A stretch of 64,000 nucleotides of DNA from Clostridia bacterium (GTDB lineage: Bacteria > Bacillota > Clostridia > UMGS1810), in assembly GCA_017502845.1 (NCBI GenBank), contig JAFVUE010000004.1, positions 1 to 64,000 on the forward strand. The letters are read 5' to 3'. Both the position numbers and the translations under genes were made by a program. Below are positions 1 through 64,000 of this stretch, one piece after another (positions within the stretch are counted from its first letter, which is position 1; each line of letters opens with the position of its first letter). The notes beneath the pieces are model-generated. The model saw only the letters and a program-made list of their open reading frames with translations, searched no databases and had not been told where the DNA came from.

Positions 1-35
1 CGGTTTTGAAAGGCAATTTACCGCAAATAGTTCAT

Positions 36-74
36 AAAAAATCCCGAAATACGTCAGTATTACGGGATTTTTTC
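36..74. terminator. Bidirectional hairpin terminator
   Basis: An 11-bp perfect inverted repeat (AAAAAATCCCG at 36-46 and CGGGATTTTTT at 63-73) is flanked by A and T runs, so it can act on either strand. It most likely ends a gene lying upstream of the window. No coding region is seen in bases 1-266. Confidence 0.7.
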
Positions 75-136
75 TTTTTCCTATTTACGACAAAATTTCT
101 CTTTCAAAACTGCTTTGCACCTTAAAACAAAAGGTT

Positions 137-225
137 TTTAGTACAGAACGAGGCAAAAGTGCGAAGGAATCCTGACGGATTTCAAGTACTTTTAACGAAG
201 TTATGTGCAAAAACATACAGTTTAA
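137..225. repeat. Diverged copy of a palindromic intergenic repeat
   Basis: The core (ACGAGGCAAAA, then AATCCTGACGGATT, then AGTACTTTTAACGAAG) matches, with scattered differences, a stretch near 52793-52855 (GCGAGGCAAAA, AATCCTTGACGGATT, AGTATTTTAACAAAG). The small internal palindrome AATCC-GGATT is kept in both. The similarity is direct; membership of a genome-wide family is inference from two copies only. Confidence 0.55.
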
Positions 226-266
226 GGCGATTTATCCCTATGGAGCACCGCCTAAGGAAGTCCTTT

Positions 267-742
267 TTATGTGTCATATATGTTTATTATTTCGACACCT
301 TTCTTCAAAGCATATTCATATACTTTCTTCGTTCCGCTTTTGTGCTTTTTGTTTCTGTGTTTTTCAACGTCATAATAAAGAACACAAACATCACTTTTAT
401 CAATCATTTCAAAATTTCTTTCCAGATACACTGCCTTTCCTGCATTGATTATTTTCAAGGGGAAATATGTTTCTTCATATTTTTCAAGTAGATATTTCTC
501 GTAATTGTCATCTATGCAGGGGAATTCTGCTCGTATATAAACTCTTTTTATATGAGGATATATTTTTTGAAGGTCAGTAACAACACTATAACACAAGTCA
601 TCAAACTCACTATTGCTTCCAAATATAAAGGTTTTAATGCCGTTGTTTTCTATTAATGTTCTCACAATTGTCCGTAAAAGGAACACCGTTTTTCAGTTGA
701 ATCAACTTTTCTGTGTCCGATAAAACAGCAAGTTTTAGCCAT
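267..742 (-). pseudogene. SLOG/DUF1273-like protein, frameshifted
   Basis: The 139-residue open frame (GTG at 686) lacks a normal beginning. Upstream on the same strand, in another frame, an ATG at 742 gives MAKTCCFIGHRKVDSTEK, the N-terminal FxGHR signature of small SLOG/DUF1273-type Rossmann proteins. The downstream frame continues with TFIFGSNSEFDDLC and ends INIYDT. Adding one A to the AAAAA run near 690 joins the two frames into a protein of about 158 residues. Such proteins are thought to bind nucleotide-like ligands; no specific function is known for this one. It may be a real mutation, slippage-rescued, or a sequencing error. It is divergent from an XRE regulator. Confidence 0.6.
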
Positions 743-799
743 AAGTCCACCGCATCTTTATTTAATTTATTGAATGTTTTATATAATTATACCACACAC

Positions 800-909
800 A
801 AGTTGAATTTGAAAGAGAAAAAGTAACTTTTGTTGAATATTTAATTGAATTATTCAACTTGTATCTTGTTTTATGTTCGAGATACGTTGGCTATACTTAT
901 AGTATAATA
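800..909. promoter_or_regulatory. Divergent control region with repeated GTTGAA/TTCAAC boxes
   Basis: Between the frameshifted SLOG gene and the XRE gene lie AAGTTGAA (800-807), GTTGAATA (832-839) and TATTCAACTT (851-860). The last two form an inverted repeat and the first is the reverse complement of TTCAACTT. A second dyad, TATAC-N5-GTATA (892-906), overlaps a TATAAT-like box at 903-908 preceding the XRE start. These are candidate binding sites for the adjacent XRE protein; binding is inferred only from position and symmetry. Confidence 0.45.
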
Positions 910-931
910 TCTGTTATGGTCGAGGTTGAAT

Positions 932-1267
932 ATGAACATAGAACTTGATTTTAAGAAAATCGGTGCGAGAATACAGAAATGCCGACTCGAAAAGAAAATG
1001 ACACAGGCAGAACTTGCCGAAAAGATAGATACCAATCAAAAACATTTATCAAGGATTGAGGGCGGTTATCACAGGTCAACGCTTGATGCTGTTGTTGCTA
1101 TTGCAAAGGCGTTGGATGTTTCGGTTGATTATCTTATTGCCGATTTTGATGACAGCAACAATCCAAGCACTTTGCAGGTTATTTTAGATGACATCCGCGA
1201 TATGACACCCATGCAGTTGGAAATGTTGCAGGAAAATATTAAAACGATTAAAAAACTTTCCAAATAA
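932..1267 (+). CDS. XRE-family helix-turn-helix regulator
   Basis: This 111-residue protein has an N-terminal lambda-repressor-like HTH (about residues 7-62): IGARIQKCRLEKKMTQAELA, then the recognition-helix region NQKHLSRIE. A C-terminal acidic tail contains DDIRDMTPMQLEMLQ, which may help dimerisation. The ATG at 932 is preferred over an in-frame TTG at 926 because GGTCGAGG lies 6 bases before it. It stands alone, divergent from the broken SLOG gene, with dyad sequences in the shared control region, so local autoregulation is likely. A hairpin terminator follows directly. The cellular target is unknown. Confidence 0.85.
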   Translation: MNIELDFKKIGARIQKCRLEKKMTQAELAEKIDTNQKHLSRIEGGYHRSTLDAVVAIAKALDVSVDYLIADFDDSNNPSTLQVILDDIRDMTPMQLEMLQENIKTIKKLSK

Positions 1268-1270
1268 TTA

Positions 1271-1297
1271 AGGACTTCCTTTCAGGAAGTCCTTTTC
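1271..1297 (+). terminator. Terminator of the XRE gene
   Basis: A 9-bp stem (AGGACTTCC/GGAAGTCCT) with a 5-base loop is followed by a T run. It begins four bases after the XRE stop codon. Confidence 0.8.
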
Positions 1298-1341
1298 AAT
1301 TGTGCTTTTCGTCTTTCCACTAATTTCAGCAATTTTTTCGG

Positions 1342-1370
1342 TTGAAAATTTGTGCATAAAATGGTATACT
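1342..1370 (+). promoter_or_regulatory. Sigma-A type promoter for the DUF1538 gene
   Basis: TTGAAA (1342-1347), a 17-base spacer and TATACT (1365-1370) match the consensus architecture. The gene starts 50 bases downstream at 1420 with AGGAGA as ribosome binding site. Confidence 0.7.
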
Positions 1371-1419
1371 GTAAAACGCGAATGTGTTTTTCGCAATAGA
1401 GAAAGTCAGGAGAAAATAA

Positions 1420-1908
1420 ATGTCCCACATCTTCTCATCAGTAAAAGAATCGCTGACGTCTGTTCTGCCGATAGCAATAATAGTTCTTATCTTGTCAATG
1501 GTCTTCGTACCCCTTGATACAGGTGTTTTGGTGCTGTTCCTTTTCGGAACGGTGTCCCTTATCCTGGGTATGAGTTTCTTTACCGTTGGTTCGGGTATTT
1601 CAATGGAGCCCCTGGGCGACGGTATCGGTAAAACACTTAACAAAGACAGCAAGATTATACTCCCGCTCATTGTTTGCTTTATCCTCGGATTCATTATAAC
1701 CATTTCCGAGCCCGACCTTCAGGTCCTTGCAGAGCAGGTGCCCACCATACCCAATCTGACGCTTATTTTTTGCGTTGGTATTGGCGTGGGCGTGTTCCTC
1801 TCAGTATCCCTTATAAGAAACAAGAAGAACATCTCGCTCCGCACATTGCTGATGATTTTTTACGGACTTATCATTGCTCTCCCTGCGGAGAAAGCGTATA
1901 AGATATAA
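1420..1908 (+). CDS. DUF1538-type membrane protein, half length
   Basis: This 162-residue integral membrane protein has about four to five hydrophobic segments: residues 13-31, 35-58, 80-96, 111-130 and 143-155. It resembles the first repeat of DUF1538 transporter-like proteins (VKESLTSVLPIAIIV, SFFTVGSGISMEPLG), which normally carry two such repeats and are about 450-500 residues long. Here the sequence stops in LIIALPAEKAYKI and a strong terminator follows at once, so the second half is missing. It may be a truncated remnant or a single-domain version acting as an oligomer. A good promoter and ribosome site argue that it is still expressed. Substrate unknown. Confidence 0.65.
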   Translation: MSHIFSSVKESLTSVLPIAIIVLILSMVFVPLDTGVLVLFLFGTVSLILGMSFFTVGSGISMEPLGDGIGKTLNKDSKIILPLIVCFILGFIITISEPDLQVLAEQVPTIPNLTLIFCVGIGVGVFLSVSLIRNKKNISLRTLLMIFYGLIIALPAEKAYKI

Positions 1909-1911
1909 ATT

Positions 1912-1946
1912 AAAAAGGGCATATCCTGCAGGATACGCCCTTTTTT
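1912..1946. terminator. Bidirectional terminator
   Basis: A stem of AAAAAGGGCATATCC against GGATACGCCCTTTTTT with a TGCA loop lies between converging genes and has T runs on both strands. Confidence 0.85.
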
Positions 1947-1964
1947 AATGCATTATTTTAACTC

Positions 1965-2171
1965 TTACGCGTTTGCACCGCTCATAATCTCGGAAATAAT
2001 GTCCAGAACTTTCTGATGACAACCACCGCAACCTGTTGAGCAGTTTGTAACTTCCTGTATATTCTTGAATGTGCTGAGCACGTCGTCAAACTTTGTGTGA
2101 TTGTGAAGCGCCTCTGCGATGTCGTTGTAACTAACCTGTTTGCAATTGCAGACTATATAATTTTCTACCAT
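1965..2171 (-). CDS. BFD-like [2Fe-2S] binding protein
   Basis: This 68-residue protein carries the four-cysteine pattern of bacterioferritin-associated-ferredoxin-like domains: CNC at residues 8-10 and CSTGCGGC near 44-51, separated by a short helical region. Members of this fold bind a 2Fe-2S cluster and serve as small electron carriers or as domains of reductases such as NirB. The gene stands alone between a terminator and the next minus-strand gene, 23 bases downstream of it, so the two may be co-transcribed. The redox partner is not apparent; the ferritin/rubrerythrin genes at 29-31 kb are too far away to link by context. Confidence 0.8.
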   Translation of the reverse strand: MVENYIVCNCKQVSYNDIAEALHNHTKFDDVLSTFKNIQEVTNCSTGCGGCHQKVLDIISEIMSGANA

Positions 2172-2194
2172 AGTGATTTGCCTCTTTTCCGTTA

Positions 2195-2746
2195 TTATAA
2201 GATTATTGCAACAACACTGAGAGCAATTGCTGCAACAATACCAATGGAGAGAATAACTGTCTGGATAACAAATTTCTTTTTCTGTGCCCCTTTTTCCTTG
2301 TTGATTCTTTCATATACAGCATTTATCTCTTCGTAGAGATTCTTGATCTCGTTGGATACGATGAGTTTGAAACTTTCTGATTCTTCCTTCGCGTCTTCGA
2401 TTGACACTTTCAGGATATCAAGTTCTTTGTTTATCTGTTTAACGATTTCTTCAATGTCATCGGTTTTCTTGATAAATTCAGAATAATCAGCACCCTTGCT
2501 CTCAAGGAGTCGTTTTTCCTTTTCTGCCTTGCGTGTAGTGCGCCAGTCGTTGAATTTATCTATAAGACTTTCCGCAACGCCTGAGCGCTCGGAAATCCAG
2601 TCCCTTCCCATTTCTGCAACTGTTGACGTTTTTTCTCCTGCTTTCTTGGCAAGTTCACCTGCACCTTTGCCTATCTTTTTTGCTGCATCTTCGGCACCTT
2701 TTCCGACTACCTTTGCAAATTCTTTTGTTTTAGACCAAACTCCCAT
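2195..2746 (-). CDS. Tail-anchored coiled-coil protein
   Basis: The predicted 183-residue protein starts at ATG 2746, since the GGGGGG stretch just upstream is the ribosome binding site rather than codons of a longer frame. The N-terminal part is rich in Lys, Gly and Ala (VGKGAEDAAKKIGKGAGE), like amphipathic membrane-associating repeats. The middle (about 85-155) is a charged heptad-like coiled coil (EIVKQINKELDILK). The C-terminus is one hydrophobic segment (about 162-183) with no tail beyond it, giving C-tail-anchored topology. No known family was recognised. Possible roles are membrane-stress or scaffold functions; this is conjecture. Confidence 0.65.
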   Translation of the reverse strand: MGVWSKTKEFAKVVGKGAEDAAKKIGKGAGELAKKAGEKTSTVAEMGRDWISERSGVAESLIDKFNDWRTTRKAEKEKRLLESKGADYSEFIKKTDDIEEIVKQINKELDILKVSIEDAKEESESFKLIVSNEIKNLYEEINAVYERINKEKGAQKKKFVIQTVILSIGIVAAIALSVVAIIL

Positions 2747-2916
2747 AATTAAACCCCCCATATGTAAAAAATATTAAACACTGTAAACGATTGATAATCT
2801 GCCATCTTTATTCTAACACTTTTTTCTGCTTTTTGCAATGAATTTCGACATTTTTCTTCCGAGAATAACTCTTGTTTTCACCTTTGCACAAAATACGACA
2901 ATATTTGCGAAAATGT

Positions 2917-2945
2917 TTGCAATGAAAGAGGAAATATGGTATACT
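2917..2945 (+). promoter_or_regulatory. Promoter of the acyl-ligase operon
   Basis: TTGCAA (2917-2922), a 17-base spacer and TATACT (2940-2945) precede the start at 2993, which has GAGGTG as its ribosome site. This promoter would drive the five tightly packed genes 2993-6864. Confidence 0.7.
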
Positions 2946-2992
2946 GCACTTGTTGACAAATAGATTTGAATTCTGTGCAGATGAGGTGTACT

Positions 2993-4903
2993 ATGGACAG
3001 CAACTTAAAGAGGATAATTGCAGAAAACAATTCTGCCCTGGAAAGTTCGAAAATGAATTTTCAGACGCTTTATACAATTATGTTTGCTAACAGCGGAGTC
3101 ATCGCCGAGGATAATAACGGCGTGTCAATAAATGAATATACATACGCTGATGTCCGCAACCGCATTGAAGAGGTTTCCTGTGCACTCCATGAGAGAATCG
3201 GCGCAACCGGCGGTTTCGTTGGATTGGAGATGGAAAACTCCATTGACTGGATCGTGGCATTCTGGGCAATCCTCCGAAGCGGAAACAAACCTTATCTTAT
3301 TAATTGCCGCCACCCCGAATCACTTGCAAATTCCGCATTGAAGACACTCGGCATCAGATACATCGTGGGCAATGGCGAGAGCCGCCTTGACGGGGAGTTT
3401 ATAGATATCAAAACACTCACAACGGCAAACAGATTTGATGGGGTGTTTGAGGATGAGATAGCACTTTCTACATCTGCCACATCACTTAAGGAAACAATCT
3501 GTTTCTATGGCGGTAAGGAGATAGCAACACAGATTCTCAATATGAAAGGGTTTATCCGAGAGTATCCCGAGATTGCAAAGAAGCATAACGGCAGAATAAA
3601 GAATCTGGCGTTCCTGCCGTTTTACCATATTTTCGGGCTGATAGCAGTTTACTTCTGGTTCACGTTTTTCGGGCAGACAGTTGTTTTTATGAAAAACTAC
3701 TCATCCGACACAATTCTCAAAACCTGCAAGAAACACGGTGTAACACATATCTTCGCCGTTCCGCTTCTGTGGCACACAATCGAAAATGCGGTTATGAAGA
3801 AGGCGAAAGAGGGAGGAGAAAAGAAAGTCCGGAAATTGAGGAAGGGCGTTAAAATCTGCACTTCCATTCAGAATATCTTCCCACGCCTGGGAATGAAGAT
3901 CGCCCAGAAGATTATGGGTGAGGTTACGGAGCAACTTTTCGGAAATACGCTTTGTTTCTGCATATCGGGCGGAAGTTACATAAGACAGTCTGCCCTGGAA
4001 CTTATCAACGGATTGGGCTATAATCTTCATAACGGCTACGGCATGAGCGAAATCGGAATCACTTCCGTAGAACTTCGCACACGCCCCAAACACAAAAATC
4101 TTAACTCCATAGGCAAACCTTTTGATTCCGTCGAGTATAAAATTGATGAAAACGGAATTCTCAACGTCAAGGGCTCGTCCATCTGCAGCAAACTGTGGAT
4201 TAACGGTGAACCACAGGAAATGGACGGATGGTTCTGCACAGGGGACAATATGGAGATGCGGGACGGATATTATTACATCAAAGGCCGTGTAGGGGATATG
4301 ATTATCGGCGAAAACGGTGAGAACATCAATCCCGACGTGATTGAGCAGAATTTTGACCTTCCCGAAGCGGAGAATTTCTGTATCCTCGGTCTTGAAACCG
4401 AGGGCAGGAAAACCGTTTCCATGATTGTTCAACTGGGCAGATACATGAGCACACAGAAGAAAAATGACCTTTTGGACAAAATTACAGAAACAAACAAATC
4501 TCTGCCAATAACATCCCGGGTACAGAAAATATATTGCACCTGCGACAACCTCTGCGCCGCAACTGCGGTTAAAGTGAGCAGAAGTTATGTTTTAAGAGCA
4601 GTTGCAAACGGAGATATAACCCTTGCGGAGTATAAGAAAGACGTTTCCGTCGGCGAAACGGAAGCCGACTACAGCCCCGAACTGTTAAAGGACGTTACGG
4701 AAATCGTGGCAAAAGCTCTCGATATCCCTGCAGAGAGCATCGATGCAAACGCCAACATTATGATTGACCTGGGTGCAGACAGTATGCAGTACTTCTCAAT
4801 CCTTACGGCAATAGCAGAGAAGTTTTCCGTGTCCTCATCTGAAAAAACAATTTCAAGTTATACCGTTCATGAAATCTGTCAATATCTCGAAAGGCATATC
4901 TGA
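2993..4903 (+). CDS. AMP-dependent acyl ligase fused to acyl carrier protein
   Basis: This 636-residue protein pairs an adenylate-forming domain (about 25-540) with a C-terminal ACP (about 555-636). Recognisable core motifs are LPFYHIFGL (208-216), NGYGMSEIG (347-355), GWFCTGD (412-418) and GRVGD (431-435). The ATP phosphate-binding loop, normally TSGTTGxPK, reads STSATSLKE (159-167), so it is degenerate, though a lysine is kept. The ACP has the LGADSM motif with Ser597 for phosphopantetheine. The likely job is to activate an acyl acid as acyl-AMP and load it on its own carrier for the two acyltransferases that follow. ATG 2993 is chosen over the TTG at 2966 because GAGGTG precedes it. Substrate unknown. 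Confidence 0.8.
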   Translation: MDSNLKRIIAENNSALESSKMNFQTLYTIMFANSGVIAEDNNGVSINEYTYADVRNRIEEVSCALHERIGATGGFVGLEMENSIDWIVAFWAILRSGNKPYLINCRHPESLANSALKTLGIRYIVGNGESRLDGEFIDIKTLTTANRFDGVFEDEIALSTSATSLKETICFYGGKEIATQILNMKGFIREYPEIAKKHNGRIKNLAFLPFYHIFGLIAVYFWFTFFGQTVVFMKNYSSDTILKTCKKHGVTHIFAVPLLWHTIENAVMKKAKEGGEKKVRKLRKGVKICTSIQNIFPRLGMKIAQKIMGEVTEQLFGNTLCFCISGGSYIRQSALELINGLGYNLHNGYGMSEIGITSVELRTRPKHKNLNSIGKPFDSVEYKIDENGILNVKGSSICSKLWINGEPQEMDGWFCTGDNMEMRDGYYYIKGRVGDMIIGENGENINPDVIEQNFDLPEAENFCILGLETEGRKTVSMIVQLGRYMSTQKKNDLLDKITETNKSLPITSRVQKIYCTCDNLCAATAVKVSRSYVLRAVANGDITLAEYKKDVSVGETEADYSPELLKDVTEIVAKALDIPAESIDANANIMIDLGADSMQYFSILTAIAEKFSVSSSEKTISSYTVHEICQYLERHI

Positions 4904-4905
4904 TT

Positions 4906-5562
4906 ATGAAAAAAAGCGATAAAATGAGCCGTCTTGTTTTAGGGTTTGTAAAACTGACGGGAGTACTCCCTGCATATCTGTTTCTCAAACCGAAAGTATA
5001 CAAAGTAAATAAATCCTCAAAGAGATTCCTGCCGAAGAAGGCAATTCTTATGTCAAACCACGTGTCTCTTCTTGATTTTGTGTTGTACGTTCTCATATTT
5101 TTATGGAGAAATATTTACTTCTTAATCGCAGAGGTTATGTTCAACAAAGGCAAACTTTTTGCCTGGTTTCTGTATAAGATAGGCGGTATCTTCGTTGACA
5201 GGAATGCCTGTAACTTTTCTTTTGTGGAAGAATCGCTGGATGTTCTGGAAAACAACGGGGTTGTGGGAATCTTCCCCCAGGGACGTCTCCCCGTGAACGG
5301 AAAGCCATTCCCATATAAACCCGGCATTGTTCTCGTTGCTCTGCGCACCGATGCACCCATAGTTCCCGTTTATACCGACGGCAACTATGGACTGTTCAAG
5401 CGCACTCACGTTATCATCGGCGAAGAGATTTATTTGAAAGATTACATCAACCACGACGGAGAGGTTACTAACGAAGAAATTGCATCGCTTACAAAAATGC
5501 TTGAAGAAAAGAATTATGCATTAAAAGAAGAACTGGAAAAGAGGATGTGCAAAAAAGCATGA
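4906..5562 (+). CDS. PlsC-type acyltransferase (first of pair)
   Basis: This 218-residue member of the lysophospholipid acyltransferase superfamily has the catalytic NHxxxxD motif as NHVSLLD (His52, Asp57) and an acceptor-binding block FPQGR (123-127) in place of the usual FPEGTR. Hydrophobic stretches near 12-28 and 58-78 suggest membrane association. It begins two bases after the acyl-ligase/ACP gene and overlaps the next acyltransferase by four bases (ATGA), so the three are translationally coupled. It would transfer an acyl chain from ACP to a glycerol-phosphate-like or other hydroxyl or amine acceptor. The change from Glu to Gln in the FP(E/Q)G block hints at an unusual acceptor. Confidence 0.8.
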   Translation: MKKSDKMSRLVLGFVKLTGVLPAYLFLKPKVYKVNKSSKRFLPKKAILMSNHVSLLDFVLYVLIFLWRNIYFLIAEVMFNKGKLFAWFLYKIGGIFVDRNACNFSFVEESLDVLENNGVVGIFPQGRLPVNGKPFPYKPGIVLVALRTDAPIVPVYTDGNYGLFKRTHVIIGEEIYLKDYINHDGEVTNEEIASLTKMLEEKNYALKEELEKRMCKKA

Positions 5563-6221
5563 AAGAACAGAAAAGAAAAAAAGCAAAGCTTTTTAATCTG
5601 AAGATGTTCCCCCTGGATATTGCCAAGATTTTGTGTACCCCTACGCTTCTGTTTTTCCGTATTAAGAAGATATACACATCCGATACGGCAAAGAAGAAAT
5701 TAAGAGGGGGAATGCTTATCGCGGCAAACCACACCTGCATTATGGACCCCCTGATCCTCTGCGCGTGTTTCTGGTACAGGAGGATATTCTATCTCACAGC
5801 AGAAGCCGTTATGGACAGAAAGAAACTTCGTGGTTTTTTGCTGAAAAAGTTGGGTTGTGTCAGGATAAACCGGGATATATGCGACATTGAATCAATCAGA
5901 TCCGCAACCGACGTGGTAAAGAATGGCCATGTTCTCGCACTCTTCCCACAGGGCGGAATCAAAGAAGACAATATAGAATCAATCAAGTCGGGAATAATTC
6001 TTCTCGCCATGCAATCGCGTGTCCCAATCGTTCCCTGCTATATACATAATAAAAGTGGTTTCGGCGACAGAAACTGCGTTGTTATAGGAGATCCCATCGA
6101 TATTTTTGAGAACGGCACTTTCCCTGCAATGAAAGAGATAAACAACCTTGCACAAACCGTTATGGAGAAAATGACGGAATGCAAGGCCATATATGAAGAA
6201 AGTAAGGAGAAGAGAAAATGA
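5559..6221 (+). CDS. PlsC-type acyltransferase (second of pair)
   Basis: This 220-residue acyltransferase resembles its upstream neighbour. It has NHTCIMD (His58, Asp63) and FPQGG (129-133), again with Gln instead of Glu. The two probably arose by duplication and may act at successive positions, as PlsB/PlsC-like steps do. ATG 5559 overlaps the previous stop (ATGA); a GTG at 5547 is possible but has poor spacing from its ribosome site. Its stop overlaps the ACP start by four bases. It carries a basic N-terminus (KEQKRKKAK) and no clear signal peptide, consistent with a peripheral membrane protein on the cytoplasmic face. Confidence 0.8.
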   Translation: MKEQKRKKAKLFNLKMFPLDIAKILCTPTLLFFRIKKIYTSDTAKKKLRGGMLIAANHTCIMDPLILCACFWYRRIFYLTAEAVMDRKKLRGFLLKKLGCVRINRDICDIESIRSATDVVKNGHVLALFPQGGIKEDNIESIKSGIILLAMQSRVPIVPCYIHNKSGFGDRNCVVIGDPIDIFENGTFPAMKEINNLAQTVMEKMTECKAIYEESKEKRK

Positions 6222-6463
6222 TAACAATTGAGATTCTGAAAGAATTGTTTGAGACAATTTTCGGTCAGGAACTTAACCTTGACGGCATCAGCGAATCATC
6301 GGATTTGAGAAAAGATATCGGTATGAATTCCATTTCGTTCCTGTATATGGCAATGGTTATGGAAGAGAAATACGGAATTAAGTTCAATAACGACGATTTT
6401 GAGAAGATCGCCACCGTCAAAGATGTTATGGAAACAGTTGAAAGCAAGGTGCAGTCCCGATGA
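6218..6463 (+). CDS. Acyl carrier protein
   Basis: This 81-residue four-helix carrier protein is acidic, with the attachment site GMNSIS (Ser38) instead of the usual GxDS: Asn replaces the conserved Asp before the serine. The Ser that takes 4'-phosphopantetheine is present, and a transferase of the Sfp type lies at 16698-17309. It is translationally coupled on both sides (4-base overlaps with the acyltransferase and with the LRAT-like gene). It is probably a dedicated carrier for this cluster, separate from the housekeeping fatty-acid ACP, which is not in the window. The variant site may affect recognition by the transferase. Confidence 0.85.
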   Translation: MITIEILKELFETIFGQELNLDGISESSDLRKDIGMNSISFLYMAMVMEEKYGIKFNNDDFEKIATVKDVMETVESKVQSR

Positions 6464-6864
6464 ACTGGACAGATAATGCACCTGTTTACGGGGATATGAT
6501 CCGCGTGAAAGTGAAGTTTTATCATCACTACGGAATTTTCGTGGATGAAAACACCGTTATACAGTTCGGTCTCCCTGACAATTCAGGCACACCACCCGAT
6601 GAAATCCAAGTTATGACGACGGATATAGCCACATTCGCAAACGGCGAATTTGTTGAGTGTGCGTCTCTTACCAAAGCGGAGAAAAAGCAACACCGCACAC
6701 CTGACGAGATTGTAAAGATTGCAACGTCTCGCCTTGGCGAACGCGGATATAATATCTTAAACAACAATTGCGAACATTTTGCCAATGAATGTTATTTCGG
6801 AGAAAGAAGATCTTTCCTGGACGATGTCCGCCATAAAATCAGACACAAACTCAATGCGAAATAA
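6460..6864 (+). CDS. LRAT-like permuted papain-fold protein
   Basis: This 134-residue protein matches the lecithin:retinol-acyltransferase/NlpC-P60 permuted papain fold. An early HHYGIF block supplies the catalytic His (His22/23), and NCEHFANECYFGE (103-115) supplies the nucleophile Cys104. LRAT-like enzymes form an acyl-Cys intermediate and act as phospholipid acyltransferases or thiol hydrolases. No signal peptide or membrane segment is seen. The gene overlaps the ACP by four bases and ends the five-gene run, which suggests that it transfers or removes an acyl chain made by the cluster. The link between this fold and an ACP/PlsC operon in Clostridia is not one I know as described. Confidence 0.75.
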   Translation: MNWTDNAPVYGDMIRVKVKFYHHYGIFVDENTVIQFGLPDNSGTPPDEIQVMTTDIATFANGEFVECASLTKAEKKQHRTPDEIVKIATSRLGERGYNILNNNCEHFANECYFGERRSFLDDVRHKIRHKLNAK

Positions 6865-6872
6865 GAATCCGA

Positions 6873-6903
6873 CCCGATAATGCAATCAAATATTGCTGTC
6901 GGG
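6873..6903 (+). other. Two-part hairpin after the LRAT-like gene
   Basis: CCCGA (6873-6877) pairs with TCGGG (6899-6903) and GCAAT (6882-6886) with ATTGC (6892-6896). There is no T run, so it is not a plain terminator. It may be an RNA-stability structure for the operon's 3' end. Confidence 0.35.
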
Positions 6904-6931
6904 CACCCGGGAGCCATGTTGTTTTCGCAAT

Positions 6932-6970
6932 AAAAAACACCCCTTGACCGACAAGTCAAGGGGCTTTATT
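6932..6970. terminator. Bidirectional terminator between converging genes
   Basis: A 9-bp stem (CCCCTTGAC/GTCAAGGGG) has an A run before and T-rich sequence after, between the LRAT-like gene and the convergent deacetylase gene. Confidence 0.8.
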
Positions 6971-7808
6971 TTGCTACATCTTCAAACGTAGTGAATGTAT
7001 ATTCCTGTTTTTTGAGTTTCTTTATGATGAGTTCTATCTTCCGGGGGTAGGAGTTTACACCTGCCCGTAAGTAGTACCAATCCATGAATTTCAGCTTCTT
7101 TATAAACGGTCTTTTCTCTCTTGAAAGTTCAAAGGGATGTGTGTAGAAAACATAACTGTCGCTCTTTTTGAAACGTTTGTGCAGGAGAGATTTGATAAAC
7201 GACCAGTTAGCCATTCTGATATAGCCACCGCCTGAGACGGGAAAATTCTTTCCGAACACTTTTTGTGTGGAGATGCCAAATTCATAGAAGTTGTCTTTCT
7301 TGTAGATTTCACTTGCAATCTTCTCAAATCCGTCCATATTCATATACGAATTATGACGAGCAGAGAATTCCATTCTACTTGCATCGTATCTGAACCCCAG
7401 ATTTTCAAGAATTGCAAGTTTCTCTCTGTCTATACTGAAACATGGCGCTCTGTAGCCAACAACGGGAATGCCGAATGTGTCCTCAAGATCCTGTTTCGCC
7501 TGGGCAATCTGCATTTCAAACGCTTCATTGTCCATCATCTTCGGCGGAACGTGGCGTTTGCCGTGCAATGCGATTTTATGGCCGTTTTTGATATAACCTT
7601 TGAGTTTTTCCTTAATCTCATTTGCCGTTTCACTCAGGACGAACAATGTGGCTTTGATGCCGTGTTTATCCAAAATATCAATGTAACGGTCAAGACCGTC
7701 CATCATGGTCTGGCTTACGGGCTGCTTCGTGTTGTAAACACATTCCGTATCTGCCAGGCGTTCCACATCAATTGTGAAGAAGGCATACTTGTTTTTCTGT
7801 CTTTTCAT
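6966..7808 (-). CDS. NodB-type polysaccharide deacetylase
   Basis: This 280-residue protein starts with the NodB signature YAFFTIDVER, carrying the first catalytic Asp, followed by IALHGKRHVPP, which corresponds to the metal-binding H-x3-H block, and GYRAPCFS (the catalytic RAPxF loop). Members remove N- or O-acetyl groups from sugars in a metal-dependent reaction. There is no signal peptide, so a cytoplasmic nucleotide-sugar or lipid-linked substrate is more likely than the cell wall. The start codon lies 40 bases inside the 3' end of the hydrolase gene, so the two are co-transcribed. It fits an island that builds or trims a lipid or glycolipid; the substrate is not known. Confidence 0.8.
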   Translation of the reverse strand: MKRQKNKYAFFTIDVERLADTECVYNTKQPVSQTMMDGLDRYIDILDKHGIKATLFVLSETANEIKEKLKGYIKNGHKIALHGKRHVPPKMMDNEAFEMQIAQAKQDLEDTFGIPVVGYRAPCFSIDREKLAILENLGFRYDASRMEFSARHNSYMNMDGFEKIASEIYKKDNFYEFGISTQKVFGKNFPVSGGGYIRMANWSFIKSLLHKRFKKSDSYVFYTHPFELSREKRPFIKKLKFMDWYYLRAGVNSYPRKIELIIKKLKKQEYTFTTFEDVAK

Positions 7809-8760
7809 AGGCGTTAATAAATTCCTTTATCTCGGCATCGTATTTTTCGGTATTGTTGATTCTTAAGTGTGAATGGCTGCCCTTGTCAAACCAGACAAGT
7901 TTTTTGTCCGCCGAAGCACATGCGTCAAAGAGTTTCTGGCTCTTTGGCGGAAGTGAGAAGATGTCTTTCTTTCCAAAGAGGAAAAGGATTGGACAGCGGA
8001 TATTCTTAACGGCCTTGATAGGCGATTTCGCCATTACGTTTGTTCCGGCGTTTCGCCAGATATGGTACATAACCAGATCCAGAACGGGGAATACAGGTTT
8101 TTTCTTTTCGATTATGTGCTGCTTGAAGGATTCACGGAAATTTGTGAAACACCCCTCCAAAACAATTCCTTCAATGCCTTTGGGGCAATCTTCCGACGAT
8201 GCCGCCAGAAGCGCCGCGGCACTGCCCACGCAGATTCCGTGGAGCCAGAATCTGTTTATGCCGAATTCCTCTTTTATAAATTTAATCCACGCCTTTAAGT
8301 CTTCGGCTTCGCAACGGCCGATTGTTGAATATTTACCATCACTTTTACCGTGGCATCTGCTATCGATTACCAGGACATTATAACCTGCCTCCTGATATGG
8401 CTTTGCAAAATAGTAAGAATACTGAAGGCACTCGCATCTTCCGGGGAGAATAACAACACAGGTGTCGCCGCCAAAGTCGAAGTATTCACCGAAAAGAGAT
8501 AAGCCGTCGTTTCTGATAGACACCTCGGTCATGGCAGATTTATTCTCTCTGCCCCAGGTGTTGCCATCGTCCCACATCTGCACCTGTTCTGCATTTTCAG
8601 GAGCGGAGCAGGTTCGTCCCCATTTGTCATCAGAAGATTTTACAAGATATTCGTTGTAGACATTTTTTGATATCGGGTATGTGATAAAAAGCATTACCGC
8701 AAAGCCCGATATTGCAAGAAACACAACTAATGCAAGTATAATTAAAATCAAAGAAGGCAT
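7768..8760 (-). CDS. Membrane-anchored alpha/beta hydrolase with Cys nucleophile
   Basis: The start at ATG 8760 follows CCAAGGAG and gives a 330-residue protein with one N-terminal transmembrane segment (about 5-28) and an alpha/beta hydrolase domain. The nucleophile elbow, usually GxSxG, reads GICVG (175-179), placing Cys177 where Ser is expected. The oxyanion region VILPGRCE, a later FGKKD (acid) and GSHSH (His) complete the triad. Cys elbows are known in dienelactone hydrolases and in some thioesterase-like proteins. The enzyme would act at the membrane surface on esters, thioesters or lipids. It is transcribed with the deacetylase downstream and divergently from the FakB gene. Confidence 0.8.
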   Translation of the reverse strand: MPSLILIILALVVFLAISGFAVMLFITYPISKNVYNEYLVKSSDDKWGRTCSAPENAEQVQMWDDGNTWGRENKSAMTEVSIRNDGLSLFGEYFDFGGDTCVVILPGRCECLQYSYYFAKPYQEAGYNVLVIDSRCHGKSDGKYSTIGRCEAEDLKAWIKFIKEEFGINRFWLHGICVGSAAALLAASSEDCPKGIEGIVLEGCFTNFRESFKQHIIEKKKPVFPVLDLVMYHIWRNAGTNVMAKSPIKAVKNIRCPILFLFGKKDIFSLPPKSQKLFDACASADKKLVWFDKGSHSHLRINNTEKYDAEIKEFINAYEKTEKQVCLLHN

Positions 8761-8875
8761 ATATTTATCTCCTTGGAATAAGTTTGGTTTTGCCGGGAGT
8801 TTTCCGAAGGAAAAATCCATATATGTCAAGTATACCACAAATAATTTGATTTTGCATCACTTTTTTAATTTTTTG

Positions 8876-8904
8876 TTGAATTTTGTCATATATTATGATA
8901 TACT
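8876..8904 (+). promoter_or_regulatory. Promoter of the fakB-fakB-fakA-plsX operon
   Basis: TTGAAT (8876-8881), a 17-base spacer and TATACT (8899-8904) lie 39 bases before the first fakB start, which has AAAGGAGGGG as a very strong ribosome site. Confidence 0.7.
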
Positions 8905-8942
8905 GTGAGCATAGTTTATACTTGTAAAAAGGAGGGGTTGCG

Positions 8943-9878
8943 ATGAATGATTTTGTTATCATACCAGATACGTCCTGCGACCTTACAAAAGATCTGCGAA
9001 AGAGATTTAATATAGAACACGTTGTGCGTGGTGTGGTGTATCCTCCCGACGGTTCACAGATTTATGCCGACCTTGACTGGGAGGTAATGAGCCCTGAAGA
9101 GTACTACGCATCAATGCGTGGCAGAAATATTCTCTACAAAACTGCTACTCCCCCTGTTGGCGAGATCACAGAGGTTTTCGAAACGGCTCTCAAAGAGGGG
9201 AAAGATATTTTAGCAGTAACACTTTCTACCGGAATATCCGGAACATTTAACGTGGTTAAGGGCGTTGCTGACCAGCTTATGGAGCAGTACCCTGAAAGAA
9301 AGATTGTATGCATAGATTCGTTGAGATATGCATCGGCAGAAGGATTGCTCACAATACTCGGTTGTCTTAAGAGGGAAGAAGGCGCCACTTTGGATGAAAC
9401 AGCAGAGTACCTTAACACAATAAAGCACTCCATTCATCAGAGCGGATGTCTTGACGACCTGTTCTTCTGTGTGAAGACAGGTAGAGTAACAAGTGTCAAG
9501 GCGTTCTTCGGCACACTTGTCGGTGTGAACACATTGGCAGATTTTTCAAGCGACGGCGTCCCGAAAGTTATCGGTAAAACCAAGGGCAAACGTGCTGCTA
9601 TTGATGCCATAATACGATATATGAAAGAAACCATTGTAAATCCTGAAAAACAGATTATCTTCGTCGCACACTCCGTAAGGGAAGAAAGTGCGAAGATTCT
9701 CGCAGAGAAAATCCGGGAAACCTTTAATCCCAAAGAGATTATTATTAACCCTGTTGGTATTTCCTGCGGTTCATCAATAGGCCCCGGAATGTGCGCTGCG
9801 TTTTATATAGGCGACCCCATCTCCGAGGATGGATCGAAAGAGGAAACCATCATGGATAAAGTATTAAAGAGCAAATAA
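8943..9878 (+). CDS. fakB: DegV-family fatty-acid-binding protein (FakB type)
   Basis: This 311-residue DegV protein binds a fatty acid and presents its carboxylate to the kinase FakA. Visible marks: the N-terminal IIPDTSCDL strand-loop, TATPPVGE, LSTGISGTFN (a head-group-binding Thr/Ser region) and KTGRVTS. Length is slightly above the usual 280-290 residues. It is the first of two FakB paralogues upstream of a FakA-like protein and PlsX, which supports the assignment beyond generic DegV. The two paralogues probably prefer different chain types, as known FakB1/FakB2 pairs do; which one does what cannot be read from sequence. Confidence 0.85.
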   Translation: MNDFVIIPDTSCDLTKDLRKRFNIEHVVRGVVYPPDGSQIYADLDWEVMSPEEYYASMRGRNILYKTATPPVGEITEVFETALKEGKDILAVTLSTGISGTFNVVKGVADQLMEQYPERKIVCIDSLRYASAEGLLTILGCLKREEGATLDETAEYLNTIKHSIHQSGCLDDLFFCVKTGRVTSVKAFFGTLVGVNTLADFSSDGVPKVIGKTKGKRAAIDAIIRYMKETIVNPEKQIIFVAHSVREESAKILAEKIRETFNPKEIIINPVGISCGSSIGPGMCAAFYIGDPISEDGSKEETIMDKVLKSK

Positions 9879-9894
9879 TACGGGGGATGATGAA

Positions 9895-10785
9895 ATGAAT
9901 GAGTTTGTAATTATGGCAGATTCCACAGCGGATCTTGAGAAAAAATTGCGTGATCAGTATGAGATCGATTACGTGCGAATGAATTATGTCATTGACGGTG
10001 TTGAATACGACGCGTCTCTCGACTGGGAGAATCACGGTTCAACGGAGTTTTATAATATAATGAGAAACGGAACAAGAGTTTTTACAACCCAGGTTCCGAG
10101 AGATGAATATGTAAATAAATTCAGCGCTCATCTTGAGGCGGGTAAGGACGTGCTTTACATCGCGTGTTCCTCTGCGCTTTCCGGTTCTGTTAATCAGGCG
10201 AAAATCATTGCTGAAGAATTAAAAGAGAAATATCCTGACCGCAGGGTTATCTGCATTGATTCTCTCTGCAGTTCGCTTGGCCAGGGATATATGCTTATCC
10301 GTGCCGCAGAACTCAAGAAAGAGGGCAAGTCCTTAGAAGACGTTGCGCAGTATATAGAAGACAACAAACTCAAGGTAAACCAGTTCGGTACAGTTGAGAA
10401 TTTAACGTACCTGAAACGTGCGGGACGAGTTGCTGCATCCAGCGCGTTCTTCGGCAATATGTTCGGCATCAAGCCCATTATCATTTCAGACAAGCAGGGA
10501 CAGAACTTTGCAATCGAGAAAGTAAAGGGTATCGCAAATGCGAGGGAAAAGATTGCCGAGCACATATCAAATATTGTTGAGGATGAGGGCTGTCTCTATA
10601 TTTCCCATGCGGATTGCATTGAAGAGGCAGAAAAATTCCGTGATGCGATTTTGGCAGTTGTGCCTTTCAAAAATGTTATTATCGGAACAATCGGACCTAT
10701 CGTTGGTTCATGTGTAGGCCCCGGCACAGTTATCACATTCTGCTTTGGTAAAGAAGTAACAGTAAGCGGAGAAGAGAATAAATAA
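9895..10785 (+). CDS. fakB: DegV-family fatty-acid-binding protein (second FakB)
   Basis: This 296-residue paralogue of the preceding gene, 16 bases downstream, opens with VIMADSTADLEK and carries VFTTQVPRDEY, CSSALSGSVNQ and KRAGRVAASSAF. These match the ligand-binding blocks of DegV proteins, but with Ser and Ala in places where the first copy has Thr, which suggests a different lipid preference. It should hand a bound fatty acid to FakA for phosphorylation at the cytoplasmic face. The gene order fakB-fakB-fakA-plsX gives strong functional context. Confidence 0.85.
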   Translation: MNEFVIMADSTADLEKKLRDQYEIDYVRMNYVIDGVEYDASLDWENHGSTEFYNIMRNGTRVFTTQVPRDEYVNKFSAHLEAGKDVLYIACSSALSGSVNQAKIIAEELKEKYPDRRVICIDSLCSSLGQGYMLIRAAELKKEGKSLEDVAQYIEDNKLKVNQFGTVENLTYLKRAGRVAASSAFFGNMFGIKPIIISDKQGQNFAIEKVKGIANAREKIAEHISNIVEDEGCLYISHADCIEEAEKFRDAILAVVPFKNVIIGTIGPIVGSCVGPGTVITFCFGKEVTVSGEENK

Positions 10786-10803
10786 GCGGAGAGAAGAAGT
10801 AAG

Positions 10804-12441
10804 ATGAGTACAAACCATATTGATGCAAATATTCTTTACAATATGCTTGTCAACGGCTACAGAAATTTAATGCTGATGGAACAGCAGGTAAACGACCTGA
10901 ACGTTTTTCCGGTTCCTGACGGCGACACGGGAACGAATATGGTCAAAACCCTTGCGGGAGGAGTGGCCATCAATGTTGATGACTACAGCGACGTTTCATC
11001 TATGATGGCGGCTTTTTCAAAATCCGTTCTTCTGGCAGCGCGTGGTAATTCAGGTGTTATCCTCTCCCAGTATATCCGCGGTTGGGCAAATGCTGTATCG
11101 GGTAAGAGCGAACTTGAAATCCCTGATATTAAAGATATGTTCCGACAGGGCGTAAAGTCTGCTTACGGCTCTGTGCCCAATCCAGTTGAGGGAACTATGC
11201 TCACAGTTATCCGTGAGCCAAGCGAAGCATTGGACAAAGCAGAGAATTTTGAGGATATTAAGGCCCTTTTTGCTTTCGTTATCGAAAATATGAAAGTTAC
11301 CCTGCAGAACACTCCCGAACTCCTTCCCGTTTTGAAAGAGGCGGGTGTTGTAGACTGCGGCGGTATGGGAATTATATATTTCACAGAGGGAATATGGGCT
11401 TATCTTAATGGCGAGATAATCAAAGCAGACAGCGAAAGAGAAAGCACCATCGTGTTAAGTCCAGCCAGGGCATTCGGCCCCGATAGTGTTCTGGAATACG
11501 GCTACTGCACAGAATTCGTACTCCAACTCATGAACGCAAAAACAAATATCTCCACCTTTTCAATCGGAAATGTTATCTCGTATCTCGAAACTGTGGGCGA
11601 TTCTATTGTTGCAGTTCAGGATGATGATATAGTTAAAGTCCACGTGCACACATTCACGCCCGAGAAAGTTCTCGGATTTGCCAGAAACTACGGAGAATTC
11701 ATATCCGTGAAGATAGAGAACATGTCTGTTCAGCACAATGAGATTTCAGGCGGACAGGCACGTGAATCCAGGAAAATCAAGTATGCCGTTATTGCCGTTG
11801 CAAACGGAGAAGGCGTTAAGGATTATTTTGTGGAAATTGGCGCAACCCGTGTGATTGAAGGCGGACAGACACAGAATCCATCAACACAGGATTTCTTAAA
11901 TGCGTTTAATTCCGTAAATGCAGAGCACATTGTTGTTCTGCCGAATAATTCAAATATATATGCTACCGCTATACAGGCGGCGGATATGTATGAGGGCTCC
12001 GACGTTCACGTTCTGAAAACAAAATCTATTGCCGAGGGGTATTCTGCTCTTTCCATGATGAATACATGGTCGGAGGATATTGATTCCTTCATAGGAGATA
12101 TGACATTTAGTCTTGGTAATGTTACATCCGCTGAAGTAACAAAGGCGGTGCGCGATGCAACCGTCGGAGGTGTGGATGTTAAAGAAGGAATGTATATGGG
12201 TATTGCCGACGGAAAAATCCTGTATTCTTCCGACGACAGTTTTGATACTGCCCTTGGTATGATAAAGAATATTCCGGATATTGATGATAAAGCCGTTATC
12301 ACTGTCTTTTACGGCGAATCCGTCAGCGAAGAAACAGCCAATAAACTCATATCGGAAATCACGGACGCATTCCCTGAAATAGAATGTGGTGCTATCTCCG
12401 GCAAACAGAAACTTTATGATTATTATATAGCAGTTGAATAA
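10804..12441 (+). CDS. fakA: Fatty acid kinase catalytic subunit (DhaL/DAK2 type)
   Basis: This 545-residue protein has an N-terminal DhaL nucleotide-binding domain with NVFPVPDGDTGTNM (the Asp residues bind Mg-ATP), AARGNSGVILSQ, and GTMLTVIREPSEA. A middle domain contains YGYCTEFVL and IVKVHVHTFTPEKVL, and a C-terminal DegV-like domain carries NGEGVKDYF and LPNNSNIYATAIQA. This three-part layout is that of FakA (YloV), which phosphorylates FakB-bound fatty acids to acyl phosphates. The length fits the family. It starts 18 bases after the second fakB and is followed by plsX, which interconverts acyl-phosphate and acyl-ACP. Confidence 0.92.
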   Translation: MSTNHIDANILYNMLVNGYRNLMLMEQQVNDLNVFPVPDGDTGTNMVKTLAGGVAINVDDYSDVSSMMAAFSKSVLLAARGNSGVILSQYIRGWANAVSGKSELEIPDIKDMFRQGVKSAYGSVPNPVEGTMLTVIREPSEALDKAENFEDIKALFAFVIENMKVTLQNTPELLPVLKEAGVVDCGGMGIIYFTEGIWAYLNGEIIKADSERESTIVLSPARAFGPDSVLEYGYCTEFVLQLMNAKTNISTFSIGNVISYLETVGDSIVAVQDDDIVKVHVHTFTPEKVLGFARNYGEFISVKIENMSVQHNEISGGQARESRKIKYAVIAVANGEGVKDYFVEIGATRVIEGGQTQNPSTQDFLNAFNSVNAEHIVVLPNNSNIYATAIQAADMYEGSDVHVLKTKSIAEGYSALSMMNTWSEDIDSFIGDMTFSLGNVTSAEVTKAVRDATVGGVDVKEGMYMGIADGKILYSSDDSFDTALGMIKNIPDIDDKAVITVFYGESVSEETANKLISEITDAFPEIECGAISGKQKLYDYYIAVE

Positions 12442-12462
12442 TCTGCGAAAAGGATAAAAAGA

Positions 12463-13440
12463 ATGAAAAAAATTATAGTTGATACACTTGGCTCGGATAA
12501 CGGCTGTGTTCCGATTGTTAAAGGCGCACTCCGCGCCATGGAAGAAAATCCTGATATACATCTGGTTTTCACAGGCGTTACTTCCGACATTGAAAAGATT
12601 ATAAAAGAACGTAATGCTGATCCGTCAGGAATCAGCATTATTCATACTGAAGAATTTGTTCCCGACGATGCCCTGCCCACATGTGTTTTCAGGGACGGGG
12701 ACGAAACCTCTATGGTAAAATCGCTGGAGCATCTTAAAAACAGCGACGACTGTCTTGGTATGATATCTGCAGGAAACACAGGTGCACTCCTTGTGGGAAC
12801 TATTTTCCGTCTTGGTCTTGTGCCGGGACTCCGCCAACCTGCACTTGCAACGGCACTCCCCTGCAAAAAAGAGGGTAAGGTTTGCCTTGTGGATTGCGGC
12901 GCCAATACAGACTGCACTTCCGAGGACCTGAAGCGTTACGCTCTTATGGGGAATGCTTTTATCAAAGCGCTTGAAGGGATTGACAATCCCAAAGTAGCGC
13001 TTATGTCCGTTGGGCCCTCTGCGCATAAGGGCAACGCACTTATCAAGGAGGCATATCCCTTAATCGAAGCATTGCCGATTAACTTCATTGGCAATATTGA
13101 GGGAGGAGACCTTGTAAATTCAAAAGCAGACGTTATTGTAACAGATGGGTTTACAGGCAATGTGCTCCTTAAAAACACCGAAGCCGCAGGTATGGCGGCA
13201 ATTTCTGTTGTTGAGTCAATGGGCTCGGATTTGCCCGGTTATAAGGAAATAACAGAAGAACTCCGCAGAATGTTTGCATTCAATGACCGGGGAGGAGCAG
13301 TTTTCCTCGGCGCTTCAAAAACCGTTGTGAAGATGCACGGTTGCGCTACGGAAGACACTGCTTATGCCTGTGTAAACCTTGTTCTCAATCTGGAAAGCCG
13401 CAATTTTTCAAAGAACGTGGCAGAGGCGATCAAAGATTGA
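12463..13440 (+). CDS. plsX: Phosphate acyltransferase PlsX
   Basis: This 325-residue protein interconverts acyl-ACP and acyl phosphate for phosphatidic acid synthesis. It has the PlsX N-terminus VDTLGSDNG (canonical DxMGGD here altered to DTLGSD), the GMISAGNTGALL loop and VTDGFTGNVLLK near the C-terminus. Co-location with FakA/FakB is logical: acyl phosphates from exogenous fatty acids and from ACP meet at PlsX. The usual partner plsY and the acpP/fabH neighbours of a housekeeping plsX are absent. Together with the changed N-terminal motif, that makes a specialised second PlsX possible; I cannot tell whether another copy exists elsewhere. Confidence 0.88.
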   Translation: MKKIIVDTLGSDNGCVPIVKGALRAMEENPDIHLVFTGVTSDIEKIIKERNADPSGISIIHTEEFVPDDALPTCVFRDGDETSMVKSLEHLKNSDDCLGMISAGNTGALLVGTIFRLGLVPGLRQPALATALPCKKEGKVCLVDCGANTDCTSEDLKRYALMGNAFIKALEGIDNPKVALMSVGPSAHKGNALIKEAYPLIEALPINFIGNIEGGDLVNSKADVIVTDGFTGNVLLKNTEAAGMAAISVVESMGSDLPGYKEITEELRRMFAFNDRGGAVFLGASKTVVKMHGCATEDTAYACVNLVLNLESRNFSKNVAEAIKD

Positions 13441-13474
13441 TGTAGGATATCCCGTAACCCTGGTATTCACAAAT

Positions 13475-13510
13475 AAAAAACCCTGTGCAGAATATTCTGC
13501 ACGGGCTTTT
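13475..13510. terminator. Bidirectional terminator between plsX and the GT2 gene
   Basis: CCCTGTGCAG pairs with CTGCACGGG (one bulged base) with an A run before and TTTT after, between convergent genes. Confidence 0.8.
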
Positions 13511-13512
13511 AA

Positions 13513-14547
13513 TTAACTTCTTACGATATCGTTGTATTTTGACACGTGGAGCATCTTATGTACAAGGTATTCTGCAGGGATAAGGGAAGCCACAAAGAAA
13601 TTGAACGAAATAAAGAGCGGTATAAAAGGCATTGTGAATTTGAAGAACGTGATGCCGATGCTGTACCCTATAAATCGCAGTGTTGTGTAAATCGCCGTTC
13701 GCATAAGGTCTCTGTACCTGAAATCCCGGAAGACAACGAATTTGTTTAATATAATATTGAAAACAACTCCCGTAGCACCGATCGTAGGGATTGTGATATG
13801 GGTTTGCTCATAACCGAAAAATATGGAAGCGAATAAAAGCAATTTTTCTATAATGAGCCATGATGCAATTGAAACACGTGCGCTGTAGAAAAGTTGCGCA
13901 TAAATGCGGAGCGTATCTTTCACAGGGCTAAAATGAGAAGATGAATTGTTATCTATGTACAGTGCTTCAATGGGGATAGTCGTAATCTGGATTTTCTGTT
14001 TGTCCGCATGGTAGAGAACGTTCATTTCGTAGTCATATTTGTTTCCGCCTACTTTGACAAGCCACTCGGCATTTTCGGCAGAAAATCCACGGAGCCCCGA
14101 TTGGTTATCCGGGAAATAATGGCCGTTTAATATAGTGTAGATATAACGGGAAAGGTTGTTTCCCACCTTTGAACGGAATGGCATATCATCCCTGAATTCC
14201 CTGACTGTGAGAACGAACTCCGCACCACGTTCAAGTTCATTAAAAACGCGGATAATATCCTCACATTTATGCTGACCGTCGGCGTCTGCGGTAACGAAGT
14301 ATTCACATTCGGGATACTTCTGCATAAGTGTCATCATTCCCGTTTTCAGGGCGCCGCCCTTACCGGAATTACAAACAATGGACACGACTTCTGCTTTGTC
14401 GGAAACGGAGTCAAATATCTCTTTGTACTCCGGACCGCTTCCGTCATCCACGACTATTGCGCCAAAGCCGCTGTCGTGAATCTTGTCAACAATCTGCACA
14501 AGTTCATGATTGGGTTTGTAAGCAGGTATAATTACGATTTTTTTCAT
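13513..14547 (-). CDS. GT2 glycosyltransferase fused to GtrA-like membrane domain
   Basis: This 344-residue protein has an N-terminal GT-A fold glycosyltransferase (about 1-220) with IIPAYKPN, VVDDGSG and the metal-binding TADADGQH, resembling dolichyl-phosphate-mannose-synthase-like enzymes. A C-terminal GtrA-type domain (about 225-335) has four hydrophobic helices. Such fusions load a sugar onto a polyprenyl phosphate and help flip or position it for transfer to surface glycans or lipids. The ATG overlaps the stop of the upstream hydrolase gene by four bases, so both are coupled. The sugar and acceptor are unknown; the neighbourhood suggests glycolipid or cell-envelope decoration. Confidence 0.85.
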   Translation of the reverse strand: MKKIVIIPAYKPNHELVQIVDKIHDSGFGAIVVDDGSGPEYKEIFDSVSDKAEVVSIVCNSGKGGALKTGMMTLMQKYPECEYFVTADADGQHKCEDIIRVFNELERGAEFVLTVREFRDDMPFRSKVGNNLSRYIYTILNGHYFPDNQSGLRGFSAENAEWLVKVGGNKYDYEMNVLYHADKQKIQITTIPIEALYIDNNSSSHFSPVKDTLRIYAQLFYSARVSIASWLIIEKLLLFASIFFGYEQTHITIPTIGATGVVFNIILNKFVVFRDFRYRDLMRTAIYTTLRFIGYSIGITFFKFTMPFIPLFISFNFFVASLIPAEYLVHKMLHVSKYNDIVRS

Positions 14548-15518
14548 TGTAACAAATCCTTATCTTTCATTTTTTGTATATAGAAATCCGATATAATCTT
14601 CACAATATCATAATTCGGCTGATTCTCCTCGTTGTAAAGAATTGTTGTATGTCCGTCAAAACCATCTCTGCCATAGAGCAGAAACTCCGTGTTTGCCGAT
14701 GTTACTTTTTCTTTGTTGGAATAGATGGAATAATCCCCACCAGAAAGTTGCTCGTCGTTTTCTGACTGGATTATGAGGACGGGGATTTCGGTATTGTTTA
14801 TTTCCGCTACGGCGGATTTTTCCGCAACGGTTCTGCCGAAAATGAAGTCCTCATATATGTCGAGGAACGGATAATTTATATATGCGATGCCGCCCACATA
14901 GCTGGTCGTCAGTGCCATAATCGCATCCATTGAGGTGTCCATCCCGTTGACGGATACAGCGGCAGTAATATTGGGGTGGTCGTTCATGGCACAGCAGATT
15001 CCGTAACCACCACGGCTGTAACCCAAAAGGAAAATATCGTCATGACCGAAATTGTCATTGCTTTCTATGAATTTCAGTGTGGCGTCAACATCCACTATAA
15101 TCTGGGGGAATCCCACAGAACTTTTCCCGCCGCTTTCACCGTGGCCGGTGGCATCAAATGCGAAAACGTCAAACCCTTCCTGAAGGAAGGCGTAGATTAA
15201 ACATTCGTATTCGGTCCTTTGCGACCTGAATCCGGGTGCAATGACGATAAGCCCTTTGCCCGGTTCTTCGCCGGTATACAGCCGACTGCTCAAAAAATTT
15301 TCCCCGCACATATATGAGAAAGATGCGCATGTTGCCTCCCGGGGGATTTCCACGGTTGAAAATTCTTCAGTTACGTCGGGGGTATACGGCCGGAACACAA
15401 AATCATACACAAACTTGGTTACAAGAATAGAAACCGCAATATAGATAATAATAGTAACACCGATACCTTTCAGAACTTTCCTGAGTTTTGATTTGTTTAC
15501 AGATATCACTATTATCAC
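14544..15518 (-). CDS. Membrane-anchored alpha/beta hydrolase
   Basis: This 324-residue hydrolase has an N-terminal transmembrane segment (about 16-36) and a Ser elbow GYSRGG. FDATGHGESGG precedes the elbow, and the acid IIQSENDEQL and the His region GFDGHTTIL follow. It is a relative of the Cys-elbow enzyme at 7768-8760 but with the normal serine. It is the first gene of a two-gene unit with the GT2-GtrA fusion. Expected activity is ester or thioester hydrolysis at the membrane. It may be a lipase-like editing enzyme for the island; that is inferred from context only. Confidence 0.8.
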   Translation of the reverse strand: MIIVISVNKSKLRKVLKGIGVTIIIYIAVSILVTKFVYDFVFRPYTPDVTEEFSTVEIPREATCASFSYMCGENFLSSRLYTGEEPGKGLIVIAPGFRSQRTEYECLIYAFLQEGFDVFAFDATGHGESGGKSSVGFPQIIVDVDATLKFIESNDNFGHDDIFLLGYSRGGYGICCAMNDHPNITAAVSVNGMDTSMDAIMALTTSYVGGIAYINYPFLDIYEDFIFGRTVAEKSAVAEINNTEIPVLIIQSENDEQLSGGDYSIYSNKEKVTSANTEFLLYGRDGFDGHTTILYNEENQPNYDIVKIISDFYIQKMKDKDLLQ

Positions 15519-15558
15519 CCCTTATGCAGATATTTATACTTTCAACTTCCGTGTGCTT

Positions 15559-15616
15559 AGCCGAAAGAGAATAACCCGAACCCGCCTCAAACGGCGTGAT
15601 TTCGGTATACTCCGGC
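15559..15616. repeat. AGCCGAAA-type hairpin repeat, copy 1
   Basis: This module of about 58 bases begins AGCCGAAAGAGAATAACCCG, has a central CGCC-N6-GGCG hairpin, and ends in a decayed TCCGGC where other copies have TTTCGGCT. Close copies lie at 40322-40381 and 52627-52685, all in intergenic space. Confidence 0.8.
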
Positions 15617-15651
15617 CAGTCGAAACACTATGACAAGGAGCGAAAAGGCCT

Positions 15652-16629
15652 ATGCTGTTTGAACCATCTTATGAATACAGAATCATAAAAGAAGAGGACT
15701 TTCCCTCGAAAATCCTTGAAATCACAGACGTGCTGAACAAGCATATCAACCAGGGATATTTCACATCCTTTGACGGACAGCAGATGTATTATGAATTCTT
15801 CAGGGTGGCAAAGCCACAGGCGAATATTGTCCTTGTTCACGGCTACACGGAATTTGCGAAAAAATATTATGAACTTGTGTGGTACTTCATGTCAATGGGT
15901 TACAATGTGTTTTTGTACGATGTTCGCGGACATGGAAATTCTTACCGTTTATCCGATGATATGCAGATGACACACGTTGATAAATACGAAGACTATGTTG
16001 AAGACCTTGACGCCTTTATAAAACAAATTGTAATTACCAATGGCGATGATGCTCCGGTTTATCTGTTTGGTCATTCCATGGGCGGTGCGATTGCGCAAAT
16101 GTATATTTCCACAAAGGAAAACCCCGTTTCCAAAACAGTACTTTCTGCCCCCATGGTGTACCCTTACACTCCTCCTCTTCCGGGATTTGTATTAAAAAAA
16201 CTCATCGCAAGGGAAGCAAAGAAGTTCGGATGGGACGCCAGGTTCAAATTCTCATCAGAGTTCAACCCCGAAGCAGAACTTGAAAAAAGCAACGATCTGA
16301 GTTATACGCGGTTCCGCTACAATCTTGACACAAGGATAAACAATGTGAAATACCGCAATTCCTACGGTTCCAACCGCTGGACTTATGAAACCCTGTGTGT
16401 TGCAAAGAAAATTCTTAACAAAAAGGCAATATCAAACGTCAAATGCGACGTGCTTATTATTATTGCCGGAAAAGATACTGCAGTAAACCCGAAATATCAG
16501 AAAAAACTTGCAAAAAAACTCGGTTGCGAATGCAAGATATTTGCAAACTCCAAGCATTCTCTCTACACATTGCCCGATAATCAACTGTCGGGATACGTGG
16601 ATGCCCTGATAGAATTCTGCCGCAGGTAA
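15652..16629 (+). CDS. Lysophospholipase/monoglyceride-lipase-like hydrolase
   Basis: This 325-residue cytoplasmic alpha/beta hydrolase carries LVHGYTE, YDVRGHGNS, the nucleophile elbow FGHSMGGA, IAGKDTAVNPK (acid) and NSKHSLYT (His). This is the serine-aminopeptidase/PldB-like pattern. It has no signal peptide. The likely role is removal of acyl chains from monoacyl glycerolipids, giving fatty acids to the FakAB kinase nearby or cleaning up by-products of the acyltransferases. It is preceded by a dispersed repeat and followed 68 bases later by the phosphopantetheinyl transferase on the same strand. Confidence 0.8.
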   Translation: MLFEPSYEYRIIKEEDFPSKILEITDVLNKHINQGYFTSFDGQQMYYEFFRVAKPQANIVLVHGYTEFAKKYYELVWYFMSMGYNVFLYDVRGHGNSYRLSDDMQMTHVDKYEDYVEDLDAFIKQIVITNGDDAPVYLFGHSMGGAIAQMYISTKENPVSKTVLSAPMVYPYTPPLPGFVLKKLIAREAKKFGWDARFKFSSEFNPEAELEKSNDLSYTRFRYNLDTRINNVKYRNSYGSNRWTYETLCVAKKILNKKAISNVKCDVLIIIAGKDTAVNPKYQKKLAKKLGCECKIFANSKHSLYTLPDNQLSGYVDALIEFCRR

Positions 16630-16697
16630 CTATATGTAATATATTATCACACGGATATGTGTATTGCAATAATTTTCTTTCGAAAAGGGTGTTGTCT

Positions 16698-17309
16698 GTG
16701 CTCAAGTATGTAATAAAAGATATTTCCGATATCACCGAAGAAGAATACGACCTGTCCTTTTCATATATGAGTGAGAGCCGCAAGGAAAAATCGCAGCGGC
16801 AGAGAAACCCTCTTGCGAAGAAAAGTACTCTGGCAGGGGAGTGGCTTGTGCGTTCGCTCCTTTGCGAGATCACGGGCAGGGGCGCGGATACATTTGTGAT
16901 TGATGCCGACGAAAAGGGAAAACTCTACTCTCACAATGCCGACGGCCTTTTCTTCAACATCAGCCATAGCCACGGAAAGGTTGCTGTTGCCGTGTGCGAC
17001 AAGGAAATAGGTATAGATATCGAAACGGTCCACCCCGTTAATCTTAAACTTGCAAAAAGGGTATGCACTCCCGATGAACTCATATACATTTTCGGCCATT
17101 TGCCCCAGGAGAGCGGATATGACGAAACCGAAAATACCGGATATATCCGCCGTTTTCTTGAGATATGGACTCTTAAGGAAGCGTACTTAAAGTGTACGGG
17201 GACGGGGATAACGAGTTTCGATGCTCTCATACTCCCCGATGATAACTTTGAAAAAATCAAAATCGAAGACGATGGATATATAATGCATATTGTAATAAGA
17301 GAAATATAA
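16698..17309 (+). CDS. 4'-Phosphopantetheinyl transferase (Sfp type)
   Basis: GTG 16698 follows AAAAGGG by eight bases and gives a 203-residue protein. Diagnostic motifs are FNISHSHG (86-93), the metal-binding GIDIE (105-109) and WTLKEAYLK (157-165, Trp-x2-Lys-Glu-Ala). The enzyme moves phosphopantetheine from CoA to the carrier-protein serine. It is shorter than Sfp (about 224 residues) but has all motifs. The two carrier domains at 2993-6463 are the obvious local clients; the housekeeping AcpS is not in the window. Its presence supports the idea that the island uses its own carrier proteins. Confidence 0.88.
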   Translation: MLKYVIKDISDITEEEYDLSFSYMSESRKEKSQRQRNPLAKKSTLAGEWLVRSLLCEITGRGADTFVIDADEKGKLYSHNADGLFFNISHSHGKVAVAVCDKEIGIDIETVHPVNLKLAKRVCTPDELIYIFGHLPQESGYDETENTGYIRRFLEIWTLKEAYLKCTGTGITSFDALILPDDNFEKIKIEDDGYIMHIVIREI

Positions 17310-17356
17310 ACATTTCATGGGGCGCTTTCTTTACGGATAAATTTTCAAATTTTATC

Positions 17357-17385
17357 TTGACAAATCTTTTTGAAAGTAGTAGAAT
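17357..17385 (+). promoter_or_regulatory. Promoter of the aromatic amino acid operon
   Basis: TTGACA (17357-17362), 17 bases, then TAGAAT (17380-17385). Transcription would start near 17392, leaving a leader RNA of about 240 bases before pheA. Confidence 0.85.
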
Positions 17386-17417
17386 AAACAAAAATTGAAA
17401 TTGTGAAGGTAACTGAT

Positions 17418-17540
17418 ATGAACGTGTCTTTAATGAACACAAGTAAATATTTCTTTAACTTTTTCAGCGTAGTCTTTAATTTTGGCTATGCTTATTTTGC
17501 TATGAAAAAGTTACTTGTGAGAGCACAGGGCAGTTATTGA
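17418..17540 (+). CDS. Phe/Tyr-rich leader peptide of pheA
   Basis: This 40-codon ORF has GAAGGT seven bases before its ATG. Residues 11-27 read YFFNFFSVVFNFGYAYF, with 7 Phe and 3 Tyr in 17 positions, directly upstream of the gene for the Phe-forming enzyme. Such clustering is the hallmark of attenuation leader peptides: ribosome stalling at Phe or Tyr codons reports shortage of charged tRNA. Its Asn-Thr-Ser-Lys codons contribute one hairpin arm and its last third contributes another. It falls below common gene-calling limits, so it would usually be missed. Confidence 0.85.
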   Translation: MNVSLMNTSKYFFNFFSVVFNFGYAYFAMKKLLVRAQGSY

Positions 17541-17612
17541 GATTATCGGGTTTTAACGAAACAGTATTTGATGCCTCACTTGTAACGGACACAAGTGAGG
17601 TTTTTCTTTTTT
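17438..17612 (+). promoter_or_regulatory. pheA transcription attenuator (alternative hairpins)
   Basis: Four segments can pair alternatively. Segment 1 CACAAGTAA (17438-17446) pairs 9 bp with segment 2 TTACTTGTG (17511-17519), enclosing the Phe/Tyr codons. Segment 2 GTGAG(A)GC (17517-17524) pairs with GCCTCAC (17573-17579), a possible antiterminator. Segment 3 CCTCACTTGT (17574-17583) pairs 10 bp with segment 4 ACAAGTGAGG (17591-17600), followed by TTTTTCTTTTTT, a complete terminator. A ribosome stalled on the Phe/Tyr codons would mask segment 1 and favour the 2:3 form. All pairings are read directly; the regulation is inferred from the known trp/phe attenuation model. Confidence 0.8.
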
Positions 17613-17629
17613 GAAAGGGATGGATTAAA

Positions 17630-18718
17630 ATGGCAAACAAATTAGACGAAGCAAGAAAAATCATAAACGACGTTGACTCCCGCATGGCGGAACTTTTCGT
17701 TGAGAGGATGAGAGCCGCCGAGATGGTTTTTGAATATAAAAAAGAATTCGGACTCCCCATCTTTGACAAGGAGAGAGAAGAGGTCGTTATCGAAAAGAAT
17801 GCGGCCATGGTTGATGACCCTGTATTAAAGGGGTATTACATAGACTATATCAAGCACCTTATGTCGGTTTCGAAATCATATCAGTACCGTATGCAATCGG
17901 GGCTCAAGGTTGCCTACAGCGGTGTTGAGGGTGCATTTGCACATATTGCGGCGGGTAGAATATTCCCTGAAAGCAATCGGGTTTCATACCGTGATTTCAA
18001 ATCCGCTTATGATTCCGTCGTAAACGGTGAAAGCGACGTTGCTGTGCTCCCTATAGAAAACAGTTATGCAGGTGAAGTAGGTCAGACGATCGACCTGATT
18101 TTTTCCGGCGGACTTTATATAAACGGGATTTACGAACTTGAAATCCACCAGAATTTATTAGGTCTTCCCGACGCGACAATTGATGATATTAAAAAAGTTA
18201 CAAGCCATCCCCAGGCATTAACACAGTGCCATGATTATATTGCGTTCCGCGGTTTTGATACAGAAGAAGCAAGTAATACCGCAATTGCCGCTAAAACGGT
18301 TGTGGATCTGAAAGACAAATCCCTGGGCGCTATCGCAAGTGCGGAAACTGCAGAGATTTACAATCTTAAAGTCCTTGAGTCGAACATCAACAAAAGCGGA
18401 GAGAACACAACACGTTTTGCAGTTCTTTCAAAGGTGAGGGCAAATTCCCCTGCTCTTTCAAATTCTGTTCTGATGTTTACGGTTAAGAATGAGGCGGGTT
18501 CTCTTGCCAACGCCATCAGCATTATCGGTAAATACGGCTACAATATGACGGCGCTCCGCAGCAGGCCGCTGAAGAAACATTCCTGGCAGTATTATTTCTA
18601 TATAGAAATTGACGGAACCACGGATAATGATGTCGGACAGAAACTGATTGAAGAATTAAACGGTGTTTGCGACAAACTTAAAATTGCAGGAACATTTGCA
18701 CCTCATAAGGAGATATGA
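17630..18718 (+). CDS. pheA: Chorismate mutase-prephenate dehydratase (P-protein)
   Basis: This 362-residue bifunctional enzyme converts chorismate to prephenate and then phenylpyruvate. Residues about 1-88 form an AroQ-type mutase (RKIINDVDSRMAELFVERM). Residues 93-275 form the dehydratase (AYSGVEGAFAH, AVLPIENSYAGEV, SHPQALTQC, NTTRFAVL), and 280-360 form an ACT domain (NEAGSLANAISII, then LRSRPLKKHSWQYYFYIE) for Phe feedback. The size matches the classical P-protein. It is the first gene of the aromatic operon, behind a Phe/Tyr attenuator, so both end-product inhibition and attenuation are expected. Confidence 0.95.
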   Translation: MANKLDEARKIINDVDSRMAELFVERMRAAEMVFEYKKEFGLPIFDKEREEVVIEKNAAMVDDPVLKGYYIDYIKHLMSVSKSYQYRMQSGLKVAYSGVEGAFAHIAAGRIFPESNRVSYRDFKSAYDSVVNGESDVAVLPIENSYAGEVGQTIDLIFSGGLYINGIYELEIHQNLLGLPDATIDDIKKVTSHPQALTQCHDYIAFRGFDTEEASNTAIAAKTVVDLKDKSLGAIASAETAEIYNLKVLESNINKSGENTTRFAVLSKVRANSPALSNSVLMFTVKNEAGSLANAISIIGKYGYNMTALRSRPLKKHSWQYYFYIEIDGTTDNDVGQKLIEELNGVCDKLKIAGTFAPHKEI

Positions 18719-18719
18719 C

Positions 18720-19739
18720 ATGAACATTCATATGGAGTTAAACGAAAACAGTTATGATATAATTGTAGAGAGAGGAATACTTGCACAGGCGGGAGCGCAT
18801 CTTAATCTTGAACGCCGTGTTCTTATCGTAACGGATTCGGGAGTACCGAAAACTTACGCCGAGACGGTTGCAAAGCAATGCTCAAATCCCGTTATATGCA
18901 CAGTAGAAGAGGGCGAACGTTCCAAGTCCATGAGAGTTTTTGGGGAGGTTCTCAAGAAGATGCTTGAGAACAATTTTTCCCGCAAAGACTGCGTTGTTGC
19001 AGTTGGCGGCGGAGTTGTGGGCGACCTTTCGGGTTTTGCGGCTTCGGCGTATATGAGAGGTATTGATTTTTATAATATCCCCACAACACTTCTTTCACAG
19101 ATTGATTCATCCATAGGCGGAAAGACTTCAATCAATTTCGGTGGAATGAAAAATATTGTTGGCGCGTTTTATCAGCCAAAGAAAGTTTTAATCGATCCCG
19201 AACTACTCGGCACACTCCCGCCAAGGCAGATTTCCAACGGCCTTGCGGAAGCGGTTAAAATGGCGCTGACCTCGGACAGGGAACTCTTTGATATATTTGA
19301 AAACGGTAATATAAAAGAAAGTATAGACGAGATTATAATCCGTTCCCTAAACATCAAAAAATCAGTTGTTGAAAAAGACGAAAGGGAGTCGGGACTTCGA
19401 AAGATACTCAATTTCGGACACACAATCGGCCACGGAATTGAGAGCAGTCAGAATATGAGCGAACTGTATCACGGAGAATGTGTTGCGCTTGGACTTATCC
19501 CTATGTGCGACGAGAAGATAAGAAGCCGTGTAATCAAAGTTCTGAAAAAATGTAATCTTTATAACCTCATTGACTTCGACTGGGAGAAGATTACAGAGGC
19601 GGCATTTCACGATAAGAAAGCCGATGGCGAATTCGTTTCGGTAATAACGGTGCCCGATGTGGGATGTTATGAGATAAGGACACTGAACTGCAGTGAAGTT
19701 ATAAATATGGCGAGAGAATGTTTTGAGGGGGAAAGATGA
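18720..19739 (+). CDS. aroB: 3-Dehydroquinate synthase
   Basis: This 339-residue enzyme makes 3-dehydroquinate from DAHP using NAD and a metal. It has VAVGGGVVGDLSGFAAS (NAD-binding), DSSIGGKTSINF, and the metal site including LNFGHTIGHGIE and HGECVALG. ATG 18720 is chosen because AAGGAG lies seven bases upstream; the longer open frame into pheA is a shadow extension. The stop overlaps the aroC start. Confidence 0.95.
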   Translation: MNIHMELNENSYDIIVERGILAQAGAHLNLERRVLIVTDSGVPKTYAETVAKQCSNPVICTVEEGERSKSMRVFGEVLKKMLENNFSRKDCVVAVGGGVVGDLSGFAASAYMRGIDFYNIPTTLLSQIDSSIGGKTSINFGGMKNIVGAFYQPKKVLIDPELLGTLPPRQISNGLAEAVKMALTSDRELFDIFENGNIKESIDEIIIRSLNIKKSVVEKDERESGLRKILNFGHTIGHGIESSQNMSELYHGECVALGLIPMCDEKIRSRVIKVLKKCNLYNLIDFDWEKITEAAFHDKKADGEFVSVITVPDVGCYEIRTLNCSEVINMARECFEGER

Positions 19740-20833
19740 TGAAGAATACATTTGGATTAAGCGTTGCAGTAACGATATTCGGCGAAAGCCACGGCGAATA
19801 TATTGGTGCAGTTATTGACGGAATTGCCCCCGGAGTAAATGTTGACGAAGAATATATCAGCAAAATGCTTTTCTTACGCCGTCCTGACGGAAAAATCTCC
19901 ACGCCAAGAAGAGAAAAGGACGAGTTTAAGATTGTGAGCGGCGTAATAGATGGCAAAGCCACAGGCACACCAATTACAATTCTTATCCCAAACGAGAATG
20001 TTCAAAGCGGAGATTATTCGCAGATGAAAACTGTAGCAAGACCATCTCACGCAGATTATACGGCAGAGTGCAAATACCACGGATTTCAGGATTCACGTGG
20101 TGGGGGACATTTCAGCGGCAGAATAACGGCGGCACTTGTTGCGGCAGGTGCAATCTGCAAAGATGCATTGGAGAAGAAGGGGATTTACATCGGCACTCAC
20201 GTTAAAAAGTGCGCAGGTGTTTCCGACATAGAATTCGGAGAATTGATGTCGGACATTAATGTTTTGAACGAAAAGACTTTTGCGGTTCTCGATGATTCCG
20301 TAGCAGACAAAATGACAGAAGCGATACTAAGTGCATCTGCCGGGGGCGACAGCGTTGGTGGCATTCTTGAAACTGCAATTATAGGAATGCCGGAGGGTAT
20401 TGGAGAGCCATGGTTTGATTCTTTAGAGAGTATGCTCTCCCATATTATGTTTTCAATCCCTGCAGTCAAAGGGATTGAATTCGGAGCCGGTTTTGACATT
20501 GCGGATATGAAAGGCAGTCAGGCAAATGATCCCCTGAAAATTGAAGATGGCAAAATCGTTACCGCCACAAACAACAACGGTGGCATCAACGGCGGTATCA
20601 CAAACGGTATGCCCATAATCTTCCGCACCGCAATCAAACCAACACCCACAATATTCAAACCCCAGGACACCGTGGATTTCAAATCGATGACGGAAACCGT
20701 TTTAGAACCCAAAGGCAGACACGACCCTGCAATCGTTCACAGAGCAAGAATTGTGCAGGACGCGGCGGCGGCAATAGTTCTCTGTGATGCACTTGCTTTA
20801 AGGTACGGAACAGATTGGATAGCCGAAAGATAA
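19736..20833 (+). CDS. aroC: Chorismate synthase
   Basis: This 365-residue FMN-dependent enzyme makes chorismate from EPSP. Signatures are GESHGEYIGAVIDG near the start, RPSHADYT, SRGGGHFSGRITAA, GGINGGITNGMPI and RHDPAIVHRA. The start overlaps the aroB stop (ATG at 19736, with a second ATG at 19739). Length is typical. It is clustered with the rest of the shikimate genes. Confidence 0.95.
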   Translation: MMKNTFGLSVAVTIFGESHGEYIGAVIDGIAPGVNVDEEYISKMLFLRRPDGKISTPRREKDEFKIVSGVIDGKATGTPITILIPNENVQSGDYSQMKTVARPSHADYTAECKYHGFQDSRGGGHFSGRITAALVAAGAICKDALEKKGIYIGTHVKKCAGVSDIEFGELMSDINVLNEKTFAVLDDSVADKMTEAILSASAGGDSVGGILETAIIGMPEGIGEPWFDSLESMLSHIMFSIPAVKGIEFGAGFDIADMKGSQANDPLKIEDGKIVTATNNNGGINGGITNGMPIIFRTAIKPTPTIFKPQDTVDFKSMTETVLEPKGRHDPAIVHRARIVQDAAAAIVLCDALALRYGTDWIAER

Positions 20834-20846
20834 GGAGTTTATAAAA

Positions 20847-21275
20847 ATGAAAATACTTGTAATTAACGGACCAAACATTAATATGCTCGGCATCCGTGAG
20901 CCCGAACATTACGGTAAAGAGACATATAAGGATTTGTGCAGAAAGATAACCGGGTATTGTGATGAAAAGCACATTGCGGTTAAGATTTATCAGTCAAATC
21001 ACGAGGGCGACCTTGTTGATCAGATACAGAAAGCATATGGCAAAACCGATGGCATTGTGATTAATCCCGGTGCGTATACTCACACGAGCATTGCTATCCT
21101 CGATGCGGTAAAGGCAGTTGGTATCCCAACCGTTGAAGTGCATATCTCAAAGGTTGAGGAGAGAGAAGATTTCAGGCAGGTAAGTTATGTGCGACTTGCC
21201 TGTGTGAAGACGATTACAGGTCATGGCACAGACGGTTACATCGAAGCCATTGACTTCCTGACAGAAGGTAGATGA
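20847..21275 (+). CDS. aroQ: Type II 3-dehydroquinate dehydratase
   Basis: This 142-residue dodecameric-type dehydroquinase converts dehydroquinate to dehydroshikimate. Conserved blocks are INGPNINMLGIREPEHYG (with the catalytic Arg and Tyr), NPGAYTHTSIAILDA, and EVHISKVEEREDFR (the family's HxSN region, here HISKVEER). A good ribosome site (AAGGAG) precedes ATG 20847. It is 13 bases from aroC and one base from aroA. Confidence 0.95.
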   Translation: MKILVINGPNINMLGIREPEHYGKETYKDLCRKITGYCDEKHIAVKIYQSNHEGDLVDQIQKAYGKTDGIVINPGAYTHTSIAILDAVKAVGIPTVEVHISKVEEREDFRQVSYVRLACVKTITGHGTDGYIEAIDFLTEGR

Positions 21276-21276
21276 A

Positions 21277-22479
21277 ATGAAAGCAATATTAACCCCCTGC
21301 AGATTAAAGGGAAAAATAGATGCACCCCCGTCAAAAAGTATGGCGCACAGATTTTTAATAGGTGCCGCATTGTCGGGAGAGAAGTGTACGCTTACGGGTG
21401 TTGATTACAGCGAAGACATACTTGCAACCATTGATTGCCTAAGGGCTCTTGGCGCGGAAGTAATTTGCGAAAATGATACTGTAACCGTGGATGCCCCCAA
21501 CTTTATGAAATCAGAAAGTCCTGTTTTAGATTGCAGAGAAAGCGGAAGCACGTTGAGGTTTTTTATTCCTCTTTGTTTGTGTATGGACAAGGATGTTACC
21601 CTCAGAGGCAGCACACGCCTTTTTGAAAGACCCCTTGATGTTTACGAGAAACTCTCTGCAGATAACGGATTTAAGTTTGAGAAAGCACCCGATTCCGTAA
21701 CACTTCGGGGAAACCTTAAAAGCGGAAAGTATAAAATCAGCGGTGGCATAAGCAGCCAGTTTATTTCGGGAATGATTTTTGCTCTTGTTTATATTGGCGA
21801 AGATTCCGTGATTCAGATTATCCCGCCATTTGAGAGCAGGTCGTATATAAACCTTACAATCTCTGCACTTAAATCATTTGGTGCAGATGTGGAGTTTACG
21901 GATGAATATACAATAGCCATAAGCCCGGCAACACCCCACTCCTTTTCAGGGAAAATTGAGGGCGATTATTCAAACGCCGCATTCCTTGATGTTTTTAACT
22001 GCATCGGCTCGGATGTTGCAGTTGGAAATCTTAATCCCGAAAGTTTGCAGGGAGATAAAGTATAAAAAAAATATTTTGAAAAGATAGAATATGGCACACC
22101 AACTCTCGATATTTCCGATTGCCCCGACCTGGGACCTGTATTTTTTGCACTTGCATCTCTTAAAAACGGTGCAACATTTACGGGTACTGACAGATTAAAG
22201 GCAAAGGAAAGCGACAGGGGATTGGCTATGCACGAGGAACTTTCAAAACTCGGCGGCGGACTTATCTTCGGAGACAATTCCATAACGGTACCGAGGCAGG
22301 AATTAAAGTACAGAGGCATTTGCCTCGACGGACATAACGACCACAGAATTGTTATGGCGATGGCCGTTATACTTTCAAAAATCGGCGGCGAAATTTCGGG
22401 AATTGAGGCGGTAAGAAAGAGTTACCCCGGATTCTTTGATGATATAAGAGTTCTTGGAGCAGAGGTGAAGACAACATGA
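21277..22479 (+). pseudogene. aroA: EPSP synthase interrupted by an in-frame TAA
   Basis: Full-length homology runs from PPSKSMAHR (PEP-binding Lys/Arg region) through RESGSTLRFFIPL, SGGISSQFISGM and GDYSNAAF. It continues in the same frame after a TAA at 22063-22065 into YGTPTLDISDCPDLGP, RLKAKESDR and DGHNDHRIVMAMAV. The stop falls in GTA-TAA-AAA-AAA-TAT where Val-Tyr-Lys-Lys-Tyr would be expected, so a single T-to-A change at 22065 explains it and no frame is lost. The total is 400 codons plus stop, near family length. EPSP synthase converts shikimate-3-phosphate plus PEP to EPSP. Either the strain has lost the pathway here, the stop is read through, or the base is wrong. Confidence 0.9.
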
Positions 22480-23333
22480 TAGTAGATGTAAGCAAAAATA
22501 TACTTATAGTCGGACTTGGCCTTCTCGGCGGAAGTTATGCGAGAGCGCTGAAGAGGTTTGGTTTTCATATAAGTGCGATAACCAAAGAGCAGAGTTCAAT
22601 AGATTATGCTATCGCCGAGGGGCTTATTGACGAGGGTTCAATAGAACTTGACGAAAATATTATCGGAAGTGCCGACCTTGTGATATTTGCACTTTATCCC
22701 CACGTTTTTGTGGAATGGATTGAAAAAAATCAGCACCTCTTAAAAAGCGGTGCAATCATAACTGACGTAACGGGTGTTAAGGGGAGTATAGTGTATAAGA
22801 TTCAGGATATGCTCCGTGATGACGTTGAATTCATCGCCGCCCATCCTATGGCGGGGCGTGAGGTTTCAGGCGTTGAGAACAGCACAGACAAGATATTTCA
22901 GGGAGCAAACTATATCGTAACTCCCACGGCGAAAAACACCCCCGAGGCAATCAACACCTGTCTTGAACTGGGACGGCTTCTGGGCTTTTCAAATGTTACA
23001 ACGTTATCTCCCGAAGAACACGACGAGATGATAGGTTTTCTCTCACAACTTACTCATTGCATCGCTATCACGCTTATGACCTGCAATGACAAGGAGAATA
23101 TGGAGAAGTTCACGGGAGACTCCTTCAGGGACCTTACCCGAATTGCAAGAATCAACGATCTTATGTGGAGCGAACTCTTCATGGCAAACAAAGATGCACT
23201 CCTTGAGCAGATGGATATGTTTGCAGATAAATTTAACGAACTTAAAACAATGCTTAGAGAAAACGACGTTGAGGGCATGAGAAAAATGATGCGCCACTCA
23301 ACGAAACGCAGAGCATTGTTCGATAAAAAATAA
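22476..23333 (+). CDS. tyrA: Prephenate dehydrogenase
   Basis: This 285-residue NAD(P)-dependent enzyme oxidatively decarboxylates prephenate to 4-hydroxyphenylpyruvate on the way to Tyr. It opens with the dinucleotide-binding loop IVGLGLLGGSYARAL, then ITDVTGVKG, AAHPMAGREVSG (substrate region) and SQLTHCIAI. There is no ACT domain, consistent with its short length. The start overlaps the aroA stop by four bases (ATGA). Confidence 0.93.
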   Translation: MIVDVSKNILIVGLGLLGGSYARALKRFGFHISAITKEQSSIDYAIAEGLIDEGSIELDENIIGSADLVIFALYPHVFVEWIEKNQHLLKSGAIITDVTGVKGSIVYKIQDMLRDDVEFIAAHPMAGREVSGVENSTDKIFQGANYIVTPTAKNTPEAINTCLELGRLLGFSNVTTLSPEEHDEMIGFLSQLTHCIAITLMTCNDKENMEKFTGDSFRDLTRIARINDLMWSELFMANKDALLEQMDMFADKFNELKTMLRENDVEGMRKMMRHSTKRRALFDKK

Positions 23334-23354
23334 TCATATTGGAGGATGACAAAA

Positions 23355-24383
23355 ATGAATATGAATTTCAAACGCAAATTACCGATCCCTATGGAGATAA
23401 AGGAACAGTTCCCCTTATCATACAAGCTTGAGCAGTTAAAAGTAAAAAGAGACGCAGAGATAAAATCAATTTTCGAGGGTAAGGATGACAGGTTTATCCT
23501 TATTATCGGCCCCTGTTCTGCCGACCACGACGACAGCGTGATTGACTATATTTCCAGATTGAGAGATGTACAGGAAAAAGTGTCCGACAAAATTCTTATC
23601 ATCCCTAGAATTTACACAAACAAACCGAGAACAACAGGCGACGGCTATAAGGGTATGCTCCATCAGCCCGACCCAAATAAGGAATCGGATATGTTAAAGG
23701 GTGTTATCGCAATCAGAAATCTGCACCTTCGCGCAATCGAGGAAACGGGCTTCACTTGTGCAGACGAAATGCTCTATCCCGAAAACTACAGATACTTATC
23801 AGACTTGCTCTCTTACGTTGCAATCGGTGCCCGTTCTGTAGAGAACCAGAAACACCGCCTTACTGCAAGTGGACTTGATATCCCTGTTGGTATGAAGAAC
23901 CCAACTGCAGGAGATATTTCCGTTATGATGAATTCAATCACAGCAGGTCAACACGCTCATACATTCATTTACAGAGGATGGGAAGTTGAAAGTCAGGGTA
24001 ACCCCCTCACTCACGCAATACTCCGAGGTTATGTAAATAAACACGGTCAGTCCTTGCCCAACTACCATTACGAAGACCTTATCCACCTTGCAGAGGTTTA
24101 TGAGAAATCAGGTCTTGCAAACCCTGCTGTTATTATTGATACTAACCACGCAAATTCAGGAAAGAAGTGGGATCAGCAGCCGAGAATCGCAAAAGAAGTT
24201 CTCCACAGTTGCCGCCATAGCAATGATGTTAAGAAGATAGTGAAAGGTCTTATGATAGAGAGTTATATTGAAGATGGAGCGCAGAAAGCCGAAGAGTGCA
24301 TCTACGGAAAATCTATCACAGACCCCTGTCTTGGCTGGGAAAAGACAGAAAAACTCATCCTGGACCTTGCAGATGTACTTTAA
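23355..24383 (+). CDS. aroF: DAHP synthase, class I
   Basis: This enzyme of about 342 residues condenses PEP and erythrose-4-phosphate in the first shikimate step. The AroFGH-type signatures are IIGPCSADH, RIYTNKPRTTGDGYKGM, GARSVENQ, GMKNPTAGDI and DTNHANSGK. ATG 23355 lies nine bases after GGAGG; the ATG at 23346 overlaps that site. It is the last gene of the operon, followed by a terminator. AroE and AroK are not in the window, so the pathway is completed elsewhere. Confidence 0.93.
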   Translation: MNMNFKRKLPIPMEIKEQFPLSYKLEQLKVKRDAEIKSIFEGKDDRFILIIGPCSADHDDSVIDYISRLRDVQEKVSDKILIIPRIYTNKPRTTGDGYKGMLHQPDPNKESDMLKGVIAIRNLHLRAIEETGFTCADEMLYPENYRYLSDLLSYVAIGARSVENQKHRLTASGLDIPVGMKNPTAGDISVMMNSITAGQHAHTFIYRGWEVESQGNPLTHAILRGYVNKHGQSLPNYHYEDLIHLAEVYEKSGLANPAVIIDTNHANSGKKWDQQPRIAKEVLHSCRHSNDVKKIVKGLMIESYIEDGAQKAEECIYGKSITDPCLGWEKTEKLILDLADVL

Positions 24384-24398
24384 TAAAAAATTGCAAAT

Positions 24399-24431
24399 TA
24401 AAAGAGTTGAGATTTTTCTCAACTCTTTTTG
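24399..24431 (+). terminator. Terminator of the aromatic operon
   Basis: A 12-bp stem (AAAAGAGTTGAG/CTCAACTCTTTT) with a T-rich loop and trailing T run follows aroF by about 15 bases. Confidence 0.88.
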
Positions 24432-24438
24432 TTTTCCG

Positions 24439-25782
24439 TTATTTTGATTCCCATTTAACTGACGGTGTTCTTAATTTGAATTCATAGAGCAGTTCGTCAG
24501 TTATGGTTGTTTTATGATTTCTTCCGTCAACAGTACACAAAACAGTATAGTATCTGTAATTGTTGTTATCATATGCTGAATATCCTGCCACTATATCTGC
24601 ATATGCTACGATTACTCTTTCGGGTTTATCATAAAGCAGATGTTCCCTGAAAATTACGTTTGTACGGATTGTCCCTATGTAGGGCAGAACTTCATCAATA
24701 TACATTATATTGCCCGTGTCTGCCAATGTTTTCAATGAGTGCATAATTCCCGGAGAACAGCACAATGTTACTATAAGGAATACGATACTTACAAACAATG
24801 GGACTAAAATCCCTGTGAAAGTATTGTTTACAAAGGAGATACCTACTGTTACAAATGTCAGGAAAAGGAATATCAGATGCACTACGTAAAATGCCTGTAG
24901 CTTATTTCCGGAAAGTTTGTGGAATGCAATCTCAAATTTCGGATTGCTCTGATACCGTTTCGGAACTAATCTTATCATACACAGCAAAGAATAAATCCAT
25001 TTTTTCAGACCGGAAACACGTACGTCCTCTTTGGTAGGAACTGTTGGGGCAGAAACCGGTGCCGTCTGCGCAGCAGTTGTGCCGAAATACTGTGGAGTGT
25101 CCGCTATATGTGGCGTTTCCCTGCGGTCCATTGCGGAATAAATAGCGCTGTAACAGGGCTCGGACAGTATTGTTTCTGAACCGGGGATATGATAATCAAT
25201 GAGCGAATGTGGATTGTTCAAAGACGGAAATTCCCCCAGATGATCAAAAATTTTGTCCTTTTTCATATACGGCAACAGCCCTTTTATTGAAAGGCAAAAC
25301 GGGATGGAAAGCGGGATGCAACAGAATATGAGCATTATAATAACGCTTTCTGTCTGCGACGTTTCGGTGGCACCGAAGAGGAGCAGTACAAGCATCAACA
25401 GGAGTATCATGCCGGATACTATCATTTTGGCGATTCTGCCTGTATACTTTAATTTCAGGGGAGAAAAATCTTCGTAAACCATCTCCAGGGGGAATTCTCT
25501 TCTTTTGATACTCTCGTATTTGGATTTTCTTATACTGTTGTACTGATGTATACGGAGTTTCTTTTCATAGCCGCATTCATCGCATTCTATAAAACGGTCA
25601 TCGGTCATTGCCATTACGGGGATGAAAAACGCCAGAAGTGTTTTCTCTGTTTTTGTCAGATGAAAGTCAGTAACTTTTCCGCAACGGGGACATCTGTATC
25701 TACCTGCCCATATATCCCTTTTGCGCTCGTCATTTGTTACAAAATGAAATAATAAATGAATCAGCCAAATTCTTAAATACAT
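24439..25782 (-). CDS. Zinc-ribbon membrane protein of unknown function
   Basis: This 447-residue protein has an N-terminal zinc ribbon made of CPRCG (about 31-35) and CDECG (about 68-72). Two hydrophobic segments lie near 122-140 and 148-170. A variable linker rich in Ala, Pro and Thr (about 230-255) follows, then two more segments near 298-322 and 325-348, and a soluble C-terminal domain (PYIGTIRTNVIFREHLL, GYSAYDNNNYRYYTVLC) that looks like a beta-rich sensor. GGAGG precedes the ATG. No family was recognised. It lies just upstream of a PP2C phosphatase on the same strand, so it may belong to one signalling unit; that is conjecture. Confidence 0.7.
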   Translation of the reverse strand: MYLRIWLIHLLFHFVTNDERKRDIWAGRYRCPRCGKVTDFHLTKTEKTLLAFFIPVMAMTDDRFIECDECGYEKKLRIHQYNSIRKSKYESIKRREFPLEMVYEDFSPLKLKYTGRIAKMIVSGMILLLMLVLLLFGATETSQTESVIIMLIFCCIPLSIPFCLSIKGLLPYMKKDKIFDHLGEFPSLNNPHSLIDYHIPGSETILSEPCYSAIYSAMDRRETPHIADTPQYFGTTAAQTAPVSAPTVPTKEDVRVSGLKKWIYSLLCMIRLVPKRYQSNPKFEIAFHKLSGNKLQAFYVVHLIFLFLTFVTVGISFVNNTFTGILVPLFVSIVFLIVTLCCSPGIMHSLKTLADTGNIMYIDEVLPYIGTIRTNVIFREHLLYDKPERVIVAYADIVAGYSAYDNNNYRYYTVLCTVDGRNHKTTITDELLYEFKLRTPSVKWESK

Positions 25783-25820
25783 ATCCGTATTCCTCCAATA
25801 TTGCCGAAAGATAATAATCG

Positions 25821-26663
25821 TTACTTACGGCGTTTAATGAGCCAGGCGAATTTTTTCTTCTTTGTTCCGGCTTTTGCAACAATGGCAGTTACGTTGTCCT
25901 TACCGCCGTTTTCAAGAGCTGTTTTCACAAGTTCTGCGGAAAGTTGTTCGCATGGTTTGTCCTGGGATAAGATGCGGCATATTTCCTCATCTGTAACCAT
26001 ATCGGTAAGCCCATCACTGCACAGCAGGAATTTATCGTTTTTATGTATATCAATGGGGTTGGATATATGGGGTTCGATTATCATCTCTTCTTTGAATATT
26101 CCGAGATGCTGCGTTAATTTATTGCGATCTTTGTGGGTTTTTGCTTCTTCGTCAGTCAATACGCCAATGGAAACAAGCCGTTGTGCACCGGTGTCATCAA
26201 CAGATATTTGCTCCAAAACCCCTGCCCGATGCAAGTACACACGGCTGTCGCCTATGTTGAATACCGTTGCTTTGTTATTCTCAATCACAATGGCAGAAAA
26301 CGTAGCACCAATTCTTTTCCCACCGTTTTCTTTTATTTTTCTGCATATCCCGACGTTTGCATCTTCAACCGCTGAGAGAATTGCTTCTTTAACATCGCAA
26401 CCGGCTGATTTTAGTCTTTCGTGGGTTTTATGCATAACCTGTGCGGTTATAAGGGACGCTTCTTCGCCCAGTTCTTCTCCGCCCATGCCGTCAAAAACAC
26501 CGTATATCTGTATTCCGCCTGAAGCGGATGATGAAAAAGTATCGGAATTATCCCGGGTTTCTGCGGTTAGCCACGCGCCGTTAAAGTAGAAATTATCCTC
26601 GTTGTTATCTCGGATTAAACCCTTATCAACGCTTACTGCTGATGTGAATTTTAACGTATTCAT
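25821..26663 (-). CDS. PP2C-type Ser/Thr protein phosphatase
   Basis: This 280-residue Mg/Mn-dependent phosphatase of the PrpC/Stp family carries the family metal-binding aspartates: VDKGLIRDNNEDNFY, GVFDGMGGEELGEEAS, LLCSDGLTDMV and GGKDNVTAIVAK. The C-terminal KKKKFAWLIKRRK is basic and could contact the membrane. It normally reverses a PASTA-type Hanks kinase (PrkC), but no kinase is present here, unlike the usual prpC-prkC pair. There is no cleaved signal or membrane segment. Confidence 0.9.
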   Translation of the reverse strand: MNTLKFTSAVSVDKGLIRDNNEDNFYFNGAWLTAETRDNSDTFSSSASGGIQIYGVFDGMGGEELGEEASLITAQVMHKTHERLKSAGCDVKEAILSAVEDANVGICRKIKENGGKRIGATFSAIVIENNKATVFNIGDSRVYLHRAGVLEQISVDDTGAQRLVSIGVLTDEEAKTHKDRNKLTQHLGIFKEEMIIEPHISNPIDIHKNDKFLLCSDGLTDMVTDEEICRILSQDKPCEQLSAELVKTALENGGKDNVTAIVAKAGTKKKKFAWLIKRRK

Positions 26664-26816
26664 ATTCCCCTCCCCGAAATTTCAATCTTTCTGTAAAATT
26701 ATAGCATATTCCAATACCCGTGTCAATCGAAGGACACCTCATGCAAATATCCTGTAACATTGACAGAAGCTGTGTTCTTCGTATATTTTATTTTTGGGCA
26801 AATTTGTAATAAGGTC

Positions 26817-26845
26817 TTGTATTTTGAAAATCGCGGTGGTATAAT
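26817..26845 (+). promoter_or_regulatory. Promoter of the stalk-domain gene
   Basis: TTGTAT (26817-26822), a 17-base spacer and TATAAT (26840-26845) precede the ATG at 26875, which follows AAGGAGG. Confidence 0.65.
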
Positions 26846-26874
26846 TTTATTGACAAACAAAAGGAGGAACGACA

Positions 26875-27690
26875 ATGAAAAAATTTGTTGCACTTTTATT
26901 AACAATGATTATGCTTTTGTCATGTACGGGCATAGTGGCACAGGCAAAAGTAGGCGATGTTGTCGGCACAGCGCTTCATACGGATATCGTAGTTTATATA
27001 AACAATTACGCTGTTCCGTCCTATGCGGTTAACGGTACATCCGTTATTGTTGCGGAAGACCTTGCAAACTTCGGTTTCGATGTAATCTGGGACGGAAACA
27101 GCAGAAGTTTACATATCCGCAGAAACAGCGATTTTGATGTATATCCGATGTTTGTAAGCAAGGGTTATACAACAGGCACAAAATATACCAACATCTTATC
27201 CACGGACATCAGTGTATGGGCTGCCGGCAAGAGAATCACATCCTATGCAATGAACGGTTTTACAATGATTCCCGTTGAGGAACTTGAAATGTTCGGCGAA
27301 CTGTACTGGGATCCATCTCAGCGTACTTTGAAACTGTGGGTGGACGATCTTGATTATTTAGATGAAATGCAGTATGTGGCTCATCGCTACTATCCCGGCA
27401 CATCTGTTCCCGACTATGGCTGGATAACAGAAACTATATGCTATTCAGGAGAAGATCAGACAGATGGCACACGTATAAGAATGTATCTTTCCGATTATTC
27501 CGATGTTGAGAAATATATTAATTACATAAAGAGTCAGGGATTCACTCTCAGTCTTGCGACATATGACGAAGACGGTTATTATGAAGGATATGTTAATAAG
27601 TCTCTGAGACAGGGTGTTCTGGTTCAGGATACATATGATATGGGTGTATTTGTTCAGATAGAGGATTCAATTGATAACTGGGTTGAATAA
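26875..27690 (+). CDS. Secreted protein with copper-amine-oxidase-like stalk domains
   Basis: This 271-residue protein has a signal peptide (MKKFVALLLTMIMLLSCTG, likely cleaved after AQA). Two repeats resemble the copper amine oxidase N-terminal-like stalk fold: DIVVYINNYAVPSYAVNGTS with VIWDGNSRSLHIRR, and DISVWAAGKRITSYAMNG with YWDPSQRTLKLWVDD. A C-terminal domain of about 110 residues carries YPGTSVPDYGWITE. Such stalk domains are common on exported clostridial proteins and mediate surface display or binding rather than catalysis. It is a single-gene unit with its own promoter and terminator. Confidence 0.8.
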   Translation: MKKFVALLLTMIMLLSCTGIVAQAKVGDVVGTALHTDIVVYINNYAVPSYAVNGTSVIVAEDLANFGFDVIWDGNSRSLHIRRNSDFDVYPMFVSKGYTTGTKYTNILSTDISVWAAGKRITSYAMNGFTMIPVEELEMFGELYWDPSQRTLKLWVDDLDYLDEMQYVAHRYYPGTSVPDYGWITETICYSGEDQTDGTRIRMYLSDYSDVEKYINYIKSQGFTLSLATYDEDGYYEGYVNKSLRQGVLVQDTYDMGVFVQIEDSIDNWVE

Positions 27691-27706
27691 TTAAAAACAA
27701 GATTAA

Positions 27707-27736
27707 AAAGGAGCAGCTGATGCTGCTCCTTTTTTG
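27707..27736 (+). terminator. Terminator of the stalk-domain gene
   Basis: AAAAGGAGCAGC and GCTGCTCCTTTTTT pair around a TGAT loop, ending in a T run. Confidence 0.88.
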
Positions 27737-27743
27737 TGTCATA

Positions 27744-27800
27744 TCAGAAATATCTTTTGAGTAAACCTTCCAAGCCCTTACCATGTCGAGCTTCATAATG
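27744..27800 (-). pseudogene. Duplicated 3' end of a rubrerythrin gene
   Basis: Read on the minus strand, 18 codons plus stop give HYEARHGKGLEGLLKRYF, matching the C-terminus of the intact rubrerythrin at 29077-29661 ([18 protein letters not shown]). Nothing upstream of the EARH block is homologous. The fragment has the same orientation as, and lies downstream of, the intact gene. This is the arrangement left when an element integrates at a gene's 3' end, or the relic of a lost second copy. The nucleotide match is only partial, so the event is old or came from another strain. Confidence 0.75.
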
Positions 27801-28070
27801 GGACTTGCTTACAGAACCCTTGATAATACTTAAGTTTCTGCAATTTTTCTCTTATTTTGCCCACCAACTGCCCACTTTTTTCTTGTGCCCACTAATATTA
27901 AATATTATATATAACATAAAAATCTTCTAAATTGGAAACGATAAATGCAACAGTAAATACTATCAACTGTTCTGACATCAGATTATTTTCGCAGTCTTTT
28001 CGATATTTATCCTGCTTCGGATTAAATTTATCGATTTTTTCACAATACATACTTGGCTCCCTAATACTGT
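27801..28070. other. AT-rich stretch with GCCCAC direct repeats, no gene
   Basis: Three GCCCAC motifs at 27859, 27870 and 27887 (GTGGGC on the other strand) lie close to the rubrerythrin fragment. The rest is AT-rich and carries no convincing ORF. Short direct repeats next to a recombination site can be integrase arm sites; no integrase gene remains, so this is only a suggestion. Confidence 0.35.
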
Positions 28071-28970
28071 TTAATCTGTTTCAGCAATCTTTGTGGGCTC
28101 CTCAACAAAATTGCCTTGTTTATCAATTACAGCTTTATATAATGACCCTCCATCATTTCTAAACTTAATAGTACATTTTCCATCAACAAAGTAGGGTGCT
28201 TCTGAACTATCTCCGTATTCTTTTCCATAAAGGTCATATTTTGAAATATCCAACACAACATTACCTTCTATATCAAAAAACTTTCCTTCTGCAAAAAACA
28301 CCCCATCTGAATAAGCAGAGAAATTCAAATGTAACCATGAATCAATTACACATGGTAGTTTGCTTATTGTTCCTTTTTCGTCTATACTAAAATATGGGTT
28401 GGGTGATATTGCAGATTCTGATTTAGACATCAGCATATATCCATTAACATACGGTGTTAAGTACTCCGCCTCAAACTCTTTTTGCACTTTGTTTTTAACA
28501 TTATAAAAATAGCAATCTTCATTTACAACTCTAAATGAACCTGACCCTTGCATTACAATTTCTTGTCTTCCAGGATACTGAACTATAATACATTTAGATG
28601 CTATAAATACTCCATCGCCCAAATATATAAAATTTTCACTGTTCATGTTAAGATTTATTTTTGCCTTTTCTTTATATGCTTTTGCGAAAATAAACTCTTC
28701 GCTCAATGGTTGATTCCAATTCCCTTCTGAATCAACAACTCCAAAGAAAACTTTATAGCCATCATAGTTGTCCTCGGTTTTTTTTACAATATGATATCCA
28801 TCGCCAGAACAAAGAATTTCATCGAACTCTCCTTGTTCCATCATAACCATATATTTAGGCTTTTTCATATCTAAATTTTCAATATCTTCTTTTTGTTCCT
28901 GATTTGATGAACAACCCACAATACTGATAATTAACAACAGTGCAAGCAAAACGCATAGTAACTTTTTCAT
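28071..28970 (-). CDS. Lipoprotein of unknown function
   Basis: This 299-residue exported lipoprotein has the signal peptide MKKLLCVLLALLLIISIVGC with lipobox SIVGC, so Cys20 would be lipidated. The mature part looks like a series of beta strands with repeated DGxY/DGVFxA patterns (SGDGYHIVKKTED, GDGVFIASKCII, SDGVFFAEGKFF), as in WG-repeat or beta-propeller-like surface proteins. The gene is clearly more AT-rich than its neighbours. It lies between the rubrerythrin gene and its duplicated 3' end, so it may be cargo of an integrated element. No known family was named with confidence. Confidence 0.75.
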   Translation of the reverse strand: MKKLLCVLLALLLIISIVGCSSNQEQKEDIENLDMKKPKYMVMMEQGEFDEILCSGDGYHIVKKTEDNYDGYKVFFGVVDSEGNWNQPLSEEFIFAKAYKEKAKINLNMNSENFIYLGDGVFIASKCIIVQYPGRQEIVMQGSGSFRVVNEDCYFYNVKNKVQKEFEAEYLTPYVNGYMLMSKSESAISPNPYFSIDEKGTISKLPCVIDSWLHLNFSAYSDGVFFAEGKFFDIEGNVVLDISKYDLYGKEYGDSSEAPYFVDGKCTIKFRNDGGSLYKAVIDKQGNFVEEPTKIAETD

Positions 28971-29076
28971 ATTTTATTATTCCTCCCAATTTTTAATTTA
29001 CCTCATTATACCACACATCACATAAAAAAAACAATACCTGCCGTCAAAGAACAACAGGTATTGTAAAATTATCTTA

Positions 29077-29661
29077 TTATTTGAAGTATCTGTTAAGAAG
29101 TCCTTCAAGACCTCTACCGTGCCGAGCTTCGTCTCTAGCCATCTCGTGAACTGTGTCATGGATAGCGTCAAGGCCGTTTTTCTTTGCGCAGGATGCAAGG
29201 TCGAATTTACCCTGTGTTGCACCGTATTCGCAATCAACTCTCCATTTGAGGTTGTCTTTTGTTGTGGCTTTCATATTGGGCTCTAAATCTTCGCCGAGGA
29301 GTTCCGCAAATTTCGCAGCGTGTTCTGCCTCTTCATAAGCGGCTTTTTCCCAGTAGAGACCTACTTCGGGGTAACCCTCTCTGTGTGCAATTCTTGCCAT
29401 GCAGAGGTACATACCAACCTCTGCACATTCGCCGTTGAAGTTAGCCATAAGCTGCTCGAAGATATATTTCTTATCTTCCTCGGAAATGTCGGGGTTATTC
29501 TTAACTGTTTTACCGTAAACGCCGTATTCGTGCTCTGCAGCAAGTGCAGCACCTTCCTGCATTACATTGAATTTCTCTGCAGGAACTTTACAAACGGGGC
29601 ATTTTTCGGGAGCAGCATCTCCCTCGTGAACATAACCGCATACTGAACATACAAATTTCAT
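29077..29661 (-). CDS. Reverse rubrerythrin
   Basis: This 194-residue protein has an N-terminal rubredoxin-type FeS4 site ([10 protein letters not shown] and CPVCK, residues 5-8 and 21-24) followed by a ferritin-like di-iron domain with Glu/His ligands in [17 protein letters not shown] and DEARHGRG. The domain order is reversed relative to classical rubrerythrin, as in the clostridial reverse rubrerythrins that reduce peroxide and oxygen. It follows the Rrf2 regulator by 40 bases on the same strand, so both are probably one unit. Control would be through the Rrf2 operator upstream. Confidence 0.9.
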
Positions 29662-29701
29662 AATCCATTTCTCCTTTTTATAACTAAAATTTTAATTATT
29701 T

Positions 29702-30115
29702 TTAACAGTCAGCCAACAGGTCGGCAAAAGAAATTGCAGAAAGTTCGCTGTCGATAACAGAATTGAGTTTTTCAAGCCGTCTGTGAACGGGGCAATCATT
29801 AACATTGTCTACTCTGTTGCATTTATAACCGCAAAGCAGACAGTCGTTAATGGCAAGTTCGCCGTCGATAGCAGTGATGATGTCTTTCATAGAAATCTCT
29901 GCCGCATCCCTATTCAAGCAATATCCGCCGTGAGCTCCCTTAAAGGACTTCACATACCCTGCCTCCATAAGTTCGCGGAGGATTTTAAGTGTAAATTGTT
30001 TTGGTACGCATTGCCTTTCGGAAATTGTTTTGGCGTCGGCTATATCGCCCTTGCCGAGAGATGCAAGAAGGAGAGTAATCCTGATTGCATAATCACATTC
30101 TCTGGTAATTTTCAT
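29702..30115 (-). CDS. Rrf2-family iron-sulfur transcription regulator
   Basis: The start at ATG 30115 has GGAGG five bases upstream, giving 137 residues. The N-terminal winged helix (MKITRECDYAIRITLLLA, LKILRELMEAGYVKS, FKGAHGGYCLNRD) is typical Rrf2. Cysteines in NDCLLCGYKCN and NDCPVH form the candidate cluster-binding set, with spacing unlike IscR's three-Cys motif, so a variant cluster is likely. It probably senses iron or oxidative stress, represses its own promoter and controls rubrerythrin and ferritin, since both promoters carry the same dyad. Confidence 0.88.
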   Translation of the reverse strand: MKITRECDYAIRITLLLASLGKGDIADAKTISERQCVPKQFTLKILRELMEAGYVKSFKGAHGGYCLNRDAAEISMKDIITAIDGELAINDCLLCGYKCNRVDNVNDCPVHRRLEKLNSVIDSELSAISFADLLADC

Positions 30116-30127
30116 AGCGCCTCCGAA

Positions 30128-30180
30128 TGTATACTTTTTTTGTACACATTTATAGTAACATATATTTTTATATATTTCAA
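30128..30180 (-). promoter_or_regulatory. Rrf2 promoter and operator
   Basis: On the minus strand: TTGAAA (30180-30175), 17 bases, TACTAT (30157-30152). Immediately downstream is the dyad TGTGTAC-N7-GTATACA (30148-30128), with one mismatch, overlapping the expected transcription start. A matching set occurs before ferritin at 30820-30872. Confidence 0.78.
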
Positions 30181-30247
30181 TAGGATATATGATACAAAAA
30201 TAGAATGTTCTGTATGTGAAATGTATACAAAAACAGTATAGAATACA

Positions 30248-30271
30248 AAAAGGTGTTGTTTGCAACACCTT
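30248..30271 (+). terminator. Hairpin upstream of Rrf2 and after ferritin
   Basis: AAAGGTGTTG pairs with CAACACCTTT. It lies 11 bases past the ferritin stop on the minus strand, so it probably ends ferritin transcription (T run on that strand). Confidence 0.7.
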
Positions 30272-30281
30272 TCATATCAGA

Positions 30282-30791
30282 TTAAAGAGTGAGGGACGGT
30301 GCGGTATATACTCTTGCTGCGTACTCGGAATCAAGTGAATACAAACCTTTTGAATCGTTTCCGAAAAGTTCCATTTTCTTGATCATATCGTCAGCGTTCT
30401 TTTCTTCTTCCAGCTGTTCTTTAACAAACCAGTCGAGGAACTGCATTGTTCTGAAATCTTTCACGTCGTATGCAGCACTGTAAATATCATTGATGAGAGA
30501 TGTTACATACTTTTCGTGCTCAAGACCGAATTTCAAAGGATCCATCAGGGTGTTGAGTTCTTTGTCGGGTTTGTCGATTGCACCAAGGTCAACCTTTTCC
30601 CCTGCCATCTGGAGGAATTTGAGGAAAAGCATTGCGTGGTCTCTCTCTTCCTGTGCCTGAATCATATACCAGTTTGCAAATCCGTCGAGGCCCTGTGCCT
30701 CATAAAACACGGAAAAATCAAGGTAAAGATAAGCAGAATAGAGTTCTTTTGTTATCTGTTCGTTAAGTAATCTTGAAACTTTGTTATCCAT
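30282..30791 (-). CDS. Ferritin (prokaryotic, FtnA type)
   Basis: This 169-residue four-helix iron-storage protein has its start at ATG 30791 after AAGGGG. The ferroxidase ligands are visible in TKELYSAYLYLDFSVFYE and QEERDHAMLFLKFLQ, with the later LDWFVKEQLEEEKNADD block. It would assemble as a 24-mer that oxidises and stores iron. Its promoter shares the dyad and surrounding bases with the Rrf2 promoter, so it should be co-regulated with rubrerythrin. Confidence 0.92.
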   Translation of the reverse strand: MDNKVSRLLNEQITKELYSAYLYLDFSVFYEAQGLDGFANWYMIQAQEERDHAMLFLKFLQMAGEKVDLGAIDKPDKELNTLMDPLKFGLEHEKYVTSLINDIYSAAYDVKDFRTMQFLDWFVKEQLEEEKNADDMIKKMELFGNDSKGLYSLDSEYAARVYTAPSLTL

Positions 30792-30819
30792 AATTAAAAC
30801 CCCTTTATACAATTTTTAA

Positions 30820-30872
30820 TGTATACTCATTTGGTACACATTTATAATAACATATATTTTTATATATTTCAA
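30820..30872 (-). promoter_or_regulatory. Ferritin promoter and operator
   Basis: Minus strand: TTGAAA (30872-30867), 17 bases, TATTAT (30849-30844), then the dyad TGTGTAC-N7-GTATACA (30840-30820). About 40 bases around the -35/-10 region are near-identical to the Rrf2 promoter, so the region was duplicated or is held by strong selection. Confidence 0.78.
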
Positions 30873-30937
30873 TAGGATATATAACACAAAAAATAAATCC
30901 CCAATATGTACAAAGTATACAAAAATAGTATATGATA

Positions 30938-30965
30938 ACCCCCGTTCAAAAAAGAACGGGGGTTT
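30938..30965. terminator. Hairpin between ferritin promoter and zinc-ribbon gene
   Basis: An 11-bp stem (AACCCCCGTTC/GAACGGGGGTT) with an A6 loop and trailing T's. It ends the downstream minus-strand gene. Confidence 0.8.
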
Positions 30966-30973
30966 AGTATTTA

Positions 30974-31231
30974 TCAGAATTTATTACCGCAGTTAGGGCA
31001 GAACTGGTGGTTGGCACTTTCTATGCCTTTACCGCAATACGGGCAGAATCTGTTTGCGGTTGCCCGTTGTTGGGCATTCATACTGTTTTGCGAGGGAGCG
31101 GGCTGATATTGCTGAACAGGTGGGGGTGTAGTATTCTTCTTTTTTGAAAGCATAACGATAAGAACCACTGCTCCTGCGATTGCCGCAAGAAGAATAACGA
31201 CGGGGATAAGCATTTTGAAACTTAATACCAT
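30974..31231 (-). CDS. Small membrane protein with C-terminal zinc ribbon
   Basis: This 85-residue protein has one transmembrane helix (about 6-28), a Pro/Gln-rich linker (PPPVQQYQPAPSQ) and a zinc ribbon with CPYCG and CPNCG knuckles at the end. The likely topology puts the ribbon in the cytoplasm. Such proteins are common in Clostridia without assigned function. It is a single gene between two terminators. Confidence 0.75.
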   Translation of the reverse strand: MVLSFKMLIPVVILLAAIAGAVVLIVMLSKKKNTTPPPVQQYQPAPSQNSMNAQQRATANRFCPYCGKGIESANHQFCPNCGNKF

Positions 31232-31308
31232 AATATGTAAATCCTTTCATTATTGTAATTTCTGCATAAGATAATTATACTTTTGATTTTCTCAAAAGTC
31301 AATATAAA

Positions 31309-31336
31309 ACAACCCCCGATATGCACATCGGGGGTT
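31309..31336. terminator. Terminator following thiT
   Basis: AACCCCCGAT pairs with ATCGGGGGTT, with T-rich flanks, between thiT and the zinc-ribbon gene. Confidence 0.78.
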
Positions 31337-31369
31337 AAATAAATATTATCTCGTTTTATAAATATTTGT

Positions 31370-31921
31370 TTATTTCATCTTCCTGATCTGTGGTGCCATA
31401 AAAATAAGAACCGCGGTAGTTATAATTATCTCTGGTATCATATATGAGCCGTTGTATATAAGTGAATATGCAATAACGCTCTGTCCTTCTTCGGCATAAA
31501 CACCCCAGATAAGTATGCCGGACAATATATGGCATATGTATCTTCCAAGTGTAACTATTGCACCGGACAAGGGGATTGACCATACTTTTTTGCCTGTGGT
31601 GTTGTATATTGCACCTGCAAAACCCAGGACACCAAATGCCGCGATGTAGTCTAAGAACACAACGAGGAAGAAGTTCCATATTGTCTGTGTTGGTGGGGGA
31701 TAAAACCCCGTAAGCATCTGAATCAGCGCATACACGACAGATGCCAGGATTCCCCAACGCCAGTCAACTGCGATGGAGACGGCGATTATCGGTACCATGG
31801 ATGCAAGTGTAACGGATCCCCCTTGCAACCACGGCGCAGGAATCATCTTTGAAATCGTCGCCAGAACGGTTGCCATTGCCACGGAGATGGCGCAGAGTGT
31901 GAGTTTCTTTGTTTTTGTCAT
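31370..31921 (-). CDS. thiT: Thiamine ECF transporter substrate-binding subunit
   Basis: This 183-residue membrane protein has about six hydrophobic helices and the ThiT signature WLQGGSVTLASMVPI. A later TGFYPPPTQTIWNF and IYNGSYMIPE match the thiamine-binding pocket region. It is the S component of an energy-coupling-factor transporter and needs the shared EcfA/A'/T module encoded elsewhere. It lies 84 bases after a TPP riboswitch aptamer and directly after a terminator, which independently supports a thiamine function. GGGAGG precedes the ATG. Confidence 0.92.
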   Translation of the reverse strand: MTKTKKLTLCAISVAMATVLATISKMIPAPWLQGGSVTLASMVPIIAVSIAVDWRWGILASVVYALIQMLTGFYPPPTQTIWNFFLVVFLDYIAAFGVLGFAGAIYNTTGKKVWSIPLSGAIVTLGRYICHILSGILIWGVYAEEGQSVIAYSLIYNGSYMIPEIIITTAVLIFMAPQIRKMK

Positions 31922-31950
31922 TGTAACAGACCTCCCATAAGTTTTTTGGA

Positions 31951-31981
31951 TAAAAAAACGAGACGCCTGTACGGTGTCTCG
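31951..31981 (-). terminator. Riboswitch expression-platform terminator
   Basis: On the minus strand a 9-bp stem (CGAGACACC/GGCGTCTCG with one G-U) is followed by seven T's, between the TPP aptamer and thiT. It fits transcriptional control of thiT by the aptamer. Confidence 0.85.
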
Positions 31982-32005
31982 ATGGGATTATACTTATAAA
32001 ATATA

Positions 32006-32091
32006 CTTCCTACGACGGCATGATCCGTATCAGGTCAGCGGGTCGGGATTTTGTTAAATCCCCTCTCAGCCCATAACATGGACTCCCCGAA
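32006..32091 (-). promoter_or_regulatory. TPP riboswitch (THI element)
   Basis: The minus strand reads GGGGAGTCC, then GGGCTGAGAGGG, ACCCGCTGACCTGATACGG and ATCATGCCGTCGTAGGAAG. These are the conserved blocks of the TPP aptamer (CUGAGA and ACCUGAU). It precedes a terminator and thiT, so binding of thiamine pyrophosphate should cause termination and lower uptake. Confidence 0.95.
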
Positions 32092-32206
32092 TATTTATTA
32101 TATTCTTACTGTATCATAATTGCCTTAATGTGTCAATATGCAATTGATTTTCGTGAGTATCCATGGTAAAATAAAAGTGATAAAACAGATTAAAAGGATG
32201 GGTTCT

Positions 32207-33331
32207 ATGTCAATTGAATTTATAAAACCAATAAACGGCGATGTGCTGTTTGAAGTTGCAGACGGTGAACTTGCTCACGGCGTTTTGTATGCAGATATCT
32301 GTGTAATGGCAAATCCCGAAAGCAATATCACGATAAACGGCGTTAATGCGCAAATATGCGACGACGGATTTTTCCACGCCCGTGTCGGTCTTGACGGTTA
32401 CAGAAATACCGTTACGGCAGTTGATGAAACTACAGGGGAAACTTCAACTATAACACTTTTCTTCTTCAAAGGCGGTTATAAAACATACCGCATGGGCGTT
32501 GACGATGTTATCCGTTGTTTTGAAAATATTTATAATCACAGGGACGAATATACATCCATATTTGACGATCCTTTCTTAAAAGTGTATAAGGATGTCCACG
32601 ATGCTTACGGTACTCACGTACATATGCATATATATTATGAAACTGTTGACGGTAAGTTCAATCTTTCAATGTTCCCCGATAAGTATAAAGACGAATTCAA
32701 AGCCAATTCCGACTGGTTGAGATTTTCGTTCCATTCCCTTGCAGACCAACCTGCAAGTCCTTATAAGAACGCTACTTACGAGCAGGTTATCCGTGAGGGC
32801 GAATTGGTCGAGAGGGAGATTATCCGTTTCGCAGGGGCAGAGGTTATGGACAGCGTAACTTCCCAGCATTGGGCGGATTCTAATTTAGAGGGCACAAGGG
32901 CATTTCGCGATCTTGGGTTTAAGGTTATAGACGGATATTTCATATTTGACGATGAGGGAAATCCTATGGTGTCCTATTACCTTAATGCAGATCAGGCACG
33001 ACACGCCCACGAGAGAGATTTCTGGGTGGATACAGAGGAGGATATTATCTTCGTAAAGGACGATATCATCTTAAACGAACCCTTTTATTCTCTGGAAGAT
33101 ATTGATGCGGAACTTGATAAACTGAAAATGGCAGAAGATCATTGCTTTATGTATCTGCTTATCCACGAGCAATATTTCTATGAGGATTTTGAAGTGTACG
33201 AACCCGATTACCGTGAAAGGGTGTTCCGTGGTGTTGAATGGTGCGTTAAAAACGGTTACCGTTCATCCTGGATAGGAGATTTTGCATTTGAGAATAAGGG
33301 AGATAATATATGGCAAAGGACAAAAAAATAA
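32207..33331 (+). CDS. Uncharacterised protein with NodB-like features
   Basis: The start ATG 32207 gives 374 residues; an ATG at 32198 is too close to its AAAGG site. The N-terminal part (about 1-95) looks like a beta-sandwich (NGDVLFEVADGELAHGVLYA), then a region with DDVIRCFENIY, HVHMHIYYETVDG and WLRFSFHSLADQP, which recalls polysaccharide-deacetylase-like barrels with His/Asp clusters. I could not match it to a named family. The end overlaps the next small gene by 22 bases. It has no signal peptide or membrane segment. Confidence 0.65.
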   Translation: MSIEFIKPINGDVLFEVADGELAHGVLYADICVMANPESNITINGVNAQICDDGFFHARVGLDGYRNTVTAVDETTGETSTITLFFFKGGYKTYRMGVDDVIRCFENIYNHRDEYTSIFDDPFLKVYKDVHDAYGTHVHMHIYYETVDGKFNLSMFPDKYKDEFKANSDWLRFSFHSLADQPASPYKNATYEQVIREGELVEREIIRFAGAEVMDSVTSQHWADSNLEGTRAFRDLGFKVIDGYFIFDDEGNPMVSYYLNADQARHAHERDFWVDTEEDIIFVKDDIILNEPFYSLEDIDAELDKLKMAEDHCFMYLLIHEQYFYEDFEVYEPDYRERVFRGVEWCVKNGYRSSWIGDFAFENKGDNIWQRTKK

Positions 33332-33498
33332 CACAATGCGAAAGCTGTGCCTATTTCGATTATGATGAGGAGTACGATTGCTACCTCTGCACAATAAATG
33401 TTGACGAGGACGACTATGCATCCTTTATGGGTGGCGGTTCGTCATGCCCCTATTATCATTATTATGATGAGTATAGTGTAGTAAGAAAACAGAATTAA
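33310..33498 (+). CDS. Small Cys-rich acidic protein (DUF6472-like)
   Basis: This 62-residue protein has CESCAYF, DCYLCTIN and SCPYYHYYDEY, a four-to-five cysteine pattern suggesting a small metal-binding fold. It looks like the DUF6472 group found in clostridia. The gene overlaps the preceding ORF by 22 bases and is followed by a terminator, so the two are one unit. Function unknown. Confidence 0.7.
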   Translation: MAKDKKITQCESCAYFDYDEEYDCYLCTINVDEDDYASFMGGGSSCPYYHYYDEYSVVRKQN

Positions 33499-33528
33499 AA
33501 AACGGAGTGGATTTTCCACTCCGTTTTA
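33498..33528 (+). terminator. Terminator between converging genes
   Basis: AAAACGGAGTGG and CCACTCCGTTTT pair around ATTTT, directly after the small Cys-rich gene. Confidence 0.85.
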
Positions 33529-33542
33529 ATGTGCATTAAATC

Positions 33543-34460
33543 TTATTTATTGATAATTTCAATCACTTTCTTAACGATGGTTTCCATCTCGCCTTTGTCA
33601 ATGCCTGTATACTGTGCATATTCAGGGCTCTGGGGCATCTTGAAGAATCCGATTGATCTTGCGGCATCTTCTTTCATTGCTCTCATCGCTTCAAGTTCGA
33701 TATCGTGGTAAAGCATATCTTTCTTAAGCTCTGCAACTGCCGCGCCACCTGCTTTTGCCATGTATGTATAGCAGTTGATTTTACGGATACCGAGTTCGAT
33801 TGATTTCATATAATCTGCAGGGTTGACGCCGCTTCCGCCGTGCATTACGAGGGGAACGGAAACCTTTTCGCCGATTTCTTTAAGTCGTGGGAAGTCGAGT
33901 TTGGGTTCTTTCAAGTAAATGCCGTGTGCAGTACCGAATGCACATGCAAGTGCATCAATACCTGTTTTCTCTGCAAAATCCTTTGCATCGTCGGGATCGG
34001 TGTAAACGCTTTCGCCACCTGCACCGCCACCCTCACGGGCACCCATTGAACCAATCTCCGCCTCAACTGAAGCACCGAATTTCTTGGCTAAACTTACGAT
34101 GATTGAGGTGTTTGCATAGTTCATTTCCTTTTCAAGCTCAGAACCGTCGAACATAACGGATGTAAAACCGAGGTCAAGGGCTTTTTTCACATAAGACATA
34201 TCTGTTCCGTGGTCAAGATGAACACAAACGGGAACTGATGCCTTGTCAGCAAGAAGCAGCATAACGGGTGCAATCTCGTCCATTTTGCACACACCCATTT
34301 CTTCGTGAATCTGGGCGTGCATGATGATAACGGGCATATTCTGCTCCTCAGCCGCACTGATAACTGCTTTCATACTGGCAAGGTTGGGAGTATTGAATGA
34401 ACCGATAGCGCATTTTCTCGCCTGAGCAATTTTGAGAATTTCTTTTAAGTTTACTAACAT
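33543..34460 (-). CDS. Class II fructose-bisphosphate/ketose aldolase
   Basis: This 305-residue zinc-dependent aldolase has PVCVHLDHGTD (zinc and catalytic residues), VMFDGSELE, VEAEIGSMG, AFGTAHGIY and PLVMHGGSG, with GIRKINCYTY. The set fits the FbaA/GatY/KbaY family, which cleaves ketose bisphosphates or tagatose/fuculose-type phosphates. The length is typical. Its neighbour upstream is a fucose-isomerase-like gene on the same strand, so it may act on the product of that isomerase rather than in glycolysis; that is inferred. Confidence 0.9.
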   Translation of the reverse strand: MLVNLKEILKIAQARKCAIGSFNTPNLASMKAVISAAEEQNMPVIIMHAQIHEEMGVCKMDEIAPVMLLLADKASVPVCVHLDHGTDMSYVKKALDLGFTSVMFDGSELEKEMNYANTSIIVSLAKKFGASVEAEIGSMGAREGGGAGGESVYTDPDDAKDFAEKTGIDALACAFGTAHGIYLKEPKLDFPRLKEIGEKVSVPLVMHGGSGVNPADYMKSIELGIRKINCYTYMAKAGGAAVAELKKDMLYHDIELEAMRAMKEDAARSIGFFKMPQSPEYAQYTGIDKGEMETIVKKVIEIINK

Positions 34461-34516
34461 ATTTTCACCTTATTTTCGTTGAGTTTGTAATTTCACAGAA
34501 ATGATTGTGTTTATTC

Positions 34517-34605
34517 GTAGGGTAGGGATTTATCCCTACCGTTAAAATTTGCACAAACTTTACGGAACGGATACCCATACCGGGCACGCGTAAATCCGTT
34601 CCCTA
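34517..34605. repeat. Two palindromic GTAGGG-type intergenic repeats
   Basis: GGTAGGGATttATCCCTACC (34521-34540) and GGAACGGAT...ATCCGTTCC (about 34564-34602, followed by CTAC) are hairpins between the isomerase and aldolase genes. Similar GTAGGG-ended hairpins occur at 41.3, 48.9 and 49.4 kb. Confidence 0.65.
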
Positions 34606-34640
34606 CACCATTCGAACTGATTATATTTTTTTATTGTCAA

Positions 34641-36032
34641 TCAGTCAATGCTTACAACATCATAACCGAGGTAATACCTGAATGCTTCCTCAAGGATGCC
34701 TTTCACATGGCCGTTTGCAACTGTTGTGTGGTGTTTGAATCCGCCACGTGCAAGTTTGATAAGTTTATCCTGAAGATTGTCAATCTTCGCAACGCCGCCG
34801 CAACCGAAGAATTCTTTCTCAATATCTTCGCCTGTGAATTCGCCCTCGCTGAAATAGATTGTAATCTTGCCGTCTTCTGTTTTGCAGTTGGAGAATGTCA
34901 TGGGGAATTTGCCGATTCTGCCCTCATTTGTACCCCAGCCGCTTCCGGGATCGCCTTTGTCAAACATCTTGTGCGATGTAACCTCGCCCTTTTCCGCCAT
35001 AAGTTTCTGTGCAGTAGAACCGCAGTGGAAAAGGATAACCTTGTCGGGATCGTCGCCGTAGTTGTTGTTCCAGTCAAGACAAGCCGCAGGTCCTTCTGTT
35101 GCAAGTGAGAGTGCACGCATTGTGATTGCAGAGCACATATCAATCTCACAGGATGCAACTATTCCTCTGTCGTTAAGTTCGGAGATAAGTACACATGGGC
35201 AAACTCTCAGGTATGTTTCCATCTCGTTCCAGCAACGGAGTGAGATAGCGTCCAAGTGATATGTTTCGATATATTCGTCAATAACTACGCTGATTTTAGA
35301 CAGCATAATCTTTTTCTCTTCGGGGACATTGGAGAAATCTGTGTAATTTTCAAGAACTGCTTTCTTTGCCAGAACTTTGGCATCGTCGTCTGCCTTTGCC
35401 CTTACAAACTCAAAGAGTTCCGAAAGGTCAAAACTCTCTACATTGATGCCGTGTCTCTGCATTGTAACCTCGTCAAAACGAACTGTCTTAAATGCAGTAG
35501 TTCTTGCACCGATGCAACCGATTGTAAATCTCTTCATTCCCTTTACTACACGGCAGATTGCCGCAAAATCGTGAAGATTCTGTGCAAATGCAGGAGTTAA
35601 GGGATGAACAACGTGTGGTTTCATAACTGTATAGGGAACTCTGTACTGTTCAAATACGTCAGTAACGGAGAATTTTCCGCAGTAAGCATCTCTGCGGTGC
35701 TGGAAATCCATCTTGCCGATTTCGTCGGGGTACGCCTGCATCAGAATGGGCACACCTGCATCCTGCAATGCGGCAATAGCACCGTTTTCGTCAACGAAGA
35801 TCGGCATACAGAGGATAACTCCGTCATACTCGCCCTCGTGGGATTTGAGCCATTTAGCATATGCCCTGCCCTCGTCACGTGTTTCAACTGCGCCGTAACG
35901 TGTGGCTTCCTTATCCATTATAATATAATCATAACCTGCGTCGGTTACGGCTTTCACCATATCCTCTCTTGCGCCCTCAATAAGTTCTGCGGGCATAAAT
36001 CCACGGTTACCGAAGTACAATGCAAATGTCAT
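34641..36032 (-). CDS. L-fucose/L-arabinose isomerase-like protein
   Basis: This 463-residue protein resembles the fucose isomerase superfamily. It contains YDGVILCMPIFVDENG, TIGCIGARTTAFKTVR, SLRCWNEMETYLRVCPC, SEGEFTG and KHHTTVANG, where Glu, Asp and His probably bind the metal. Members interconvert aldoses and ketoses or act on related sugars. It is transcribed away from a PocR-AraC regulator 110 bases off and toward an aldolase. The sugar is unknown. Confidence 0.8.
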   Translation of the reverse strand: MTFALYFGNRGFMPAELIEGAREDMVKAVTDAGYDYIIMDKEATRYGAVETRDEGRAYAKWLKSHEGEYDGVILCMPIFVDENGAIAALQDAGVPILMQAYPDEIGKMDFQHRRDAYCGKFSVTDVFEQYRVPYTVMKPHVVHPLTPAFAQNLHDFAAICRVVKGMKRFTIGCIGARTTAFKTVRFDEVTMQRHGINVESFDLSELFEFVRAKADDDAKVLAKKAVLENYTDFSNVPEEKKIMLSKISVVIDEYIETYHLDAISLRCWNEMETYLRVCPCVLISELNDRGIVASCEIDMCSAITMRALSLATEGPAACLDWNNNYGDDPDKVILFHCGSTAQKLMAEKGEVTSHKMFDKGDPGSGWGTNEGRIGKFPMTFSNCKTEDGKITIYFSEGEFTGEDIEKEFFGCGGVAKIDNLQDKLIKLARGGFKHHTTVANGHVKGILEEAFRYYLGYDVVSID

Positions 36033-36142
36033 TAAAAATCATTCCTTTCACATCTTTTCCTTGATTTTAACAGAAACCGTGATATAATTATAGTTAATAT
36101 TGTATCAAAAACAGTAATTTTGTACCGAAGGGCGGAATGATT

Positions 36143-36976
36143 ATGCCGTTAAAACTTGATACTTACGAACTTGCAGACCTGATGAAAAATTTCTATACAC
36201 TAACGGGTATCAGGATTGTTATATTCGATGAGGATTATAAGGAGATACTTTCGTATCCCGAAGAGAATTCATCATACTGCGCCTGTATGCGGCGGAACGA
36301 AGAATTCGACAGAAAATGTTGCGAGAGTGATAAGATTTCCTTTGAAACCTGTAAAAAGACGGGTTCGCTTACTATGTATAAGTGCCACGCAGGACTTATC
36401 GAGGCGACATACCCAATTACGGATAAGGGTTCTATCATCGGATATATTATGTTCGGTCAGGTAAGCAACGAAAAGGACAGGGAAGAATTTTTCCGTTCCC
36501 TGACGGAACTTTCCCAATCATATACATCTGACGGGGATATTGCCGAGGCGGTTAAAAAGATTAAATACAAAAGCCGTAAGCAACTCCTTGCCGCCGCAAA
36601 GATACTTGAGGCGTGTACAGGGTATATCCTTTTCAAAGAACTGATTAAACCCTCAAGAGCAGAACTTTTCAATTCCCTTGACAATTACATAGACACTCAT
36701 CTTGATGAGGATATTTCCGTTCCCGTTCTGTGTGATGAATTTCACATAAGCCGAACCCGGCTTTATGCCCTTTGCAAACAGTATATCCCATGCGGTATCG
36801 CCGCTTACGTGAAAACAAAACGACTGAAAAAAGCAAAGGACCTCCTCAGGACAACCGATATGTCCGTTACGGATATTGCCCATTCTGTTGGCTTTGCGGA
36901 CTATAACTATTTCCTCAAAGCGTTCAAAAAACAGTTCGGGGTTTCGACTAAGGGAGTAAGGAGAGAAGTTGGGTAG
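36143..36976 (+). CDS. AraC-family regulator with PocR-type sensor domain
   Basis: ATG 36143 lies seven bases after GGGCGG and gives 277 residues. The N-terminal sensor (about 5-140) has Cys clusters SSYCACMRR and KCCESDK and the KCHAGLIEATYPI block of PocR domains, which may bind small hydrocarbons, sugars or metals. The C-terminal AraC HTH (about 180-277) carries FHISRTRLYALCKQ, and near its end YNYFLKAFKKQFGVS. It is divergent from the sugar isomerase gene and probably activates it in response to a ligand. Confidence 0.9.
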   Translation: MPLKLDTYELADLMKNFYTLTGIRIVIFDEDYKEILSYPEENSSYCACMRRNEEFDRKCCESDKISFETCKKTGSLTMYKCHAGLIEATYPITDKGSIIGYIMFGQVSNEKDREEFFRSLTELSQSYTSDGDIAEAVKKIKYKSRKQLLAAAKILEACTGYILFKELIKPSRAELFNSLDNYIDTHLDEDISVPVLCDEFHISRTRLYALCKQYIPCGIAAYVKTKRLKKAKDLLRTTDMSVTDIAHSVGFADYNYFLKAFKKQFGVSTKGVRREVG

Positions 36977-37018
36977 GAATCGGACAATAAAAAAATCAAA
37001 AAAATTCGCACAACAAAA

Positions 37019-37050
37019 GACATCAAAAGATAAATCTCTTGATGCCCTCT
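37019..37050 (-). terminator. Terminator of the restriction endonuclease gene
   Basis: On the minus strand CATCAAGAGA pairs with TCTTTTGATG (one wobble) around TTTA, followed by TCTTTTGTT. Confidence 0.65.
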
Positions 37051-37071
37051 ATGCAAGTTAGATAATTAAAG

Positions 37072-37734
37072 CTATTCGTTATTTCCTCTTAAACTATGGA
37101 TTGCATCTAAAATTTCTTCATCGGTAAAATTATACTCTGCATCTATAAGTTTTGATGCGCTATGATATAAAACCGTCTTTTTTATCAGTGCTGGACAAGT
37201 CAATTGTTCAAGTGTGTGGTCATCCTCGTTCGAAGTAGAGACAAAGTTTTTGAAAGTCCTGCCTTTGATTTTTTTCCCCGTGTCTCTTGTAGAGCGCAGA
37301 CAACCTTTATATTTACCGCGAGTGTTGATGGTTGTGAGCCTGAAAATTTCTGTTTCATAGATATCAACAACGCTAATTACATTATCTTCACCTATGGTAT
37401 AATTAATGAGAAAAGCTTTCTTATCGTTCAATAAATGAGGAGAATTACATATTGTTACGCCACTTAATGCGCCGTCCTTACAGCTTTTCACTTCGTATCC
37501 CTCTTCAACACCGTCATTATATGTAATAACAACATCTGCTTTTTCGTCGTTCGGATTTGTATTAATTTCCACATTGCAGATATTAAACTCAACTGCTCTT
37601 TCTCGGTAGAAATTGCCTACTTCAACCTGTAGTGGAGTCCCAAAGTTTGCCCCTTTGCGATAAGTCCAGTTGGTTTTGTTTGACATAATTACATCATTAA
37701 TGTAGGATTTGAGTTCATCGTTTTTACTTCTCAA
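37072..37734 (-). CDS. Putative type II restriction endonuclease (PD-(D/E)xK)
   Basis: TTG 37734 sits six bases after GAGAGGTG and gives 220 residues; the GTG at 37743 is part of that site. The central ADVVITYNDGVEEGYEVKS fits a PD-(D/E)xK nuclease core (Asp67, Glu81, Lys83). No named endonuclease family was recognised. Assignment rests on the core plus position: it is divergent from a cytosine-5 methyltransferase, 171 bases apart, with a terminator after it. The region is more AT-rich than its flanks. The recognition site cannot be deduced. Confidence 0.75.
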   Translation of the reverse strand: MRSKNDELKSYINDVIMSNKTNWTYRKGANFGTPLQVEVGNFYRERAVEFNICNVEINTNPNDEKADVVITYNDGVEEGYEVKSCKDGALSGVTICNSPHLLNDKKAFLINYTIGEDNVISVVDIYETEIFRLTTINTRGKYKGCLRSTRDTGKKIKGRTFKNFVSTSNEDDHTLEQLTCPALIKKTVLYHSASKLIDAEYNFTDEEILDAIHSLRGNNE

Positions 37735-37810
37735 GCGAAACACCTCTCTAAAATTATTTTTGATTTGTTTTGTCGTGTGTGTTTAAGGGCCTTTTGTTAT
37801 TAGCAAACAG

Positions 37811-37839
37811 TTGACATAAAAGAATTTGGAAGATATAAT
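37811..37839 (+). promoter_or_regulatory. Perfect-consensus promoter of the methyltransferase
   Basis: TTGACA (37811-37816), 17 bases, TATAAT (37834-37839): an exact sigma-A consensus. It would give strong constitutive methylation, as expected for protection of host DNA. Confidence 0.88.
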
Positions 37840-37904
37840 AAAAAAGAAAAGAATGTTACTAAGCCATCAAAATTGCTTATTAAAAATGATGGAGGATCTA
37901 TGAT

Positions 37905-39065
37905 ATGAAGATCGTTTCTTATTTCGCCGGAGCTGGCGGAATGGACCTCGGATTTTGCTTTGCAGGGCATGATATTATTTGGGCAAATGATTTTGATCAA
38001 GCTGCCGTTAAAACATATAATAACAACATAGGTATATACTCAAAACATGAGGCTGTGTGTTTTGATATTGTGGAGTTATTAGATAAACCTAAAGAACAAA
38101 TTGACAAAATAATTCCGGATTGTGATGTCATTATAGGTGGATTTCCATGTCAGGGTTTTACTATAGCGAATTTGAATCGAAGCATGGCGGATGACAGAAA
38201 CTTTCTATATATACAGTTGCTTAAAGGAATATCTGTAAAACAACCGCCGTTTTTTCTTTTAGAGAATGTTAAAGGATTAGAGAATATTGACAATGGACAA
38301 GTTCTGCCTATGATCATAAAAGACCTTGAAAATGCTGGTACTGTAAATTCAAAGTTGTTTCCTAGTAATGGACCGGGGTATCGCGTGGTTTATAATGTAT
38401 TAAACGCTTATGATTTTGGTGTTCCGCAGAACAGAGAAAGAGTTATTATTTTAGGAATTAGAAACGATATTGAACTGGGTAGCCTCGAAAATCATATATT
38501 AGAAACACCAATATCAAAAAATAAGCCTAGCAAAAAACTTTTTATTAAACCAACACATAATGAAATGTCAAAAACCAAAGATCCGGAGTTGCCAAAAGAT
38601 AAAATCAACAAAATGTATTCCAACTGGAAGCAATCCATCAAGGTCAAAGAATATTACAAGCCGTCTGGAACACTTTATTCAACCACGACATTAAGAGATG
38701 CTATTGGCGATATTCCTTGGAATTATGATGATAATACTACTTTTCACAATCACTGTGGAAGCAAGTGTAAAGTTAAGATAGCAAATCATATAGGAAATCG
38801 GGCAACACATTGGGATCGTAGAGGTCCAACGATAATGGGACGAGGTAGTGGAACTGGTGGTCCTTTGCTTCCTCCACATCCTGAACAGCATCGACGACTC
38901 TCAATTAGAGAGGTAGCAAGAATTCAAACATTCCCAGATGAATTTATATTTCATGGAACTAATTCTGAATGTTATCGCCAAATTGGCAATGCTGTACCTG
39001 TGTTGTTGGCATATAATATTGCTCTTATATTAACTGAGCGAGAAGAATGTGGATTACCATATTGA
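37905..39065 (+). CDS. DNA (cytosine-5) methyltransferase
   Basis: This 386-residue protein has the m5C methyltransferase motifs in order: I, SYFAGAGGMDLGF (AdoMet); IV, GGFPCQGF with catalytic Cys82; VI, LLENVKGL; VIII, QNRERVIILG; IX, GPTIMGRGSGTGG; and X, QIGNAVPVLLAY. GGAGG lies nine bases before ATG. It protects host DNA from the divergent nuclease. Its stop codon lies inside a 17-bp hairpin that also holds the stop codon of the convergent XRE gene. Confidence 0.95.
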   Translation: MKIVSYFAGAGGMDLGFCFAGHDIIWANDFDQAAVKTYNNNIGIYSKHEAVCFDIVELLDKPKEQIDKIIPDCDVIIGGFPCQGFTIANLNRSMADDRNFLYIQLLKGISVKQPPFFLLENVKGLENIDNGQVLPMIIKDLENAGTVNSKLFPSNGPGYRVVYNVLNAYDFGVPQNRERVIILGIRNDIELGSLENHILETPISKNKPSKKLFIKPTHNEMSKTKDPELPKDKINKMYSNWKQSIKVKEYYKPSGTLYSTTTLRDAIGDIPWNYDDNTTFHNHCGSKCKVKIANHIGNRATHWDRRGPTIMGRGSGTGGPLLPPHPEQHRRLSIREVARIQTFPDEFIFHGTNSECYRQIGNAVPVLLAYNIALILTEREECGLPY

Positions 39066-39101
39066 TTAAGATAGTGGCATTTTTTGCCACTATCTTAATC
39101 A
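39063..39101. terminator. 17-bp bidirectional terminator covering two stop codons
   Basis: A perfect 17-bp inverted repeat (39063-39079 and 39085-39101, starting TGATTAAGATAG) with a five-T loop. The first TGA is the methyltransferase stop; its mirror image is the stop of the XRE gene on the other strand. Confidence 0.88.
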
Positions 39102-39308
39102 TTCCTCTAAAAACAATTTATAAGTTTCAATCTCAAGAGCATCGGCAATCCTTTGAATGTTTTCAAGGGATATACTTCTGCGATAACATTCGATAGCACT
39201 AATGTATGTGCGGTGCATACCGCATTTTTCAGCAAATGCCTCTTGTGATATTCCAAGTGCTGTACGATATTTTTTGAGATTACTACCAAAAACTTTTACG
39301 ATATCCAT
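39099..39308 (-). CDS. Small XRE-family regulator linked to the R-M system
   Basis: This 69-residue HTH protein consists of almost only the domain: NLKKYRTALGISQEAFAEK, MHRTYISAIECYRRSIS. Size and context resemble controller (C) proteins of type II R-M systems, which delay nuclease expression. Here it lies downstream of and convergent to the methyltransferase rather than before the nuclease. GGAGG precedes the ATG. A 10-bp perfect dyad lies just upstream (39333-39356), a likely autoregulatory operator. Confidence 0.85.
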   Translation of the reverse strand: MDIVKVFGSNLKKYRTALGISQEAFAEKCGMHRTYISAIECYRRSISLENIQRIADALEIETYKLFLEE

Positions 39309-39332
39309 ATATATTTCCTCCGATTATACTTG

Positions 39333-39356
39333 AATTGTATTCTGTTGAATACAATT
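39333..39356 (-). promoter_or_regulatory. Operator-like dyad before the XRE gene
   Basis: AATTGTATTC (39333-39342) and GAATACAATT (39347-39356) are exact reverse complements separated by TGTT, 25 bases before the XRE start codon on that strand. Confidence 0.7.
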
Positions 39357-39414
39357 GGTCTACATACAATAAGTATCGAAAAATGCAATTTATTGTCAAA
39401 TAAAAAGCGTAAGG

Positions 39415-40299
39415 TTAATTCCTTACGCTTTTTTCATATATCTCTATTGCTGTTTGTTTGTCTTTATCAAGTTGGGATTTTAATTCCTCTATATCAGAAA
39501 AGGTCTTTTCATCACGGATTTTTTCGAGGAAGTGTACTGTGATTTCTTCTCCGTAATCGGGGACGGTATCGCCCATGATATGTGTTTCTGCTTTAACCAT
39601 TCCGTCTGTGTCAACTGTGGGATTCAGGCCGATATTTGTGATTGCGGGGTAGGAATCCACAACCGTTGCATAAACGCCCTTTTCGGGTAAAACGGAGATA
39701 TCTGCCGTGTCGATATTTGCCGTGGGGAATCCCATCTTTCTGCCAAGTTGTTTGCCGTGGACAACTATCCCTGAAATGCTGAACATCCTGCCGAGCATTT
39801 CATTGGCAGAGGGGATGTTACCGTTGCGGATTGAATCCCTTATTCTTGTACTGCTGACGGGTTCGTTTTCATATATAACCGGCTCTGCAACTGTAACGCC
39901 AATCCCTGCACTATTGCACAGAGAAACCATATCCTCTGCACTTCCGCATCTGCCTTTGCCGAACCGGAAATTAAAACCGATTATAATATGTCGTGCGGTG
40001 AAATCGTCTTTCAACATATTTACAAATTCTTCGGGAGTGGTATTTTTGAATTCCACCGTAAATGGCTGAACGAATACCGCCTCAATGCCGTTTTCAGATA
40101 AAATCCGTATCTTTTCATTTTCGCTTATGATGCAATCTCCACGGCTTTCAAATGTATATGCCACGGGGATAAGGTTTTCATTTTTGCAGATATCTGCGGT
40201 CAGGTTAAGCAGACGCTTATGACCTGTATGCACTCCGTCAAATTTTCCGATAACAACGGCACAAGCTTTGCCGAATCTTCGCTCTGTAAGTATATCCAA
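39415..40299 (-). CDS. ribF: Riboflavin kinase/FAD synthetase
   Basis: This bifunctional enzyme of about 294 residues phosphorylates riboflavin to FMN and adenylates it to FAD. The N-terminal nucleotidyltransferase has VVIGKFDGVHTGHKRL and NFRFGKGR. The C-terminal kinase has GKQLGRKMGFPTAN and NIGLNPTV. Start: TTG 40299 has AAAGGTGG eight bases upstream; GTG 40311 overlaps that site. It closes the infB-truB cluster in its usual place. Confidence 0.92.
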   Translation of the reverse strand: MDILTERRFGKACAVVIGKFDGVHTGHKRLLNLTADICKNENLIPVAYTFESRGDCIISENEKIRILSENGIEAVFVQPFTVEFKNTTPEEFVNMLKDDFTARHIIIGFNFRFGKGRCGSAEDMVSLCNSAGIGVTVAEPVIYENEPVSSTRIRDSIRNGNIPSANEMLGRMFSISGIVVHGKQLGRKMGFPTANIDTADISVLPEKGVYATVVDSYPAITNIGLNPTVDTDGMVKAETHIMGDTVPDYGEEITVHFLEKIRDEKTFSDIEELKSQLDKDKQTAIEIYEKSVRN

Positions 40300-40321
40300 T
40301 GCCGTCGCCACCTTTCGTGTT

Positions 40322-40381
40322 AGCCGAAAGAGAATAACCCCAACTACGCCTTAAACGGCGTAATTTCGGTATATTTCGGCT
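40322..40381. repeat. AGCCGAAA-type hairpin repeat, copy 2
   Basis: Sixty bases from AGCCGAAAGAGAATAACCCC to TTTCGGCT, with terminal 8-bp inverted repeats and an inner CGCC-GGCG hairpin. Its last T is the first base of the truB stop codon, so the repeat abuts the gene exactly. Confidence 0.85.
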
Positions 40382-41265
40382 CAATTACCTGCGTAAAAAT
40401 TTTTAACTATCTTAAGCACTCCGTCTGTGATTTTGCCTACACAGAGGAAATCTCCCTCATTGCCGTAAACTCTGTATTCGCCGTTGGGGAGTTCTGTTTT
40501 TAGAAACATTCCGTTGAGAATCTGTCCTGTCCGTTTTCCGTCAAGACGGATTTCGGAAAGTTCGGCAAACACCGCATCCGTCGGGATGATAAGTGAATCC
40601 TTACCGCCATTTCCTGCGATCTCGCGAATCTCGTCGAGTGTTTTTGCATTATCTAAAGTAAACATTGCAGATTTTGTACGGACAAGACCGCACATACAGG
40701 CGCCAACTCCAAGTTCTTTTCCGATGTCTGCACAAAGTGTACGGATATACGTTCCTTTAGAGCAGGAAACACGCATGGAAAATTCGTTATTTTCAAAGTC
40801 GGAGATCTCAATCTCGTTTATTGTAACTTTACGGACTTTTCGCTCTACTTCCTGTCCCTTACGGGCGTATTCGTAGAGTTTTTTGCCGTTTATCTTAACT
40901 GCGGAATACATTGGGGGAATCTGCTCAATCCCGCCGAGGAATTTGGCCGCAACGGATTTCACATCGTCTTCCGTAATATGAGATGCATCGGTTTCCGATA
41001 AAACCTCGCCCCATATATCCTCTGTATCGGAAGTTATTCCGAGACGTACTCTTGCTATGTATTCTTTATCCGAGCAGGTGAGCATATCGCTGACTTTAGT
41101 GCCTTTTCCCACACAAATTGGCAAAACCCCCGTTGCCTGGGGGTCCAATGTGCCTGTGTGGCCGACTTTCTTCGTGCCGAGTATTTTGCGCATTACGGCA
41201 ACAACATCGTGGGATGTGAAACCCTGCTCTTTGTTTACTATAATAATTCCGTTGATAAGTATCAA
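40381..41265 (-). CDS. truB: tRNA pseudouridine-55 synthase
   Basis: This protein of about 294 residues isomerises U55 in tRNA. Signatures are NKEQGFTSHDVV, KVGHTGTLDPQATGVLP (catalytic Asp), and SKGTYIRTLCADIG, with a C-terminal PUA-like tail. There is no ATG at the expected start: homology begins at INGIIIVNKEQG, where the first codon is ATC. TTG 41265 is the nearest in-frame normal start but touches its AGGAG. The start region is a 16-bp palindrome (GTTGATAAGTATCAAC). So the start is uncertain; the gene itself is not. Confidence 0.92.
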   Translation of the reverse strand: MILINGIIIVNKEQGFTSHDVVAVMRKILGTKKVGHTGTLDPQATGVLPICVGKGTKVSDMLTCSDKEYIARVRLGITSDTEDIWGEVLSETDASHITEDDVKSVAAKFLGGIEQIPPMYSAVKINGKKLYEYARKGQEVERKVRKVTINEIEISDFENNEFSMRVSCSKGTYIRTLCADIGKELGVGACMCGLVRTKSAMFTLDNAKTLDEIREIAGNGGKDSLIIPTDAVFAELSEIRLDGKRTGQILNGMFLKTELPNGEYRVYGNEGDFLCVGKITDGVLKIVKNFYAGN

Positions 41266-41308
41266 CTCCTGAAATTCAAGTAATAGTGAATAAGTAAGGA
41301 ACAAATTA

Positions 41309-41446
41309 ACGGGCTGTCGAGGACGCCAGCCCCTACAATCGTACTATTTGTATTTAATTGTAGGGTTCGGAGGTTTCCGACGAACCATTATCTGCCATAG
41401 ACTTCTGTCTATGTTCGTAGGGGAGGGGCTTGCTCCTCCCGTTTTG
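41309..41446. repeat. Three GTAGGG-type palindromic repeats in a row
   Basis: CGGGCTGtcgaggaCGCCAGCCCCTAC, TTGTAGGGTTCGG...CCGACGAACC and CGTAGGGGAGGggcttgCTCCTCCCG follow one another between nrnA and truB. Each is a hairpin bounded by GTAGGG or its complement. Confidence 0.7.
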
Positions 41447-41454
41447 TATGCTCA

Positions 41455-42405
41455 TTATAATACTTCTGCTAATTTATCGAGGATTAACTTTTTCGCTTCC
41501 TCTAAACCGCACTTGAATGTTATACCTGCGGCACGGGCATGTCCGCCGCCGCCGAAATGTGCAGCAATAAGTGAAACATCAACGCTTTCCCCTGAACGCA
41601 AACTTACTCTGATTTCGTCTGATTTCTTCTTGAAATAGACACCAACCTCTACTCCCTCAATACTTCTTGGAAGATTGGTTATAAAATCAATCTCGTCAAA
41701 GCGCATACCTTTGCTCTCAAGTAATTCGTCTGTAACTGTGATTGATGCAACCTTGCCGTCAAAATATGTGGTAAGGGTGGATGTGATATCGCCCACAATG
41801 TCAATCTGTTTCTTGGTGTAAGTGTCAAAAAGATTCTTGAATATTGCAGTTCCGTTCACACCAGCATCGAGTAAATCCGCACCGACACGCATTGTGTACG
41901 ATGTGGTTGACGAATACTTGAATCCCCCTGTGTCGGAGACGATTGCGGTGTAGATTGCATCCGCAAGTTCCCCTGTGGGTTTAATCCCGAAAACATCTGC
42001 TGCAAGAGAATAGATTATCTCACCTGCGGCAGGTGCTGTGGGGATAACTGCATTGACAGTGGCGAAACCGCTGTTTGTTCTGTGGTGGTCGATACACGCC
42101 GTATGTTCGCTCTTTGCAAAAACGTCATTCAAGCAACAAAGACGGTCAAGCGTTGCACAATCCACAGAAATATACGCATCAAAAACCTGTCCCTCTTGCG
42201 CTTCGGCAAGGGGATTCCAGATAAATCTCAGATGATGGGGAACATCATCTGTTTTTATGCACACAGCGGCGTTCTTGCCAAGGGATTTTAATAAATACCA
42301 CAAGCCAAGGCAAGAGCCGATACAGTCGCCGTCAGGGTTTACGTGCCCGATAACGGCGATGTTGTCGTGCTTTTCAATAAAATCTTTAATTTCAATCAAG
42401 CTCAT
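41455..42405 (-). CDS. nrnA: Oligoribonuclease/pAp phosphatase (DHH family)
   Basis: This 316-residue nanoRNase degrades short RNA oligomers and hydrolyses pAp. The DHH domain has IGHVNPDGDCIGSCLGL and CIDHHRTN (the DHH triad), and the DHHA1 domain ends with GGGGHARAAG. The start overlaps the rbfA stop by one base. It sits in its usual position between rbfA and truB. Confidence 0.92.
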   Translation of the reverse strand: MSLIEIKDFIEKHDNIAVIGHVNPDGDCIGSCLGLWYLLKSLGKNAAVCIKTDDVPHHLRFIWNPLAEAQEGQVFDAYISVDCATLDRLCCLNDVFAKSEHTACIDHHRTNSGFATVNAVIPTAPAAGEIIYSLAADVFGIKPTGELADAIYTAIVSDTGGFKYSSTTSYTMRVGADLLDAGVNGTAIFKNLFDTYTKKQIDIVGDITSTLTTYFDGKVASITVTDELLESKGMRFDEIDFITNLPRSIEGVEVGVYFKKKSDEIRVSLRSGESVDVSLIAAHFGGGGHARAAGITFKCGLEEAKKLILDKLAEVL

Positions 42406-42755
42406 CAGATATCACCTTCGTTAATCTTATTTATAAGCTCGTTGATGTGCATACCGTAATCAACTGAACGGTCAAGCACAAATGTGAATTCGGGAGTAAT
42501 ACGAAGATTAAGGCGGGATGAAATCTCACGGCGGATATAGCCGGATGCACTCTTAAGTGCTTTGAGAGCATCCTGCTTTGCATCTTCGTCGCCCATAACG
42601 GAAACGTGCGCCTTTGCATACTTAAGATCCTTTGTAACATCCACCGCCACAACAGATGTCATAGTGGGGATACGGGGATCTTTAAGAGTGCGGATTATTG
42701 ATGCAAGTTCCCGCAAAACTTCTTCTTTGATTCTATCTATTCTGTTATTTGCCAT
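42405..42755 (-). CDS. rbfA: Ribosome-binding factor A
   Basis: This 116-residue KH-fold protein matures the 30S subunit and 16S 5' end. It has RIKEEVLRELASIIRTLKDPRI and AKAHVSVMG, ending in VDYGMHINELINKI. AAGGTAA precedes the ATG, five bases after the infB stop. Length is typical. Confidence 0.93.
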   Translation of the reverse strand: MANNRIDRIKEEVLRELASIIRTLKDPRIPTMTSVVAVDVTKDLKYAKAHVSVMGDEDAKQDALKALKSASGYIRREISSRLNLRITPEFTFVLDRSVDYGMHINELINKINEGDI

Positions 42756-42760
42756 TTAGA

Positions 42761-45247
42761 TTACCTTTCCACTTCTTCCATATCAAATGATTCGATAATA
42801 TCGCCCTCTTTGATATCGTTGAAGTTCTCTATGCCGATACCGCATTCATAACCGGAAGCAACTTCTTTGGCGTCGTCCTTGAAACGTTTGAGTGAAGAAA
42901 GGACACCCTCGTGGATAACGATGCCGTCGCGGACAATACGAACCTGAGAATTACGCTGAATCTTACCTTCCTGAACGTAACCACCGGCAATAGTACCAAC
43001 GCCTGATACCTTAAAGGTATTACGAACTTCCGCATGACCATATACAACCTCTTTGAACTGAGGAGCAAGCATACCTTTCATAGCGGCTTCGATTTCTTCT
43101 ATTGCTGTGTAGATAACTCTGTATGTGCGGATGTCAACATTATCCCTTGCGGCGGTGGAAACTGCCTGTGCATTGGGACGAACGTTGAAGCCGACGATAA
43201 TTGCGTCAGATGCGGCAGCGAGCATAACGTCGCTCTCTGTGATACCGCCAACGCCGCCGTGGATACAAGCAACACGGACTTCCTCGTTGGAAAGTTTTTC
43301 GAGAGACTGTTTAACTGCCTCAACGCTACCCTGAACGTCTGCTTTAACGATGATATTGAGTGTCTTCATCTCGCCCTCTTTAATGTGGTCAAAGAGTGAA
43401 TCGAGTGAAACGGCTCTACGTGCCTGATTTGCTTCTTCTTTTGCTTTGAACTTTCTTGCTTCAACAACTTCTCTTGCTTTGCGCTCGTCAGCAACTGCAT
43501 AGAAAAGGTCGCCGCCTTCGGGAACTTCGCTTAAACCGATAATCTCAACAGGAACGGAAGGACCTGCTTTCTTAACCTGATTGCCACGGTCGTCAACCAT
43601 TGCACGGACTCTGCCGACAGCCGTACCTGCCACAACTACGTCGCCTACACGGAGAGTACCGTTCTGAACGAGAACTGTAGCAACAGGGCCTCTGCCCTTA
43701 TCAAGCTGTGCCTCAACGACTGTACCTTTACCCATTCTGTCGGGGTTGGCTTTCAGTTCTTTCATATCTGCAACGAGAGTAACCATCTCAAGCAGATCGT
43801 CAATACCCTGATTGAACTTTGCAGAGATAGGCACACAGATTGTGTCGCCGCCCCATTCCTCGGGAACGAGATCGTGCTCTGTGAGTTCCTGCTTGATTCT
43901 GTCGGGGTTAGCACTCTCTTTATCAATCTTGTTGATTGCGATAATGATTGTAACACCTGCGGCTCTTGCGTGGTTGATTGCTTCAACTGTCTGGGGCATG
44001 ATACCGTCATCAGCCGCAACAACGATGATTGCAATATCTGTTACCTGCGCACCACGGAGACGCATTGCTGTAAATGCTTCATGACCTGGTGTGTCGAGGA
44101 ATGTGATTTTCTTGTCGTTGATTCTAACTCTGTAAGCACCGATGTGCTGTGTGATACCACCTGCCTCTTTCGCAATAACGTTAGTGTTGCGGATAGCATC
44201 AAGGAGTGATGTCTTACCGTGGTCAACGTGGCCCATAACAACAACTACAGGTGAACGCGGTTTTAATGATTCGGGTGCATCCTCTACGTCGTTGAAGAGT
44301 TTGTCTTCTTCAGTAACGATAATGAGTTTGTTTACGATAAAGCCAAGGTCTTCACCTACAAGTGAAGCAGTATCAAAGTCAATTGTCTGTGAAACTGCCG
44401 CCATAATGCCAAGTTCAAAGAGTTTCTTAACAACTGTTGTAGCAGGAACTTTCATAAGTTCTGCAAATTCGCCAACGGAAATCTCGTCGGGAACTTCGAT
44501 AACAGTAGGTTCTTTCTTCTCTTCTTCCTTTTTCTTGGGCACGTTCTTGTTTTGAACTACTGCCTTTTCCTGTTTCTTGGGGCCTTTTTTGATTTTCTGT
44601 TTTGTCTGTGAATTGTCGTCGATGTCTACGAGTTTCTCAATCTTCTCTGTGTCCAGCTTGTCAAGGTCAACTACGTTCTGACGTGTGTCAATAACCTTAC
44701 GTGTGTCCTCTTTCTTAATCTCGATAGACTCGATGTCGCTGTTTTCAGAAACGGATTTTTTAAGCTGCTCAAGTTCTTCCTTACGTTTCTTGTCAAGCTC
44801 TGCCTTCTTCTGCTTTTCAAGGCGTTCCTGTTCTTTCTTCTTAGCAATCTTTGCTGCCTGTTCTTTAGCGGCTTTCTCTTTCTCTGCTTTTTCTTTAGCA
44901 GCTTTCTCTTCCGCTTCTTTCTTTGCAGCCGCTTCTTCAGCAGCTTTCTTTGCTGCCTCTTCTGCGGCTTTCTTCGCTTTCTTTGCTTCACGCTCTGCAG
45001 CCGCTTTCTCACGCTCTGCAGTAAGTGCCGCATTAATCTTTGTATATGCCTCTAATATAGTATCTCCGTTGTCGTATTCTTTGAGATGACGTGCGAAGAA
45101 CACATTGATCTCATCCCCTGTGATGGATGCGGTAGTATTCTTCTTGTCAATATCATACTTTGCAAGGAGTTCTGTCATTTCCTTGACGCTCATGCCAAAC
45201 TTTTTGGCGAAATCGGATAATTTAATCTTTGTTCCACCGTTTGTCAT
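42761..45247 (-). CDS. infB: Translation initiation factor IF-2
   Basis: This 828-residue GTPase brings fMet-tRNA to the ribosome. An N-terminal domain is followed by a long Lys/Glu/Ala coiled stretch (about 70-170). The G domain carries [14 protein letters not shown] (G1), GGITQHIG (G2), DTPGHEAFT (G3) and NKIDK (G4). Domains II-IV end near VEEVER. The start overlaps ylxQ by four bases. GGAGGTG precedes the ATG. Confidence 0.97.
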
Positions 45248-45573
45248 AATACTTCACCTCCGTTAATATTTGCCGTAATCTTATTATCTATACTTTTCGC
45301 AAAACCTGCATCGCAAATGGCTACCGCCGCCGCAAACTCTTTGCCGATTGTGTGGCCAAGTTCGGCTTTGGTTCCGATTGATATATATGATACATTATAG
45401 TATGCACAACTGTCCGTGATGCTCTTAAATGTATTGGCACTCACATCCTCGGCTATAAGCACAAGATGTGCCGAGCCGTTTCTGATGGATTCCTTAACGG
45501 CACTTTCGCCGCTTGAAACTTTACCTGCTCTCTTTGCAAGTGAAACTGTTGTAGGAATTATAATATCAATCAC
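45244..45573 (-). CDS. ylxQ: L7Ae-family ribosomal-protein-like protein YlxQ
   Basis: This small L7Ae/L30e-fold protein (about 109 residues) is thought to bind RNA kink-turns. It has [20 protein letters not shown] and [10 protein letters not shown]. Start: GTG 45573 overlaps the ylxR stop; the frame open up to 45609 is extra. It has the usual position between ylxR and infB. Confidence 0.88.
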
Positions 45574-45817
45574 ATCCAATAATATCAGATAATTGGCTGT
45601 ACACTTCATCAGATACAGCCGAACGCAGAATTGCCGATATGCGTTTTTTCTTAATTGCAGCGTTTAAGCATTTTTCCGATTTGCAAAGGTAAGCGCCTCT
45701 GCCTGTATCGCCTATTGACACATTACCGTCGGAATCTTTGCCTATACGGATAAATTCGTGTCTGTCTGCTTTTTTACCGCAACCTGCGCAGGTCCGCGTG
45801 TTTTTGGGGTTTCTCAT
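45566..45817 (-). CDS. ylxR: YlxR/RnpM RNA-binding protein
   Basis: This 83-residue protein has TCAGCGKKADRHEFIRIG, GDTGRGAYLC and KCLNAAIKKKR, the YlxR (DUF448) pattern. Members bind and modulate RNase P RNA. The start overlaps the nusA stop by four bases; the stop overlaps ylxQ. Confidence 0.92.
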   Translation of the reverse strand: MRNPKNTRTCAGCGKKADRHEFIRIGKDSDGNVSIGDTGRGAYLCKSEKCLNAAIKKKRISAILRSAVSDEVYSQLSDIIGCD

Positions 45818-47013
45818 TCTTCGTCGCCTTCTTCGGCATCATCGCCCTTTGAGAAATCAAAATCTCCCAGGGAGCCGGTGAAGATATCGCCGATTGTGGT
45901 GGTTGTTGTACCCCAGTCATTGTAATTGTCTGCCTCTGTGTCGGGCTTAATGTCAATCTTGTAGCCGCAGAGTTTAACTGCGAGACGAGCGTTTTGACCG
46001 TCTTTACCGATTGCAAGTGAGAGAACACTTGGATCTACGAACACAAGTGCTGCTCTTTCTGCCTCGTTAATCTTAACATCTGTGATATCAACGGGAGCAA
46101 ATGCAGAACGGATCATTTTAACGGGATCGTCATAGTAGAGAACAATGTCAACTTTCTCGCCGTTTAATTCATCCATAACTTTCTGGATTCTCATACCGTT
46201 TTTACCTACACACGCACCGATTGGTTCAACGTCTTTGTCGTGAGAGATAACTGCAACCTTTGTTCTTGAACCGGCAACACGTGAGATTGCTTTGATCTCA
46301 ACTGTTCCGTCTGCGATTTCGGGAACTTCCAGTTTGAGGAGGTTCTCGACAAGACCTGTTCTTGTTCTTGAAACCATAATAGCGGGTTCATTGAAACGAA
46401 CTTTTTCCGTTTTAACATTAGCCACATAGAGCTTTAACTGCTGATGGAAATAGTAACGGTCTGTAGGGGACTGTTCGTTTGCGGGGAGGATTGCTTCAAG
46501 CTCTCCAACCTGTTTGCCCAGCCCCATACCGATATCAATATAGATATCGTTGCCTTTGCTGCGCTGAATGATACCTGTAATCATTCCGTTCTGGAGTGAT
46601 GCGAATTCGGAGAGCATAATCTGTCTCTCTGCTTCACGCACTCTCTGCACAACCATCTGTTTTGCTGCCTGAGCTGCAATTCTGCCGAACTCCTTGGGAG
46701 TGTCTTCGATGTTCAAGATATCCCCAACTTCGATAGATGGATCAATCTCCTTTGCTTCGTCAACGAGAATCTGGAGCATATCGTCCTCAATCTCGTCATC
46801 TGTTGCAACAACTTCTTTCTGGATGTAAACTTTCACATCGCCATTTTTGCGGTTCAAGTCAACTTTGAAGTTTTCGTTTGCTGTGTTGTAGTTCTTTTTG
46901 TAAGCAGATACTAACCCTGCCTCAAGTGCTTCAAGGACAATCTCCTTGTCAATGCCTTTCTGCTCTGCGATTTCGTTTAACGCACGCATAAATTCAGCGT
47001 TTATCTTAGCCAT
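45814..47013 (-). CDS. nusA: Transcription factor NusA
   Basis: This 399-residue protein has an N-terminal RNA-polymerase-binding domain (MAKINAEFMRALNEIAEQKGI), an S1 domain (GMITGIIQRSKGNDIYIDIG) and two KH domains (GACVGKNGMRIQKVMDELNGE, split across a loop, and LAIGKDGQNARLAVKL). The acidic C-terminal tail (FSKGDDAEEGDEE) replaces the repeats found in E. coli. It links pausing, termination and antitermination. Confidence 0.95.
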   Translation of the reverse strand: MAKINAEFMRALNEIAEQKGIDKEIVLEALEAGLVSAYKKNYNTANENFKVDLNRKNGDVKVYIQKEVVATDDEIEDDMLQILVDEAKEIDPSIEVGDILNIEDTPKEFGRIAAQAAKQMVVQRVREAERQIMLSEFASLQNGMITGIIQRSKGNDIYIDIGMGLGKQVGELEAILPANEQSPTDRYYFHQQLKLYVANVKTEKVRFNEPAIMVSRTRTGLVENLLKLEVPEIADGTVEIKAISRVAGSRTKVAVISHDKDVEPIGACVGKNGMRIQKVMDELNGEKVDIVLYYDDPVKMIRSAFAPVDITDVKINEAERAALVFVDPSVLSLAIGKDGQNARLAVKLCGYKIDIKPDTEADNYNDWGTTTTTIGDIFTGSLGDFDFSKGDDAEEGDEE

Positions 47014-47036
47014 TTTTCCAAATCCCTCCGTATTAA

Positions 47037-47513
47037 TTAAAATATGCCGTCAAGGCTTAGTTTTACTGATGTTGTTTCCGACTGTGGAATTGTGAATTCT
47101 CCTCCGTCGGTTTCGAGTGTTATGATTCCGTCTGCGAATGAAACGAGTGTGCCTGATATCACTTTTGCACCGTTCACCGCTTTGTAGAGACCGACGTCTA
47201 CTTTAGTTCCGATAAATCTTGCAAAATGCTCTGCCGTTCGAAGTGCTCTGTCAAGCCCCGGGGACGAAACCTCAAGCATATATGCAACATCTATTGGGTC
47301 TTCCTTGTCCAGTGCATCGGAAAGCGCTCTTGAAACTGCTTCACATTCGTTAAGTGAAACGCTTCGCTCTTCCTCCGCCATGTCAAGAAAAATCCGCAGA
47401 TAGTAGTCGCTGCCCTCTTTCTTGAATTCAATGTCGTACACGGTGCAACCGTTTGCCGCCGCAATCGGGGTAACGAGCGCATTAACCGCCGACACTACAT
47501 CTGATTTCTTCAT
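47037..47513 (-). CDS. rimP: Ribosome maturation factor RimP
   Basis: ATG 47513 follows AAGGAGTGGTG and gives 158 residues. Motifs are VYDIEFKKEGSDYYLRIFLD and CEAVSRALSDALD, ending with YMLEVSSPGLDR. It acts in 30S assembly. It is the first gene of the nusA-infB transcription unit, and the preceding leader holds a hairpin (47552-47574). Confidence 0.92.
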   Translation of the reverse strand: MKKSDVVSAVNALVTPIAAANGCTVYDIEFKKEGSDYYLRIFLDMAEEERSVSLNECEAVSRALSDALDKEDPIDVAYMLEVSSPGLDRALRTAEHFARFIGTKVDVGLYKAVNGAKVISGTLVSFADGIITLETDGGEFTIPQSETTSVKLSLDGIF

Positions 47514-47551
47514 CACACCACTCCTTAAGTAGTTGCTTAATACAAACGAAA

Positions 47552-47632
47552 GAGTGGGTTTTGTCAACCCACTCCTTCGCGTTAGTAATTATTGTCAATA
47601 CATAATATACCACAGTATTCCATAAAATGCAA
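47552..47632 (-). promoter_or_regulatory. Promoter and leader hairpin of the rimP-nusA-infB unit
   Basis: Minus strand: TTGCAT (47632-47627), 17 bases, TATATT (47609-47604). Further on, the leader carries GAGTGGGTT-gacaa-AACCCACTC (47574-47552) followed by TTTCGTTTG. The hairpin may end read-through from the upstream gene or act as a weak attenuator in the leader; the short broken T run leaves this open. Confidence 0.6.
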
Positions 47633-47650
47633 GAGTTTTTTGAATTTTTT

Positions 47651-48805
47651 TCAAATCTTCACGGGCGAATTATAATAATCAGCACCCGAGGGGCGGATTT
47701 TGCCGTCTGTTGCGGCAAGTGAAGATATGTCCGTTGCTAGAATGTCGTATATAAACGAACTGTTTTCATTTCCCTCAAAATCCGCAGTTTTAACCACAAA
47801 GGGGAGAGTTGCCTTGTCCTTTGCGTTCTTTATAAACGCCGCACCCTTTTCCGTCATACCGAGGACACGGATATAGTCTGCTTTGGTTTCTTTCTCCATA
47901 CCGATAAGCCCTGCAAGAACTGTCCGCTTTACTCTGCTTGATGTGTATCGTTTGCTTGTAAGGGATGCGAAAAATTCTTCGAGTGTTGTGGATTGTTTGG
48001 CGGATGTAATAAGTTTATTTTCAAATCCGTCCTCAATTCCGGGGATGTTTTTAAGTTTACCTGCATCTGCGGTGCGGTAAAACCCGAGAATAAACTGTTC
48101 CAATCTGTTTGTATCATAACGGCAACCGTCGGGAACAGACGGGACGAGTGATGATATGTCATCGCCCTTTGCAAGTGCATTTCTTATAGCGGTAGAGGAT
48201 GCAAATATCCCCTCGGCTTTTTCGCTTCTGTGGTCAGCACCCTGCCTTGTTATAGGGTATACCTCAAAATCCGCACCTGACTTTATCATTTCCGCAATAT
48301 AATTCACGCCAAGCATATCGTTGGGGTTATTGATGACTTCTTCCATATGGGGGTAGAGGGTTGCAACCGCTTCACGGAGTGCAACGGGGTAACCTTTGCC
48401 CTCGTTCATAAGGGATTCTATTTTATCTTTTAATGCATCGTCTTCATTGGCAAGGATTTTTGCACAACCGACAAGTTTCTCTCTGTCGCCACATTCACTT
48501 CCGAAACTTATGGCGTCTATGCATCCCGTGGCTTTGAGCATTTCGACTCCGCCACGTGCAAAGATTTCTGCCGACTGGAGAACGTATCGTACAGGTAATT
48601 CTATAACGAGATCAGCACCGTTTTGGAGAGCAACTTTTGCCCTTAACCATTTGTCAAAGGTTGCCACATCCCCACGTTGAACGAAAGAACCGCTCATAAC
48701 ACAAACAGCCACATCACAGTTTGAGAGTTTCTTTGCCTGTTCAATCTGATATTTGTGTCCGTTGTGGAACGGATTGTATTCGCATATAATACCTACTGCT
48801 CTCAT
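47651..48805 (-). CDS. tmcAL: tRNA(Met) cytidine acetate ligase
   Basis: ATG 48805 lies six bases after GGGG and gives 384 residues. The N-terminal nucleotidyltransferase fold has VGIICEYNPFHNGHKYQI, CVMSGSFVQRGD and FGSECGD; the tail carries SSVKR-like SSRVKRTVLAGLIG. The family (formerly DUF795/YlbM) uses acetate and ATP to make N4-acetylcytidine at the tRNA-Met wobble base. The long upstream extension of the frame is a shadow over repeats. Confidence 0.9.
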   Translation of the reverse strand: MRAVGIICEYNPFHNGHKYQIEQAKKLSNCDVAVCVMSGSFVQRGDVATFDKWLRAKVALQNGADLVIELPVRYVLQSAEIFARGGVEMLKATGCIDAISFGSECGDREKLVGCAKILANEDDALKDKIESLMNEGKGYPVALREAVATLYPHMEEVINNPNDMLGVNYIAEMIKSGADFEVYPITRQGADHRSEKAEGIFASSTAIRNALAKGDDISSLVPSVPDGCRYDTNRLEQFILGFYRTADAGKLKNIPGIEDGFENKLITSAKQSTTLEEFFASLTSKRYTSSRVKRTVLAGLIGMEKETKADYIRVLGMTEKGAAFIKNAKDKATLPFVVKTADFEGNENSSFIYDILATDISSLAATDGKIRPSGADYYNSPVKI

Positions 48806-48875
48806 GGTTTCACCCCTTATCTGCCTGTGATGTATAAAGTATAACACAAGATTTTGCAGAGTGCAATGATTGATT

Positions 48876-48957
48876 GCGGGACGATGTGGGCATCGTCCCC
48901 TACGATAAGATACGAATGGAGGAACATGTAGGGGCGGATGCCCACATTCGCCCGTTG
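48876..48957. repeat. Two GTAGGG-type palindromic repeats
   Basis: GGGACGATGtgggCATCGTCCCCTAC and TGTAGGGGCGGATGcccacATTCGCCCG. Both are hairpins like those at 34.5, 41.3 and 49.4 kb. The rest of 48806-49218 holds these and the tRNA-linked duplicate but no credible gene. Confidence 0.7.
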
Positions 48958-49020
48958 TATTCTTGTGCCCTCTGCGACTCGCTTCTCTCCCTCGTCGTTC
49001 GAATCGCTCCATTAAAACAA

Positions 49021-49075
49021 AAAATGGTACACCCCTTGAAAAGGGGTATACCATTTTATATGCCTGATGCGATGA
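49021..49075. repeat. Duplicated tRNA-Arg 3' end with own hairpin
   Basis: A hairpin (AAAATGGTAcACCCC/GGGGTATACCATTTT) followed by TATATGCCTGATGCGAT (49057-49073) is an exact 17-base copy of the tRNA 3' end region at 49256-49272, which is also preceded by a hairpin. The upstream bases TTCGAATCGC-CATTAAAA also recur before both. It looks like a tandem duplication or a relic of integration at the tRNA. Confidence 0.7.
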
Positions 49076-49218
49076 ATATGCTACGCATCTTCCCTGCTCG
49101 TCGACCGTGCCTTTGGCACAGTACCCGACATCGCACCACTCGGCTAAGGGACAGTTCCCCGAACTATCCCTTTTAACGCCTCGTGCCCTCTCAGCGTTCG
49201 AATCGCCGCATTAAAATC

Positions 49219-49255
49219 AAAAACGACACACCCCTCAAGAGGGATGTGTCGTTTT
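49219..49255 (-). terminator. Terminator of tRNA-Arg
   Basis: AAAAACGACACA and TGTGTCGTTTTT pair, extended by CCCCTC/GAGGG, immediately 3' of the tRNA on the minus strand. Confidence 0.88.
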
Positions 49256-49257
49256 TA

Positions 49258-49331
49258 TATGCCTGATGCGATTCGAACGCACGACCTTCAGAGTCGGAGT
49301 CTGACACTCTATCCAGCTGAGCTACAGGCAC
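49258..49331 (-). tRNA. tRNA-Arg (anticodon CCG)
   Basis: Seventy-four bases fold as a complete cloverleaf: acceptor GTGCCTG/CAGGCAT (one G-U), D arm GCTC-AGCTGGATA-GAGT, anticodon arm TCAGA-CTCCGAC-TCTGA with anticodon CCG, T arm GTGCG-TTCGAAT-CGCAT, discriminator A. CCA is not encoded. It reads the codon CGG. Confidence 0.96.
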
Positions 49332-49427
49332 ATATCAAAGTCATTATACATAAAAATAAAAACGATGTCAAGGTGGGAGAAGTGTCGGTATTTGACGAAT
49401 GCTTTATTTGCTTTTTTGTTTTCCAAT

Positions 49428-49497
49428 TGTAGGGTTCGGCGCTTGACGACGAACCGAAAAAACGAACGGTGCATCGTAAACGCTGCACCCTACAACC
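49428..49497. repeat. Two GTAGGG-type palindromic repeats before alaS
   Basis: TTGTAGGGTTCGGcgcttgaCGACGAACCG and ACGGTGCATCGTaaACGCTGCACCCTACAACCG. Opposed GTAGGG ends suggest a pair in inverted orientation. No gene lies in 49332-49548. Confidence 0.7.
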
Positions 49498-49548
49498 GTA
49501 ACCTCTGTAACCCCCAATTTTTTTCTACCTTAAAATATATCTAAAATA

Positions 49549-49577
49549 TTGACATATCACGGAAAAAAGGATATACT
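49549..49577 (+). promoter_or_regulatory. Promoter of alaS
   Basis: TTGACA (49549-49554), 17 bases, TATACT (49572-49577), only 27 bases before ATG 49604. The leader is too short for a T-box, which often controls alaS in Bacillota. Confidence 0.85.
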
Positions 49578-49603
49578 ATTAAGATGAATTATAATGAGGT
49601 ATT

Positions 49604-52273
49604 ATGACTATTCCTGAAAGGATGATATACATTATGCAAAAATTAGGACTTAACGAAATCCGCGAGAAATTTTTGTCATTCTACGAGAGCAAGGGACACC
49701 TCAGATTACCAAGTTTCCCCCTTATTCCGAGAGATGACAAAAGTTTGCTCTTGATCAATGCGGGTATGGCTCCGTTGAAGCCATACTTCACAGGTAAGGA
49801 AACTCCACCCCGCAAGAGAGTTACTACCTGCCAGAAGTGTATCCGCACGCCCGATATTGACCGTGTAGGTAAAACTGCCCGCCACGGCACATATTTCGAG
49901 ATGCTCGGTAACTTCTCATTCGGCGATTACTTCAAAAACGAAGCAACTGCATGGGCTTGGGAATTTGCTACAGAAGTTCTTGAACTCCCCGTGGACAAAC
50001 TCTGGGTTACTATCTACGAGGACGACGATGAGGCATTTGACATCTGGACAAAGAATGTAGGCGTTGCTCCCGAACGTATCGTTCGTATGGGCAAAGAGGA
50101 CAACTTCTGGGAAATCGGTACAGGTCCCTGCGGACCTTGTTCAGAACTTTACTTTGACCGCGGTCCCGAAGCGGGTTGCGGTTCTCCCGATTGTAAAGTT
50201 GGTTGCGAGTGCGACAGATACGTAGAATTCTGGAACCTTGTATTCACACAGTTTGATAAGGACGAAGACGGCAACTACAACCGTCTTGAACATCCCAATA
50301 TTGATACAGGTATGGGCCTTGAGAGAATCGCTTGTATTATGCAGGGCGTGAATAATCTTTTCGAGGTTGACACAGTCCGCAACATTATGGCGAAGATAAG
50401 CGAACTTGCAGGAGTTAAATACGGAGATAACGACAAAACTGACGTATCTCTCCGTGTTATTACCGACCATATCCGTTCCACAACATTTATGATTGCCGAC
50501 GGCGTACAGATAAGCAACGAGGGCAGAGGTTACGTTCTCCGCCGCCTCCTCCGTCATGCCGCAAGACACGGTAAACTTTTAGGGTTAGAGGGTGCATTCC
50601 TCTACAAGGTAGTTGATACCGTTGCAAAGGAAAACCTTACTGCATACCCCGAACTTACCGAAAAAGCAGATTATATCAAGAAGATGATTGAGATAGAGGA
50701 AAAACGCTTTGCCGAAACAATCGGCGACGGCCTTGCCATCCTCGAAAATTATGTTGATGCAATGAAAGCCGAGGGTAAGACAACCCTTTCAGGTGCAGAT
50801 GCATTCAAACTCTATGACACATACGGATTCCCCCTTGACCTTACAGTAGAAATTCTCTCCGAACAGGGATACAAAGTTGACGAGGACGAATTTACATCCT
50901 GTATGGCAGAGCAGAAGAAACGCGCCCGTGAAAACCGTGCAAACGGCGAGGGCGATGCGTGGAAAGACGATGAACTCAAAGCTGTATACGATGCTCACGA
51001 AAACACATTTGTCGGCTATGATATGACAGAGTGCGATTGTGAGATTACAGCAATTATCAGCGGCAACGCAAGTGTTGATTCGGCTGATGAGGGAACAGTT
51101 ACACTTATGCTTGACAAAACTCCTTTTTACGGAGAGGGCGGCGGTCAGTGCGGAGATAAGGGTATTATCAAAGCAGCAAACGGTACTGTCCGCATAGACA
51201 ATACAAAGAAAACTGCAGAGGGCAAGTTCCTCCATACAGGTGTTATCACAGAGGGCACAATCTCCGTTGGGGATAAGGCAACTGCAACTGTTGATGCTGA
51301 TCTTCGCGCCGCAACAGAGAAGAACCATTCCGCAACACATCTTTTGCAGAAAGCACTCCGTCAGGTAGTAGGTCAGCACGTTGAACAGGCGGGTTCATTC
51401 GTAAACGGCGACCGTCTCCGTTTCGACTTCTCTCACTATGAGGCAGTAACACCCGAACAGCTTAAAGAAGTTGAAGCAATCGTAAACAGAGAGATTGCAG
51501 CTGCTCTTGATGTTACCTGCAAAGAGATGCCTATCGACGAAGCGAAGAAACTTGGTGCAATGGCACTCTTCGGCGAGAAGTACGGCGATGTTGTAAGAGT
51601 TGTTAAGATGGGTGATTTCAGCACAGAACTTTGTGGCGGAACACACGTTTCCAACACATCACGAATCGGACTTTTCAAGATTCTTTCCGAGACAGGTATT
51701 GCCGCAGGTGTAAGAAGAATCGAGGCAATCACAGGTCTTAATATCTTAGATAAACTCAACGAAACAGAGACAAATCTTGCATCCATCTGCGGTGCGCTCA
51801 AATGTACGGTAAACGATGCAGTTGCAAAGATTGAGGCAAACTTTGCCGAGGTTAAGTCGTTGGAAAAAGAACTTGCCGCACTTAAAGAGAAGATGGCAAG
51901 TGGCGGCCTTGACGATGTTAAGAAAGGCGCAACCGATATTGGCGGTGTAACCTTTATGACAGGTGCATTTGCTGATGTTGATATTAACACAGCACGTAAG
52001 ATGGCAGATAATATCAAAGCGGAATATGACTGTGCACTGGTTGTATTTGCAGTTTACACAGCCGACAAGGCAAACCTTATTGCTGCGGCAACAGATGCGG
52101 CAGTTAAGAAAGGTATCCACTGCGGTAATATCGTAAAAGAGATTTCCGCATTCGTTGGCGGTAAAGGCGGCGGCAGACCTGATTCTGCACAGGCAGGTGG
52201 CTCTGACTCCAAAGGTGTTGACAAAGCACTTGAAGCCGCAAAAGAAGTTGCATCCAAACAGGTAAATGCATAA
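49604..52273 (+). CDS. alaS: Alanyl-tRNA synthetase
   Basis: This class II synthetase of up to 889 residues charges tRNA-Ala. The catalytic domain begins GLNEIREKFLSFYESKGH and has RLPSFPLIPRDDKSLLLINA; the editing domain has HSATHLLQKAL (zinc and water) and CGGTHVSN; the C-terminal C-Ala part ends GGKGGGRPDSAQAGG. ATG 49604 follows GAGGT; an internal ATG at 49637 (MQKLGLNEIR) matches the usual start and follows AAAGGA, so either may be used. The gene is otherwise complete. Confidence 0.96.
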   Translation: MTIPERMIYIMQKLGLNEIREKFLSFYESKGHLRLPSFPLIPRDDKSLLLINAGMAPLKPYFTGKETPPRKRVTTCQKCIRTPDIDRVGKTARHGTYFEMLGNFSFGDYFKNEATAWAWEFATEVLELPVDKLWVTIYEDDDEAFDIWTKNVGVAPERIVRMGKEDNFWEIGTGPCGPCSELYFDRGPEAGCGSPDCKVGCECDRYVEFWNLVFTQFDKDEDGNYNRLEHPNIDTGMGLERIACIMQGVNNLFEVDTVRNIMAKISELAGVKYGDNDKTDVSLRVITDHIRSTTFMIADGVQISNEGRGYVLRRLLRHAARHGKLLGLEGAFLYKVVDTVAKENLTAYPELTEKADYIKKMIEIEEKRFAETIGDGLAILENYVDAMKAEGKTTLSGADAFKLYDTYGFPLDLTVEILSEQGYKVDEDEFTSCMAEQKKRARENRANGEGDAWKDDELKAVYDAHENTFVGYDMTECDCEITAIISGNASVDSADEGTVTLMLDKTPFYGEGGGQCGDKGIIKAANGTVRIDNTKKTAEGKFLHTGVITEGTISVGDKATATVDADLRAATEKNHSATHLLQKALRQVVGQHVEQAGSFVNGDRLRFDFSHYEAVTPEQLKEVEAIVNREIAAALDVTCKEMPIDEAKKLGAMALFGEKYGDVVRVVKMGDFSTELCGGTHVSNTSRIGLFKILSETGIAAGVRRIEAITGLNILDKLNETETNLASICGALKCTVNDAVAKIEANFAEVKSLEKELAALKEKMASGGLDDVKKGATDIGGVTFMTGAFADVDINTARKMADNIKAEYDCALVVFAVYTADKANLIAAATDAAVKKGIHCGNIVKEISAFVGGKGGGRPDSAQAGGSDSKGVDKALEAAKEVASKQVNA

Positions 52274-52626
<353 letters not shown>

Positions 52627-52627
<1 letters not shown>

Positions 52628-52901
52628 GCCGAAAGAGAATAACCCGAACCCGCCTTAAACGGCGTAATTTCGGTATATTTCGGCTTGTCATCCTTGCAAG
52701 GCGTCAGCCTTGCGGCGTCTTCCGCACCAAAATCTCCGCAAAATTCCATCCGTTTAAGGTCAAGGAATTTTCAAAGTGAGGATTTTTGTGTTGTGCGAGG
52801 CAAAAACGCAGGTAATCCTTGACGGATTGCCGAGTATTTTAACAAAGCGAAAGCGAAAATCCGCCTTTGAAAATCGTGGTTCGGATTATTCTCTTTCGGC
52901 T
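52627..52901. repeat. 275-bp composite element with 24-bp inverted ends
   Basis: The ends are AGCCGAAAGAGAATAACCCG (continuing AACC, 52627-52650) and its inverse at 52878-52901 (23 of 24 match). Within are a 59-bp AGCCGAAA module (52627-52685) and a large palindrome (TTTTCAAAG...CTTTGAAAA arms) whose core matches 137-225. It holds no ORF. It resembles a MITE or a stack of hairpin repeats. Confidence 0.8.
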
Positions 52902-52908
52902 GTGTGTC

Positions 52909-53001
52909 AAAAATAAGAGGCGCATCTCGCACCTTTTCGAAACTCGAAATACACAAAGTATGACTTCGTTTCGAAAAGGCACAATCTACTTGCTTATTTT
53001 T
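52909..53001. repeat. Nested inverted repeat before tatD
   Basis: Outer arms AAAAATAAG (52909-52917) and CTTATTTTT (52993-53001); inner arms CCTTTTCGAAAC (52932-52943) and GTTTCGAAAAGG (52968-52979). The RNA could form a long hairpin just upstream of tatD. Together with the 275-bp element it fills the 400-base gap 52628-53029. Confidence 0.7.
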
Positions 53002-53029
53002 CACGCGTATATTTTCAAAGGAGTAACAA

Positions 53030-53791
53030 ATGCTATTCGATTCTCACGCACATTTTGATGACGAACGTTTTGACGATGACCGCCACCAGTTGCTTTGCTC
53101 AATGGCAGAGAACGGCGTTTCCAATATTGTAAATATCGGCGCAGACCTTCAGTCGAGCCGAAATTCCGTTTTACTTGCAGAGGCGTATGATTTTATCTAT
53201 GCGGCAGTCGGCGTTCATCCTCACGATGCTAAGGATATGACAGAGGACACAATCTCCGAACTTAAAAAACTTTCAGCCCACCAAAAGGTTGTGGCAATCG
53301 GCGAGATCGGTCTTGATTATTATTACGATAATTCCCCAAGGGAAACACAAGGGTACTGGTTCGACAGACAGATGAAACTTGCTTATGAACTTAACCTCCC
53401 CGTTATAATCCACAGCCGTGATGCTACAGAGGACACAATTGCAATATGCAAAGCCAATAAAATCCACGGCGGTATCATCCATTGCTATTCGGGCAGTGTG
53501 GAGAGTGCAAAGATTTACCTTGATATGGGCTATCACATTTCCTTTGCGGGGCCCGTAACATTCAAAAACGCCCGTGCGCTTCCCGAAGTTGCGAAGATTG
53601 TGCCCGAGGACAGGTTGCTCATTGAAACGGATAGCCCTTATATGGCACCCGAACCCCACAGAGGAAAGAGAAACAGTTCCATTTATGTGCGGCACGTAGC
53701 GGAGAAAATAGCAGAACTTCGCGGAGTGTCAACAGAGCACATTGCAAAAATAACATCAGACAATGCGAAAGCGTTGTTTAATATTAAATAA
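53030..53791 (+). CDS. tatD: TatD-family metal-dependent deoxyribonuclease
   Basis: This 253-residue TIM barrel hydrolase has FDSHAHFDDERF, GVHPHDAKD, IGEIGLDYYYD, VIIHSRDATED, HCYSGSVE and TDSPYMAPEPHRGKRN, the metal-ligand set of TatD. It degrades DNA in repair and turnover. AAAGGAG precedes the ATG. Confidence 0.93.
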   Translation: MLFDSHAHFDDERFDDDRHQLLCSMAENGVSNIVNIGADLQSSRNSVLLAEAYDFIYAAVGVHPHDAKDMTEDTISELKKLSAHQKVVAIGEIGLDYYYDNSPRETQGYWFDRQMKLAYELNLPVIIHSRDATEDTIAICKANKIHGGIIHCYSGSVESAKIYLDMGYHISFAGPVTFKNARALPEVAKIVPEDRLLIETDSPYMAPEPHRGKRNSSIYVRHVAEKIAELRGVSTEHIAKITSDNAKALFNIK

Positions 53792-53817
53792 CAATTCAAT
53801 ATAAGGAGAGATATAAA

Positions 53818-54987
53818 ATGAACAGAGAAGCAATTATCAAAGCGGCAACAGACAAGTTCGCGGCACTTATCGACGAACAGCTTGACCGTGTAGAGAAAAT
53901 GAAAGAAACAAAGGATTTTATCGACTATTCAAAGCTTGATAAACTCATTATCGGCGTTTGCGGCGGCGACGGCATCGGCCCTGCAATCACACACGAAGCA
54001 CACAGAATCCTTGAATTCCTTTTAGAGGACAAAGTTAAGGCAGGTAAAGTTGAATTCAAAGTGATCGACGGCCTTACAATCGAGAACCGTGTTGCGGCAA
54101 ACAAAGCAATCCCTGATGACGTTCTTGCAGAACTCAAAGCTTGTCATGTTATTTTGAAAGGCCCAACAACTACTCCCCGCGCAGGAGATCCCTGGCCCAA
54201 TATTGAGAGCGCAAACGTTGCAATGAGAAAAGAACTTGACCTCTTTGCAAACGTTCGTCCCGTAAAAGTTCCCGAGCAGGGCATTGACTGGACATTCTAC
54301 CGTGAAAATACAGAGGGTTCTTACGCAATCGGTAGCAAGGGTGTTCACGTAAACGACGATCTGGCTATGGACTTTTGTGTAACTACAACAGAGGGTAGTG
54401 AGAGAATTGCACGTGCCGCATTTGAATATGCTAAAAAAGCAGGTAAGACAAAAGTTACAGCCGTTACAAAAGCAAATGTTGTAAAGACAACAGACGGTAA
54501 GTTCTTGAATATCTGCAAGGAAGTTGCAAAGGAATATCCCGAAATCGAGTTCGATGACTGGTACATAGATATTATGACAGCGAAACTTGTTGACGAGAAA
54601 AGACGTACACAGTTCCAGGTTCTCGTTCTCCCTAACCTCTACGGCGATATCTTAACAGACGAAGCCGCTGAATTCCAGGGCGGTGTAGGTACTGCAGGAA
54701 GTGCTAACATCGGTAAGAAATACGCTATGTTTGAGGCAATCCACGGTAGTGCACCCAGAATGGTTGCCGAGGGCAGAGACAAATACGCAGATCCCTGCTC
54801 AATCATCCGTGCAGATGTAATGCTTTTGGAGCACATTGGCGAAGTTGATGCTGCAAAACGTCTTGAGAGAGCACTTGACAAATGTATGTACGAGGAGAAG
54901 AAACTTGTTATCACAGGCCGTGATACAGGTGCAACAGGTGCAGAGTTTGCAGATTACATCATGGAAACAATCAAAGCAGATATGTAA
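53818..54987 (+). CDS. Isocitrate/isopropylmalate dehydrogenase-family enzyme
   Basis: This 389-residue NAD(P)-dependent beta-decarboxylating dehydrogenase has GDGIGPAITHEAHRIL, GPTTTPRAGDPWPNIESANV (substrate Ser/Asn region), ANVRPVK, YRENTEGSYA, VTKANVVKTTDGKF, LPNLYGDILTDEAAEFQGGVG and EAIHGSAPR. The substrate loop and RENTEG block favour isocitrate over isopropylmalate. No aconitase or citrate synthase lies nearby, so the exact substrate remains open. Confidence 0.85.
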   Translation: MNREAIIKAATDKFAALIDEQLDRVEKMKETKDFIDYSKLDKLIIGVCGGDGIGPAITHEAHRILEFLLEDKVKAGKVEFKVIDGLTIENRVAANKAIPDDVLAELKACHVILKGPTTTPRAGDPWPNIESANVAMRKELDLFANVRPVKVPEQGIDWTFYRENTEGSYAIGSKGVHVNDDLAMDFCVTTTEGSERIARAAFEYAKKAGKTKVTAVTKANVVKTTDGKFLNICKEVAKEYPEIEFDDWYIDIMTAKLVDEKRRTQFQVLVLPNLYGDILTDEAAEFQGGVGTAGSANIGKKYAMFEAIHGSAPRMVAEGRDKYADPCSIIRADVMLLEHIGEVDAAKRLERALDKCMYEEKKLVITGRDTGATGAEFADYIMETIKADM

Positions 54988-55034
54988 TCGAACGAAAAAC
55001 ACATATAAACTAAAATTTTAAGGTGGAAAAAAGA

Positions 55035-55676
55035 GTGAAAGAAAAGAGTGTTTCACCGGTTGTCATCAAGCGTTTGCCCAGGTATTACAGATATCTGGGT
55101 GAACTTTTGGGTAAAGGTGTACTTAGAATATCCTCCAAGGATTTAAGTAATCTTATGGGGGTTACTGCATCCCAGATTCGTCAGGACTTAAACTGTTTCG
55201 GCGGATTCGGTCAGCAGGGTTACGGTTATAATGTGGAACTTCTGCATACTGAAATGGGTGCAATCCTTGGTCTTGACAGGGGTTATAAAACTATAATTGT
55301 CGGCGCAGGTAACCTTGGTAAGGCACTTGCAAAGCACAGTAATTTCCGTAAGCGCGGATTTAACCTTATCGGTATATTCGATGCGGATAAATCTCTCGTT
55401 GGCAAGGAGATAAACGGCATTACTGTTGAACATTCTGATGACATGGAATCATTCGTTAAAGCCAATCATCCCCATATTGCCATACTTGCGCTTCCCAAGA
55501 GTGCAGTTGAATATGAGGCAAACCGACTTGTTAAACTTGGCGTTAAAGGGATATGGAATTTCTCTTACGGAGAATTGCATCTTCCCGATGGGGTTGCCGT
55601 TGAGAATGTTCACTTAAGCGATTCTCTTATGACTCTGTCATATAAACTCACACAACTTGAGGATGCGGAGGGTTAA
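55035..55676 (+). CDS. rex: Redox-sensing transcriptional repressor Rex
   Basis: GTG 55035 has AAGGTGG upstream and gives 213 residues. The N-terminal winged helix (RLPRYYRYLGELLG, VTASQIRQDLNCFGGFGQQG) and the Rossmann domain (IVGAGNLGKALAKH, GIFDADKSLVGKEI) are diagnostic. Rex senses NADH/NAD and represses fermentation genes. Its own site was not located here. Confidence 0.95.
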   Translation: MKEKSVSPVVIKRLPRYYRYLGELLGKGVLRISSKDLSNLMGVTASQIRQDLNCFGGFGQQGYGYNVELLHTEMGAILGLDRGYKTIIVGAGNLGKALAKHSNFRKRGFNLIGIFDADKSLVGKEINGITVEHSDDMESFVKANHPHIAILALPKSAVEYEANRLVKLGVKGIWNFSYGELHLPDGVAVENVHLSDSLMTLSYKLTQLEDAEG

Positions 55677-55682
55677 TCTGTT

Positions 55683-56327
55683 ATGACACGGCTTATAGTT
55701 GTCCGCCACGGAGAAAGCGAAGCCAATCGGCAACAGCGTTTTGCAGGGAGTTGGGATGTAAATCTTACAGACCTCGGCAGACGACAGGCGCAACTCGTAG
55801 CGGAGTATCTTAAAAGTTATGATATAGATAAGGTTTATGCGAGTAATCTTACACGTGCAATGGAAACGGCACGTCCCATTGCGGAATCACATGGTCTTAC
55901 TGTTGAGACGGAAGTCGGTGTCCGTGAGATACACGGCGGCGCATGGGAAGAGATGTACTATATTGATATACTTAAAAAATACGGCGATGACTATAATGTG
56001 TGGCTGACCGACATCGGAAATGCCAAGTGCACTGACGGAGAAAGTGTTATGGACCTTTCAATCCGAATTGATGAAGCCCTAAAACGCATAGTTTCCGAAA
56101 ATGACGGCAAGACGGTTTGTATCGTTTGCCACGGAACACCCGTGAGGGTAATGTCCTGCCTTTGGAAAGGCGAGGACGTACATAACCTTAATTCAGTTTC
56201 ATGGGCGGCGAATGCATCTGTCTCCATCGCGGAATATAAGGATGCGGATTCTCTCCCCGAAGTTAAGATGTACGGCTACACAGAGCATCTTGCAGATTGT
56301 GTTACAAGACTTCCCGATACAGTATAA
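55683..56327 (+). CDS. Histidine phosphatase-family protein
   Basis: This 214-residue phosphoglycerate-mutase-like phosphatase has VVRHGESEANRQQRF (catalytic His), YASNLTRAMETARPIA, REIHGGAWE (acid) and CIVCHGTPVRV (second His). It is likely a small-molecule phosphatase; a cobalamin-pathway CobC role is possible but no such genes are near. It follows rex by six bases. Confidence 0.85.
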   Translation: MTRLIVVRHGESEANRQQRFAGSWDVNLTDLGRRQAQLVAEYLKSYDIDKVYASNLTRAMETARPIAESHGLTVETEVGVREIHGGAWEEMYYIDILKKYGDDYNVWLTDIGNAKCTDGESVMDLSIRIDEALKRIVSENDGKTVCIVCHGTPVRVMSCLWKGEDVHNLNSVSWAANASVSIAEYKDADSLPEVKMYGYTEHLADCVTRLPDTV

Positions 56328-56342
56328 AAAGGAGGACTTTCA

Positions 56343-57578
56343 ATGGATAAGAAAAAGGCGCATATGTTAATTGCGGGTATGATTGCGATGGCACTTGCCT
56401 TGTCTATCTGTATTTATTTTGGTGTGTTCAAGGAAGGAGACGTCGATGAAGGCACTAATGCGGTGATTTCTGATAAAGCAGAAGTTTATACCAAGGCGTA
56501 TACAGACTATGCCCAGAACAATCCCGACACTTTTGGCGAGGGTATGCTTCTTTGTGATATCAACGGCGACGATATCCCCGAACTTTTTTCTATGGAAAAA
56601 TCGGGTTCTGCAATGATCATGAAATATCATAAGTTTGCAGACGGTGTTGTCTTCCCGTATGAAGATCTTGGAGAAATTGTGTTTGACTGTGCCCTTATTA
56701 CAGAACCAGCTACATTCTGTGAAAGCCCCCGTTCATTTATTGGTTTGTACAGGAACAGGAACACAGGAGAGAGAAACCTTATTGTTTCCTGCATCACTGA
56801 TAACGATTCGGGATACAGAGAAGATAATTTCTGCATTGTGTCTTTTGACGGAGGAACCATGACCGTTTCCGACAAAAGTGCAAATATATCTGAGGACGGT
56901 ATCAGAAGTGCCGATAGCAGACGTGATGAGGTTATGGTTGATTATGAATTGATAGAGGGCGGATTACATTTTGCTCATTCGCACAACAGTATCATTGATG
57001 ATCCGAGGGAAACACTGTATTCACTTATCTCAAAATTCGGGAGCGAATCACCCCTTGCATACGGCGAACTTGCTGACGGAGATTATTATTGCTATGTGAA
57101 AGATATCGACCTTGCTACCTGTAAAGCGGTAATTGTTCCCACACAGCAGATAACACTTAAAGAATACAGCACCGCTATTAATGGAAACAGAATAGTTAAA
57201 ATCAACGACGAGAGCATGAGCATACAGATAAATGAAAAAGAATATGATGAGACCGGCAGAGCATACCTTTATGCGGAGAACGGCAGAGTGTATTCTTTCG
57301 TTACTCCTACGGAGGAATCTCCGGAAAGCGTAGTAGAGGGTTATATGAGAAGGCGTCATGTGATGGTTAATATATCCGACAATACGATTGTGCGTTACGG
57401 CGTTCTCGGTTATGATGCTGACGGCAATCCCACGGGCTATGAAACTCTCGGCAGAGAGGAAGTATATTCCATAAGGGGATATATGAGCAATTATGCAAGA
57501 TACTCAATGGGCGGATATTGTAAAGTAGTTATCAGAGGCGGCGAGATTCAGTATCTTGATGTACTCTACAGACCGTAA
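56343..57578 (+). CDS. Membrane-anchored protein of unknown function
   Basis: This 411-residue protein has one N-terminal transmembrane segment (about 9-29) and an extracellular remainder. An acidic calcium-loop-like CDINGDDIPELF (about residues 70-81) recalls EF-hand/dockerin or FG-GAP motifs. The C-terminal part (EGYMRRRHVMVNISDN, NPTGYETLGREEVYSI) was not recognised. AGGAGG precedes the ATG. It is the last gene of the rex unit before a terminator. Confidence 0.7.
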   Translation: MDKKKAHMLIAGMIAMALALSICIYFGVFKEGDVDEGTNAVISDKAEVYTKAYTDYAQNNPDTFGEGMLLCDINGDDIPELFSMEKSGSAMIMKYHKFADGVVFPYEDLGEIVFDCALITEPATFCESPRSFIGLYRNRNTGERNLIVSCITDNDSGYREDNFCIVSFDGGTMTVSDKSANISEDGIRSADSRRDEVMVDYELIEGGLHFAHSHNSIIDDPRETLYSLISKFGSESPLAYGELADGDYYCYVKDIDLATCKAVIVPTQQITLKEYSTAINGNRIVKINDESMSIQINEKEYDETGRAYLYAENGRVYSFVTPTEESPESVVEGYMRRRHVMVNISDNTIVRYGVLGYDADGNPTGYETLGREEVYSIRGYMSNYARYSMGGYCKVVIRGGEIQYLDVLYRP

Positions 57579-57672
57579 TAAATGGAGAGGGACAGAAGAA
57601 TTGTAATTGACCGGACAAGAACACGGCTTATCGTGGATATGAAGCACAGTATTCGAATATTAATAAAAGCAC

Positions 57673-57703
57673 AAAACGGCAGAGAATTTTCTCTGCCGTT
57701 TTA
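57673..57703. terminator. Bidirectional terminator
   Basis: AAAACGGCAGAG and CTCTGCCGTTTT pair around AATTTT between converging genes; it has T runs both ways. Confidence 0.88.
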
Positions 57704-57718
57704 TGGTTGGTATGAATA

Positions 57719-58591
57719 TTATAAGATATACATCACAGATGTAATGTATATTACAAATGAGGCGCATATGCCCAGCAACACTTTGTCATTTATAATAACA
57801 TCGGTGGGGTCTCCGTGAGAATCACTTTCTATATCAAAACAATATCGCATAACTATAGCGATGACAAAGGGTATACTCCACATCATCTCCGTTGATATAT
57901 TCTGTATTATTATGGTGTTGTTGATGCACCACAGAGAATAAAAAACGATGGCGAGAGCCGCAAACATATACATCATTTTATCGAGGTATTCGTAGGAATA
58001 TTTCTTAAGGCACTTCCTTGTGCTTCCCAACGACGTTGAATTTTTGTATTCATTCCGCCTTTTACCCAGAGCAAGAAACAAAGATATGGAAAGTACAGTT
58101 AAGTATAACCATGTTGAAACTTCCACACCGATGATCGCCGCACCGAATAAAACTCTTATCACAAATCCCGATGCAAGGATCAGAATATCTATTATGGGGA
58201 TATTCTTAAGTTTTACGGAATATAGGATATTCAAAAGCAGATAAGTGCCTGTGAAAACGAGAGTCAGCAAATTGTCGCTGAAGAAAATCAGTTCAATCAG
58301 AATTGAAAAAAACAAGAGAATCCCGGCAAGTATGTACGCCTTCGCTGTACTGACAGAACCGTTCGCTATAGGGCGGTTCTTTTTTACGGGATGATTTCTG
58401 TCTGATTCTGCATCTTTGATATCGTTTAAGATATATACAACACTTGAGAGAAAGCAAAAGCATAAAAATCCCCAGATTATTTTAATTACTTTTGACCAGT
58501 CGGTTAAAAAACCGGAGAAGAATATAGGGAATAATACAAACACGTTTTTTGGATATTGATAGACTCTCGCAAGTCGCAAATATTTTCTCAT
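57719..58591 (-). CDS. UbiA-type prenyltransferase
   Basis: This 290-residue polytopic membrane protein (about 8-9 hydrophobic helices) has NDIKDAESDRNHPVKKNRPI (first Asp-rich motif) and YSVKLKNIPIIDI (second Asp region). It is most like decaprenyl-phosphate phosphoribosyltransferases, which make phosphoribosyl-polyprenol for arabinan or ribosyl-lipid donors. It overlaps the upstream glycosyltransferase by four bases, so a lipid-linked sugar pathway is likely. The companion epimerase genes are not here. Confidence 0.85.
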   Translation of the reverse strand: MRKYLRLARVYQYPKNVFVLFPIFFSGFLTDWSKVIKIIWGFLCFCFLSSVVYILNDIKDAESDRNHPVKKNRPIANGSVSTAKAYILAGILLFFSILIELIFFSDNLLTLVFTGTYLLLNILYSVKLKNIPIIDILILASGFVIRVLFGAAIIGVEVSTWLYLTVLSISLFLALGKRRNEYKNSTSLGSTRKCLKKYSYEYLDKMMYMFAALAIVFYSLWCINNTIIIQNISTEMMWSIPFVIAIVMRYCFDIESDSHGDPTDVIINDKVLLGICASFVIYITSVMYIL

Positions 58592-59991
58592 AAAACAACT
58601 TCCTTTTTGTTGCCATGATTATTGAAGATATAAGAAGCCAGGAGGATAAATGCATATGCACATGAGTATGTGTACCTCGGCTGAACTTCCATAAGCATCA
58701 GTCCGCATTCAAACACCAGCAAAATAACTGTCGGAACTATTATTGTCCTGTTTCCTTTGTTTCGGAATACGGCTATAAAAATCATAATAATAAGTGAAGA
58801 ATAGTAAAGCAGCGATGCGCAGTAAAAAGCGCTCATCATAGGTTTGTCGCCGTCTCTGCCGTTGTTGGCGTAGGACCAGTATATTCCGTCAAAATCAGAA
58901 CTTGCAAACACTGTACAGGTTTTATCTGCCAAAAGAGGCAGAATCCTGTGGGGGTTCTCTTTGATTCTCTTCATAAGTTTTGCAGATACGAGTTTCTGCA
59001 TTTCGTCTTTATTCTGCCCCGCTTCGAAATATAAATTCTGATCCTCTGCCGAAAACATTCCTTTTGTTTCGAAGTTGAACCCCACAAGAATATAAGTGGA
59101 ATAAGGAACATCGCCGGAGGTTATTTTGTATTTTGTTGCATTGCTGAGATAAAGGATATTGCTCACCGCCGCAAACAAAAGGACGAATGTGCAGACGAGA
59201 GCGAGTATTGATTTGATTTTATCATGTGAAAAGATAATCAGGATTATGGCAATATACGAAACAATATAATAAATCCACACACCCCTGAACAGGCATCCAA
59301 CAGTTAACAATGCTCCGGATATCAGGATTTTTATAAGGCGTTCCTTTGTGGCGGATGATTTGTACGCGCACACAAGGAAATAAAGAGAAGTGATTAAAAA
59401 CGGCAATGCGAAGTTCTCCGTTGCAAATACTGCACAGTATGCGATTGACGGAGGGAAAAATGTATACAGCCACGCAGCGGCTATTCCTGCTTTTCTGTTG
59501 CATAACAAGGTGCACAATTTGTATATAACGGGTATGCACATTACGGAGAGCAGAATGTGCAGATATTTTATGAGCAATATGTTGGCACCGGAAAATCTGA
59601 AGATGATCCCGCATACCAGGGGGTAAAAGGTCATATGCGGGAATCTGTGAAAATAAGATTTTTGTAAAAATGGGTTGTTGCCATTGGCAAAGGCAACCGC
59701 GCTTTCATACATGGTTTTGTAGTCGCTGACGGGTGCAGTTTCCGTTATATGAACATATATTATCCTTATAACCGCCGCCATCAACATCGATATAATAATG
59801 GCAATCCTTACTTTTTTGTCGTCGCTGACTTTCGAAGCAAATATTACTCCACATGCCGCTGTCAAACAGTAACATATTCCGAAAACAAGATCTCCTGCGT
59901 TCAGCAGTCGGTACCTGCTTAAAAGGAAAAATGCCACAAAAGCAAAAAGCAGAGAAAAAACCATAATCATTGATTTTTTTATAAAATTCAT
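58588..59991 (-). CDS. GT-C type membrane glycosyltransferase
   Basis: ATG 59991 follows AGAGGTAAGAAG and gives 467 residues with about 11-13 hydrophobic helices. The first outside loop has TETAPVSDYKTMYESAV with the acidic residues typical of GT-C/GT39-type enzymes that use polyprenyl-phosphate sugars. It follows a 24-codon ORF whose stop codon lies within its ribosome site. The partner UbiA enzyme may make its donor. The acceptor is unknown. Confidence 0.8.
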   Translation of the reverse strand: MNFIKKSMIMVFSLLFAFVAFFLLSRYRLLNAGDLVFGICYCLTAACGVIFASKVSDDKKVRIAIIISMLMAAVIRIIYVHITETAPVSDYKTMYESAVAFANGNNPFLQKSYFHRFPHMTFYPLVCGIIFRFSGANILLIKYLHILLSVMCIPVIYKLCTLLCNRKAGIAAAWLYTFFPPSIAYCAVFATENFALPFLITSLYFLVCAYKSSATKERLIKILISGALLTVGCLFRGVWIYYIVSYIAIILIIFSHDKIKSILALVCTFVLLFAAVSNILYLSNATKYKITSGDVPYSTYILVGFNFETKGMFSAEDQNLYFEAGQNKDEMQKLVSAKLMKRIKENPHRILPLLADKTCTVFASSDFDGIYWSYANNGRDGDKPMMSAFYCASLLYYSSLIIMIFIAVFRNKGNRTIIVPTVILLVFECGLMLMEVQPRYTYSCAYAFILLASYIFNNHGNKKEVVL

Positions 59992-59995
59992 CTTC

Positions 59996-60070
59996 TTACC
60001 TCTGAATTCTTTTCTCGCAAAATTTTCTGTGATTTCTGTCTGAAAGCGATATTTGAAAATCATCTTTCAT
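59996..60070 (-). CDS. 24-residue ORF coupled to the GT-C gene
   Basis: On the minus strand AAAAAAGGAG lies nine bases before ATG 60070; the ORF runs MKDDFQISLSDRNHRKFCEK... and its TAA (59998-59996) is embedded in AGAGGTAAG, the ribosome site of the next gene. This looks like a translationally coupled leader peptide. No sequence family is visible; it may only set translation of the glycosyltransferase. Confidence 0.55.
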   Translation of the reverse strand: MKDDFQISLSDRNHRKFCEKRIQR

Positions 60071-60134
60071 AATGATATTCTCCTTTTTTCTTCTTTTTTA
60101 TTTATGGTAAGGAAATCTACCCGAATCTCTGATA

Positions 60135-60173
60135 ATTTTAACACATATGTAGTCATTTGTCAACATATGTGTT
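60135..60173 (-). promoter_or_regulatory. Promoter of the GT-C/UbiA unit inside an 11-bp dyad
   Basis: Minus strand: TTGACA (60163-60158), 17 bases, TAAAAT (60140-60135). The dyad AACACATATGT (60140-60150) / ACATATGTGTT (60163-60173) is perfect and spans the -35 to -10 interval. A protein bound there would block this promoter; the divergent XRE gene is the obvious candidate. Confidence 0.75.
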
Positions 60174-60218
60174 CATAATACGCAAAAAAACGGCATATAC
60201 TATTTTTGAGGTGAGAAT

Positions 60219-60452
60219 ATGCATATACCTATGCTGGATTCGACGAAAGTCGGAAAAACGGTCGCATTTTTCAGACGTCAAAAAGGAATTTCCCAGGAAG
60301 TTTTAAGCGGATTGGCTGATATAGGGAGAAGTCATCTGAGCGCTATAGAACGCGGGGAACGTAAGCCAACGCTGGAAACATTATTCAGAATATGCACTGC
60401 ACTTGATATAAAGATGAGTACATTTGTTATCAAGTTGGAAGAAATGCTATAA
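60219..60452 (+). CDS. Small XRE-family regulator
   Basis: This 77-residue protein is essentially one HTH: VGKTVAFFRRQKGISQEVLS, ADIGRSHLSAIERGERKP. GAGGTGAG precedes the ATG. It faces away from the GT-C/UbiA unit, across a perfect 11-bp dyad, so it probably represses that unit and may autoregulate. A terminator begins at its stop. Confidence 0.85.
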   Translation: MHIPMLDSTKVGKTVAFFRRQKGISQEVLSGLADIGRSHLSAIERGERKPTLETLFRICTALDIKMSTFVIKLEEML

Positions 60453-60483
60453 AAAAGCGGAAGAGATAACTCTTCCGCTTTTA
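60452..60483. terminator. Bidirectional terminator
   Basis: AAAAGCGGAAGAG and CTCTTCCGCTTTT pair around ATAA between the XRE gene and ybaB, which converge. Confidence 0.88.
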
Positions 60484-60500
60484 ATTTGCTTATATTCTGA

Positions 60501-60854
60501 TTAAAACAACCCGGGAATGTTCATGCCGCCTGTGAGTTTGCCGAGTTTTTCGGAGTTTGCTCCGTCAACCTTTTTCATAGCGTCATTTACTGCTACGAGG
60601 ATAAGGTCCTCAAGCATCTCAACATCGTCGGGGTCAACAACTTCGGGGCTTAACTTGATTGCTGTAATCTCTTTCTTACCCGATACTGTTACTGTAACTG
60701 CACCGCCGCCTGATGTCGCTTCAAATTCTGCAACTTCAAGTTCTTCCTGCATCTTAAGCATATCCTGCTGCATTTTCTGGGCCTGTTTGATCATATTGCT
60801 CATATTACCCATTCCGCCCATACCGCCCATAGGGGGCATTCTGTGTTTTGCCAT
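60501..60854 (-). CDS. ybaB: YbaB/EbfC nucleoid-associated protein
   Basis: This 117-residue dimeric DNA-binding protein has [38 protein letters not shown] and a C-terminal helix with [15 protein letters not shown] Gly/Met-rich N-terminus ([11 protein letters not shown]) precedes it. It usually lies between dnaX and recR; neither is present here. Confidence 0.92.
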
Positions 60855-60881
60855 AGTGAATATCTCCTTTGTGATTAATTT

Positions 60882-61595
60882 TTAACGTATTTGCTTAAAA
60901 GCGCCTGTTGATGCTTCATATAAGAACGAGACGCCGTTTGACAAATTAATGGAATAACAAGGTACTGCAGTCATCGAAATATAATCAGCACCGCTGTCAT
61001 GACCGGGGACGCAGTAGCCGATAGTTATTGATGTTATGCAATTATGTATATTTCCGTCCCTTACGGGATTATTCATAAATTCTATAAGAACGGATGTAAC
61101 GGGAAGCATTTCTCCGTCTTTTCCGACGGGTTTGGAATTAAGTGTGTACCATCTTCCTGTAAGTGTAATGGTATTACCGCTACAGGTGGCATTGATTAAA
61201 CTGTCAAATATAAAGTGTCCGTATGCCTTCTGTCCTATACAGTAGGAACCGTCATTATTTCTTGTGATAATATAATTATTCTTGATACCATTGGATTTAA
61301 GAGCTTTCTTGATTTCGCTTTTTGCATTTTTGTCTGTAATCTGAACTTTGGATGTGTAAGTGAAGTTCACATTGACGGGCATCACCTCGAAAGAACCGGG
61401 ATTGTCTGTGGAAAGGGGGATAATGTTGCTGTCAATGTAGATGTTGTTGTCGGATAAGATACTCGTTGTGTCAGCCACAACGGTTTTAGAAACGGTGGAG
61501 GAATTCTTCACGGAATTGAGCATAAAACCTATAAGAAAGATATTGATGCCTACAAATAAAACTATAAGAAAACTCTTCATTCTTTCCCAATTCAT
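60882..61595 (-). CDS. yycI: WalRK regulatory protein YycI
   Basis: This 237-residue protein has one N-terminal membrane helix (about 7-26, FLIVLFVGINIFLIGFML) and an external YycI domain ending GVSFLYEASTGAFKQI. In Bacillota it works with YycH to adjust WalK activity at the membrane. Here it lies downstream of yycH, 32 bases apart. Confidence 0.85.
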   Translation of the reverse strand: MNWERMKSFLIVLFVGINIFLIGFMLNSVKNSSTVSKTVVADTTSILSDNNIYIDSNIIPLSTDNPGSFEVMPVNVNFTYTSKVQITDKNAKSEIKKALKSNGIKNNYIITRNNDGSYCIGQKAYGHFIFDSLINATCSGNTITLTGRWYTLNSKPVGKDGEMLPVTSVLIEFMNNPVRDGNIHNCITSITIGYCVPGHDSGADYISMTAVPCYSINLSNGVSFLYEASTGAFKQIR

Positions 61596-61627
61596 AAGGT
61601 GTACCCTCCTTTCCGTGATTTTTAATA

Positions 61628-63055
61628 TCAGTTGATAACGACGGTTTTTCCGTCCGCTGTACGAACAGCCCAGGCAGATTTCAGCAGTGGCGAACCGTCG
61701 GATATATATACGGGATAAAGGTCGCGGATAACTTGTCCCTGCATATCGTTCTCTGCCATCAGTTTGTCAAGCGCCTCGATGGTTGATACACCGTCGGTTG
61801 ACTGCTCTGCAGATTTGTAGTATGTCATCATCTGTCTGTATGATGTTATCTTCCCGTCCACAACGGTTATCTCAACGGCGTGGTTCATCGCCTGATGTGA
61901 GGTGGTCTGGGGAAGACTGATATTCACCTGAGCCCCATCGGCGAAGTAGTCCATTGTCAGCATAAATGAATTTGAACCTGCGTCGATAACGTCCGAGGAA
62001 ATATTGATATTAAGCGGGGTTGATGGGAAAACCTCGCCCCACATATGGTTTACAAAGTCCACACATCCAAGCAGACCGCCATAGAAATCTGAACCGCCGA
62101 GAGGGATTCCCTTGGAGTTGTTTACTGATTTATATTCTATGAGACCGTTGGTGTGAAATTTTACAGAAGCGTAGTTCTCTACATAGAGCACAGAATTGTC
62201 TTTCTCAGTATATTTTCTTGTGTTGTCAGCGTTGCATCCGAATTGACGGAGTACACCCTCGACAACTTCGGGATTGAATTCGCCATCGGAGTATATAGGG
62301 TTAATCTCCTCCACCATATTGTTAATCTGTTTGTTAAGCTGGATGAGAACTCCGGAATCTATAATAACTTTCTGTAGACCGCCTGTAGCGGCTTTGTCAA
62401 AATTAAGTTCAGAGGAGTATGCGATACTGCCGATGGAATGACTTGCGTAGGAATCTACCATACTGTCAAACACCTGTTTGCTCATGCTTACGGGGACTTT
62501 TGTTATTTCCGATGTTGCCTGATTGCGAATGTATACGTTCACAGTATTGGATGCCACGTCGTTTGCGGTTATAATAAATTCCCTGACAGGTGCGGAATCC
62601 GGTTTATTCTGATAAGAACCCAGGATATTCAAGAAAAGCGCCGAGTCATATGCCACGGGATATACCACATGGATAGAGCGCGTTTTAAGTGCCACCGCCC
62701 ATTCCTGCTCTGTGATTGGGGTAGTTTCCGCACTCTCCAACGCTGTCCGCAATGCAAGTTTTATCTCAGGCAGCATAGCCGCAAACTGTTCACTGTCTGC
62801 CGCGTAAACGCTGCGCTTTTCCACGTTGGTTACGATAAGTGTCTTGGGGAATGCAATAGTTTCCTTGGTAAGTGAGGACACAACGGGCTCTTGTTGAGGA
62901 GTAAATTTATCCGTTATTATAGCAAAAAAATTATAGCCCTCGGGCCATAATTTTTCGTCTAACCATATTTTGCCCGTAAGAAATACACTGCTGATAATCA
63001 GCGCAACAAGTGTATATGTCTTAAGAGTTTCTTTTTTAATCCTTAACTTTAACAT
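61628..63055 (-). CDS. yycH: WalRK regulatory protein YycH
   Basis: This 475-residue protein has one N-terminal membrane helix (about 13-30) and a large extracellular domain (LWPEGYNFFAIITDKF, ESAETTPITEQEWAVAL, DLYPVYISDGSPLLKSAW), matching YycH layout. Its start overlaps the upstream stop (TAATG). Neither walR nor walK is present upstream within the window, which is unusual. Confidence 0.82.
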   Translation of the reverse strand: MLKLRIKKETLKTYTLVALIISSVFLTGKIWLDEKLWPEGYNFFAIITDKFTPQQEPVVSSLTKETIAFPKTLIVTNVEKRSVYAADSEQFAAMLPEIKLALRTALESAETTPITEQEWAVALKTRSIHVVYPVAYDSALFLNILGSYQNKPDSAPVREFIITANDVASNTVNVYIRNQATSEITKVPVSMSKQVFDSMVDSYASHSIGSIAYSSELNFDKAATGGLQKVIIDSGVLIQLNKQINNMVEEINPIYSDGEFNPEVVEGVLRQFGCNADNTRKYTEKDNSVLYVENYASVKFHTNGLIEYKSVNNSKGIPLGGSDFYGGLLGCVDFVNHMWGEVFPSTPLNINISSDVIDAGSNSFMLTMDYFADGAQVNISLPQTTSHQAMNHAVEITVVDGKITSYRQMMTYYKSAEQSTDGVSTIEALDKLMAENDMQGQVIRDLYPVYISDGSPLLKSAWAVRTADGKTVVIN

Positions 63056-63528
63056 TATTGAAGCAGATTAACGAGATCAAGTGGAACAAACCATAATTTT
63101 TCAAGGAATGTTTCTTCCAAAAGTGTGATATCAAGACGGATTGCCTGATCGTCAACACCATTTGAAGCGTAAACCATAAGATTGTTTGTGCCATCTTTCA
63201 GAGTGATCTGCTGAGCGTAGAGACCACTTGCACCGACAGTTGTTTCCAGCGGCACACCGTCAACGTAAATCTTTTCATAAAGATTTGTTTCTGGATTTAA
63301 TGAGTACACGGTTATGACGGACCCTTCAACTGCTACTGCGGAAATAACGAATGTTCTCGATGATGTAGTAGACGAAAGAGTTTCGGGATTGATAACTGTA
63401 ACGAGCCAGTCGCATGAGGAAGCATAGTCGTAAGTGATTGATTCACTTGCGGCAAATCCTGTAAGGGGGCACAGTCCCAAAACCGCTGTCAGAGACAGGG
63501 CAATTAAAGTTTTAATAAATCTTTTCAT
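63055..63528 (-). CDS. Secreted beta-sandwich protein of unknown function
   Basis: ATG 63528 follows ATGGAG and gives 157 residues. There is a signal peptide (MKRFIKTLIALSLTAVLGL..., cleavage likely after GFA) and a mature domain of about 130 residues with alternating beta patterns (VEGSVITVYSLNP, LKDGTNNLMVYASNGVDDQ) like Ig/cadherin-type folds. It is coupled to yycH (overlapping stop and start), so it may act with the YycHI system at the envelope. Confidence 0.7.
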   Translation of the reverse strand: MKRFIKTLIALSLTAVLGLCPLTGFAASESITYDYASSCDWLVTVINPETLSSTTSSRTFVISAVAVEGSVITVYSLNPETNLYEKIYVDGVPLETTVGASGLYAQQITLKDGTNNLMVYASNGVDDQAIRLDITLLEETFLEKLWFVPLDLVNLLQ

Positions 63529-63649
63529 AACAATTTCTCCATATATAAAAAGGTCGGATAAAGACACTCTGAAATTTTACAATATTATTGTATCATATAA
63601 TTATTACAGCCATATTACAAACACCTTAAAAAACCTTAACAAAAGGAAC

Positions 63650-64000
63650 TTATTCCGACGATTTTTCTACGATTTCGCGGAGTTTGGAAACGCCCTTGTG
63701 GTATTTCACTGCAAGTTCCTCGAATGTCATTTTTTTGTATTCCTCACTTGCGCCGAGAGAAATCTCAAGGGTGAGAGGACCATCGTAGACAGAGGAATTA
63801 AGCTTTTCGGCATATTTTTCCCAGTCGATGCTTCCGTCAAAAGGAATCCAATGCTTGTCGCCCCTCATCTCGGGTGCGCTGTACCATGCGGCACCGTGGT
63901 TGTCGTGAATATGTACGGCGGTAAGTCGGTCAGCATATTTTGCCATATAGTCTGTTGTGGGTGCGTATACATTGTTGTGTCCCACATCCCAGCAAAAGCC
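63650..64000 (-). CDS. Sugar phosphate isomerase/epimerase-like TIM barrel, partial
   Basis: This is the C-terminal part only; the gene runs off the window's right edge. The frame is open to base 64000 and reads GFCWDVGHNN, AVHIHDNHGA, HWIPFDGSIDW and LTLEISLG. This is the AP-endonuclease-2/xylose-isomerase-like barrel with metal-binding Asp/His/Glu. The substrate cannot be told from the fragment. Confidence 0.85.
   Translation of the reverse strand, partial: GFCWDVGHNNVYAPTTDYMAKYADRLTAVHIHDNHGAAWYSAPEMRGDKHWIPFDGSIDWEKYAEKLNSSVYDGPLTLEISLGASEEYKKMTFEELAVKYHKGVSKLREIVEKSSE

Follow-up and report, generated by a model that had tools for sequence, protein, structure and literature searches.

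Enzymes of the LRAT/PLAAT type are known mainly through vertebrate lipid metabolism, and the PLAAT/HRASLS members of the LRAT family act as phospholipase A/acyltransferases. Among the bacterial systems described to date, the E. coli Aas/LplT/PldB 2-acyl-GPE cycle, in which a PlsC-type acyltransferase and an acyl-ACP ligase reacylate lysophospholipid via ACP (PMC4666226), and the FakAB-PlsX incorporation system, which in E. faecalis includes AcpB, an ACP serving exogenous fatty acids only and preferred by PlsX (PMC12594616), provide the closest precedents for the locus presented here. The ACP:aminoglycoside acyltransferase BtrH (PMC10318531) gives a precedent for a papain-like fold to which a carrier protein delivers the acyl group. 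The locus, found in a 64,000-nucleotide stretch of a contig from a Clostridia bacterium (hereafter the window), would offer a bacterial setting for tying LRAT/PLAAT-type enzymes to acyl carrier proteins. Searches of the open-access literature covering LRAT proteins with ACP or PPTase, acyl-ACP ligase clusters and fatty acid-scavenging Clostridia returned no description of an equivalent, in keeping with a preliminary description of this DNA that knew of none, and the five-gene combination appears to be undescribed.

The core of the locus comprises five forward-strand genes: an AMP-forming acyl ligase with a C-terminal acyl carrier domain (2993..4903), the PlsC-type acyltransferases PlsC1 (4906..5562) and PlsC2 (5559..6221), a free acyl carrier protein (6218..6463) and an LRAT/PLAAT-like thiol enzyme (6460..6864). 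These identities, proposed in the preliminary description, were recovered by Pfam with all matches above the curated cut-offs, and the ORF coordinates, with successive intergenic spacings of +2, -4, -4 and -4, bear out to the base its account of four-base overlaps and a gap of at most two bases. The ligase starts at the ATG at 2993, with GAGGTG upstream. The five-gene unit is bordered by a weak promoter-like site on the forward strand (2916..2945; TTTGCA/TTGCAA and TATACT at 17–18 nt spacing, with an extended TG), such matches being no more frequent around it than in shuffles of the region, and by a terminator-like hairpin with a T-rich tail on both strands (6940..6963) that separates the operon from the convergent gene. 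An anti-phage defence system was also considered and dropped, as the PADLOC models gave no match to the five core proteins.

The ligase (AMP-binding, 2.7e-32; PP-binding, 1.5e-8) displays the AMP-binding fold, catalytic Glu, hinge Asp and A10 Lys of the ANL ligases; in the family alignment these residues are conserved in 86/86, 86/86 and 83/86 sequences, respectively, and the Ser of the fused carrier domain (LGADS in the window) in 84/84. The canonical ANL P-loop TSGTTGxPK is absent: the window ligase reads TSATSLKE, and Ala stands for Gly in 62 of the 86 sequences, with Gly in 24. Both PlsCs (Pfam Acyltransferase, 3.1e-19 and 1.5e-15) carry the NHX4D and FPxG motifs of Aas-type enzymes, and within the PlsC1 family the His is found in 64/64 and the Asp in 63/64 sequences. 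The replacement of FPEG by FPQG, to which the preliminary description had drawn attention, is indeed present in both, but was rejected as a distinguishing motif because it is widespread (Q in 22/64 PlsC1 and 30/49 PlsC2 sequences). The nearest model to PlsC1 is an acyl-ACP phospholipid O-acyltransferase, and its best match in NCBIfam falls on the PlsC portion of the LplT-PlsC-ligase fusion NF006386, under the cut-off of that model. In many relatives PlsC1 and PlsC2 are joined as a single protein of ~420–450 aa. Unlike E. coli Aas, the ligase and the acyltransferase are separate proteins, the carrier is fused to the ligase and there are two PlsCs, so that no Aas or LplT-Aas equivalog is present on one polypeptide (NF006386 and NF005959 score far under their cut-offs); the cluster also has its own ACP, phosphopantetheinyl transferase and LRAT-like enzyme.

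The free ACP (PP-binding, 1.3e-9) has the PP-binding domain and the phosphopantetheine Ser, the latter in 60/60 relatives, but lacks the Asp of the DSL motif; its GMNS motif stands as first read, and Asn precedes the Ser in 42 of the 60. Thr or Ser likewise takes the place of this Asp in the ligase-fused carriers of 67/86 relatives. The missing Asp ahead of the carrier Ser is thus a trait of the whole family. An Sfp-type 4'-phosphopantetheinyl transferase (PPTase; 16659..17309, forward strand) stays near the operon in relatives, three of which have the LRAT domain joined to a PPTase of this type.

The LRAT-like protein (Pfam LRAT, 1.1e-21) has 134 aa, with the LRAT domain beginning at its very start, and shows the permuted NlpC/P60 fold, His-Cys dyad (His23 and Cys104) and NCEHF motif of the LRAT/PLAAT family. 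Its characterization as a Cys-His protein holds across the family, with both residues kept in 47/47 relatives, and structure prediction, suggested earlier as a check, gave a PLAAT-like fold (AF2 model, pLDDT 91.5) with human PLAAT2/PLAAT3 as the best Foldseek matches; PDB profiles also matched PLAAT (E 2.1e-11). In contrast to PLAAT, the second His expected as the third catalytic residue is missing, with position 35 being Gln (38, as in the window) or Glu (9) in the 47 aligned relatives; the protein is short at the C-terminus with no evident membrane anchor, and is tied to ACP and PPTase by linkage or fusion. It differs from BtrH in Pfam family and in pathway, the latter belonging to butirosin. 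LnsA (PMC7387801) and Lnb/DUF4105 (per PMC12994826) are permuted NlpC/P60 enzymes that N-acylate lipoproteins, which raises the alternative of a role for the LRAT-like protein as an N-acyltransferase of lipoproteins or proteins, with the operon providing its acyl donor. We regard this as very improbable: LnsA has a predicted signal peptide whereas the window protein begins directly with its LRAT domain, the fusion to PPTase, an intracellular enzyme, places the LRAT-like protein inside the cell, and an LnsB-like gene was not noticed, in passing, within the cluster. A bolder proposal, which we rate as rather unlikely, is that it acts as an acyl-ACP-dependent thiol acyltransferase with the GxNS carrier and the PPTase as partners, yielding an undescribed lipid class in gut Clostridia and Bacilli; if so, such acyl transfer would extend the LRAT/PLAAT family by a new activity.

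A scan of GTDB genomes recovered 361 relatives of the ligase, for 80 of which the loci were fetched and compared together with the window (81 loci). All five parts are present in 35 of these, and the same gene order recurs in a genus different from that of the window (G005), indicating that the arrangement is not due to chance; the co-conservation by which the preliminary description proposed to judge the operon is thus found. Its reading of a single pathway survives in that this is a co-inherited acyl pathway with dedicated carriers, a ligase that activates the acyl group, a pair of acyltransferases and a thiol enzyme, but the unit is wider than five genes. Recurrent neighbours include a polysaccharide deacetylase with DUF3473 (6966..7808, reverse strand) and the alpha/beta hydrolase ABH1 (7768..8838, reverse strand, start codon uncertain; 56/81 loci). 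These are followed on the forward strand by two DegV/FakB-like fatty acid binding proteins (8943..9878 and 9895..10785; DegV in 66/81), a FakA-like fatty acid kinase (10804..12441; 68/81) and PlsX of the acyl-ACP:phosphate acyltransferase family (12463..13440; 46/81). Beyond them lie a GT2 glycosyltransferase with a C-terminal membrane region (13513..14547, reverse strand), the alpha/beta hydrolase ABH2 (14544..15518, reverse strand) and a further alpha/beta hydrolase (15652..16629, forward strand), whose nearest NCBIfam model is lysophospholipase L2 (PldB), below its cut-off. Evolutionary distances of FakA, PlsX and GT2 correlate with those of the operon genes at r of about 0.8–0.9, with ABH1 lower and shared descent contributing.

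The FakAB-PlsX gene set is present, FakA scoring under the strict FakA equivalog cut-off and over that of the YloV subfamily. The cluster shares with the FakAB-PlsX system FakA, two DegV/FakB proteins, PlsX and a second dedicated ACP, but has in addition an ATP-dependent ligase-ACP fusion, a further two PlsCs, the LRAT-like enzyme and a dedicated PPTase. With the Aas/LplT/PldB cycle it shares the nearby lysophospholipase L2-like gene and, in some relatives, a major-facilitator transporter; these include loci in which DegV, FakA, MFS_2, ligase, PlsC1 and hydrolase form one run. Unlike LplT, this transporter is of the MFS_2 (GPH) type, and the window has none. A proven lysophospholipid transporter was not accepted as its identity, because the sequence search gave no solved relative and supports only the GPH/MFS_2 family. 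The functional unit thus extends beyond the five genes to FakA, FakB, PlsX, PPTase, lysophospholipase-/esterase-like hydrolases and sometimes MFS_2. We give about an even chance to a reading in which the operon activates and transfers acyl groups at the heart of a cluster whose role is to build exogenous or recycled fatty acids into glycerolipids; the lack of MFS_2 in the window and the atypical ligase P-loop are points against it.

A PF00109 ketoacyl synthase is lacking in 35 of 50 ligase-positive genomes (15 have a match), compared with 88/379 other Clostridia genomes. In an even sample of the class, it is absent from 6/12 bearers against the same 88/379 (p about 0.04), a weak association that ignores kinship. 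In the window's species, both flanks of the FASII cluster known from a sister of the same genus are kept but the cluster itself is absent, which supports its loss there. An exclusive tie between the operon and FASII loss was rejected, since several complete bearers (e.g., G330, 99% complete) keep a FabF-like synthase; FASII loss is hence not required, a point against the assimilation reading. The strong FakAB linkage and the association with FASII loss point to an external acyl supply and so weigh against a system of phospholipid remodelling or repair without uptake, in which PLAAT-like deacylation or transacylation would be followed by recharging of the acid by the ligase and reacylation of the lysolipid by PlsC1 and PlsC2. 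Such a system would suit the PLAAT phospholipase A/acyltransferases as nearest solved relatives, the phospholipase A activity of the bacterial permuted NlpC/P60 enzyme Tox-Act1 (PMC12994826) and the lysophospholipase L2-like neighbour; however, 13 loci retain the ligase, two PlsCs and ACP without LRAT, and we consider it distinctly unlikely.

PlsY is present in 39/40 genomes reached through the scan, and housekeeping PlsY, ACP and PlsC are retained in most of the operon-positive genomes tested. Accordingly, the operon as a general replacement of the housekeeping route was rejected, and it would rather supplement core synthesis. Absence of these genes from the window's own genome is uninformative, as their neighbourhoods are also missing and the assembly is 72% complete. 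Their retention elsewhere leaves the need for a second set unexplained under the assimilation reading, and would suit a dedicated unusual membrane lipid or acylated glycolipid, with a special acyl or head group, a non-standard backbone acylated by PlsC1 and PlsC2 and a sugar head from the GT2 and deacetylase. A PPTase of its own and a pair of dedicated carriers, both features of specialised lipid pathways, the linkage of GT2 in 43/81 loci and of the deacetylase in some, and the weak likeness of PlsC2 to the lyso-ornithine lipid O-acyltransferase OlsA point the same way. Against this, ketoacyl synthase, reductase and tailoring enzymes are all missing from the conserved core, the GT2 and deacetylase lie on other strands and are absent from many loci, and salvage matches FakAB, PlsX and the lysophospholipase L2-like gene; we hold this alternative to be possible, with a chance of about one in four. 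GT2 and the polysaccharide deacetylase fit poorly with simple phospholipid salvage.

For assimilation into glycerolipids, we infer the reactions, substrates, products and direction of flow from gene content and order, co-conservation, catalytic residues, the PLAAT-like fold, the LRAT-PPTase fusions and the association with ketoacyl synthase loss. Acyl chains may be freed by the alpha/beta hydrolases, and possibly by the PLAAT-like thiol enzyme too; FakB/FakA would make acyl-phosphate, which PlsX would exchange with the dedicated ACP. In a parallel branch, the ligase would adenylate a fatty acid and load its own fused carrier. From these carriers, which the PPTase would convert to the holo form, PlsC1 and PlsC2 would take the acyl group to esterify (lyso)glycerolipids, and the LRAT-like protein may move or cleave acyl groups via a Cys-thioester, as a phospholipase A/transacylase or an acyl-ACP-fed acyltransferase. 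The scheme is best read as resembling a split Aas/LplT-like system plus a PLAAT-like thiol enzyme. Of the two products once proposed, an unusual glycerolipid or an acylated small molecule, the context of FASII loss, FakAB-PlsX and the L2-like gene favours fatty acids being assimilated or recycled into glycerolipids over the small molecule.

All 80 fetched loci belong to MAGs of Clostridia or Bacilli, the majority from the guts of herbivores. Many uncultured gut members of these classes seem to be without de novo fatty acid synthesis, and a recognisable cluster that makes lipids out of scavenged acyl chains would shed light on their lifestyle and help predict the lipids needed in culture. Occurrence is patchy: in the window's own family the operon is found in 2/16 genomes.

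The operon lies on the forward strand and consists of a ligase-ACP fusion (2993-4903; Pfam AMP-binding and PP-binding), the acyltransferases PlsC1 (4906-5562) and PlsC2 (5559-6221; both Pfam Acyltransferase), a free ACP (6218-6463; PP-binding) and an LRAT-like protein (6460-6864; LRAT), with every domain scoring above the curated cut-offs. These ORF coordinates and domains bear out the tight five-gene packing noted in the preliminary description: successive genes are spaced by +2, -4, -4 and -4 bases, and a terminator-like hairpin (6940-6963) separates the operon end from the convergent downstream gene.

A scan of GTDB genome contigs with the ligase alignment yielded 574 stretches and 361 relatives; the 80 best relatives were retrieved and, with the window added, make up a set of 81 loci. 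These 80 are labelled as Clostridia or Bacilli MAGs, save one termed only "bacterium" and one "Firmicutes", and derive mostly from ruminants and other herbivores. All five parts are kept in 35 of the 81 loci (23 with separate PlsCs, 7 with fused PlsCs and 5 with an extra second ligase); others are variants without LRAT, without the free ACP, or with an MFS_2-ligase-PlsC1-hydrolase arrangement. One locus, L113 (1116-11830), carries ten genes on one strand (DegV-FakA-MFS_2-ligase/ACP-PlsC1-hydrolase-PlsC2-second ligase-ACP-PPTase), so that every type of module is represented in it. Within the window's family the operon occurs in 2 of 16 genomes, the assembly holding the window being 0.82 Mb and 72% complete; the second bearer, G005, belongs to a different genus and has the five genes in identical order (identities: ligase 66%, PlsC1 74%, PlsC2 54%, ACP 60%, LRAT 65%). 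The neighbourhood is co-conserved in other Clostridia, as the preliminary description had proposed to check.

The ligase family retains the catalytic Glu and Asp in 86/86 sequences and the A10 Lys in 83/86; its P-loop, TSAT[ST], is unusual, Ala being present in 62/86. Three loci (L065, L066 and L067, from genomes G097, G071 and G207) make up a divergent branch of the ligase whose P-loop, TSGSTSKPK, is close to canonical; their twin PlsCs are fused (464-465 aa) and their host genomes retain FabF-like synthases. In the ligase-fused carrier, each of the 84 sequences that cover the site has Ser, and the residue before it is T or S in place of Asp in 67/86; the free ACP has Ser in 60/60, preceded by Asn in 42. 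PlsC1 and PlsC2 retain the NHX4D motif. The LRAT-like protein has His23 and Cys104 in all 47 aligned sequences, and its position 35 is occupied by Gln or Glu; its AlphaFold model (pLDDT 91.5) best matches human PLAAT2 and PLAAT3 in Foldseek (E ~1e-6), and PLAAT is likewise the best sequence-profile match. The model also matches a Euglena respiratory supercomplex subunit (PDB 8iuf chain E7; TM 0.65 by query length).

FakA, PlsX, an Sfp-type PPTase and two DegV/FakB proteins accompany the operon in most relatives as well as in the window and G005, together with a GT2 glycosyltransferase and several hydrolases (two alpha/beta hydrolases plus one most similar to lysophospholipase L2); another recurrent neighbour is a DUF3473 polysaccharide deacetylase. 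Across the 81 loci, with counts lowered by contig ends, we found FakA in 68, DegV in 66, ABH1 in 56, PlsX in 46, GT2 in 43 and PPTase in 23. Pairwise distances correlate at ~0.8-0.9 among the operon genes and with FakA, PlsX and GT2, as expected for co-inherited genes, with a contribution from shared species history. Three relatives carry the LRAT domain and a 4'-phosphopantetheinyl transferase fused in a single protein (L055:3835-4848, L061:1-778, L064:6646-7644), a link between the LRAT enzyme and the biochemistry of carrier proteins.

Of 50 ligase-positive genomes, 35 gave no hit to the PF00109 ketoacyl synthase domain, and in 5 of the 15 positive bearers the sole matches are weaker and lie in tandem-KS ORFs of ~660-830 aa. 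Such ORFs were seen in G419:C20, G420:C82, G422:C95, G423:C32, G413:C12, G414:C13 and G071:C17, several with carrier proteins nearby and in genomes otherwise often without FabF. The missing PF00109 hits are not accounted for by incomplete assemblies, since 39 of the 40 genomes to which the scan led do have PlsY. An even class sample has PF00109 in 297/391 genomes; comparing all bearers with its non-bearers (15/50 vs 291/379) gives p ~1e-10, a value that mixes sampling schemes and ignores phylogeny, and the even sample alone gives 6/12 vs 291/379 (p ~0.04). The FASII cluster of the same-genus sister genome G015 (FabF assigned by PF00109, other fab and acc genes by reading) is missing from the window's species, although both of its flanks are preserved within contigs, the left one in C3 (to 136213) and the right one in C1 (from 24896). 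The sister's PlsY, AcpP-rnc and Cmk-PlsC-IspH neighbourhoods are absent together with their flanks, and the window's genome is therefore uninformative on those genes. Because other bearers retain PlsY along with an additional ACP and PlsC, the operon is an addition to core phospholipid synthesis.

Most economically, the cluster would constitute a dedicated route for exogenous or recycled fatty acids. Hydrolases would free acyl chains, which FakAB with PlsX and, in parallel, the ligase would place on dedicated carriers, much as E. faecalis reserves its AcpB for exogenous fatty acids (PMC12594616). PlsC1 and PlsC2 would then esterify (lyso)glycerolipids, in the manner of Aas from the Aas/LplT/PldB cycle of E. 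coli (PMC4666226). The LRAT-like enzyme would act via a Cys thioester, with either phospholipid or acyl-ACP as donor: bacterial permuted NlpC/P60 enzymes include a phospholipase, Tox-Act1, and the lipoprotein N-acyltransferases LnsA and Lnb (PMC12994826, PMC7387801), and the papain-like fold of BtrH can accept acyl groups from ACP (PMC10318531). Every part of the operon and cluster falls in known families; in agreement with the preliminary description, which was aware of no such described system, we found no account of the combination in the open-access library searched, which leaves out most subscription papers. Elsewhere in the window (37072-39065), a DNA cytosine methyltransferase-like gene lies beside a divergent gene of ~220 aa, possibly forming a restriction-modification pair as judged by sequence reading.
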